This document shows positions 1 to 64,000 of a stretch of DNA of 64,000 nt, one piece after another (position 1 is the stretch's first letter; every line of letters begins with the position of its first letter). Under the pieces are notes generated by a model. That model did not search any database. It was given only the letters and a program-made list of their open reading frames with translations, and had not been told where the DNA came from. The stretch is from positions 18,720,339 through 18,784,338 of the forward strand of contig NC_054871.1 in the NCBI RefSeq assembly GCF_018320785.1. The letters run 5' to 3'. The stretch comes from Cheilinus undulatus. Its lineage: Eukaryota > Chordata > Actinopteri > Labriformes > Labridae. Position numbers and translations under genes: made by a program.

Positions 1-461
1 CTGCAAAGTGCTGTTTTTCACAAGGTCATTATCATAGATTCTCAGTGTGCTTAGAATACGTACATTGGTTAATATAGTGAAAAATGATTCATTCTTTTCA
101 TGTTTATTTGTGTCAAATTACAGTAAAAGAAGCGTGCTTGGTACATGGATTTCATTTTGGCCTGATTGCCTCAACTTAGCTGAAATGATGGGCCAACGGA
201 TCAGCTGAGTCAGTTGTTGTAAAATGAGTCAAGTTGCTTGTATACTTCTTGTGAGTGTGTTTTCACTGTCCTCCTTTGGAGAAGTCAATGTTCCTATTAT
301 TTCACACATACTTTGATATACAAATAGTATTATTTATAAAGGATAAATAGAAGTGGCAGCTATTGAGAAGCTATGAGAAAATTTCAGTTGTAATAGTAAT
401 TGCTGCAACACCATCTGAAACTTGTAGCTCATACTGTTGAGTGTTAGTGAAGTAAGAGATG

Positions 462-1631
462 TAGAGGTGCATCTCAAAAAAGAAGAATATCATGAAAAAG
501 CTCATTTTTTGTGATTTAATTCAAGAAGTAAAACCTCCATACATTCTGGATTCATCTCATACAAAGAGAAATATTTCAAGACCTTGTTTTGTTTGAATAT
601 TAATGATTATGGCTTACGACTCACAAAAACAAAAAACACCCACCATCTCAAAATATTAGAATATCATAAAACAGTCCAAAAGACAAAACGGTAATACGGC
701 AATACTGACTCTCTCAAACATCCTGTTCATTTATGCACTCAGTCCTTTGTTTGAGCCCTTTTTGCACAAATTACTGCATCTATGCGACACTATGCGACAT
801 GACATTGAGCCAATCAGTCTGTGTCAATGCTGGGGTGTTATGAAGTCCAGGTTGCTCTGATAGCAGCCTTCAGCTCGTCTGTATTGTTGAGTCTGGTGTT
901 TCTCATCTTTCTCCTGACAGCGATTTTCTATGGGGTTTAGGTTAGTCCTGCTGGAAAAGGAAATCAGTATATCCTTAAAGCTTCTCAGCAGATGGGAGCA
1001 TGAAGGGCCCCTCCAATCTTCCTCCAGACTCTTGGACCTTGATTTCATGTGACATCTCGTTTTTGACTCTATGTGTGGTGGCTCTTGATCCACTGGCCCC
1101 ACCTTCAGTCCACTCCTTATAAAGTTCCTCTGAGTTCTTGAATCTGCTTTGTTTGACAATCCTCTGAAGGCTGCTCTCATCCTTGTTGCTTGTGCACCTT
1201 TTCTTACCACACTTTTCTCTTCCAGTCAACTTTTAAGAAATATGCTTATATACAGCCTCTGAGAACAGCCTGCGCTTTCAGCAGTGAGCTTCTGTGGCTT
1301 ACCCTCCTTGTGGAGGTTGTCAGTGATTGTCCTCTGTACAACAGTCAAGTCAGCAGTCTTCCCAATAGTTGCAGTTGTGTGTACTGAACCAGAGAGAGAG
1401 TAAAAAGGCTCAGAAAATCTTTGCAATTTGGACTTTTCCACAAAATTAAAATATTTTGAGATAGTGGATTTTGCTTTTGTGAGCTATAAGCCATAAGATT
1501 AAAACAAACAAGTCTTGAAATGTTTTACTTTGTATGAGATGAATCTTGAATAAATGGAAATTTAACTTTCTGAAGTAAATCAGGGAAAAAAATGAGCCTT
1601 TACATGATATTCTATTTTTTGTTAGACTCAC
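462..1631 (-). mobile_element. Internally deleted Tc1-like transposon
   Basis: Inverted ends: left AGAGGTGCATCTCAAAAAAG and TCTCAAAATATTAGAATATC; right AAATATTTTGAGATAGTGGA and a decayed terminus near 1631. On the minus strand transposase pieces read REKCGKKRCTSNKDESSLQR (N-terminal half, about 1050-1215), then jump to a C-terminal portion at 830-960 (NLNPIENRCQEKDEKHQTQQ). The middle of the catalytic domain is missing. It lies in the pde4c intron upstream of the first exon seen. Confidence 0.85.
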
Positions 1632-2890
1632 CAGTAGTAGATTGCATTAGGTGCTGCAGTTGTTTTTCCCTGGACTATATGAGGCACTTTTTCACATCAG
1701 TAATATTTTCACTTCTCGCTAAATGCTTGGATCAATAAATACACAGAGTACAATAGAAGCAGAGTAAATATGGTTGTTTACAAACAGAGTGAATTATGTG
1801 TAGTCTACACTAAATGCATGTCTGTAATTTTACCAAAGTAGCAGTTGAGGTAACAGTCCTCATGGCAATGTAGCTCATAAAAAAATGAGAAAAGTCCTTG
1901 GACATCCATTTCAGCCAGAGGTTTGCTTTTGTTTCCTGCTGTCTGGAGAGAAGACAGATTAATTCTGAAACATGCAGGAGGGTTAATGGTCTCAGTCATG
2001 TAAGGTAAGGGTTTACTTTATTAGAACTTATTAAGCAAAGAAATGTCCATTTCCTAGGGTATTGTCGATTTCTTGCAAAATAAGAAAAAGATAAAATTAG
2101 TATAACAACTGAAGTGGTTATTCAAGAGATCTTTGTAAGTATAGTTCATTTCAGTACAGGTTTTCTAATAAAAGACTGAAAGACTTGATTTATTTTGGTG
2201 AGACATGGAATTTCGTTCTATAAGTTTGACTAATAAGAAAACCAATAACTTCAGAAACTAAAATAAACTCAAGAAGGTTTCAATGAAGAGTTTTTTTAAT
2301 AAGCCACATGGCATATGGCTTGACTTTGATCAGGTTCACAACACATGCAGAAAGCCTGCAGTCTTCCTAGACAAAGTTGCAAACTTTCACTTGTAGAGTT
2401 GTTTGTATGATTTAAAAACATCAACAACATCACAGTTTGGATCAGAACCCCATGGTCACATGCTCCTGTTATGTCCACTGAGGGTTCCTCGGATGAATGT
2501 TAGTATCTATGTTAAATATATCTCCATTAATATCAAACTCAAACATTGAATAGTAAGCAGCTAATGCTAACATTAACCATTTTCCAACTGCAGCTTATAG
2601 GTTATCAAATGTACTTTCTCCCCTCAATTATTGTCTGATCACTCTCTGGATTTTCAGTGTCCATTATCTTTGCTGTTTCTTTCCAGTCATGAAGCAATAA
2701 AATGGAAATACTCATCTTATTCTTTATGTTTATATGACTTAGAAACATGAACAGTCAGGTCAGGTATGGGGGCATATGCCAGTTCGACCTCCTGATGGTG
2801 CCACCCCAATGCTACCCAAAAAGGGATGAACGGTTTTGGAGTTTTGTAAAGATAACCAGATCTTACAAGTATGCCTCAATGTTTTCACAG
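1632..2890. other. pde4c intron sequence
   Basis: No exon of the UCR2 region or other feature recognised between the Tc1 element and the first pde4c exon. Confidence 0.5.
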
Positions 2891-7404
<4,514 letters not shown>

Positions 7405-8879
7405 CAACCAGCACAACCTGCCCCAACCCAGAGAGACACGGGTGATGGATGTAGTGAGATGGGGCAGGGCAGGCCTTAAACAACAAAGTCTGTAAAATCA
7501 CTACGGTCCCTTTACACTGGAGACACCCTCTCTGATTTTATATTCTAGCAAGACGAATCATTTTAGCCTCTCTTTGGGGGCCCGATTGGCCTTTTTTTGT
7601 CCCGTCCTGCTTTGTTGTAGCTTCATTTCGGAGCATCCAAGACAAAGACTGCTGCATTCAAACTGGCTAGAATGAGAAGTGAAGAAAATGTCTTCCTCTT
7701 AAATAACAGCTCATGACATTCAGACATGTTCAGCAAATGAGGAGCGCCATGGTCTGACAGGGTCTTGGATATTATTTTGCACCATAGTTATAATTTAGGA
7801 TATAAAATTATCGAGTCTGGTTGGAATAAGTGAGTATGATTTTTTTGTTAAAGAATGATGTGAGTGATGAATCATTTTCACAAAACACATGATGTAAATG
7901 AGCAGCGAGAAAACGGATGGACTTTAACCTCAGGGTATGAAGAGAAACATAATGTAGCATGGATGTAGTGCCCCTCTACTAATCCCAAACTGTCTTTCCT
8001 GTTTGTTTTACCTCCAGACCAGAGACACCTGAGACTTTGTTTCACCTGCGTGTCTCTAAATGTAATGAAAACCCTTTAAATGAAAATTTGGCTAATGAAG
8101 CAATCAATTAACGTATGTTTAAACCAGCTTGTAGCAATGCAGAGATCAAACAATGAAGAAGACTGAGGTGCAGTCTGACACGTTGAAAACCCAAAAGACA
8201 CCTCCTGTATGATCACTTTATTTTTTTACCTGAGATGATTTTATTGTTGTCATTGTTTTAGGTCTTCATATGTTGAACATTTGTTGGTTTTGTCTGTGTT
8301 TATGTGCTTAAAAAGCATTTTATTATTATTATTTTTTTTATCAGGGTGCCTCCGGTCCACAGTAGCACTTTACCATTTCTGCCCTTCTGCTCTTCTATCC
8401 AGTCACACAAAGGGCTTCACCCACTGCAGGCCTACTGATCACACAGACAACAACGGACACCAGAACCAGAAGGCAGGGCTGGAAACTAACTGGCCCAAAA
8501 TTCACAAATGTTCTTAAACCATTAAAATGTCAGACTTTCTGTCAATGGCACTATATTTGTTTTTTTAAATCTTAAATTTTATTTTGAGATGTGGGCTCAC
8601 TTAAAATGCGGTGTAGCTTTTGGCTGCTCTGTTTGTGAATGTTGGCATTAATTAAAAGTATCCTTTACCAGAACTTTAAAAGACAGTGCTGGCATAGTTC
8701 TGTCTTTTTTTGTTGTTGGTAAAGCTAATGGAAAGACCCACAATTCTTTAGAACATCCCTTTATACTTTCTCTATGGCTCTCAGTCCCAAAACTATGAGT
8801 TCCTCCTACATGCACCATACAGAAATACAACAGTTAAATGGTATATTAATTATCCCGGGGTGAACAGAGATGGTGTCAC

Positions 8880-9012
8880 TCACAGTTAGGTTTTTCTGTG
8901 TGGAGTTTGCATTTTCTCTGGTGTATGCGAAGGTGTCCTTCAGGCGCTCCTGCTTCCTCCTACAGTCCAGAAACATGCTAGTTAATTGACGACTCTAAAT
9001 TGCTCATAGGTG
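8880..9012 (+). repeat. Degenerate fragment of a dispersed fish repeat
   Basis: The segment around CTTCCTCCTACAGTCCAG and GACTCTAAATTGCTCATAGG parallels the better copy at about 59415-59755 (CTTCCTCCCACC..., AACTCTAAGTTGGCCGTAGG). It is the widespread teleost repeat recognisable by a cropped CTCCCACAGTCCA core. It lies in the presumed pde4c 3'UTR. Confidence 0.55.
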
Positions 9013-11454
9013 TGAATGAACATTTAACGTTTAGTTCCTCCTTCATGGCATTTCTGATGGACTGTATGTGATTAGTGGCGGTGGCTGTTGTGATGTCACA
9101 GAGCGGTTTACACACTACAAGGTTAAAGCGTTGAGTTGGCTGTTGGACCTTTGGCAGGAAGTGAACATATTTGGACCATACTTTGATGAGAGGCTTCATA
9201 CCTAAAGAGACCAAGTTCAGATTCAGATTATAACACTAGCAGCACCTGGTCACTCAAAGCAGCAAAGTCTTCATTCATGCAGAACTGTAAGCCTTAATAT
9301 GAGTGACCATTAAAAAACACCTGGCTCTTGTGCCTTCACTTCATTTTTCAGCCATGGGGATGCTGCTAGGTATTATACTCTGCCCCACAAGCAAATTAAT
9401 GTGATGACTAATTTTTCTATTAGTGTAGAGTCTATAGGAAACGTTTGGCAGATAAAAACATGAACTTAACTGAATCACAGCCCAAACTGAGCTTGTACTA
9501 AAGCTTTTAATGTACTGCAGAGGTCGTATAATTCCAGAAATATCATGACATTAGTTTTCCGCCCTGCCCGCTGGTTTTGACAGAGATCAAAAGGAGAACA
9601 GTTTGAGATGTTTCTGACACAAATCAACCTGCTGTAGTTCAAACTAAAGAGTCATCTATCAGGTTCTGGTCTTATTTGTAGGAATGTGCTTGACGGGGAT
9701 AACTGTGTGCCATAAGTGTTGAAAACACACCAACACTTGCCAGCCTACAATGCTGTAAATTTTTACACTAGAGATTTTAACCTGATGATTGTATGGAAGT
9801 CACTGACTTTAAGTGTTAGTTTTTACCAATTATACATGTAAACAGTATTTAAGGAGACAATTTATTAAACTTTGCGAAACTTAGGATCATCTGTTCATCC
9901 TTTTCTTAGACAAAATAGCCGAGACTTGAGAATGTGTGTAGTTTTCAGAAGTTCAGGACTCTCTTTGTTCCAAGTACATGTTCAGTGTTTGTCACCATCA
10001 TGCTAAAGCTTAAGAGACCAGGAAGAAGAACCACTACATGAGAGATGATGCACTTCCTGGTCAGGCAGTCGTAGAGAACACTAGTCATTCAGTTTTTTAT
10101 TAACTCAGATAGTAAGCTTTACTGAGTAGCCTTACATGTGATGGGAGTGGTTGGAGGGGATTGTTAAAGGACCGTTCTGCTGTTTTTAACATGCTGTCAC
10201 TCATAGTATCCAGCTCTGGAAAAGTGAGAAGACTACAAAAATGACACACATAAAATGTTGAGGATTTATCAGGATACATTAAGAAAATGCAGCATTTATT
10301 TAGCTGTGTTTATCTTCTGTCCTTAGCTAAGTGCTGAAATCCCTCAAAGCTTGGTGATGTGGATGCCATGTAAACCTCAGCAGCAGAAGAGCATTTGCTT
10401 TAGTGTGTCGGTCTTCCAACACTTTACCTCTAACACCACCTACAGGCCAAACGCCATACATACTCAGAGTCAAACGTTTGAATGTAACCAGCAGATCATC
10501 ATGAAAGCTAATGAAAATGTACTATGTCTGTAAATAACCAAAAGGAAATCCCTTTTAGTTTTCAAAATAAACCACCAGAAAGGCATGTAATCTGTTTCAC
10601 ACAACATTTTGTCCTGTGTGTTAAGACTGGATATTTTAGAGTTAATCTTAAAAGTTGCTCTGCTGAAAACGTACATTGAGCTTTGGGCCTTTATATCAAA
10701 CATATCTCTTAGTATTTTTTGGGCACAGTAAAAGTTCCAGTATAAACACTGTGCTCATAGACTTTCAGCAGCTTAGCATTTGGTCTAAAAATCACATTTC
10801 CAAAAGTGAAAATATTTTGACTACAAATGATCATGAAGTTAAGACATCTAGCTACTTACACATTAGTAATTCAAGTATTAATAATCCATATAATGATTAT
10901 AAATAAAGCTGCAGTTATTAAAAGATTGGGTAAACAAAAATAAACAGCAATCCTCTATGGTTCTGTGAGTTTTTACTTTTTATGCCATGGCCTTTTTATA
11001 ATGTGGGATTAACATTTAACACTCTTCCCCCCAGTCTTCAGTGCTCAGAAGTTTAACATCAGCATGTTAAAGCATCAGAGTGGCTCTTTAAGATGACTTC
11101 AGTACCAAACAGTGTTTATGTGTAAGATGAGCAGCAGAGTCTCTGCTCTTATCACATTTCTGTGTTACGCTGATTCTGCCTCCATAAATGTTCAAGCAGT
11201 CTCGTCGCCTCAGCTGTGTCGTGCAAACCTCTATAAAAGATATTTATTCTTTGAAACGTGTCTGTTGAGACAAAGTACTGTAACATAGGATATTTGATTT
11301 AATGTTCTGGAGCCGAAAAAGTCGAGTCTACTTTATGACAAGAATGTATACATCTGCCACTCCAATGTATGTGTCAAAGAAAATGACTATTTTTGTTCCT
11401 CATTTTAAGCCAAAAGAGTCTTGGGAGTTCAGGGTGTTTTATGTGAAAACTGCC

Positions 11455-11460
11455 AATAAA
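11455..11460 (+). terminator. Candidate pde4c polyadenylation signal
   Basis: AATAAA on the + strand, the last one before the converging ifi30 transcript. It lies about 100 bp from the opposing ifi30 signal. Confidence 0.4.
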
Positions 11461-11563
11461 TTACATTGAAAAGAATCAAACTGGATGTTTTCATATTGTG
11501 TATTTTAATAGGACAGACGATACAAATAGAATCTTAAGCAAGAGCTTGACACAAGATAAAACA

Positions 11564-11569
11564 TTTATT
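11564..11569 (-). terminator. Candidate ifi30 polyadenylation signal
   Basis: AATAAA on the minus strand, 157 bases past the ifi30 stop at 11726. This predicts a short 3'UTR ending near 11545. Confidence 0.5.
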
Positions 11570-11725
11570 TTACTTTGAAATGACAAAAGGTACATAAAAC
11601 ATTCAAGGTAGGTTTAATGTTCACTTTATCAGCTATCACTACTGAAAAATTCAACACACTGGTTAGATTTGATTGTGATGGAAGTTAGTATTTGTAGAGT
11701 GAATATTTTAAAGTTTTGTTTGTGT

Positions 11726-14700
11726 TCAGCAGAAACCCCTATTCAGTCTGACTGAAGCTCCTGTGCACACTGGAGGCTTCACTCCCTGTGAACACAGACA
11801 CAGTTAGTCACTTCTATAAACTGTCCAATACAGAGAAACGTGCTCACTTAATAAGACTCATTTTTTCAACAGATTATTTCCCCATGCCCCTGGTAAAATG
11901 CAAGGACATCCAAAGCATGACTAGGGTTGTGCCAATCCTCCTTACCACCAGATAGTGCCTTCAGGCAGCTTTCTAGACACATCTATGACATACTTCAGCC
12001 TCAATTTTTGGACCAAACATGCCTAAAATGTATGAACCGCACATGTTGAATTCATTTTGAGAATTTTGAACCTTTTAGACCTTTAACTCTGGTTCAGTGC
12101 CAGTACACCCGTTTCCCCCACCAGACCCCTACCCCTATGTTTTGCACATTCATGTCTAGGGGTAGGGTTCCCAAATTCTTGTTAGAATGGAAGGGCTGGA
12201 GCTACATGGCCCTTCAAACAAGCATGATGGCTGCACAAGCATCCAAAAAAGGTGTATAAAAGCAAAGAAGTTTATTCATGAGTAAGATCTGAAAATTACA
12301 ACTATTTATTATAATGTAATGTTTTAATGCATTTAGGTCCTTTTGATTTCAAACAAGCACTTAAAACTCAAGTGTACTGAAAATGTCCAGTAAAATCCCA
12401 CCTGTATGCATGAATACTGTTGACTATGACCAATAACATATCAGGAACTTTAAATAGCATCCCATTTCTTAGGAGACAGTTTCACCACTACTACTTTCAA
12501 CTGTTTTAAAAGACAAGGAGGCACTTTAAAACAAGGAGTTGGGGTAAATGTTAGAAACTGGGAGTGAGCCTATAACCTCTTTCAGAGGATTTTTCACTTG
12601 CTTTTTCAGTTTGTCCACCATTTCAATTATCCAAACAGAGAGCTTTAGTGTTAAGAAAATTTAAAAAAAACAAACCTTGTAGAGCTGGCAGACCAGACGG
12701 AAAAGTGACGACATGGCCTTGTCTTCGTTCTCTTCAGTGTATTCCTGAAACACAAAATATTGATCTTTAAATCTGTTAAATCAGTCAACATCACTGTAAA
12801 CTATCACTAAAACTCAAGGACCTCTAGACTTTTCATCCCATCATTATCAGCTGCTATAAGAAGGAATAAGATCGTTTTTGATCTAATCAGCTTTGACCGG
12901 TTCCTTTACCTCACAACACCACTGTCATTCTGCTCTCTCAAGCTGCTCTTAACTTCTTTCTCTCCGACTTTCACATCAATTTGATTTGTTTTTTTCATTT
13001 GGTTCTAGATTAGTGTGTTCCTTTAAAAGTCCTAAAGACCGTCTTAAATCTAATTTCAGAGAAATATATCTGTGCTTCACTCTGATGGATTAACAGTTTT
13101 TATTAGTCATAATACAAAGTGTATTCATTTTCTCTGCAGCTTCGCCATTGTGGGGATGTAAACCAATTTCTTCAACTTAGAAAATTCTTGAAAGAAATGT
13201 TGTGTCAAAGTCCCTTTAATACTCTGTGTATTGTTCTAAAGAAAACAAATTATCACTACCACTGAGGGAATAGTTTTTATCAGTTAAGTACTTGACTTTA
13301 TTTATTTTACTTTATTTTTAAGTTTTTGTACTGATTGGCTGCAAAAAAGTCCAGTCAGTCATGACAGAGATGGTCAGGGGCAGAGCCAGACGGGTTAAAT
13401 ATCTGGGGCAAAGCACAAACAAAGACCTGTCCAGGAGGTGACTTCTTCCACTATTTCCTTTGCTTATTTGAGCAGTTGTATGCACTATTTTTACACAACT
13501 TTAAACCAAAATTTAGACTTCAAATGCCAATAAATATATGCATAATTTGGGCAAAAATTATGCAGTTCAATCTAGAAAAACAAAAAAATTCAGTTTTTAC
13601 TTTTTTTTAATGTAAATGTGCTAAAAGTACTGTTCTAAAATTATGATACACCTTACTGAAGCTCAACCATTTTCACTTCTGCTTCTGAAAAATATCTGTG
13701 GCTTATTTTTTAAGGAGGGTGAGGCAAGAATTTCAAAATTGGAACCATTTGTTTTTCAAATAAGAGCATAAACAGCAAGATATGGAGTAACATATATTGA
13801 TTTAATCTGAAAAATACTGAAAATTGTATTTTTGGAACCATTTGAAAAGTACTTTTAATACTTCAGTGAGTGCCTAAGTTTTTAATTATAAAAAGATCTG
13901 TTTTTTTTTTTCTAAATTTAAGAATTAAATCCCCTTTTTGTGATCAGCAAGGCCCAATTGTTGATCACTTATTTCTTATTGCATTTATTTTTCAAAACAC
14001 TTATAAGCAATATAGTTTTAACCAATCTGAATGCAGGACTTTTAAGAAAACACTCAGGGCTTAGGCACCATAAGAAACTCCTCCACTCCACCTGTGTAAA
14101 TGGTGTTTTTTCACCACTTTGATATCCTTGGTCATTAAAATATATCATTTAAAGCAAGTAGTTTCAAATATAATTGAAAATTCTAACAGCCTTAGCTGTA
14201 ACACTTAAAAAATGGGGCTTCAAATGCTGATCCCCAGCGTTTTACCCCATTGAAAGTGACCCAGGGGACGTGCGTGTGCGCAGGATTCAGAGCTCTGGTC
14301 ATGGCAGCGTTGGCGTGCATCAGCTGGTTTCCCAGACTTCCTTTAACACACGAGTCGATGCTGGACCAGGAGACGGAGGGAGCGTACAGCTGAACACACT
14401 GAGACAACACACCAAAATATCGGTAAATATACACAGGTAGTGAATATTGACCTATAGTCCACAACTATATTGTTATCATATATAACTATATCAACTATAT
14501 AGTTACAGCTAATGTCTCTTTAGACAAATACTTTGCAAAACAATTAAATAAGGCATGGTCAGATTTTCAAAACAAGACAACACATATGAACAAATATTCA
14601 CTTAAAATCAGAACATTAGTTTCCGAACATTAAATAACATTTGTTTCTTTCCCTGCCTTCAGGATAAATTATATAAAAGTCAAATGATCAACAATAATAT

Positions 14701-16917
14701 TTAAATAGACTATAATTGAGTGCAACACAATTTGTTGGGCTTCCTTTTGCAGTTTTTAAGACTTTATGAACTTAAAGCATCAAAGTCAAATAAGAACCAC
14801 ATTTTTCTCAGTAATATTTGTGTTACCTCTTTGGATTTTTTAACCTATCATTGGTCTTAATTTTTAGTGCACCGAACACAAATGATTATGAATTAGAGGA
14901 TTCATGGCCAAAACTATGTAAATATTATATGTATGTTGATACTCACAGGCTGCGCAGCACTAATTACATCTACAGATGACTCCATGCAGTAGATGATCTG
15001 AAATGCTGAGTGTCCAGTTAAATGGATGATGCAGGCCTGACGAACACATCAATAACTCAATCATGGTTTTGTTAATTTTAAGATGTGACACAGCTACAGT
15101 ACAGTTGGTGAATCATGCAAACCTCTATCATGTTTCCTTTACACTCAGGCTCTCCGTGCTGACAACTGAAGGGCGAGTTTGCAGACGGAAGCTCCTGCAG
15201 CAGAAACAGAGATACTCAGATTTCCTACATTAGTGCTATATAATTGTATTCATTTGGAGGACAAGGATAGGGGCACCTTTGCATTCCCGTAGGGCACCAG
15301 GGTGACAGTCATGATGTCCTGCAGCATGGTCCAGGTGGGGAAGAGCTGCTGTGTGATGAAGACTCTGCAGGCCGGACACAGACTCTCATAGTATAGAGTG
15401 ACGGATACTGGAGGAACAGACTGGTTTGGTCTGGTTGCGTTCACCTCCATACACTGCTTCTGAACCTGCAGCACACAGACAAAAACAACACAGGAGCAGC
15501 TTTTTTCCCTTACCCTTAAATGTGTTGAAATATCGTAGGATAAAGGTAGAGACCATTTTAAGTGTTTTAAAGTTTGCATGTTTCTAAATTTGATAATAAT
15601 GGCTGTAATTTGAAGAAAGAGGTTCAAAAAGTAAACTTAAACCCTTTCGAGATTTCTGCTTTTATCTGACAAGACTGCTGAAGAGAGAAGGATGTGGGGA
15701 AAGACATGCACAAATGGCACCAGGATCAGGATTCAACCCTATAACCAGTGAGTCATGGACTGCAGCTTCTGTTGAAAATGGAACGTTTGTTAGTTAGTTT
15801 GTTGTTAGTTTGTTGCAACATAACTCAAAAAGTTGCGGACAGATTTTGATGAAATTTTTAGGAAATGTCAGAAATGGCATAAGGAAGAACTGATTAGATT
15901 TTGGGAGTGATCCAGATCACCGTCTGGATCCAGGAATTTTTAAAAGGATTCTTCACTATTGGGAGATAGGGCTAATGGCGGAGGTCTGTGCTTTTCTAGT
16001 ATTACTGTTATTTTACTTTCTAAACTGCAGTGCAAAACATTACCTGCACCTCACAAGAACCGCGTTCAAATATAAAACCTGTTAAAGTAGATACATGTGG
16101 TGCAGCTCTAGATTGTTGACAAAAAAATTAAGTATTAATTCAACTCTTAAGTTGCAGCATTTAATCAACGGGGCACATGATATAGGTCTGTAGGCCAAAA
16201 TCCAAAGTAAAACATACAGCACTCTTTACTTCTCCAGCCATTAGATTTAATTAAGTATCACATGAAGAGCCACTGGTGCTCAATTTCAGAGGCATGACTC
16301 TCATTTAAACTCACATCTAAAAAACCTGAACCTCACTTGACCTTCATGTTGTCTGGTCTGGGACTGAGATACTCAGTGATAAAACTTTATTTATTCATCG
16401 TATGTTTCTATAACAATGTTAAGCCTTTCTAGAGAACTCATCGGTTATATTACAAACAGTTTTAATGTTTTGAATAATAAACGTGTCTACTATGGTGGGT
16501 GAAAAATAAAAGGAAAAAAAGTGAGATTAATCTCTTATCAGCCAGCTTTTAATTTGGCTTAGAGAAAATGAGACTACAAACGCCTCGTTATTTAACCACC
16601 TATGAATAATTATGCCAAAATAGTAGCAGCTTGTGGAGGCAGCTTTGTTAGTGTTGAATATAATCAGTTAGAGACATTTCAAGTATTTTCTGCTCTGGAT
16701 CCTCAAAGAAAATGATTAACGACAAAATATATCCCCCTGTCCATGTAAATAGAAGCATAAATGTGAGTCCACTTACCTTGCAGGCTATTGCTATCTCCAG
16801 GGACCGACACCACTGGGAAGGAGGGTAACGACAGGACGGTTTAGGATGAGACATCCCGGAGCTACTCCGGTCAGCGCAGAGGAGTAAAAACACAGCAAAA
16901 AACCCTGAGAGTCTCAT
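11726..16917 (-). CDS. ifi30: Gamma-interferon-inducible lysosomal thiol reductase (GILT), complete, seven exons
   Basis: Reduces protein disulfides in the acidic endolysosome and so prepares antigens for MHC loading. Exons on the minus strand: 16917-16777, 15465-15277, 15194-15123, 15036-14947, 14398-14246, 12744-12676, 11785-11726 (TGA). All introns are phase 0 and the protein is 257 aa (human about 250). The start at 16917 opens a signal peptide ([20 protein letters not shown]). The active-site CxxC is CPAC (Cys77/Cys80) in [12 protein letters not shown]. The family signature CQHGxxEC is CQHGEPEC near residue 121. NQLMHANAA and HVPWVTFNG are the usual C-terminal motifs. The second intron is only 82 bp and has a weak donor (GTGCCC). 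Intron 1 holds a SINE relic and another repeat. All key cysteines are present, so it looks functional. Confidence 0.94.
11877..12030. repeat. Repeat shared with 59213-59352
   Basis: TTTCCCCATGCCCCTGGTAA, GCAAGGACATCC and CAGCCTCAATTTTTGGACCA correspond to the other copy. It lies in the last ifi30 intron. Confidence 0.6.
15640..15770 (-). repeat. tRNA-derived SINE, decayed, in ifi30 intron 1
   Basis: The motif GATGTGGGGAAAGACATGCA followed by CAGGATCAGGATTCAACC is the reverse form of the same SINE family seen at 33354-33548 and 50811-50985. It is divergent. Confidence 0.45.
15785..16000. repeat. Dispersed fish repeat in ifi30 intron 1
   Basis: The stretch running from ACATAACTCAAAAAGTTGCG through GAACTGATTAGATTTTGGGA, GTGATCCAGATCACCGTCTG and GATCCAGGAATTTTTAAAAG is one I recognise as a common interspersed repeat of teleost genomes. 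No second copy is evident in this window, so the call rests on memory. Confidence 0.35.
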
Positions 16918-17829
16918 GTTTAACACCAGAACAGAAGTACAACGGTCACAGAGCTCAGACGACTGAAACTTTTGCCACAAGCACTGCCTAATCAGCCTCC
17001 TCATGGGCTGATTACCACCAGGTGTAATTGACTGCTGCTGCGTTCACTGGGACTCGGAAACTCCGACAACGTTTGCCACGAATGGGCGAGAACACACTAC
17101 ATATTTTAAAGCATATATATATATATATAAAACTATTTGGTTTGAATATAATATTGTGGTAATTTTCTCTTTCTCGTAGTCTTACGGAGTAGAGCACTTA
17201 ATTCTAGCATGGATATTAATCTATCGTATCCTGAGTAAAAATCAAATCTGTCCTGCCTGAGTGCAAAATCTAACTACTTCTGAGAAAAAGCAATTTATAA
17301 AAAAATGTATCCTTCATTAAAAGTTTGACTTGACAGAAATTTTACGAACTGAGACAAATCTGATACACCTACACTCAAATTAACAAAACAAAATCCAAGC
17401 AATAAAAAAACGCCAGGAGGTCAGGAGAAATTAAATTAAGCCATGAATTTCGGTTGATCAAAGGTTTTAAGGTAACTCAACTGTTCTGCATTTAAAGAAA
17501 AAAAATACGGCTTTGAGTTTGTGCAAATAACATAGACACTCTTTTAAACAGTTTCTATTAAGTTACGGGTTTTTTTTTTTTGGCTTGTTTAAATGTTAAA
17601 AATGTACCAAACAAGTGACTTTATTTTTATGTTAGCCGAAACAGTTGTTTAACGGTCGTGTCTAAGAAAGCTAGTTAGTGTTGTCAACTTCAATAGAGCA
17701 TTCATAGGGCAGATGGCAGTTCCTGTCTGTTTGAGGCTCCTTTCTGACTGGTCAACCCCAAACTGTTAATTTATTTCTTCGGTAAAACTATGGAGCAAAG
17801 GATCATCTTCGAAGATTAAATGTATGAAA

Positions 17830-18182
17830 ACAAAACTAGCGGTTGCTCTGTGAAGGACATGCTAGCTTAACTGTCACCGTCTCCAGCGGGCTTCAGTTTT
17901 TCAACGGAGTAGGACACAACAAACAGAGCATTTGGGTGAGTATCTTTTCAGAAATAAAGTTTATAACTACAAAAATGACAAGTGAAAACTGGTAATCTTT
18001 AGAAAAGCGTTGCTTTGGCTTTGTTTGTCATTAGGAGAGTGACAATTCTTTGTAATTCTCTGGGAACAGCTCTCTATGTTGCTCTTTCAGCTTCGAGCTA
18101 GCAGTCTATAAACCGAGAAACTACACTCAGCAGCATGTCCTAAACTAGACAGAGAGCAGCAAAGTTAACCTGACCCACAAAG
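17830..18182 (+). other. Two possible non-coding exons head-to-head with ifi30
   Basis: Two CpG-richer stretches end in good donors on the + strand: GCATTTGG|GTGAGTAT near 17937 and CCCACAAAG|GTAAGACT at about 18182. The only ATG in the second reads two codons before a stop. The layout fits 5'UTR or lncRNA exons sharing a bidirectional promoter region with ifi30 (start at 16917). No coding exon on the + strand follows. Exon starts cannot be set. Confidence 0.25.
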
Positions 18183-18727
18183 GTAAGACTTTCCTTGTGA
18201 GTTATCGGCCATAATTTTTCAGTGGCATTGCTGTAACAAAGAGGAGTAGTGCATATTTGAGGTATCGGCATTTTGTGTGTTCTTATTCTTCTTCTTATTT
18301 ATATTATTAGTCCAAAACATTGCAGAGGAAACAGACTAATTGAACTTTTAATAACCGACATTTCTAAAATACCATAGTTTCTACAAAACACATGCTTTAC
18401 TTAAAATATGATGCATAGTTTATGTTGAAGCGCCTCAAATACCCTCTGATGTTGTGAGAAATGTGTGTTTGAAGCTATGCTATGACTAAAGTAAGGTCTT
18501 TATATACTTAACAAAGTAATAAAGCTGTAGCTTAACCCACAACAAAAGTAACTTTAAAGTTATTAAAAACTTTCTTTTTGTTCTAGCATACATTCAGAAG
18601 TATTTGTAAATTGTGATAGTATTTATCCATCTTGAAGGCTGGGAAAATAAAAATATGAAAGGGTGCATTTTACATAGTGGTACTTGTGCTGTTGTCACTT
18701 TTAATTTCTGATTACTGGTAAAGACAA

Positions 18728-19285
18728 TTAACCTTGCTAAGCAGATGAATATGCCCGTTTCCTCTTTCCTCACTGGCGAATCCATCTTGCAAAGCCCCCG
18801 TCTGAACCGTTTGGGCCCGGTTAGAAAGTGACAGGACCAGTAGGCGACGAGGGGCAGTACTTTCAGGCATGGCGGAGTCGTGACTTAAGCAAGCAGCAAC
18901 AAGAGGCCGGTGCAGTTATTGTGGAAGAGTTTAGCTGCGAAAGCTCCAGTTTCATCAGAACTTGAAGGCATTTCTTCTTTAAAAGAAGAACAAAGAGTGA
19001 ACAGCAGTGAGTTGTTTTCTTTTCAAAAACAACAAAAGTCGTGTATTGATATGTTTATAGTCACCATGTTTCGCGTTATTCCTCGGTAGTGGCACACGCG
19101 CACCTCGGTTGCAGCTACGTCACGTGTTTTGTTGCTTTGATTGGCCCGTGAAAATTTGACAAACAGAATGTTCATCCAGTCACACTCAGAGTTCTTTTCA
19201 AATCCTCTGCCCATTCCCAAACACTTAGTATTGAAGGTTTTCCAGATGGATGAGGGAAACAAATCCATCTGGCGTGTCAGGTTAA
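18728..19285. mobile_element. piggyBac-like MITE, copy 1
   Basis: About 558 bp including TTAA at both ends (18728-18731, 19282-19285). The element starts CCTTGC and ends GTCAGG. The reverse complement of its right end (CCTGACACGCCAGATGGATT) resembles the left end (CCTTGCTAAGCAGATGAATA), an imperfect terminal inverted repeat. Each end also contains an internal hairpin; on the right, CCAGATGGAT pairs with ATCCATCTGG. No open frame of note. TTAA target sites plus a CC start are the piggyBac-superfamily signature. Confidence 0.75.
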
Positions 19286-21276
19286 AAGACTATATGCATC
19301 TTCTGTCTTCAGCCCTGTAATCAGTCTCACTAAAGATGTTGCTTTACACAGCGTCTTTAAACTTAGTAGTTAATCAAAAGTGTTTGCCTTAAGCATTAAG
19401 TTACATTTAAATGAATGACTTTACTATGCAAAGACTGTGAGATTTGATACTTTAGATTTTTTGTTTTAAGTTAGCTCATAAAAGAAAACTCACTGATCCT
19501 TCAAATCATTTCAAATTTATTGGGGGATGTGAAAGTGCATATGTGAATAGTGATGATTGAAGAGGGTGAAATCGGGTTTTACAACAACAAAAGAAAAGAT
19601 TAAAACCATCAAACTTCCTTGAATATGATGTCTAACAGAAACAAGCTATTCCCAAAACAGCTGAGTGTCATTGCATAATCCAAACAGTAAATGAACATTC
19701 ACAATAACAGTGTTTTTCACGGCTTTAGGCTATAAACAGAGGGCGACTAAGCAGTATAACAGGTCCATACAGCCACGATGGCAAAACAGAAGCCAAAGTT
19801 ACAGAAACATCATTTTAACGAGTACTATGTAAATGTGATGCAGGGACATGTAGAGGTATTTTATCAAGATTCACAGCTCATAGTGAAACATAACCTACCT
19901 AGATATATGAAGCGAGCGGATTTCAAACATTGATAAAAGTTGATAAAGATCTTCTGATTGAGGAAACATACCTATTTCCCAAAATGTCAAATTTTCTGTT
20001 TGACAAACTATCACCAGTAGATGCCACCATGTTTGTGGCATGGAAGAAAGATGATGAAGACATGTAAGCTCTTGAATGGCTAAGTGCTAAGCTATATTGA
20101 TATACGTTACTTTTTAGCCTCACTTCTCTATTCTCAATCCCACACAAACGCTTGCTCAACTTAAGCATTTCTACTGATCCATCTCTAACCCAATAACAAA
20201 CCTACCTTTCCATTTAAACTCTACCTACCTGTAAGACTGCTTCTTTTACCTAGCTGTTTCCAACATCATAGCTACACACATCTGCAACTTGTCTGTATAA
20301 CAGCTTGCATTCTATTAACCTACCTAACTTAAATCTGTTAAAGATTCAAACATATTTAATGGACTGAATATTAATTTGCAAAAACCAAAAAAATATCAAA
20401 AATGCCATTCTGAATGAAAATTTCAAGACATCCTGGCTTGAAGACGAGTACAATTAAAGTCAAGGTCAGACTACACATTTTTTTTGTTTGTTACGATGGT
20501 CACTATGTCAGATTAGGTAATCACAGAGCCATAATTTTTGTGCCATGACATGACTGAAAGACATGCCAGTAAAGTGTCTCAGACATGTTCTTGATTGTCA
20601 TTTACTATGATACACAACACAGATCAGATGAAAAGATGGATTTTCAGATTTCCATGTCAAAATTGTGCTGAAACACATCGTCTGACCCTGGCTTTACTTA
20701 ACGACTAGTTGCAAATCATCACCTTCATTAACAAAATCATAGATGTTACATTCCCATCAACAGCTGCAGCCCTCATTTTACATTCACTACTATCCATCAC
20801 TTTATCATTACACTGTAGAGATTAACATACAGATCTTGCCTTTTTAAACTTGCCAAATTGTTGTCCATAACTTCAGCATGTCATATTATGTACACTTCCA
20901 GTAAGTCATGAATCCCATGAATCTAAATGACATGCATTAAGTAAACTTCTCTTAAAGAATTGAACAGTGTCTGTTTCTTTGCTGCCAAATAAAATAAGCA
21001 TCTTTCAATACTGCAAAAATAGGCTTCACTGATTTATTCTTCCATGCCATAAAGGATTTGTATCTAGAGCTCAATTTATCAAAAATTGAGTCTTGCTCAG
21101 GAAGGCAAAACCTCTGGTTTCTTGGGAGTCTCCTCAGTGGAAAGTTTTACACAGCATACATTTTAAAGTAAACAAAAGATACAAGTCAAGAAAAGAAAAA
21201 CCCTAAAGGCAACCACTTCTTTGCCCTTTTCTTTGTAAGTATGGAATTTACAATGTTGAACATTCAACAGGCAAGC
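19286..21276. other. Intergenic stretch
   Basis: AT-rich DNA between the MITE and the Tc1 element. Apart from the frameshifted fragment at 19778-20066 I see no gene, RNA or clear repeat. Confidence 0.5.
19778..20066 (+). pseudogene. Unidentified coding-like fragment with one frameshift
   Basis: An ATG at 19778 opens 51 codons (starting MAKQKPKLQKHHFNEYY) and stops at 19931-19933. In the next frame a further open stretch from about 19903 to 20066 reads KDLLIEETYLFPKMSNFLFD and ends EDM-stop. Amino-acid composition in both halves looks protein-like, so one ancestral reading frame broken by an indel is the simplest view. I recognise no family, and no convincing splice sites flank it. A gene fragment or the remains of a mobile-element ORF are both possible. 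Confidence 0.3.
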
Positions 21277-23131
21277 TACAGTCATGAACGAAAGTATTGG
21301 CACCCCTGGAATTTTTCCAGAAAATACACCATTTCTCCCAGAAGTTGTTGCAGTTACAAATGTTTTTGGTATACACATGTTTATTTCCTTTATGTGCATT
21401 GGAACAACACAAAAAAGCAGAAGAAAAAAGTCAAAATTGACATAATTTTACACAAAACTCCAAAAATGGGCCAGACAAAATTGTTGGCACCCTCAACTTA
21501 ATATTTGGTTGCACGCCCTTGGGGAAAAAATAACTGAAACCAATCACTTCCTATAACCATTAACCAGCTTCTTAGACCTCTCAACTGGAATTTTGGACCA
21601 CTCTTCTTTTGAAAACTGCTCCAGGTCTCTCAGGTTTGGGTGCCTTCTTGCAACAGCAATTTTGAGATCTCTCCATATTTTAAATCTTACCTGAAAAACA
21701 GAAGTTTTAATGTGACATGGAAAAACAACTCTTCCTCCACGACCCCCCCTTACTTGTGGCATCCCTCGAGGTTCAGTTTTAGCTCCTCTTTTATTTTCCA
21801 TTTACATGTTGCCACTGGGTTGCATTATAAAGAAACACATCTCGTTACACTGCTTTGCCGATGACACTCAAATATATCTCCCCCTGAAACCTCACAGCCC
21901 TCAGTCCCTGCAGCCACTTCTCAATTGCTTCCAGTAAATCAAAGATTGGATGGCACAAAATTTCTTAAAACTTAATCAACAAAAACAGAAATACTTCTCT
22001 TTGGCCCCCCTGCCCTCACCACCCAAATTCTAAATCACCTTGGCCCTCTGTCAGCCTGTGTCAAACCCTGTGCCAAAAACCTGGGTGTGATTTTTGATTC
22101 TTCTTTCACCTTTGAAAAACAAATAAACTCTGTGGTGAGAGGCTGTTTCTTTCAATTAAAAACCCTGGCCAAAGTGAAACCGTTTTTAACTTTTAATGAC
22201 ACTGAGAAAGTGATTCATGCTTTTATATCATCAAGATTAGATTACTGCAACTCACTTTACTTAGGAGTCAGCCAATCCCTTTTAAAACGCCTACAGTATG
22301 TCCAGAACGCTGCTGCCAGATTTTTAACAGGTACTAAAAAACGCGAACACATCTCCCCCGTACTCTCTTCCCTCCACTGGCTCCCTGCCCATTTTAGAAT
22401 TCATTTTAAAATTTTATTGCTTGTTTTTAAATCACTATATAGATAAACTTGATTTGATTTGATTTGAGTCTGCAGGACAGCCTGAATTTGTGTGGAAGTT
22501 GACTGAGGATGTTTATCCACCATTCCAACTGTCCTGAGTTGCATTCTTTTGTCAATTTTTCTCTTCCGTCCACGTTCAGGGAGATTAGCCACAGTTCCAT
22601 GGGTTATAAACTTCTTGATTATATTACACACAGTGGAAAAAGGAATTTCAAGATCTCTGGAGATGGTCTTGTAACCTCGAGAATATTCATATTTTTCCAC
22701 AATTTTGCTTCTTAAGTCCTCAGACAATTCTCGGCTCTTCTTTCTCTTCTCCATGCTTGGTGTGACACACAGGCACACAACACAAAGGCTGAGTCAACTT
22801 TTATACATTCTAACCGGCTCCAGGTGTGATTTCTGTATTGCCAGCACCTGTTACTGCCACAGGTGAGTTTAAATGAGCATCTCGTGCTTGAAAAAATGAT
22901 TTACCCTCAGTTTTAAAGGGTGGCAATAATTTTGTCTGGCCCATTTTTGGAGTTTTGTGTAAAATTATGCCAATTTTGGCTTTTTTCTTCTGCTTTTTTG
23001 AGTTGTTCCAATGCACATAGAGGAAATAAATGTGTATACCAAAAACATTTGTAATTGCAACAATTTCTGGGAGAAATGGTGTATTTTCTGGAAAAATTCC
23101 AGGGGTGCCAATACTTTCGTCCATGACTGTA
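21277..23131 (-). mobile_element. Tc1-like transposon with long inverted repeats, interrupted
   Basis: Terminal inverted repeats of roughly 210 bp (left from TACAGTCATGAACGAAAGTA, right ending TTTCGTCCATGACTGTA), flanked by TA. The minus strand keeps both ends of a Tc1 transposase. The N-terminal helix-turn-helix region starts at 22754 (MEKRKKSRELSEDLRSKIVE) and the C-terminal part is LRDLEQFSKEEWSKIPVER near 21560-21640. The catalytic DDE portion is missing and its place is taken by a LINE fragment, so the element cannot code for transposase. Confidence 0.88.
21676..22467 (+). mobile_element. L2-type LINE fragment nested in the Tc1 element
   Basis: On the + strand, frames read reverse-transcriptase C-terminal signatures: YFKSYLKNRSFNV, an interrupted CYADDTQIYLPLKP-like stretch near 21850-21890, then NLGVIFDSSFTFEKQI, SSRLDYCNSLYLG, QNAAARFLTGTKK and SSLHWLPAHFRIHFKILLL. 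It then jumps directly to a CTATATAGATAAACTTGATT 3' tail with short TTTGA repeats. Known L2 ORFs continue further, so the copy is 5'-truncated and internally deleted. Confidence 0.85.
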
Positions 23132-26100
23132 TATAGCTTTCCAAGCTAGTTTATGTGCTCCTTTTTAAATCAAAAGTTGGAGAAGGTAACACTTGACTCT
23201 TTTTCCCCTTTCATCACAATTGTGTGAAATCCCACAATGAAACAACAGCAGTTGTATTTTGGTGATTGCCTATTAGAAGGAAGGTAATGAAGAACTATTT
23301 GATATGATCATCACACACATTTCATGGTATGAGACACCAGCTACTCTCCTAAAAAGCCATTGTGGCCAAAAAAACGATTGTGCACGTACCATTATAGGTA
23401 TGATTAACCTAACAGGAATTTATATGCTTCTCATTGGTCAGCTAAATATTAAGATTAAAAAAACATTTAAAAACCAATTTTAGTGTTTCTTTTCAGTGCA
23501 AGGACAAAACAACCTCAGCAGTAACTTCTCCATATTTAGCACCACCACATGCCCACCTGCTTCACTAACAGGTTAGATGTACATGGAGACAGTCATATAG
23601 TATCTCCACCTCACATGAGACACTTATGTGCAAATGCTATGCTTTAAACCTAAGTACCACTGAGCAGTGGCGTAGTCTGTGCACAAGTTATACACCTTGT
23701 TTACATTTCTGCTACAAAATTAACTGGGTAGTATGTATATAAAATAGCTTTTGTAATTAACTGTTAAATTAAATAATATTTCAGAGTTACTCACTCAGTT
23801 ATACACTCAGTAAAACTTAGCAGTGCACAAAAAAGTAAAAAATAACTGAAAAGGGACAAAAGTCCACAATTTGGTTTCAGATGCCAGATCTACATGCCTT
23901 TCATGATTTATGTGGTTAAGGTGCATCCATTCATGTTCACTGAATGACAAGTCACTGGCACCTGATAACATCAGCAATTCAGTTATCTTCTAAGATGAAT
24001 GTCACTAACAAACAACTATGGCTATGAATTATGTATCCCCTAACCTGACGGTATTCAGTCTTTTTCCATGTAAACTAAACTACTGAGATATTGACCTAAT
24101 CTCACCACACAAAGTGCAGAACTTCTTGTCAGCAAGCATATTTTAGACATCCTGTGCAATGCAGCCTGTCAGACCTCTGTACTGTGCAACATAATTTCAC
24201 TGTCATGTGGTCACAAATGCACAATGCCACACCTAGCATTTTTCATTGACAAAGAAGACATCAAAATCTAACTCATTTTGTATTACTGACAGTTGACCGG
24301 GATGAGGTGCTTCGGGCAAAACCACAGCAATGAGTTTATAGCACCACTAATGGAGTAAAAGTAAAGCAAGAGAAGAATTTTGACAGATTACGACTAAACT
24401 ATCAAAACCATGAGAAAAACACATATTTCATTGCTGGTGTTGAAATAATAGTACCATAACAGTACCTAGCTGACATATTCATTTGATTTTTAAGCTCTAC
24501 ATTTAATACCTATGTCATCTGTGCATAACAATGGCATGCATATTGAACATTTAACAGGTATCAGGTGTAACTACCTTTACGGGCAAGATATCGTCTGTTT
24601 AAGCTGTTAACTCCATGTACACATGTGACGATCATAAAAACACATGCTTGACTAATATCTGCCATTACAGAAGTATATTTTAGGTGACTCATTTAAAAGG
24701 ATAAAAACAAAAGAGAATTGACATTGTATTGACAGAACCAATGACTATCTATGATATGAACTTCTCTTATATGCCTAACAATAACACGTTAAAATAGAAG
24801 TGTTTTATTTAAAATAATTAATTTAATCTTATAAAAATAGTTTGAATGATTCACTTTAACCTGCAAGAATCACTTCAAATCCACTCACAAAGTGCACTAG
24901 TAAAAGGTGGCTCTGCTTACTTATCCAAGAGTAGAAGTACACGGATAAGCCTTAAAACTAAACCTTTCTTTATTCCATAGTGTGATTTTTATTAATTACA
25001 GATAAAGATTCCCATAGGAATAATCTCAGGCTACAGCATTTAGCAATATATTACTCTATACACCAATTGGTCCAGTGTAACTGGAAACTGATGAGCAAGT
25101 AGCTTTTTCAGGTAGCTGAAAAATGCTTACAAAATGTAAATATTGTAATTTTGCTGTTTGGCAAATAAGAAAAGGCTATCCATGGGGTAAGAGTAGTTTT
25201 CTGAAAATACTATTGATGTTAACATTAATTAGTACCCTTTTCACTAGTTTTCTGTGTTTATTTCAGTAACACTAAAATAATTAAGAGCCTTTGTTTGATA
25301 CTCTACTAAATTATTCATTAAATTTTACCTTAGGTATAAGGCCATTAAATGCACAGCCGCTCATGTCAGACACGATTCCATTTCTATTGTGGCATCCTAA
25401 CGGGAATAAGGTCCATATTGCACCCACTTCTACAGTGTAAAAGAAGTCAGTAATAGAGGGTAGGTAGCTTCTCTGTTGAAACCCTGATTTGGGGGCACTC
25501 CAGGGTTCTTGTGGTACTTGTGTCACCTTGTATCCAGTTTGACACCCAGTTCTTTAGCACATCATTATCTCATCATATTCAGGGCTACTTGCCTGTCAGT
25601 GATATAAATTAAATTATGATGGCTTAAAAAGGAACACTTAAGGACACTTTTTTCAGCCAAAACCCCAAATCTTGTGGACCTATGAACTTTCACGCTTATC
25701 TCCTTTACTATTTTTCTCCATATCAGGCTCCAGATCTCTGTCCCATCTAAGATAAATCTGAGCCTGGTTGATACATTAAAAAGATTTCAGTAATTGTGCT
25801 TTTAGGGGTTGGTATTCGAATAGTCGCATGTAGTCGACACCCAGAAAGGCTTTTAGTATTTGCCAGTGCTTCATTTCAGAAGCTCCACAGTAATGTCTTC
25901 ACATATTTTATAACTTAAAGTGTTAAAATTAAGCAATACATATATTACAAAAACTGTGACATGATTGTCCTTTTTTACCAACAAAAATAATTTGCTAAAA
26001 ATAATAATTTGAAAGCTGGTATAATTCGAAAAGATTTAGAGGTAGAATCCAATAAATCCTATCTCGTCTCATCTGTCATGTCCTGAAGATATTGCAGAAG

Positions 26101-27416
26101 TGTGCACATTAAAGGCTGGAGGGCTTTCCCGCTGAAAACCGATAGCCAAAACAATAAGTTTACTCTTAAGTTTGCACATACCAGTAAGAAAATACATTTT
26201 CTATCAAATTTCTTTCTTGCCAATGGCATCGATATGTAAAATTGGTCTAACAAGCATTCTCTCTCTCCTCTTTGTGTTTGTATATATTCTGGTCATTTTC
26301 TTTTAAAGTGCTTGTGTGTCTCTATAGCTTGGACACAAGCCATAGTTGACATGTCCTAGGTAGTGCAGAGTCCCATCCTGAGTTCAGTTTCCTAAAAGCA
26401 CCTTATGAGCCACAACTGCACCAAAGGATTATACTATATGTATAATCTAAAATTAAAGTATTCACTTTTTTTCATAGCTGAAGAATGAGAGTATGTTAGA
26501 GCACAGTGTCTCTTCCAATTCACAGCATGATACAGACCTTTAATTGGCAACATTTGGAAAAAACGTTTAAGAAATGTTTGGGGCAAGATTCCCCACATAC
26601 ATGGACCATGAATTTGTTGCTATATGAAGCCCAATCTCAAATATGAATTAAGGTTTGAACTGTTAAATCTTGAGCTTGTTTCTTCCGAGAAACAGTTGAG
26701 ACAAAACACTGACTTTGTGGATAAATGGAAAAGTTCCATCAGTCTCTGTACACTAGGTAATTAATTTACTTGTTATTCCCCAACAAAGGTGCTTTATAGC
26801 TCTTAGGGCTGACTGTTGTCCTGAAAAGGTTTGATATCTGTTAAGTAAAAGCTAGATGGCCATGGTTTGTGTTACCCTTGTATTTTAAACCACTAACACG
26901 TAGGATTTTTTTGTTACCTATATAGCAGCACAGTAATGGGGCACTTACTGACACTAGCTTTAGTGTGCCTATATTCTATTACTATTTCTGAACTTCTTGT
27001 AAAATTTTCAGTGCTGAGTTCTGTAAACATAAAGAACTTCATCCAAATAAAGGAGGATTTACTGTAGTACTGAGAAGGCGGTCTGGGTTTTGAGTGTGCC
27101 CATCCAACTTTGCTGAGAATGTTATGCCATGTATTAAATGAACAAAACTGACAATGAATTAACCTAAAAACTACTCTGAAAATTAACAGAATGTTTTTTT
27201 TGGTAATGTTTTTGTGGATGCTGTTGCATCTCACCAGTTCAGGATTTGTAGAAACCAAAGTCTGATTACTGAAGTTGTTTCTTAAGATTCTTGTAAGGTG
27301 ACAACACTAACCGGTACTCTGTAAGAACCAGGTAACAGTGTCCATATTGGTGCGTCCTCAGTGCTTATACGGTGAAGCTTTGGGTAAGCGCCATTAGAGT
27401 GGCGTGCTGGTGTGTC
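23132..27416. other. Intergenic stretch, including the presumed pik3r2 3'UTR
   Basis: No coding exon seen on either strand. The part nearest 27416 should be the 3'UTR of pik3r2. Minus-strand AATAAA signals at 25257-25262 and 24969-24974 are candidate ends but nothing decides between them. The rest is AT-rich with no recognised feature. Confidence 0.4.
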
Positions 27417-30400
27417 TCAGCTGGGCTGCTGGCTGAGAGCGGGCCAGGCCAGTGTTACATTCAGCTGCTGGTTGTGCTGGATCAGGGATGTGTGTCGGTA
27501 GTGGAGGACCAGCTCTCTCAGCGAAGAGTAGAGGTTGTAGGGCTCAGCAAAGCCATACCCAGTTGACGTCCTGTAGATCACACAGTGCTTCACATCCCCA
27601 TCAACACTGCATTAGAAGAAAGCTTGTCATGTTATCTGCATAGTTATCATTTTCAACAAAAGATAGAGCAATCAGGATATAGTTTTTCTAAAATGAATAA
27701 GCATACTAGTATCAGAAAGGGGAGATGATGTCAGATAGTTATTTAAAAACATAAAGTATCTGATGGTACTCACACAACAGAGCAGGCAAAAGAGCCTCTC
27801 TGAGTCTGGCTGTCTCTGATAAGGAAGGTCCCGTCTCTCTTCCCCCGGAGCAGTTCTTCTGCTTCTTTTCGTCTCATACCACCAACATACCAGCTCCTCT
27901 CCTCCTGGTGGCTTTCATCTGCCAGGGTGTATGGACTAGAGATATTTTGGTGAGGGTCTGGGTTAGTCAGGTTTTTGGCTTATTTTGAAATGATAAAACC
28001 TATGACTGTTGGTGCATGGAAGGCATCCTTCACATATTTGTCACATATTTGATTTTTTACATTTATCACATACAAAACATTTCTTGACCACATATATGGG
28101 CCATGTTTTAAGGTTTAGCAATTGGCAAAAGCAAGCAGTGTAAGTAATGAATAGCAGAAGATCTTTTACATTTTTCTCTGTTAACTAAAAAATACTACAA
28201 TTTTCAGTTTACTTTGATGAATTAGAAAACTCACTCTTCCTCTTCATTCTTGAGACCAAGCCACTCATTGATCTGGCTCTGTTTAGTTCCTTGCTGTGTG
28301 AGCCATCTGAAACATGGACACAACATATTTAGAAAAAAAAGGAAGAAGACATGGAACATGTAAAACATAACCCAAAATGGTAGCTACCAGTGCTTCTGTT
28401 TCATTGTGTTGCAACAAAAAATTGGCTGAACAGAAAGGGCTTTTCTAAAAAGATAACAGCAAGCCCTCTGAATTTTGAAATATAAGACATTGGCTGTGAA
28501 AGGGAAAAGGCTAGAGTGTGGATTTAATATTTTTATGTTTTAAATGGATCCTCACAAGTTAACTGAGGAGAAAAAAAAGAACATCAGTCAGCTAAAACAC
28601 AGTTTTCCATCATGATCAGGCTCATGATAAAGCCTCCCATGAAGCATAGTAAGATTCACAGGTTTGCTACCTGGATAGAGTAGCTGATTTTTGTTTGTTT
28701 GTTTTTTGTGGTGTAACAAAACATCTGTATCATTTGTATGTTGTGAAGCATTGCATGATGGAGTATTATGTACTTATTTTACATTTGTTTATTATTCGAT
28801 TTTTAAATGGGTTTTCACTTGTAGCTTTTTGGACTGACAAAGATTAGCATGTGCTGTCGCAATCAAATCACAGAAAATCAAAGTACACAAAACCTTATTC
28901 CATCATGAAATTTAGACCACAAAAGATCCTGAGGGTTGGACTTACAGAAGGTATTGATCTCTGATCTTCCTGAGCTGCACAAGGTCTGGCTTCAGTCTGT
29001 TCATCTTTTTGTCTACCTCCATGTGAGCCAGCGCCTTCATCCTCAGCTCCTCCTCTAACCTCTTCTTGCTGCTGTGGATCTCCTCCACCCTGGACTGCAG
29101 ATCATCTGAATTGTTATGAATTCTTGTTGTAGGGAGAAGGAAAACGGAGAGAACTTCAGCAAACGTTCATTCTACTTGTTTGTTGTGACCATATTCAGTG
29201 ACTAAACAGAGGGGGTTGGTATTTAGAAGCATACTTGTCAGTCTCTGTACTGCCGTCTAATGTAAGATACATATCAACGTATTCTTTGCTGTAGCGCTCC
29301 TGAGTCTCACACTCCTCCTCAAAGATCCGAATGATTTCACTGAAAGCCTCTATGGCTGTCCGCTTGCTTTGCAGTTCCTGTGAAAGGAGGACAGAAAGCA
29401 TCCTAACTATTTCATTCAGGGCCTAACAGATAAGGCTTTGTTGTGGTGATTGTAAGAATGAACACATTTGCCTAAAACATTGCATTTAGAACCAATAAAA
29501 CACTGATTGTTGTGGTAAAAAAGTTTTTACAATACAGATTTTTTTGTACCTGGGATGTTTGGTTAAACTTCTCAAACAGATGGTCATATTCTTTGCTCTT
29601 CTCTTTGTATTGATCCTGAAGTATTCTCAGTTGTTCTCCAACTGCATCAATGTCAATTTCCATCACAACCTGCTGCATTAAAAATGAGAGTTCAGTGAAT
29701 ATTTATAACTGTTTACCTTTTTAAAATCCAATAAGGCATTAAGTTTTGTCCAAGTTGTATGTGCCATGTTATCTCTAATATTTATACACTACATATTTTA
29801 AAGAATATTCGATTACATTCTCAACAAAAACAGTGAACTTAGATTAAATAAGATCTCTCTTTCTGTACTTTATAGCGAAATTATATAGCTTGAGGCCTCA
29901 TCTACCTACCTGCTGGTATCTGGATAAGGGGTAGAGAAGCCTTGTGTCCAGTTTAGAGTTGTACTGGGCCAGAGACTTGTTCTGGTAATACTGAATCAGG
30001 TCTACCACAGACGGAAAGGCCAGTGGCTCAGAGAAACCATACTTTCCCCCCAGATGGAAGATCTTTATCAGTCTGTTTGTTCCATCTTTTCTGTAAAAGT
30101 CAAAGCATAACTGTTGAGCAAAGCTGCCTAAACTGCATTAAAAGCACACAGAAAGAGATTTCCACCCCTAAGGTCTTATACTATTTAAAGATTCTTCTTG
30201 TCAAAGGCATGTCTTTGTTAGAGAGATGCACATTTTTGCAACTGATGTCAGATACTGGACTAGTAAAGACTGGCATAGATTGATCAGGTATTTTGAGAAT
30301 GAGGTAGAACTTTGGATGATATATATTTATTTTCATGTGTGTGTTTATTTTTTGTGTCTACGTGCTGTTCCATGCATCATCGAGTGCACTGAGAGGCTTT

Positions 30401-33400
30401 TTGCTCTGACGAACAAGAAGGGGGCTCTGCTGGCTTCAGGGAGAGAGCTTCAGAGTCATCTGTTTGAAGGTATTTCACACCTACTATGCCAAAAAGTTCT
30501 GCGGCTACTTGTAATTTCTGCAGGCCAGTGAATCTAGGCATGGTGGTAGCACAGCAAAATACAACACAAAAAAAAATCGTTAAGGATCCAAGGCTAATTT
30601 TTGAACACTGGTAGGATGACATTTTTGTATTTGCTGATACCCAAGGCCTAATGGGGATTGGAAAGGTTTGAATGACAATTGTCTACTTTGTTACTAATGG
30701 TAATTTTTGCATGCCTTGTGTGTGATTCAGACATGTAATTAGCTTTGGAGAGTTCTTGCACAAGTGTTGCTATACAAGATAAATTTATTCTAAATTCATA
30801 CTAGAGCAGTCTGTCAGTTTTACTTAAAGGAATCAGTACTTGATTAATTTTGCATATATATTATAAAATGTTTTTCTTATTAGAATTCACCAGTATTGGG
30901 AAGCGTTTTTTCATCTCACATCTACTGCTCTTCCCATACTGATACATGGTTGCCAACATTAAAACTGTTTCATCTCTCACTCCAGTTAATACATACGCTC
31001 AGTAGGCAGTCTATTGACCTGCATCTGCAGATTGGAAATTTCAGACTTTAAGGTTAAAGAAAGCTTGGGGTCACAGATATGCTTATTTAATAGGAGCCAG
31101 GTCCGAGACGGTTTGTGTAGACAGCACTAATTACAATTACAAAAAATAAGAGCTTTAGACATTATGATATGGATTACTGGGAAAACAGCAGAGGCTCATA
31201 CTGTACAGACAAGATTATTTATTTCTGACGACTGAGGTCAGAAGCGGAACATCTTGAATACAATTTAAGTAACCCTTAGTCTAACCTCGGTCCACATGCT
31301 TTCATTTTTGGCAGATAATGCTTAAAATCAATTTTATGTTATTAGATCAAAAACCAAAACACTTCATGACCTCTACAGAACTTTAGACTATGCTGCCCCT
31401 AACATTTTATACTGGCCAAAATGAAGTAAAGTAAACTATCTACCAGGTAAACTAAACAGTAATTATCCAAAATCCTGATGGAAAAAAATGAGATATGCAT
31501 CAGCTACAGTTACAGCTCTTACGGCTCAAATGCAGTTTACCTTAGTGTGAGAGTGTATTCCCCTTTCACCTTGCTAGAAGCATCTCGAACCAGGAATGTC
31601 CCATCAGGAGTGTTTCTCATCATCTCATTTACTTCCTCCCTGTACAACCACAGTACACTAAATTTCAGCACACTATGTGCAAGCTTTAGGTAAATAACTA
31701 CCCACCAATACTTGTATTATAACTGTAGGAGTACAACAAATTATACAAAGTTTGTATGAAAATATTCCATACCTTGAGATATTCCCCCAGTACCAATCTG
31801 CCTCTGAAAGATGATTGTCATCAGAGTTGCACCCACATGCTGCCATGGCTTTGGTTATTTTGTTCTTAGATTGAAGGTCTGAACACAAAGGAAACACAAC
31901 ATCTGAATACAAATACAGAGTTTTATCAGGATTAGGATACAGAATGCAGATAGTCTCTTTTTTTTGTCTCTAAAACAAGGTATAAAACACATTTCCTTTT
32001 AAAATGAGCCATTAAAGGCTCCTCGTCCTGTTACTTCCTTTTTTATTATTTAACTATCTTCAAACTGAATAACTACAAGTTATGTTTAGGCCTAGAGAGG
32101 AATTTTAGAAAATGTCTAAACCAGAAATTGTAAGAAATAAAGAGAAAAAAAATTGAATTATTGTGAATTTTAAATTGTTTTGGGGAAGAGGTGATCATAT
32201 GCTGAGAAATTTAAAACGCCTATGACAAGCAAAGAAGAGATATTCTGGCAAGTACCTCCTTCCTTGGCGAAGTTAGTTCTTGGGACAGGAAACACATCAT
32301 CATGATCAACTGGAGAGGAAAGATCCTGCAGGAATGCTGTCAGGGAACAAGACTGAGCCCCGCTGTCGTTTTGACCCATCTTCGTCTCCAACAACTCTGC
32401 AATATCAACCGTACAGCAAGTGTTACTTCTGATGTTAGAAGAAGCCAGCCTGTGTGTGGCTATCTGCACTTTGTGGCTGCTCATGCACTGCTGGACCTAT
32501 GACAAGGACTCCAGAGGGTGATATGGTTGTGTTGCTTCGTCTTGCACCATGTGGGAGATTCTGTCCAGACTAGTCTGCTGACAGGTGACACTGTCTGACT
32601 GCCTAAAATACCAGAACGGACACTCCTCAATGATCAGGCACACTCACCCAGACTCTGCCCTGCTCAGTGCTCGACCTCGCCTTGCCTTGCCTCTTCTCGC
32701 CATGCCTCATCTTGCCAAACAAACAACAGCTGTCTGCAGTGAGATACCATGTTGGCCCAAAGGACTGGAGCTGATGTGCCACTGTTTGTTTGTGTTTATT
32801 GGCTCTGTATGTGTTAATAATGGGAAGCAGGGAAGGTGGGATCCTGTTCGTTAGGCATTTCGTAAAAGCATTACATCTGTGTGGGTTGTTACTGTTTACC
32901 AGTCAGTGGCTATCCACACATTTACCATTATACAGTATGGTGTGTGTGTGTGTATGTGTGTGTTGGGGGGGTGCTGTTAGCAGTTGATGTAAATCATCCC
33001 TTCAGCACTTGTGATGGTATGCCTGCAGATGCATTAAATCACTGCTGCAGAAGGAGCTGTATGCTGAAGGAATCATACACATGTTGTTGTAAAATGAGAG
33101 AGAGAGTAAACTCATTAACCCATGTTGCACTAACACCACGTTGCTTTTTCAGAAGTTTCCTGCTAAAAAAACACTACCAAAAGTCACAGCTTTTCTTGGA
33201 GTTTGGGGGGGGATTCTAGAACAAAGTGAACAGAAAATCAATCTGCAACCGTTTAAATAATAAGTTAAGAAGTTAGCGAAGCAAATACTTAAAACCTACC
33301 TTGCTTCAAGTTTCTCAAGAGAAAACCAAAACTCTAAACAATTAAGCAAATATGGGCTCCAGCTTAGCTCACTTGGTAGAGCAGATGGCTATGTGCTGAG

Positions 33401-36400
33401 GCTGTGGTTCCTGAACACACTGGTGGCAGGATCAACTCCCAGTCTTGGCGCATGTTTATTGTATGTCTTCCCCCACTCTCTCCCCACATTTCCTCTTTCT
33501 TCAGCTGTCCTATCTAATAAGGGAAAAATGCTCAAAAATAATCTTAAAGGAAAAATAAACATTTGGGAAAACAAAATGAATAATGCTGGTTTGTAAACTG
33601 TTGGTAACAAGTGTTGAAGTCGGTGTCGCAGACTTTAGCAAAGTAAATACGGGGAACTTTTGAAATTTCTTGTGTTTTAAACACTACAATTAATCGGTAA
33701 AGGGATGCAATGATTGGTCTGTCAATTGATCAGAAGATAAATGATGCTAATTCTTTTGTGAAACTCATAAGAGCTATTTATTTACGTCAGATATTTGCTT
33801 GCTTCTGCCTCTTAAGATTATGTTCATTGTCTGCCTTTTTATGTCATTCCTGATTCTTGCAATAAAACAAGGACAGGCAAATGCTTTGAAGACACCACTC
33901 AATCTATCATATAAGCTGCACTTTTAATACCTATATTTTTTTTGTCTGAAAAGTTGGCTGTGGCGTATATACTGGGATGACTTGTATACAAGAAACATGC
34001 AGTGTCATTACCGCAGGTGTGTTCAGCTGCCCCTGTCACACACTGCATGACATCTAATGCGACTGAATTTTTTTGTGTATAACAATCAGCAGCTCCACTG
34101 CTCAGACTGTACTGGAATACTGGCAATGACTAGATAGTGGAATTTGGCAACACTTTTTAACTGCTTTTCTTCCCTGTAAGGTCATAATCATGCATTAAAA
34201 AACTGATAGAGTAGTGCAGTGTTTCTGTGCCATTATATTAGGAGGGCGCCCCACCCCCCAAAGTCACCCCCCACCCCCTTGAAGGTTGAGTTAATTTTCA
34301 TTTAATTGTATTTTCTACATAGCGCCAGATCACAACAGAAGTCATTTAAGGATACCTTTCCTATAGAGCAGGGTTATACGTAGTCCCTTTAAATAAACAA
34401 ACTAAATAGCCCTATGTTATTCATCTAGAATGCATGTAATTTCTGAGTACTGGTTTTCTGCTTGTTCCGTTTGACTTTATAACCAGAACTGAGTAGGCTC
34501 ACTGAGCAAAGAGCCCCACCTCCTCCTCCCCGTGTCAGAGCTGCGGCCACGTGTTGCTTGGATGCTTTGACTCAGTATCATGAGGGAGAGTTTTGTAATG
34601 CAACTGACTTATCCTCTAAAGTTGTATACGAACCGATGCCCCCTGCAAACTGACAAACCGGTGGGAAACGTGGTTAAAATCAGCGACAGTTGAGCTCATG
34701 TCCGCACCAACTCCCTCTTGATCTTCTCACCACAGCAGGCAGAAATACGTACAGCCCCTCACAGGTGTGTGGGGACAGGTGTAAGGGAATCAGCTCGGCT
34801 TCTATACAGACTGAGCAGCCAATCCGCAGGTCACCTGATGATCATTTTATCATTTTCAAATTCATTCATCCAAGATCAGTGAACTGGCGGACGACCCTTT
34901 TGTCTTTTGTCTATTTGTGATCATTATTTACACTCTTAAATAAACCTCGTCCACATGCAGATTATGACAGAAACTCTTCAAACTTTATAAATGTAGGAGT
35001 ATTGACAAAGATCACATAGGCATAGAGACAACAGGAGGAGGCAGAAACATGCGATGTGTGTGGATAATAATAGTGAAGAGAGAGAAAATGAGTAGATAAA
35101 GTCAGTGGAGGAGAGACAGATTTTGTTATAAAAACATTTACCAAAATACATAATCTTACCTATTATAAATACACTATAATGCCAAAAGTATTCACTTACC
35201 CATACAAATAATTAAAATCAGGTGTTCCAATCACTTCCATGGCCACAGGTGTATAAAATCAAGCACCTAGGCATGCAGACTGTTTCTACAATCATTTGTG
35301 AAAGAATGGGTCGCTCTCAGGAGCTCAGTGAATTCCAGCGTGGTATTGTGATAGGATACCACCTGTGCAACAAGTCCAGTCGTGAAATTTCCTCGCTCCT
35401 AAATATTCCACAGTCAGCTGTTACTGGTATTATAACAAAGTGAAAGCGTTTAGGAACAACAGCAACTCAACCAGAAAGTGGTAGGTCACGTAAAATGATG
35501 GCGTGGTGTCAGCAGATGCTGAGTCGCATAGTTCGCAGAGGTTGCCAACTTTCTGCAGTCAATCACTACAGACCTCCAAACTTCATGTGGCCTTCAGAGC
35601 TCAAGAACAGTGTGTAGAGAGCTTCGTGGAATGGGTTTCCATGGCTGAGCAGCTGCATCCAAGCCATACATCACCAAGTGCAATGCAAAGCGTCAGATGC
35701 AGTGGTGTAAAGCACACCACCACTGGACTCTAGAGCAATGGAGACACGTTCTCTGGAGTGACAAAGTTTGGTGTTGATGAACTTGACTGGCCTGCACAGA
35801 GTCCTGACCTCAACCCAATAGAACACCTTTGGGATGAATTAGAGCAGAGACTGAGAGCCAGGCCTTTTATTCTAACATCAGTGTGTGACCTCACAAATGC
35901 ACTTCTGGAGAAATGGTCAAAAATTCCCATAAACACACTTTTAAACCTTGTGGAAAGCCTTCCCAGAAGAGTTGAAGCTGTTACAGCTGCAGAGTGGATG
36001 AACGTCATATTAAACCCTATTGTTTAAGAATGGGATATCAATTAAGTTCATATGCAAGTCAAGGCAGGTGAGCAAATACTTTTGGCAATATAGTGTATGT
36101 TATATGTTACAATAAACTGTTTCTTAAATAATTATTTGGTTATTAATTTGTTAAATCTTTAAGATGTCAGACTCATTTTCATGTGGGGAGGCCTTTTAGA
36201 CTGGTATGATATAGTCCTAAAGTTACTCCTGAAGTGGCAGGAAGGCAAAAAAGTTAATTTCCAACCCTGTCATTCATACATAAATAATTATAGATAGATA
36301 GATAGGTAGACATGGACACCATGATTCCTTTAAGTGTTTGTGTCTATGTCGGTCTTGACAATCTCAAGTGAGGGACGAGACACATTACAGTCAGCACTGC

Positions 36401-39400
36401 ACTCTCCACTGTGCAATCATCTATCACAGAGAGTGTGGCAGAGGCATATCTAGTCTTGTTTTTGCAAGTGTTACAGCTAATATTATTTGGGTCTTTCATT
36501 GTTTTACCAATATATTAACAGGCATCTTCACCTCTCTACTGGAGTCTTAACCTGTCAGGACAACAGAATAATGAGCAAAACTTTATGATATTGGAGTCTG
36601 TTTTTATGGAGGGAGGCAATGATGACTGCAAGGTGTGGACCTCTGTTATTATTTAAAAATGTTTAAGACAGTATAATCATTGATTTCCATCCATTTATTT
36701 CTTTATTATTATTCAGTGTGCAGCAGACAGGCGTGGGACACTAACATCATCGGCCCAGTTAATAAACAAAGTAAACAATTACTTTTTCATTGTATGAAAA
36801 CACATCACTAAAATGGATCCCGTTTTGAGCTGTTTAAATTAGCTCATTTTGTCATTCTTAATGGTCCAAACAAAGCTAATGTAACTCTGTCACACAAAAC
36901 TGAATATGAACAGCTACTTTTATACAGCTACAGCTGTAAGAATTCTGCATAGAATCAACATTTTACAATGTTACAAAGTATATACAACTGTGTAAAAATG
37001 CTTGATGAACACTAAAATAGATTAAAAAAAACAAGAGGCCACACAATAAAATTATAATTTTATTGTGGTAAATGCAGAGAGATTAAATGGTTCGGTTAAA
37101 TTATTTGGGGAAAGACCTTCAGACCCTCCCTTACCTGGAGATGCCAACTGTAATTTGCAAATATTTCAATATTTCACACATTGACCAAAAGGTTGTTGCA
37201 GAGGAAAAAGATAAACAATAGAGTTTGCTTTTAAACTCAGTATTTGTCAATTTTAAAGAATAATATTAAAAATAAGCTATTTTATTTTGGTTAGTACCTT
37301 TAGCAAAATGCATTAAAAATCTAAATGAAAAAGAGACATGTCAAGATTGAGATTGGGATCCAGCCGTAAAAATAATGTATGAAAAACATGGGACTGAAGA
37401 GCATAGTATTGGTAAAAAAGACAAAGCTCTTTGGTGAGAGCATGGAGTTTATTAAAGGCCTTTTAACCTTTTTGTAATGACAGATACCTTTGTTTTTTGA
37501 TATTCTTTCATAAAAAATTGTGATATGATTTTTTTATCCATATAAAGCAGTCTTACAGAAAACACTCCTCAGTTAAAGACTACAAATGACAGGCATGGAA
37601 AGACAGAGCAACTCATGACTGTGAGTGTGTCTCACAACTATTACCAGAGGCTGAGAGCTCAGCTACCATACTGTTAATTGAAGATATACTAGTCTCATAC
37701 AGCAAAAACAGATGGTACTGAAAGAGCGACACAACTGCTCAGAAACTACTCATTGTGGACTTTGCTGAATGAAATTGAGATCATCACGCAGGAGGAAGGT
37801 TTATACCTTTTTCTCCCAGGAAGATTCCAAAAACAGACTGTGGCTTGTAACCCACAACACCTTATATTCAAGATTTTAGGTTCATTGAAACTCAGGGATT
37901 TTTTAAAATCCCTTTATTTTAAATGCTGATTTAAATTTTTTTCATCCCAACATAAATTATGCCTAGCAGATTTATCAATACTGAAAAGCATTTTCTTTTT
38001 GCAGCAGCCCTTGGTTGATTTATCTTAAAAATAAACAGCAAACTTATCAGTGAGTAAAAACTTTTAGCAGTTACAGCTTCAAGATGTGCTGCTTTTTTCT
38101 TAATTGATATAAACACTCAGCAATTTATTTATACAATACACCTGTTGAAGTGCTCATGAACACAGACATCTAATCAGCCAATCATTAGGCAGCAACCAAT
38201 GTATTTAGTCATGTAGACATGATCAAGATGATCTGCTAAAGTTCAAACTGAGGATCAGAGTGGGTTATAAAGGTGCTTCAGATGGCTGTAAATGTGCCAT
38301 GGTTGATTTGCACAGATGGCCTGATCAAAGTATTTCATAAACTGCAGATTTACTGAATTTTTCATGTACAACCATCTCTAGGGTTTATAGAGAATGGTGA
38401 GAAAAAGAGGAAATATCTAGTGAGCAGCAGTTATCTGAGTGAAAATGCCTTGTTGATTAATGACCAGAATGGTTCAAAATGCTAGAAAGGCAACAATTAC
38501 TCAAATAATCATTCATCACAGCCAAAGTATGCTGAAGAGCATATCTGAATGAACAACAGATCAAGCCTTGAAGCAGATGGGCTACAGCAACAGAGGACCA
38601 CACCGGAAGCTGATCCTTTTAGCCAAGAACAGGAAATTGAAGATGCATATCACACAGGCTCAAAAAAATTAATAATAGAGGACTGGGAAAACGTTACTTC
38701 TCAGATGACTCGATTTGTGCTGCAATATCGGAATGGTAGGGTCAGAATTTGGTGAAAACATCATGAAATCCATCCATACCATCAGCAACCAAGGCAAGAT
38801 TAAAGTCCCTTAAATCACCTTTCTTCCCCATTCTAATGCTCAGTCTGAACTTCAGCAGATTGTCTTGACCATGTGTGCATGCCTAAACGTATTGGCTACT
38901 GCTATGTCACTGGCCAATTAGATATTTGCATTCATCAGCTGATGTACAGAGGTACATAAAAAAGTGAATGAGGAGTATATGTTGTGATTACATTTCAAAT
39001 GTGATATAATGACTGTTTATTTCTAATAATGTGAAAGCCATGTCATTACTGTAAATCAGATTTATAAGGGAAGGGACTGTCTGATTTTTCAAACCGATGT
39101 CAAATTCAGCACTATATGGCTGGGGTCAGCGTTAATTTCATCGACTAAAACCATGACTAAAAATATTCGTCAGCAGCCTTTTTTCCATAAAAAAAACTAG
39201 ACTAAGACTAAAAAAGATAGAAATGACTAAAATGTGACTAAAACTAAAATGCATTTCATTTTAAGACTAAAACTAAGACTAAAACTAAAAATAGCTGCCA
39301 AAATTAACACTGGCTGGGATATTGTACCAAAATAGTTTCTATATAATTTCTACCAAATTTCACAATGACTATTATCAAAATTATAGCCGTACTGATGCTT

Positions 39401-39694
39401 GAGAGTATCTAAAATCTTACCTTGTGCTGCTGATGTAGGCTCAGGCCTAGTATCAATTGATGCATCCTTCCCTAGTTGTGATTGGTTGAGTGGTGGTGAC
39501 ATCGTAACAGGGAATACAGAGTGGGGCTCAGGATTATCAACCATATGGTTGGTGCCCTTGTGGCTGACCACATCATCATCCCTGAGATGGAGGGATGCTA
39601 GTGATGATGTTGGGAAATCAGCTGGCTGCAGCTCGGTGTCCTCAGCACGGTCTTCGCTGTCATAAGCTCTGAGCTGGAAACCCTCCTTCGCCAT
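27417..39694 (-). CDS. pik3r2: PI3-kinase regulatory subunit beta (p85-beta), with degenerate SH3 and no RhoGAP domain found
   Basis: Adaptor that binds phosphotyrosine motifs and holds/inhibits the p110 catalytic subunit. Minus-strand exons: 39694-39421, 32396-32256, 31878-31773, 31639-31541, 30090-29910, 29672-29550, 29377-29235, 29122-28946, 28306-28235, 27935-27774, 27606-27417 (TGA). Every junction is GT-AG and phases join, giving 555 aa (human about 728). nSH2: [23 protein letters not shown] (Arg192). iSH2 coiled coil about 268-445: [29 protein letters not shown]. cSH2: [14 protein letters not shown] (Arg479), [14 protein letters not shown]. Identity to p85-beta is shown by [13 protein letters not shown] and [14 protein letters not shown]. 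The start has AAAATGG context and an in-frame upstream stop. The first 91 residues align with only the beginning of the SH3; no RhoGAP exons were found in the 7-kb intron 1. An alternative start inside exon 2 (MGQNDSG) would give a p55-like form. Confidence 0.9.
30366..30475 (+). other. Coding-like GC-richer island in a pik3r2 intron, unidentified
   Basis: A short open stretch ([20 protein letters not shown]...) followed by GAAG|GTATTT stands out from the AT-rich intron. It reads open on both strands. No family recognised; a retroelement fragment is possible. Confidence 0.2.
32938..32966. repeat. TG microsatellite
   Basis: GTGTGTGTGTGTATGTGTGTGT followed by a run of G, in pik3r2 intron 1. 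Confidence 0.85.
33354..33548 (+). repeat. tRNA-derived SINE
   Basis: Starts GGGCTCCAGCTTAGCTCACT with an A box (TAGCTCACTTGGTAGAGC) and a B box-like GGATCAACTCCC, followed by the TGTCTTCCCCCACTCTCTCC body and an AAAAATAATCTT tail. This is the common teleost tRNA SINE layout. Inserted in pik3r2 intron 1. The pol III boxes are imperfect, so transcription is doubtful. Confidence 0.8.
34214..34340. repeat. Possible end of a hAT-type nonautonomous element
   Basis: CAGTGTTTCTGTGCCATTAT followed by AGGAGGGCGCCCCACCCCCC resembles the terminal sequence of a common fish hAT-like repeat beginning CAGTGTTTCCC. The opposite end was not found with confidence. Confidence 0.3.
35170..36097 (+). mobile_element. 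Degenerate Tc1-like transposon
   Basis: Inverted ends TACACTATAATGCCAAAAGT and ACTTTTGGCAATATAGTGTA. The + strand keeps a transposase start ([20 protein letters not shown], 35307) and a C-terminal part ([20 protein letters not shown]) near 35779-36025. Between them the reading frame is broken, and a deletion joins the ...WSD first-aspartate region directly to the second-aspartate region near 35757. Not functional. Lies in pik3r2 intron 1. Confidence 0.88.
38108..38981 (+). mobile_element. Degenerate Tc1-like transposon of a second family
   Basis: The sequence follows a well-known teleost Tc1 family: CATCTAATCAGCCAATCATT, ACAACCATCTCTAGGGTTTA, GGGCTACAGCAACAGAGGAC and GGTAGGGTCAGAATTTGG. The end TAAAAAAGTGAATGAGGAGT corresponds to the family's TAATAAAGTGGCCGGTGAGT terminus. 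The C-terminal half of the transposase is deleted and the remainder has stops. Confidence 0.78.
39120..39315. repeat. GACTAAAA-rich degenerate tandem-like repeat
   Basis: Many irregular units of GACTAAAACTAAGACTAAAA between a GGTCAGCGTTAATTTCATCG start and AAAATTAACACTGGCTGG. The outer parts (GTTAATTT / AAATTAAC) are an inverted pair, which suggests a nonautonomous DNA element rather than a simple satellite. It sits 105 bp past the pik3r2 exon 1 donor, inside intron 1. Confidence 0.5.
39421..39694 (-). CDS. pik3r2: pik3r2 first coding exon: SH3 remnant
   Basis: Encodes 91 residues plus one base. The opening [20 protein letters not shown] lines up with the SH3 start of human p85-beta (MAGPEGFQYRALYPF..., then EDLELLPGD). 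ELQPADF sits where ELLPGDV is expected. The ALYxY-type motif has lost residues. The later SH3 elements (the conserved Trp, the GDFPGTYVE strand) are absent, replaced by a Ser/Thr/Pro/Asp-rich stretch. Donor CACAAG|GTAAGA. Phase 1 matches the acceptor at 32396. Confidence 0.75.
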
Positions 39695-41759
39695 TTTCAC
39701 AACTCGCACTGAATAGTCCCACTAGGTTTTATTGAGGTGAAGCAGCAGGATGGTGGATGCCAGGATGCTGTTGAACGCATACTATCAGCTCACACTCATG
39801 TCTAAAGACCGAGAGGCTGATTGTAAGGACTTCACGGCTGCCCTGTGTTGTGGAGATAAAGTGTGTTCCTGAACCTGAACCCCTGGGTCAGCCTCATCAC
39901 GGAGTGAAAAAGTGACATTGCCAGTAGTTTCTGTGGTTTTAATTTTATACACACAGCAGAAGTTTTCTATAATCTGTCTCTGTTTAGCTTAAAAGTCATT
40001 TCCCCCAAGGGATTCATACCTGGGAGCTACCAGTGACAACCATATAAGATTACTCCAAAGCTAGGGGCCTGCTTCAAAGAAAATCTTAACAGTAGTTGTG
40101 AGCTGTAAACACTCTGGAGGGTGAGAGACCGAAGCACATCATTCTGTTTCCTCCATCATCATATGGTAGAAAACCTAGAACAAAAAAGGAGACAGAGAGC
40201 ATTAATCACTTTTGTACAATGTGAATTTAGTCTGTTATGCAATGATAGCACGTGTTCTAGTCATACTGTTACAATCTGCACTCTTTCACAAATGTATATA
40301 TTTAGCTATATTTGGTCTTTACATCCTGATGTATTATACTACTGTATGACAAACTTTATGCCCATTGTGGTAGTTACTGGCCTACTTTTTGCATTGCAAT
40401 GTTTAATTGTTTAATGTGTGATTACTAATTTTGTTACACATGAAACGGCTTAAGAAGACGACAAAGACAGTTGTTACCATTGTAAGATGGCCTGAGATTT
40501 CTGTGGCATTTATAGAATGTCAAATATCAATTTATTATTCTGGTTACATTAAAGAAACGGAAACAAATCCTCACTGCCCCAAGCATTGAAAAATGGAAAT
40601 GTACAATAAATCAGAGGGAAATAAAACAATAGACTTTAAACCACACCAATGATACGTTTCAATTGGTTTTCAATTACTTTTGCATGAAACAATGCCTGTC
40701 CGTCAGTTTTACCTCGTTAATAATTAATGGAAATTTCTGTGGTTATTTTAGCTGTTTTTAATAATATCTATACCCTTATCCAAAACTTGACATATTACCC
40801 TACATCAATGATTGTGATCATGAGGAGCAGATTTGTGCCCCAACTCTATGCGGACATTTGTTACACCAAGCAAAGCCTAGATTCCATGAAAAACTGATTT
40901 AAAAAATGTATTTCACTATTTTTTGAAGAACATGTGGGGAATCATCAATATTAGATAAAAGAAACGAGGAGTCAGCTGTGTTATAACAAGTGACATCAAG
41001 AATTGAGAAATAAGAGGTTTAATTGGTAATGAAATACCCCTTTTTGCTCTAATAGACTGATACAACATTACAAGAACATCATCTGAAGAACCAATATATC
41101 TGTCTGATGGTTGACACGATACATTGATGCAGTCTAATTAAATCTTCCAAATTAATGAAGTGACTAAGTTTTGTAAATTAGATCTTGGGTTTCATTGATT
41201 TCATAGCTCTTTGGATTTTGGGAAGCCTGTGCCACATATTTTATTTACATTAACAACTAAAGGTCAAATCCTAAAACCAGATGTAAAGAACTTGTGAAGC
41301 CTATGGTTAGGTCACCTATGTATGAACTTCTGTTAGTTGTCATTGCATTATTATATTACAATAGCCTGTGCAAGTAGATGCCTTTATGAAAGGATGTAGT
41401 GCTGTGATATCGACTAACTATTGAGAGTAAAGGTAATCCCCTAAATCAAATCAAAATGTATTTAAATAGAATTAATTTTACATGGTTAATTTACGTTTTT
41501 GTTTTTTTTTGTACAAGAAAATGCTATCCCCCTCTTACTGCGACATAAAGACGACCAAGGCTTTTAAGTTTTCTTTTTTCAAATAAATAACTCGCAATAC
41601 AGATAATTGGGAAACTAAAATTTACTTATTGGTGTTGGTAGACAATCCAGACTGTGGATTATTTCTGTAAAACATATGGCAGTATGAGAACTTCAGTTAA
41701 TCTACTGAGCAATGAAAATTGCGGATCACCAATGGAAGTCCTAGAAATGGCGTCCCCAT

Positions 41760-43380
41760 CAAATAATCTGAATAGTGCGCAGCAGTAAAGTCTTCACTGC
41801 TCTGACTTACTGTACGCTGTGTCCAGCTCCTAAAGAGACGTCGTGAGATTTCAAATCGAGTCCTTCATTCTCGATCACACGTCCGTTTTCTTGTATTACT
41901 TGAAAATAGTTTTAGGATGTATTCAACATATTTGTTATTTTTTGTTTTTAACTAGATAAATCTAGTTTGTGTAAATATGATCAAACCCCAACAAAGTAAT
42001 TGATGTTTACTTGGCCGTTGCATGATCAGTGGGTTTGTGGACCCATGAGGAGAAGAATTGGTAAGAAGCAACTGGGGTCTCCAAAATCTCATTGCGTATG
42101 TCGCAAACAGTGCTTAACTTTCACAGAATGCTAAGCAATTGAAACCAGTCATTTATAGAAATGTCAGTCTACAATTTAAATGATCATTCTAAAGGTATTA
42201 TTATAAGTAATGAAGACTGTCATCTGTATTGGTTTTGGTTTTGGTAAGAAATTTTGTCGTGGACCATTATCGAATGGGACGGTTGATGTACGCCATATTT
42301 TACCATCGCCTCTACACTTTCCATCGTCCTATTCCTAGGTTGGGAATGACGAAGAGATATGGAGACTAGACATGCACGGAACTTTCCCAATTGCAACTTC
42401 TGGTGTGGATAACAGCCTGTAAAAAAGACACATCATCAGCAATCTCTGTAGGACGGGACAGTACGCACCTACCTGGGCCAAGACAGCAGAGGAGACCGAG
42501 CAGCAAGGGAAGCCAACATTTCACCGACATCCATGAAACGGCAAAGAGACGTTGCCGGACGTACACGTGGCTCAGATCAAACCAACCACAGGCCTCGGTC
42601 CTCACGCCATCCTATGTCCCTCCACCCCCCCACTCCTCCTATCCCGTACCGCCTCTCTTTCGTGTCCTCCATCTTTTAAAGATCCACTCCATTTGGTTCT
42701 TGTATGTCCCTTCAGAGTGCCCCATTTTCCCACGATGTCGTTTCTCAGCATATTTCCTTTTAACTTCAACGATACATCTCAAGTCCTCATGAAAACCAAG
42801 CTTTTTCCAAGACATTTCCCACTTTGCATTTACTTTTGCATGCAAAGCCATGCAATGCAAGTAAAAAAAAAAGAAAGAAGAAATCACTGAACTGCTGAGG
42901 AATTGAAAAAGTGTAAAAATATATGTAGAGGGAAAAAAAAGTCTGTGAAAAATATGTAAATTATAGAGCTTATGCATGAAAATGAAATGCAAAGGTAGAA
43001 GAGTAGGAGCTCTCTTCGCACCGTAACTCTTTTTCACAGTTTGAGAGCACAGTGCGGCTGCACAGTGGGGGGACAGAAGCATGAGAATGAGTCGGTGGGA
43101 AAAAAAACCTCCTATATAAATAAATAAGGGAAGGATGCCACTGTTGCTATACAGAGAGAGGGGCTTAGCAGTCTCCTGAAATCCTATTGGCCGGCTTGTT
43201 GCCATGTGCTCTGGAGTCAGCAGAGATGCTGCTAACAAATCAAGGAAATGTTCTAATATTAGACTGTATGTATCTAGGCAGCGGGAGCCCCTGACCTCTC
43301 AACTCCGCTAGCGTTACGTTCCACTTCACAGATCAGCATAATGAAAGAAGTGGTGTGGAAGTAACTGGTTAAAAAAAAAT
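41760..43380. promoter_or_regulatory. CpG-richer island, possible pik3r2 promoter region
   Basis: CpG dinucleotides are much more frequent here than in flanking DNA (for example GACGTTGCCGGACGTACACG near 42550). It contains a minus-strand CCAAT box (GCCAATAGG near 43186) and a TATATAAATAAATAA stretch near 43114. It lies 2-3.6 kb upstream of the pik3r2 first coding exon. Promoter function is inferred from composition only. Confidence 0.3.
42473..42640 (-). other. Orphan exon-like segment ending in a good donor
   Basis: On the minus strand the segment ends TTGGCCCAG|GTAGGTGC. It can be read as a signal-peptide exon (ATG at 42530: MSVKCWLPLLLGLLCCLGP, phase-1 donor) or as an untranslated 5' exon of pik3r2 spliced to the AG just upstream of the 39694 start (CTCAATAAAACCTAG). 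I saw no following exon of a secreted protein between 40 and 42.4 kb, so the UTR reading is slightly favoured. The 5' limit is a guess. Confidence 0.3.
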
Positions 43381-45800
43381 GTTACGGCACTGTAGACAAA
43401 ACAGCAGACACAGCCCCCCAGCACCGCAACCCTTCATAATATTCCAGCCGACACAATTTTAAGACAGACACATCCTTTGGATTTTTGACCTACAGATGAG
43501 TGTTTTGATTTTGACACGTTTCCTGCAGTAGAAAATTTTAGGCATTCAGTTTGTTGATATTATTTTATTTGTTACAATTATTTCTTGTGTAATCTTATAG
43601 TTACATTTTCTCCTCTTAAAAACTAGGTCCATGCATTAAAAATTAAACAAAAATGTGACTAGTTAGCAAATGGGAAAAAAAACATGCATGCTGTCCATGC
43701 TTTTGCTGTTTTGTTTTTTTCAATTTTACCAAATAGCCTGCACTTCATACATATGGATAAAATTCTGTCATCTCCATGCTTACTCAGCTGTCCTTTTCTA
43801 TCTGTATGGCCAGTCTTTTAATTCATAGATCTTTGATGCATTACACATTGATCTCTTTCTACTGAGGTCATGCCATCCAGAAGTGCACGCCCTTTACTCT
43901 TTGATTTGCTCTTCTGTTTATCTTTGTCTTTTGCGCATTTAAAAAAAGATCAAACTTGAATGTCTCATGCAGATGGTTCTTAAATTATTTTTGATACATT
44001 GTGTCTCTGGCAGTCTTAGTTACTGATTTGCTTGCAGATTTGCTTACAGTTGTATTTCTGCAGTAATGGTCTTTAAAAGCTGTGGCTTGCATCATGCTAA
44101 TGACTTCACAATTGGATTTCACTGCATGATCATATGCCAAAAGATTAGAAAAACTGTTTTCACCTGAATATACTTCACAGACATGAAAATGCGATCTGAA
44201 TGTTAAGCAGTGTGTTTCTGAGTAGTTTTCTGCATGAGAAAGTTTTAAGTAGCTTGAAAGTTTACCATGATGTTATTTTGTCTCATATTACAACACAAGA
44301 CAGAAATGATGAACCTTGTGTTTACTTTTGACTTTTTTTTATGAATGTGTTGGTTGTTTTGATTCTTACAATCATTTACAAAAAACAGGAAAATAATGAT
44401 TGAAAATTTAAAAACTATTCAAAGTATGCATTTTAGTAAACAAATATTTTGCAAACTGTACATATTTACTTGAATCACAGCTGTGTGATAGCATGAGCCC
44501 CATTCTGTACCATCCCTTGTAAGTTTGTCTTAATAAAACAGAGTAAGAATAAAGGTAAATACAAAAAAGCATTTTATATTTTTAAATGAATTTACATTTA
44601 AAATTGTACTTGGAGCACTGCATGAAAAAATGGATTTGAAATGGAAAAGTTGCTGGCTTAAACAGTTCTTTAATTTTACCATGTGATGAAGTAAAAACTG
44701 TAAAATTCTTTGTCATCATGAAAAGAAGTTCATCTTGGCCTTGTGACCATCATGGATTCTACCCAGGGGGTATTTGTAAAACTTACAGGCTTGACTAGCC
44801 TTGCATTATATTCTGCTAAAATTTGAGGATTAAAGTTAATCCAAGAGCATGAGAGCGCAGGGAGGCTCATTGCCAGATGGCCTGTACATGCAAAGTCCTT
44901 AAAGTCCACATTCTCCCTGCATAAATAATTGTATGGACTTGATGCAAATTTTAAGGTACTTTGCAACCACTCTATGCATCTCTGAAACATGAGAACACTC
45001 CATCCTGATTCCTTGTTCACCACAGTAATGGAACAATGTGGTACACACTTCATTCACAAAAAGACTTCCCCAGATTTTAAGGTTAATGTAAGGTCCTCTG
45101 GTTACAGAATTACTAAATCCTCGAGATACCCATGCAGTCTTGAAGTATATTTGTGGACAACACAGAGAAAAATTGGATATAAGAAAACTCAAGGTTGTCA
45201 GACTGGAAAGTTATAAATCACCAAACAAATCAGTTTCAAATTCCATTGCATCAAATGCCACACAGCAACATTAGAAAGATCCTGTGGCCTGTTACCTAGA
45301 AGTCTCAGGCCTGTGAAATTGCATTATTTGAAGAATTTGTCTATATAGGACAGTGAAATAAACCTGCGTCATGTTTAGCAGATGGCTCAGATTTAGCCCT
45401 AGGCCATGACATTCACAAAAATGGCCAGTTTTTAGATAAAATATGAACTGGATGGATATAAATGTAAAACATAAAAAGCTGAAGTCTAGAAGAAAAAGTT
45501 CTGGAAGACTTGTTCTACAGTTGTAACTCAGCAGACAAATGTCAAACAACCAACTTGTTGTTCATATATTGCCAGAAAAAATTAAAAAAGAAACTGTCTG
45601 GCCAAATCTTCTTTGTTATCAGATATGTTGCATATGAAGAAACTGTTTTAATGCAGTAAACTATAAACATGTTGTGCATGAATCTGCAATTTGTTGGCAA
45701 GGAACAAGATTATGGTGTGGACTTTGGTCATTAATATGTGGCCAAAAATTTGGTTTCCTGACATTTAGATGTGCCTGATTTCAAATATACAAAGCAGAGC
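43380..45800. other. Intergenic stretch
   Basis: AT-rich and without recognisable genes. Overlapping open frames on both strands at 44730-45216 match nothing I know, carry no splice signals and are best treated as chance or unclassified repeat. Confidence 0.45.
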
Positions 45801-45807
45801 CTGAAGG

Positions 45808-45843
45808 CATACATCAGCCCTGTCCAATCAGGGCTGATGTATG
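45808..45843. repeat. Perfect 15-bp inverted repeat
   Basis: CATACATCAGCCCTG at 45808-45822 and its exact reverse complement CAGGGCTGATGTATG at 45829-45843, separated by TCCAAT. Would form a strong hairpin or cruciform. Confidence 0.9.
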
Positions 45844-46359
45844 GTGATCCATTTGCTTCTTTTACTTGAACTTTGAAAGCTTTGGAGTATAAAATTCTTT
45901 ACCAGTGTTAGTGCATGAAGGAGTCTTCCTTGCCTTTTTTGTAATCCAGTTTATTATTATTATTTTAAGTAATGAGGATTGTTGCTGTCATTGTATTTTT
46001 TTTTCCCATTTAGAAAATGTAAAAGTTTAATTGAAAAAAATAAGCTTTCAGTGGCCTATTTAGAGTGCATTTAAAATAAGATGACCACACCCAGCTGGTC
46101 TTATTGAACACCTATTAAATTTGTGTTACCTCTCTAATCTTTTAAACTTTAAACTTGTGTACAGTTTTACTGTCATATCCTATCATACTGTCTTTTCCTG
46201 GATATTTTCATCTTTTAGTATTTGAACTGCCTTCAAGGTCATCCATGTCATTCCCATTCCTTGTTTCAGTTCGTTTTGATTTTCAGTTTGATTATCAAGA
46301 CTTTCTCTGTTTGGTTTATTGCAAATTTGTTTATTTTGTGAATCCCTGAGTTCTTGCTA

Positions 46360-46440
46360 TTGCTATGTCTGTTAAAGCACTTTGTAAACATCTGTTTTTA
46401 AAGGTGCTATATAAATAAAGTTATTATTATTATATTATCA
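46360..46440 (+). repeat. 3' end of a LINE or LINE-tailed SINE
   Basis: AAAGCACTTTGTAAACATCT and AAAGGTGCTATATAAATAAA followed by (TTA)n is the characteristic 3' tail of L2-type fish LINEs. No reverse-transcriptase frame is seen upstream. Confidence 0.65.
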
Positions 46441-47807
46441 TTAATCTCTAAATTTAACATGGTTTTAGTAATTTAGTCGTTAACAATTATCTTTTTGGTT
46501 GATAGGTACATTTTTCAAAAAGCTCAAATTGAGTGAGTAATGGTTGGATATGATGTTTGTATTTAGCAAAATAGAATTGCCGTTTACTGATTTAATTTTA
46601 TTACAGCAATGCCTGCAAGCTTATTCAAACAGACAACTGCAAAAATGTATTTATATTTTTCTGTTTTAGTCTTAAAGCCACAAACATTAGGTTCCAATTC
46701 ACCAGGTAATATGTGGGTTATTTACATGGATGCACATTGTCAGCTTTCTGCTTGGGTCTGCGTTAATAGACCTCAATAAATACTAGACCAAATTTTACTG
46801 TCTTGTGCTTCAAAAGAATGTTGGTATCTTCCCAAATCTCATTAGGTATCAGAATCAACCCTGCACGTCAGACAGATCCATGAATAAATTTATTCATTAG
46901 AATTCTCTTTTGATTAATTCTCGTAGCTTTCTCTTCTTCATACCTTCTTTTAACTTCTCTGTCAGATCTGTGTCATCATTTAGCCATAATTAAACATGTT
47001 AAGAAATGTTTCCCTATAAAGCTAAATCTGGCAAGTGGGCATTTCAGTTTCTTGAACAAAGTACCAATATCATGAAGAAAGCATTCTTCCAATAATGCTT
47101 TTATTTTTGATATAGTACAGAATGGTCTTCTATGGTTTACATGATTTTCCAGATAGCACCTCTGTAATTATTTAATCAATTAATTCAGCATGGTACTGTG
47201 GGAGACATAACTGTGTAGACTGGGCTTGTAGGCCTAGATTGGTGACTGTCACCTTGTTAGCATTGATAATTACTAGACAGTTGAGTTTGATGTTAAAGGG
47301 AATAAAAGTCAGTTAATCTGACCTTGACTTTATTAGATTGGGTTGTGGTTTCACATAGGGAAATGTATCCTTTATTTCGCTATGTCAAAATGAGCATATA
47401 AATCAACATTATTGGCTATAATCTGATAGATTCCTAGTCTGTGACATTGACTCAGACCATGGAACTTGTAGGTTTTTCAACCTAAATCACAAGATCGGTC
47501 AAATGACAGTCCGTGGCATTGGTTTTAAGACATTTTTAAATTAATATGTTCTGCACGGGAGTCTTGAGGCATCATGATGCTTTTGTCTGATAGCTTTATA
47601 TCAGCCATTAAAAACCAGTACATGTCTCTGTGGCGACAATGGACTATACCCTAGGAGTGTTTCATTGTAATTTGCTGTGTCTTAAATTAAGGCAAATATT
47701 CAGGATGGATTTTCACCATACTTCAGACTTGAATGGTGCAGTTGCCGTGTACCTGAGCATGTGCATTGAATGTAAAAAAAAAAAAATTTGTGCAGAGAAG
47801 AGGGGGC

Positions 47808-48722
47808 TCTAAAAATTCTGCAGACACAAACAAGCTATCTTGCATTGAAAATGGTTACAGCACCGTACTGAGTGAGCTGGGAGAGGATGTGCACTGGGAG
47901 GGACTTTGTCATATGCCACTACATGCAGCCAAAGCCATGCAGTTCCTCACTAAAGGTTACACAGAAACAACTCAAGGTGAGTACAGTAGTACAATTCTCT
48001 GGCAGTCTAAGGACCTGTGGTATGTTTTAAGTATAAAAAATAGCTAGATTAACAACTATTTTAAATCTTCTCACAGATATCCTGAATGCTGCAATAGTTG
48101 ATGAAAATCATAAAGAGATGATGATTGTCAAGGACATTGATTTGTTTTCTCTCTGTAAACATTATCTAGTGCCTTTCTTGGAAAGGTAATCTATTTAGTA
48201 AGCTGTTAAAAATCCTGAAAAAGTAATATCTCCTATGGCTGGTATCTACTCACATTTATATATTCTTTTTTATGTGACAGTGTTCTACATTACACAAAAA
48301 TTGTTTTTCTTATCATTTTTCATACAACTGATTTTTTTGTAAGTACAGTATACATTAGAATTTAAACTCAGTTTAAGATTATGACAAAAGTATCTTTGAT
48401 TGCCACAGGCACACATAGCATACCTCCAAAACAAGAAAGTGGCCGACCTCAGCAAGCCTGCATGGTAGGTTATGTTTCACACAAACACACGACTTTAGCT
48501 GTTTGTGTCATTCTCATCATGTATTTTGGAATTGTGGAAATCTACAGCAGGAGCCTTCCAGGTAGAACACTGCTCATACCATCACATTTTTGTTTTTTAT
48601 CAGTGATTGTAAGTTATCTTACATTTTTGTCCCATGTAACCCCTTAATGTCTCTACAGTTTAGGAGTATCATCTCTATGACATTGGAGCCTGCTGGAGTT
48701 GCAGTGGTAATAGAGGTTGCGT
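47808..48722 (+). pseudogene. GTP cyclohydrolase I relic, five exon remnants with introns
   Basis: The live enzyme makes dihydroneopterin triphosphate, the first step to tetrahydrobiopterin. Exon remnants follow the vertebrate GCH1 structure. About 47808-47976: GYSTVLSELGEDVHWEGL, HAAKAMQFLTKGYTET. 48077-48185: [20 protein letters not shown] then [14 protein letters not shown]. 48409-48464: AHIAYLQNKKVADLSKPAW. 48530-48561: IVEIYSRSLP. 48659-48720: LEPAGVAVVIEVA. Lesions: CEHH is CKHY, losing a zinc-ligand His; one base is missing at the end of exon 2; the exon 4 acceptor reads GG instead of AG; exon 5 has a stop (TAG for the Gln codon) and a deletion of about 24 bases. The last exon (HMCMVMRG...) is absent. 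Retained introns show a duplicated gene that died rather than a processed copy. Which paralogue (gch1 or gch2) is unsettled. Confidence 0.88.
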
Positions 48723-48882
48723 GAAAAAAATCAATATCTTATTTTTGGAATAATGTTTAGCTGAAATATTTGAATTTAAAAGTTCTTGGCAAGTCTGGAA
48801 AAAACAAATTTCATTTTTATTCCTTTTTATATTGGACTGCATAGGAGAGTGGGAAGTAACTGTGCACACTGTGCAAGAACTG

Positions 48883-49411
48883 TTAACCTTGCAGAGCAGA
48901 TGGATACGCCCGTTTCCTTGTTTCTCACTGGTGAATCCATCTTGCAACCGTTTGGTCCCGGTTAAAAAGTGACAGAACCAATCAGTGACAAGGGGCAGTA
49001 CTTTGAGGTGCGGGGAGTCGTGACGTAGGCAGCAACAAAAGGTGGCTGCAATTATTGCGGAAGAGCTTAACGTTGATGCTGCTAAAGCGCCAGTTTCATC
49101 AGAACTTGATGATATTTCTTCTTTAAAGAAGCAAAAAGAACAGCAGTGAGTTGTTTTCTTTTCAAAAACGACAAGTCGTGTACTGATATGTCTGTAGTCG
49201 CCATGGTTTGCGTTATTCCTTGGGAGCTGCGCATGCGCACCTTGGTCGCAGCTACATCACATTTTGTTGCTCTGATTGGCCCGTAAAGATGTGACAGGAT
49301 GTTCATCCAATCACACTCCGAGTTTTTTCAAATCCTCTGCCCTTTCCCAAACGCTGTGTATTGAAGGTTTCCCAGATGTGTGAAACACATCCATCTGGCA
49401 TGTCAGGTTAA
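48883..49411. mobile_element. piggyBac-like MITE, copy 2
   Basis: About 529 bp with TTAA at both ends (48883-48886, 49408-49411). Same ends as copy 1 (CCTTGC...TGTCAGG) and alignable over nearly the whole length, with small indels. In the left part AGATGGAT pairs with ATCCATCT. It lies where the last gch exon would be expected. Confidence 0.78.
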
Positions 49412-50193
49412 GAACAGTTTCACTGGACATAAATCGAGTATGTTCATTTCCTGCTACAGTTTACATCTAACCTGATTAAGTCCTGTTGTCCTGTTGAGTC
49501 CTTCAGCTACTTTAGTGTTACTACAGAAATAAGGTCACTTAGAAATATCTTATTAATATGGAATATAATGCATCAAATCATGATGCTAGTCAACTGAAAG
49601 AAAGGATTCCTCCTCATCATGTTTCTGTAAATCTGTTTATTTCAGACATGAATGTATATATTCAAACGTAAATATTTATATGAACATACAACGCACAGAC
49701 AGTTAGTGCAGATTATGAAGGAAAGAATCACAGATCAGTTAACCAAGGCACTACAGAAAGAGAAAAGTGGAGGGCAACACACAATGGTATCATGTTTGAT
49801 TCCCATTGTGTACACTCTACATGTCATGCAAACAGTAGTCAAAGTAAAGTTTGCATGATGTGCCAGCCAGTGTAGACACTGGGATTTGCTGTTGAACACT
49901 GACATACTGTAAATTGACGCACATAATTGTGGTAATGTGGGATTACCTGTTAAAAAAAAAAAATCTGCAAAGGATAATTTAGTATTATTTGCCACCTTTG
50001 TATGTTGCTCTTGACAGTAAAATATTAGTGAAGTGCAAATAATAAATATAAGGTCTCTGATCTCCTGACCTCATTCAGACATGCTAGGAGCTCATATTAG
50101 TCAAGTATATAATAGAATCAATATGGAAAAATAATATTTCTCGTATCAACAATACTTATAAATGCAGGGCATATGGCAGTATATAAATACATA

Positions 50194-50199
50194 TTTATT
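50194..50199 (-). terminator. Candidate kank3 polyadenylation signal
   Basis: AATAAA on the minus strand, 86 bases past the kank3 stop codon. This predicts a short 3'UTR. Confidence 0.5.
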
Positions 50200-50284
50200 T
50201 CAGTAAATTCCAGTGGAGCTTTTTAAAGCTCAGATCCAGTTATGTTTTCTGCTCTGTCCTCCTCCATGAGAGCCAATAATTCTG

Positions 50285-63753
<13,469 letters not shown>

Positions 63754-64000
63754 TTTTCAGGACTGGGACCTTTCAGCACAAGAACAGCTTTATATCAACA
63801 CCTGCCTAAAGAAAACACACAGTGACATGAATGCATTTGTCATGAGGAAGAAGAAGGAAAAAAACTCTGCACTGAAGCTTGTTTAAGGCATTGGCACAAG
63901 ACCTTCATTTGTACCCTTCTGACTGTGTTTAGGTATTTATTTGGCATCTCTGTGAGCATCAAAACCCCATACTCCAAATCATTCCATGAACATGCTGTAG
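63754..64000. other. Upstream of the kank3 start
   Basis: Presumed 5'UTR/intron of kank3. The ATG at 63753 has the context GAAAAATGA. No promoter motif is clear. Confidence 0.35.

Follow-up and report, generated by a model that had tools for sequence, protein, structure and literature searches.

Our best reading, to which we give a probability of about 80%, is that one duplicate of pik3r2 in Cheilinus undulatus shed the front half of p85-beta and kept the half that controls p110, and that a second copy, on contig C13 of the same genome, kept the full protein. The gene in the window (the whole 64,000-nucleotide stretch of DNA analysed here, on contig C7) would, judged by its sequence, be a retained pik3r2 duplicate and a natural p85-beta without SH3 and BH.

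Gene anatomy and the SH2-iSH2-SH2 core

The window pik3r2 comprises 11 minus-strand exons (39694-27417) that join in phase into a predicted product of 555 residues. All 10 introns are GT-AG with agreeing phases, and the 555 codons run without a stop or frameshift.

E1, 39694-39421, minus strand: eroded SH3 exon; 91 codons plus 1 nt, ATG at 39694, donor AAG|gtaaga
Intron 1, 39420-32397, minus strand: 7024 bp; the C13 counterpart position holds exons BH1 and BH1b
E2, 32396-32256, minus strand: middle BH/RhoGAP exon, eroded; 47 codons with phase 1 at both ends
Intron 2, 32255-31879, minus strand: 377 bp; the C13 counterpart position holds exons BH3 and BH4
E3, 31878-31773, minus strand: linker and start of nSH2; matches the C13 E3 exon at E=1.5e-4 over 13 aa
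E4, 31639-31541, minus strand: nSH2 with FLVRD; 84% amino acid identity to C13 over 32 codons, R358 equivalent present
E5, 30090-29910, minus strand: end of nSH2
E6, 29672-29550, minus strand: iSH2
E7, 29377-29235, minus strand: iSH2, its end diverged
E8, 29122-28946, minus strand: iSH2, with equivalents of D560, N564, K567 and Q572
E9, 28306-28235, minus strand: hinge between iSH2 and cSH2
E10, 27935-27774, minus strand: cSH2 with FLIRD (R649 equivalent) and the Y607 equivalent
E11, 27606-27417, minus strand: end of cSH2, TGA stop

The rebuilt model and Pfam both agree with the preliminary description of 11 in-phase exons, 555 residues and an intact core. Specifically, the protein is collinear with p85-alpha and matches SH2 in two stretches (2.7e-41) and PI3K_P85_iSH2 (PF16454; 7e-60) in the order nSH2, iSH2, cSH2, with bit scores for both families about equal to those of the C13 copy. 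The three minus-strand frames of 26001-64000 likewise returned SH2 and iSH2 pieces of the gene (E up to 1). The same frames gave Pfam matches to DUF6451, AglB_L1, TBCA_PH and Ank_KRIT1 under their own cut-offs, and upstream of pik3r2 lies a KANK gene with a KN motif and ankyrin repeats (Pfam). An Rfam search of the window gave no match. The interval 32256-39694, originally assigned to the feature, spans the start of E1 to the end of E2.

At 16 compared p85-alpha positions in SH2-iSH2-SH2, the window copy is unchanged at 14; it has R in place of K379 and M in place of R557. Against the C13 copy, seven core exons (349 codons, a set that left out E3 and E9) give pS 0.76 and pN 0.19, a constraint of which part belongs to the C13 branch; on this comparison, the window core is under purifying selection. 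By domain order, the protein is a p85-family class IA PI3K regulatory subunit, which would bind and regulate p110.

Erosion of the SH3 and BH exons

The junction phases of E1, E2 and E3-E11 are identical to those of their C13 counterparts. By sequence, E1 is an eroded remnant of an SH3 exon. Its 91 codons hold neither a Trp nor the GDFPGTYVE core, as previously described, and it is the best place in the window for the C13 SH3 exon as query (E=5.4e-5; 0 of 5000 shuffles score as high). The two exons have the AAAATGGCG start context in common, and both end in phase 1 at a CAAG|GTAAGA donor. Shuffling leaves the E1 frame open in 409 of 20000 cases, and GC is 0.51 in E1 and 0.50 in E2, versus 0.39 in the intron; codon usage is not decisive, as frame 3 scores to the same height as frame 1.

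Searches for a recognisable SH3 domain were negative: phmmer found no significant match for E1 (-1.5 bits against the p85-alpha SH3), E1 alone against the PDB matched no SH3 and only a flagellar protein (E=1.2), and Pfam SH3 was absent from the window protein, with the C13 control weakly positive. Further, Pfam found no hidden SH3 or RhoGAP in the minus-strand frames of 26001-64000 or in the three plus-strand frames of intron 1. In tblastn with the N-terminal halves of human p85-beta and p85-alpha, E1 ranked only fifth (E=0.18), and the places above it included E3 and two chance-like matches, at 11.7 kb (plus strand, containing a stop, E=0.009) and in a proline-rich KANK region (E=0.047). In line with the preliminary description, which saw no exon for the rest of the RhoGAP/BH domain in intron 1, the best match there among the 80 listed was a plus-strand proline run (E=0.49). 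Intron 1 also contains a Tc1/Sleeping Beauty-like remnant on the plus strand.

For the C13 BH2 exon as query, E2 is the best place in the window (E=0.002; 0 of 5000 shuffles reach the score), with the same phases in and out; E2 carries a RhoGAP-type LxDLxSPV segment, and its frame is open by chance in 2766 of 20000 shuffles. Against C13 BH1, BH3 and BH4 it scores at shuffle level (2551, 1265 and 1745 of 5000; BH1b was searched by tblastn alone). This rules out the earlier assignment of E2 to the end of the BH region and makes it the middle BH exon. E1 and E2 have the lowest amino acid identity to C13 among the exons measured (0.36 and 0.28), and in an amino-acid-guided alignment the first two codon positions of both show the fewest differences. 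In E3, the second proline-rich motif is eroded.

In the window copy, tblastn, which could miss short, strongly eroded BH exons, did not find BH1, BH1b, BH3 and BH4, four of the six exons that precede E3 in C13. C13 BH1 reached only E=0.73 in intron 1 (plus strand), along with E=1.4 overlapping E2 in a different frame, intron 1 was not among the six best places for BH1b, and BH3 and BH4 had no intron 2 match among those listed. Pfam RhoGAP was absent from the window protein, versus 1.7e-21 in the C13 control. The missing exons form two blocks, BH1+BH1b and BH3+BH4, each removable with the frame kept. Hence the BH domain of the window copy is, as far as sequence searches reveal, mostly gone, with one eroded exon left; the earlier statement that the gene has no RhoGAP/BH exons fits the four missing exons and the Pfam result and is contradicted by E2, because E2 is itself an eroded BH exon.

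A second pik3r2 and the origin of the pair

The C13 pik3r2 is predicted to have 15 exons and 736 residues with no stops, and its SH3_1 match (5e-4, 20 bits) is below the 22.9 cut-off. The model is a prediction because BH1b was chosen by script for its open AG-GT stretch and LYR-like motif, and because the BH4 donor (gtttgt) is weak; an alternative BH4 acceptor gave stops, and the acceptor was placed so that the frame holds. So modelled, the copy reads as complete, with SH3, BH and SH2 core, and the organism keeps SH3/BH domains for that reason. The preliminary description had proposed that this lineage turned a p85 into a p55-like regulator and lost its SH3/BH contacts. At the level of the locus, the product should indeed resemble p55 and keep the p110-control half, but a conversion of p85-beta to p55 in the lineage is not supported, because the C13 copy as modelled still codes for full-length p85-beta; the proposed loss of contacts is likewise not supported, with two pik3r1 loci present as well.

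The genome holds six p85-family loci, including these two pik3r1, and C7 and C13 each carry pik3r2 and pik3r3. Among the other candidates checked, C16 gave a weak SH2 match (E=0.001), C11, C2 and C18 had no p85-alpha match, and C22:4810936, the 18th iSH2 match (E=8e-4), had no p85-alpha core match among those listed.

In an IQ-TREE LG+G4 tree of nine sequences, the window copy falls inside the R2 clade (96.2/98; 98% UFBoot), which upholds its identification as pik3r2 and excludes a PIK3R3 identity. Segments A and G were omitted for all rows, I was blanked in two and B in one (the wrong SH2 having been matched), and insertions relative to p85-alpha were dropped; segment I of C13 and the last part of segment E of the window copy were entered by hand from the translations of these two genes, and the human p55-gamma row is a sequence that we take to be correct. 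The window branch is about four times as long as that of C13 (0.45 versus 0.11), and this faster core evolution could be early decay. Inside the clade, C13 joins human p85-beta with weak support (34.7/56) and possible long-branch effects; because it joins the human protein, not the window copy, a duplication of teleost age is not evident from the tree. Gene order offers one direct neighbour common to both copies:

14195-15636 (open-frame span, approximate), minus strand: IFI30/GILT-like neighbour, GILT domain E=1.1e-13 at about 15.3-15.4 kb

The neighbour scan of 1-27300 covered five frames of 1-13500 (two minus, three plus) and a single minus frame of 13400-27300. IFI30-like frames also occur near the C13 pik3r2, at about 31.672-31.673 Mb, and IFI30 presumably adjoins PIK3R2 in human gene order. 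Since both copies have an IFI30-like gene nearby, they are probably ohnologs from the teleost duplication; teleost-duplication copies of pik3r2 are reported in PMC4632047.

Alternative explanations

The preliminary description held that a second intact pik3r2 would mark the window locus as a pseudogene. That copy exists, and a decaying duplicate would also suit the fourfold longer branch and the loss of pik3r2b reported for medaka (PMC4632047), but 555 open codons, 10 GT-AG introns, a core with pS far above pN, and SH2 and iSH2 scores close to those of the full copy make this improbable. We give still less credit to the idea that the BH exons are absent through an assembly gap or misjoin: a single assembly was examined, but the window DNA contains no N, and a gap is disfavoured because E1 and E2 are themselves eroded.

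It may also be, though at less than even odds, that the working product starts within E3 or at a first exon in intron 1, which would make it p50-like and leave E1 and E2 as little-used or unused leftovers. Met150 in E3 (in AAAGCCATGGCA, context GCCATGG, near the usual start context) is a possible internal start 12 residues ahead of LSEADWYW, and the low conservation of E1 and E2 fits this idea. The p55-alpha and p50-alpha proteins are made from their own promoters; pik3r1 encodes them as well (PMC7458397). However, E1 and E2 keep open frames, exon-like GC, splice sites and phases, with the fewest changes at codon positions 1 and 2, and tblastn found no p55/p50-type first exon within the gene, the best p50 match (E=0.02) lying outside it at 21.7 kb on the plus strand. 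A p50-like product would overlap with the shed-front-half reading in having the same core action.

Comparison with known adaptors and proposed history

With p85-beta (PIK3R2), including the C13 copy, the window copy shares its clade, the SH3, BH2 and E3-E11 exons and phases, and the SH2-iSH2-SH2 core, but it has no recognisable SH3, BH1, BH1b, BH3, BH4 or proline-rich motifs and a fourfold longer core branch. The p55-gamma protein (PIK3R3) is not known to carry SH3 or BH and resembles it as a p85-family member with SH2-iSH2-SH2 alone, whereas the window copy lies in the R2 and not the R3 clade, gave no p55-type first exon in tblastn, and retains in-frame, eroded exons of SH3 and BH. The p55-alpha and p50-alpha isoforms of PIK3R1 are short products with the same core, but their gene still encodes p85-alpha and the window locus shows no long form. 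Insect p60 is not known to carry SH3 or BH either; it is the sole adaptor of its genome, whereas the window copy is one of six p85-family loci. In PMC8075199, p60 is a p85-family adaptor of class IA PI3K.

Close in domain make-up is the p85-beta minus SH3-RhoGAP described in PMC5593529, an engineered human protein; the window gene is natural and encodes about 150 residues more. According to that paper, p85-alpha and p85-beta without SH3 and RhoGAP lose transforming activity, and removal of SH3 alone raises it. A PTEN-binding p85-alpha homodimer is built by SH3:PR and BH:BH contacts (PMC4518712).

On the reading that we prefer, the C7 copy would have lost four BH exons as two frame-neutral blocks (BH1+BH1b and BH3+BH4), with the SH3 exon, the middle BH exon and the two proline-rich motifs left to erode and the half responsible for stabilising, inhibiting and recruiting p110 retained. 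If expressed, its product would act like p55-gamma or like p85-beta with SH3 and RhoGAP deleted: it would bind p110 via iSH2, restrain it via nSH2 and cSH2, and free it upon pYxxM binding, and would neither form SH3:PR or BH:BH dimers nor bind PTEN or Rac/Cdc42. More tentatively, at somewhat under even odds, one pik3r2 copy may have become a dedicated SH3/BH-less adaptor through phase-neutral exon-block loss, a p55 design arising apart from p55-gamma and the pik3r1 short isoforms, with the SH3-BH remnant translated as an N-terminal extension of about 150 residues and the two copies dividing p110-only from SH3/BH-dependent work.

The N-terminal half of p85 has many p110-independent functions, involving N-terminal dimers, PTEN and small GTPases; engineered truncations have served to test what this half contributes separately. 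Our results concern a single gene in a single genome and are in line with a known trend; the way the SH3/BH exons are laid out in phase lets blocks vanish with the kinase-regulating half unharmed. This fish appears to hold whole and SH3/BH-less p85-beta as separate genes, and in a two-copy fish, per-copy knock-outs would part p110-dependent from SH3/BH functions in a living vertebrate.

Results

On the minus strand of the window, at 39694-27417, eleven exons (E1-E11), rebuilt one by one, encode a p85-family protein, the product of pik3r2, of 555 residues, with GT-AG boundaries at all ten introns and compatible phases. p85-alpha aligns to residues 152-553 at E=5e-166, and Pfam identifies SH2 in two stretches together with the inter-SH2 domain of p85 (iSH2), at nearly the same scores as in a paralogue on C13, another contig of the same genome (SH2, 139.9 vs 140.1 bits; iSH2, 201.7 vs 204.7 bits). 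SH3 and RhoGAP had no Pfam match in this protein or in any of the three frames read on the minus strand across 26001-64000, and the window sequence has no N. The preliminary description of a pik3r2 with an intact SH2 core, an eroded SH3 domain and a mostly missing BH region is borne out, with one correction, the placing of E2.

The identity of the two leading exons emerged from comparison with the C13 copy. A tblastn search with the N-terminal halves of human p85 proteins ranked E1 fifth (E=0.18), after two chance-like places and E3, which is not decisive alone, and phmmer returned no significant match for E1. Queries from C13 recovered both exons: across the whole window, the top match of its SH3 exon was E1 (E=5.4e-5) and that of its middle BH exon, BH2, was E2 (E=0.002), each alignment score being matched or exceeded in none of 5000 shuffles. 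E1 and the C13 SH3 exon have in common the start context AAAATGGCG, the donor CAAG/GTAAGA and exit phase 1; at 274 vs 319 nt, E1 is 45 nt shorter and has lost the stretch in which Trp and GDFPGTYV lie. E2 still contains MGQ.D...S......LxDLxSPV, a RhoGAP-type segment from the middle of the BH domain. Its earlier assignment to the end of the BH region was rejected on the basis of this segment and the BH2 match, and E2 is now described as the middle BH exon.

Of the other C13 exons between SH3 and E3, BH1, BH3 and BH4 had their best intron matches in the window at E=0.73, 3.6 and 5.6, respectively, and BH1b had no intron place in its top six. As a sensitivity control, human p85-alpha recovers C13 BH1, BH2, BH3 and the nSH2-leading exon at E of 0.001 or better and misses BH1b and BH4. 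An exon that is short and heavily eroded could therefore escape detection. Exit phases in C13 are SH3 (1), BH1 (1), BH1b (1), BH2 (1), BH3 (2), BH4 (1) and E3 (2), and in the window SH3 remnant (1), BH2 remnant (1) and E3 (2); removal of BH1 with BH1b, and of BH3 and BH4 as a pair, would keep the frame, a possible route of loss. Translations read directly against C13 revealed, in the window protein, neither the proline-rich motif after SH3 nor that before nSH2 (VLPAKPVK in C13). Intron 1 also holds a mobile-element remnant, whose HTH_SB and DDE_3 pieces score under their cut-offs:

35309-35869, plus strand, Tc1/Sleeping Beauty-like transposase remnant, pieces in three frames (HTH_SB, HTH_Tnp_Tc3_2, DDE_3)

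An iSH2 search of the genome (1.17 Gb, 46 contigs) listed 18 matches, 17 of them in six loci with p85-like exons; the remaining one, a weak match on C22 (E=8e-4), had no p85-alpha core match among the matches listed. Sequence and tree assign the six loci to three pairs:

pik3r1, C17 and C5
pik3r3, C7 near the contig start and C13 at 34.97 Mb
pik3r2, the window (C7:18720339-18784338) and C13 at 31.69 Mb

Modelled whole, the C13 pik3r2 has 15 coding exons, 736 residues and no internal stops, as a prediction in which one BH exon was chosen by motif search and one acceptor set to preserve frame. Pfam finds in it RhoGAP (1.7e-21), the SH2/iSH2 core and, under the curated cut-off, SH3_1 (5e-4). The proposed conversion of a p85 into a p55-like regulator therefore holds for the locus and not for the organism, in which the C13 copy is predicted to encode full p85-beta. 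The C13 pik3r3 (C13:34965001-34968400) is likewise fast-evolving (branch 0.43 vs 0.008 in its C7 sister), and its iSH2 has changed at the exon end where that of the window pik3r2 is also altered.

Discussion

In a nine-sequence tree, the window copy falls inside the R2 clade (support 96.2/98) on a branch of 0.45, vs 0.11 for the C13 copy and 0.11 for human p85-beta. The C13 copy groups with human p85-beta, not with the window copy, at a weak 34.7/56, so the tree does not place the duplication in teleosts. An IFI30/GILT-like gene lies near both pik3r2 copies, and C7 and C13 each carry pik3r2 and pik3r3; with these shared neighbours, the two pik3r2 copies are probably teleost duplicates. PMC4632047 names pik3r2b as lost in medaka, among genes otherwise retained as teleost duplicates, and reports positive selection on pik3r2 at the teleost base; the words SH3, domain and truncat are absent from its main text. 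We found no published account of pik3r2 domain loss in the literature searched, outside which most subscription journals lie.

Other features of these regions are recorded here. A gene of the KANK family, recognised by its KN motif and ankyrin repeats, lies upstream of pik3r2 (~53.3-63.3 kb, minus strand); the genome has four more KN-motif loci, among them C7:10.76 Mb and C13:35.49 Mb. On the strand opposite to IFI30 and pik3r2, cyclic nucleotide phosphodiesterase exons at ~6.3-6.5 kb (plus; PDEase_I, four stretches, 9.5e-62) presumably belong to PDE4. A reverse-transcriptase-like open frame at 21976-22443 (plus) has a related copy on C13 at ~31.708 Mb, and a dispersed repeat is common to both pik3r2 regions (window 18597-19317 and 48678-49460; C13 ~31.7163-31.7168 Mb), with, for example, 81% amino acid identity over 63 open-frame residues.

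We interpret the window pik3r2 as a retained gene whose N-terminus is relaxed and, probably, still translated. Over 349 codons (E4-E8, E10 and E11), pS and pN between the copies are 0.76 and 0.19, a pairwise measure that includes C13-branch constraint and has saturated synonymous sites. The window protein keeps the residue at 14 of 16 listed functional positions of p85-alpha; the two exceptions are K379, replaced by R, and R557, replaced by M. Differences from C13 at codon positions 1/2/3 are 0.42/0.43/0.67 in E1 (88 aligned codons) and 0.47/0.51/0.67 in E2 (43 aligned codons), in an amino-acid-based alignment biased toward this pattern. Shuffling left the frame open in 409 of 20000 cases for E1 and 2766 of 20000 for E2, and GC is 0.51 and 0.50, respectively, vs 0.39 in intron 1. 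Of 671 intron windows, 3 reach the codon score of E1. Frame 1 of this exon is matched by frame 3, however, which means that codon usage by itself is no proof of coding.

What the protein does may be anticipated from other systems. According to PMC4518712, SH3:proline-rich and BH:BH contacts hold together the p85-alpha homodimers, which protect PTEN. In chicken fibroblasts, according to PMC5593529, SH3 deletion from p85-alpha or p85-beta increases PI3K signalling and transformation, and joint deletion of SH3 and RhoGAP abolishes the raised activity; it is this double-deletion construct that the window gene matches. By inference, p110 binding would be kept and N-terminal contacts lost, and the window protein would be a p110-binding, SH2-targeted adaptor acting alongside full p85-beta from C13.
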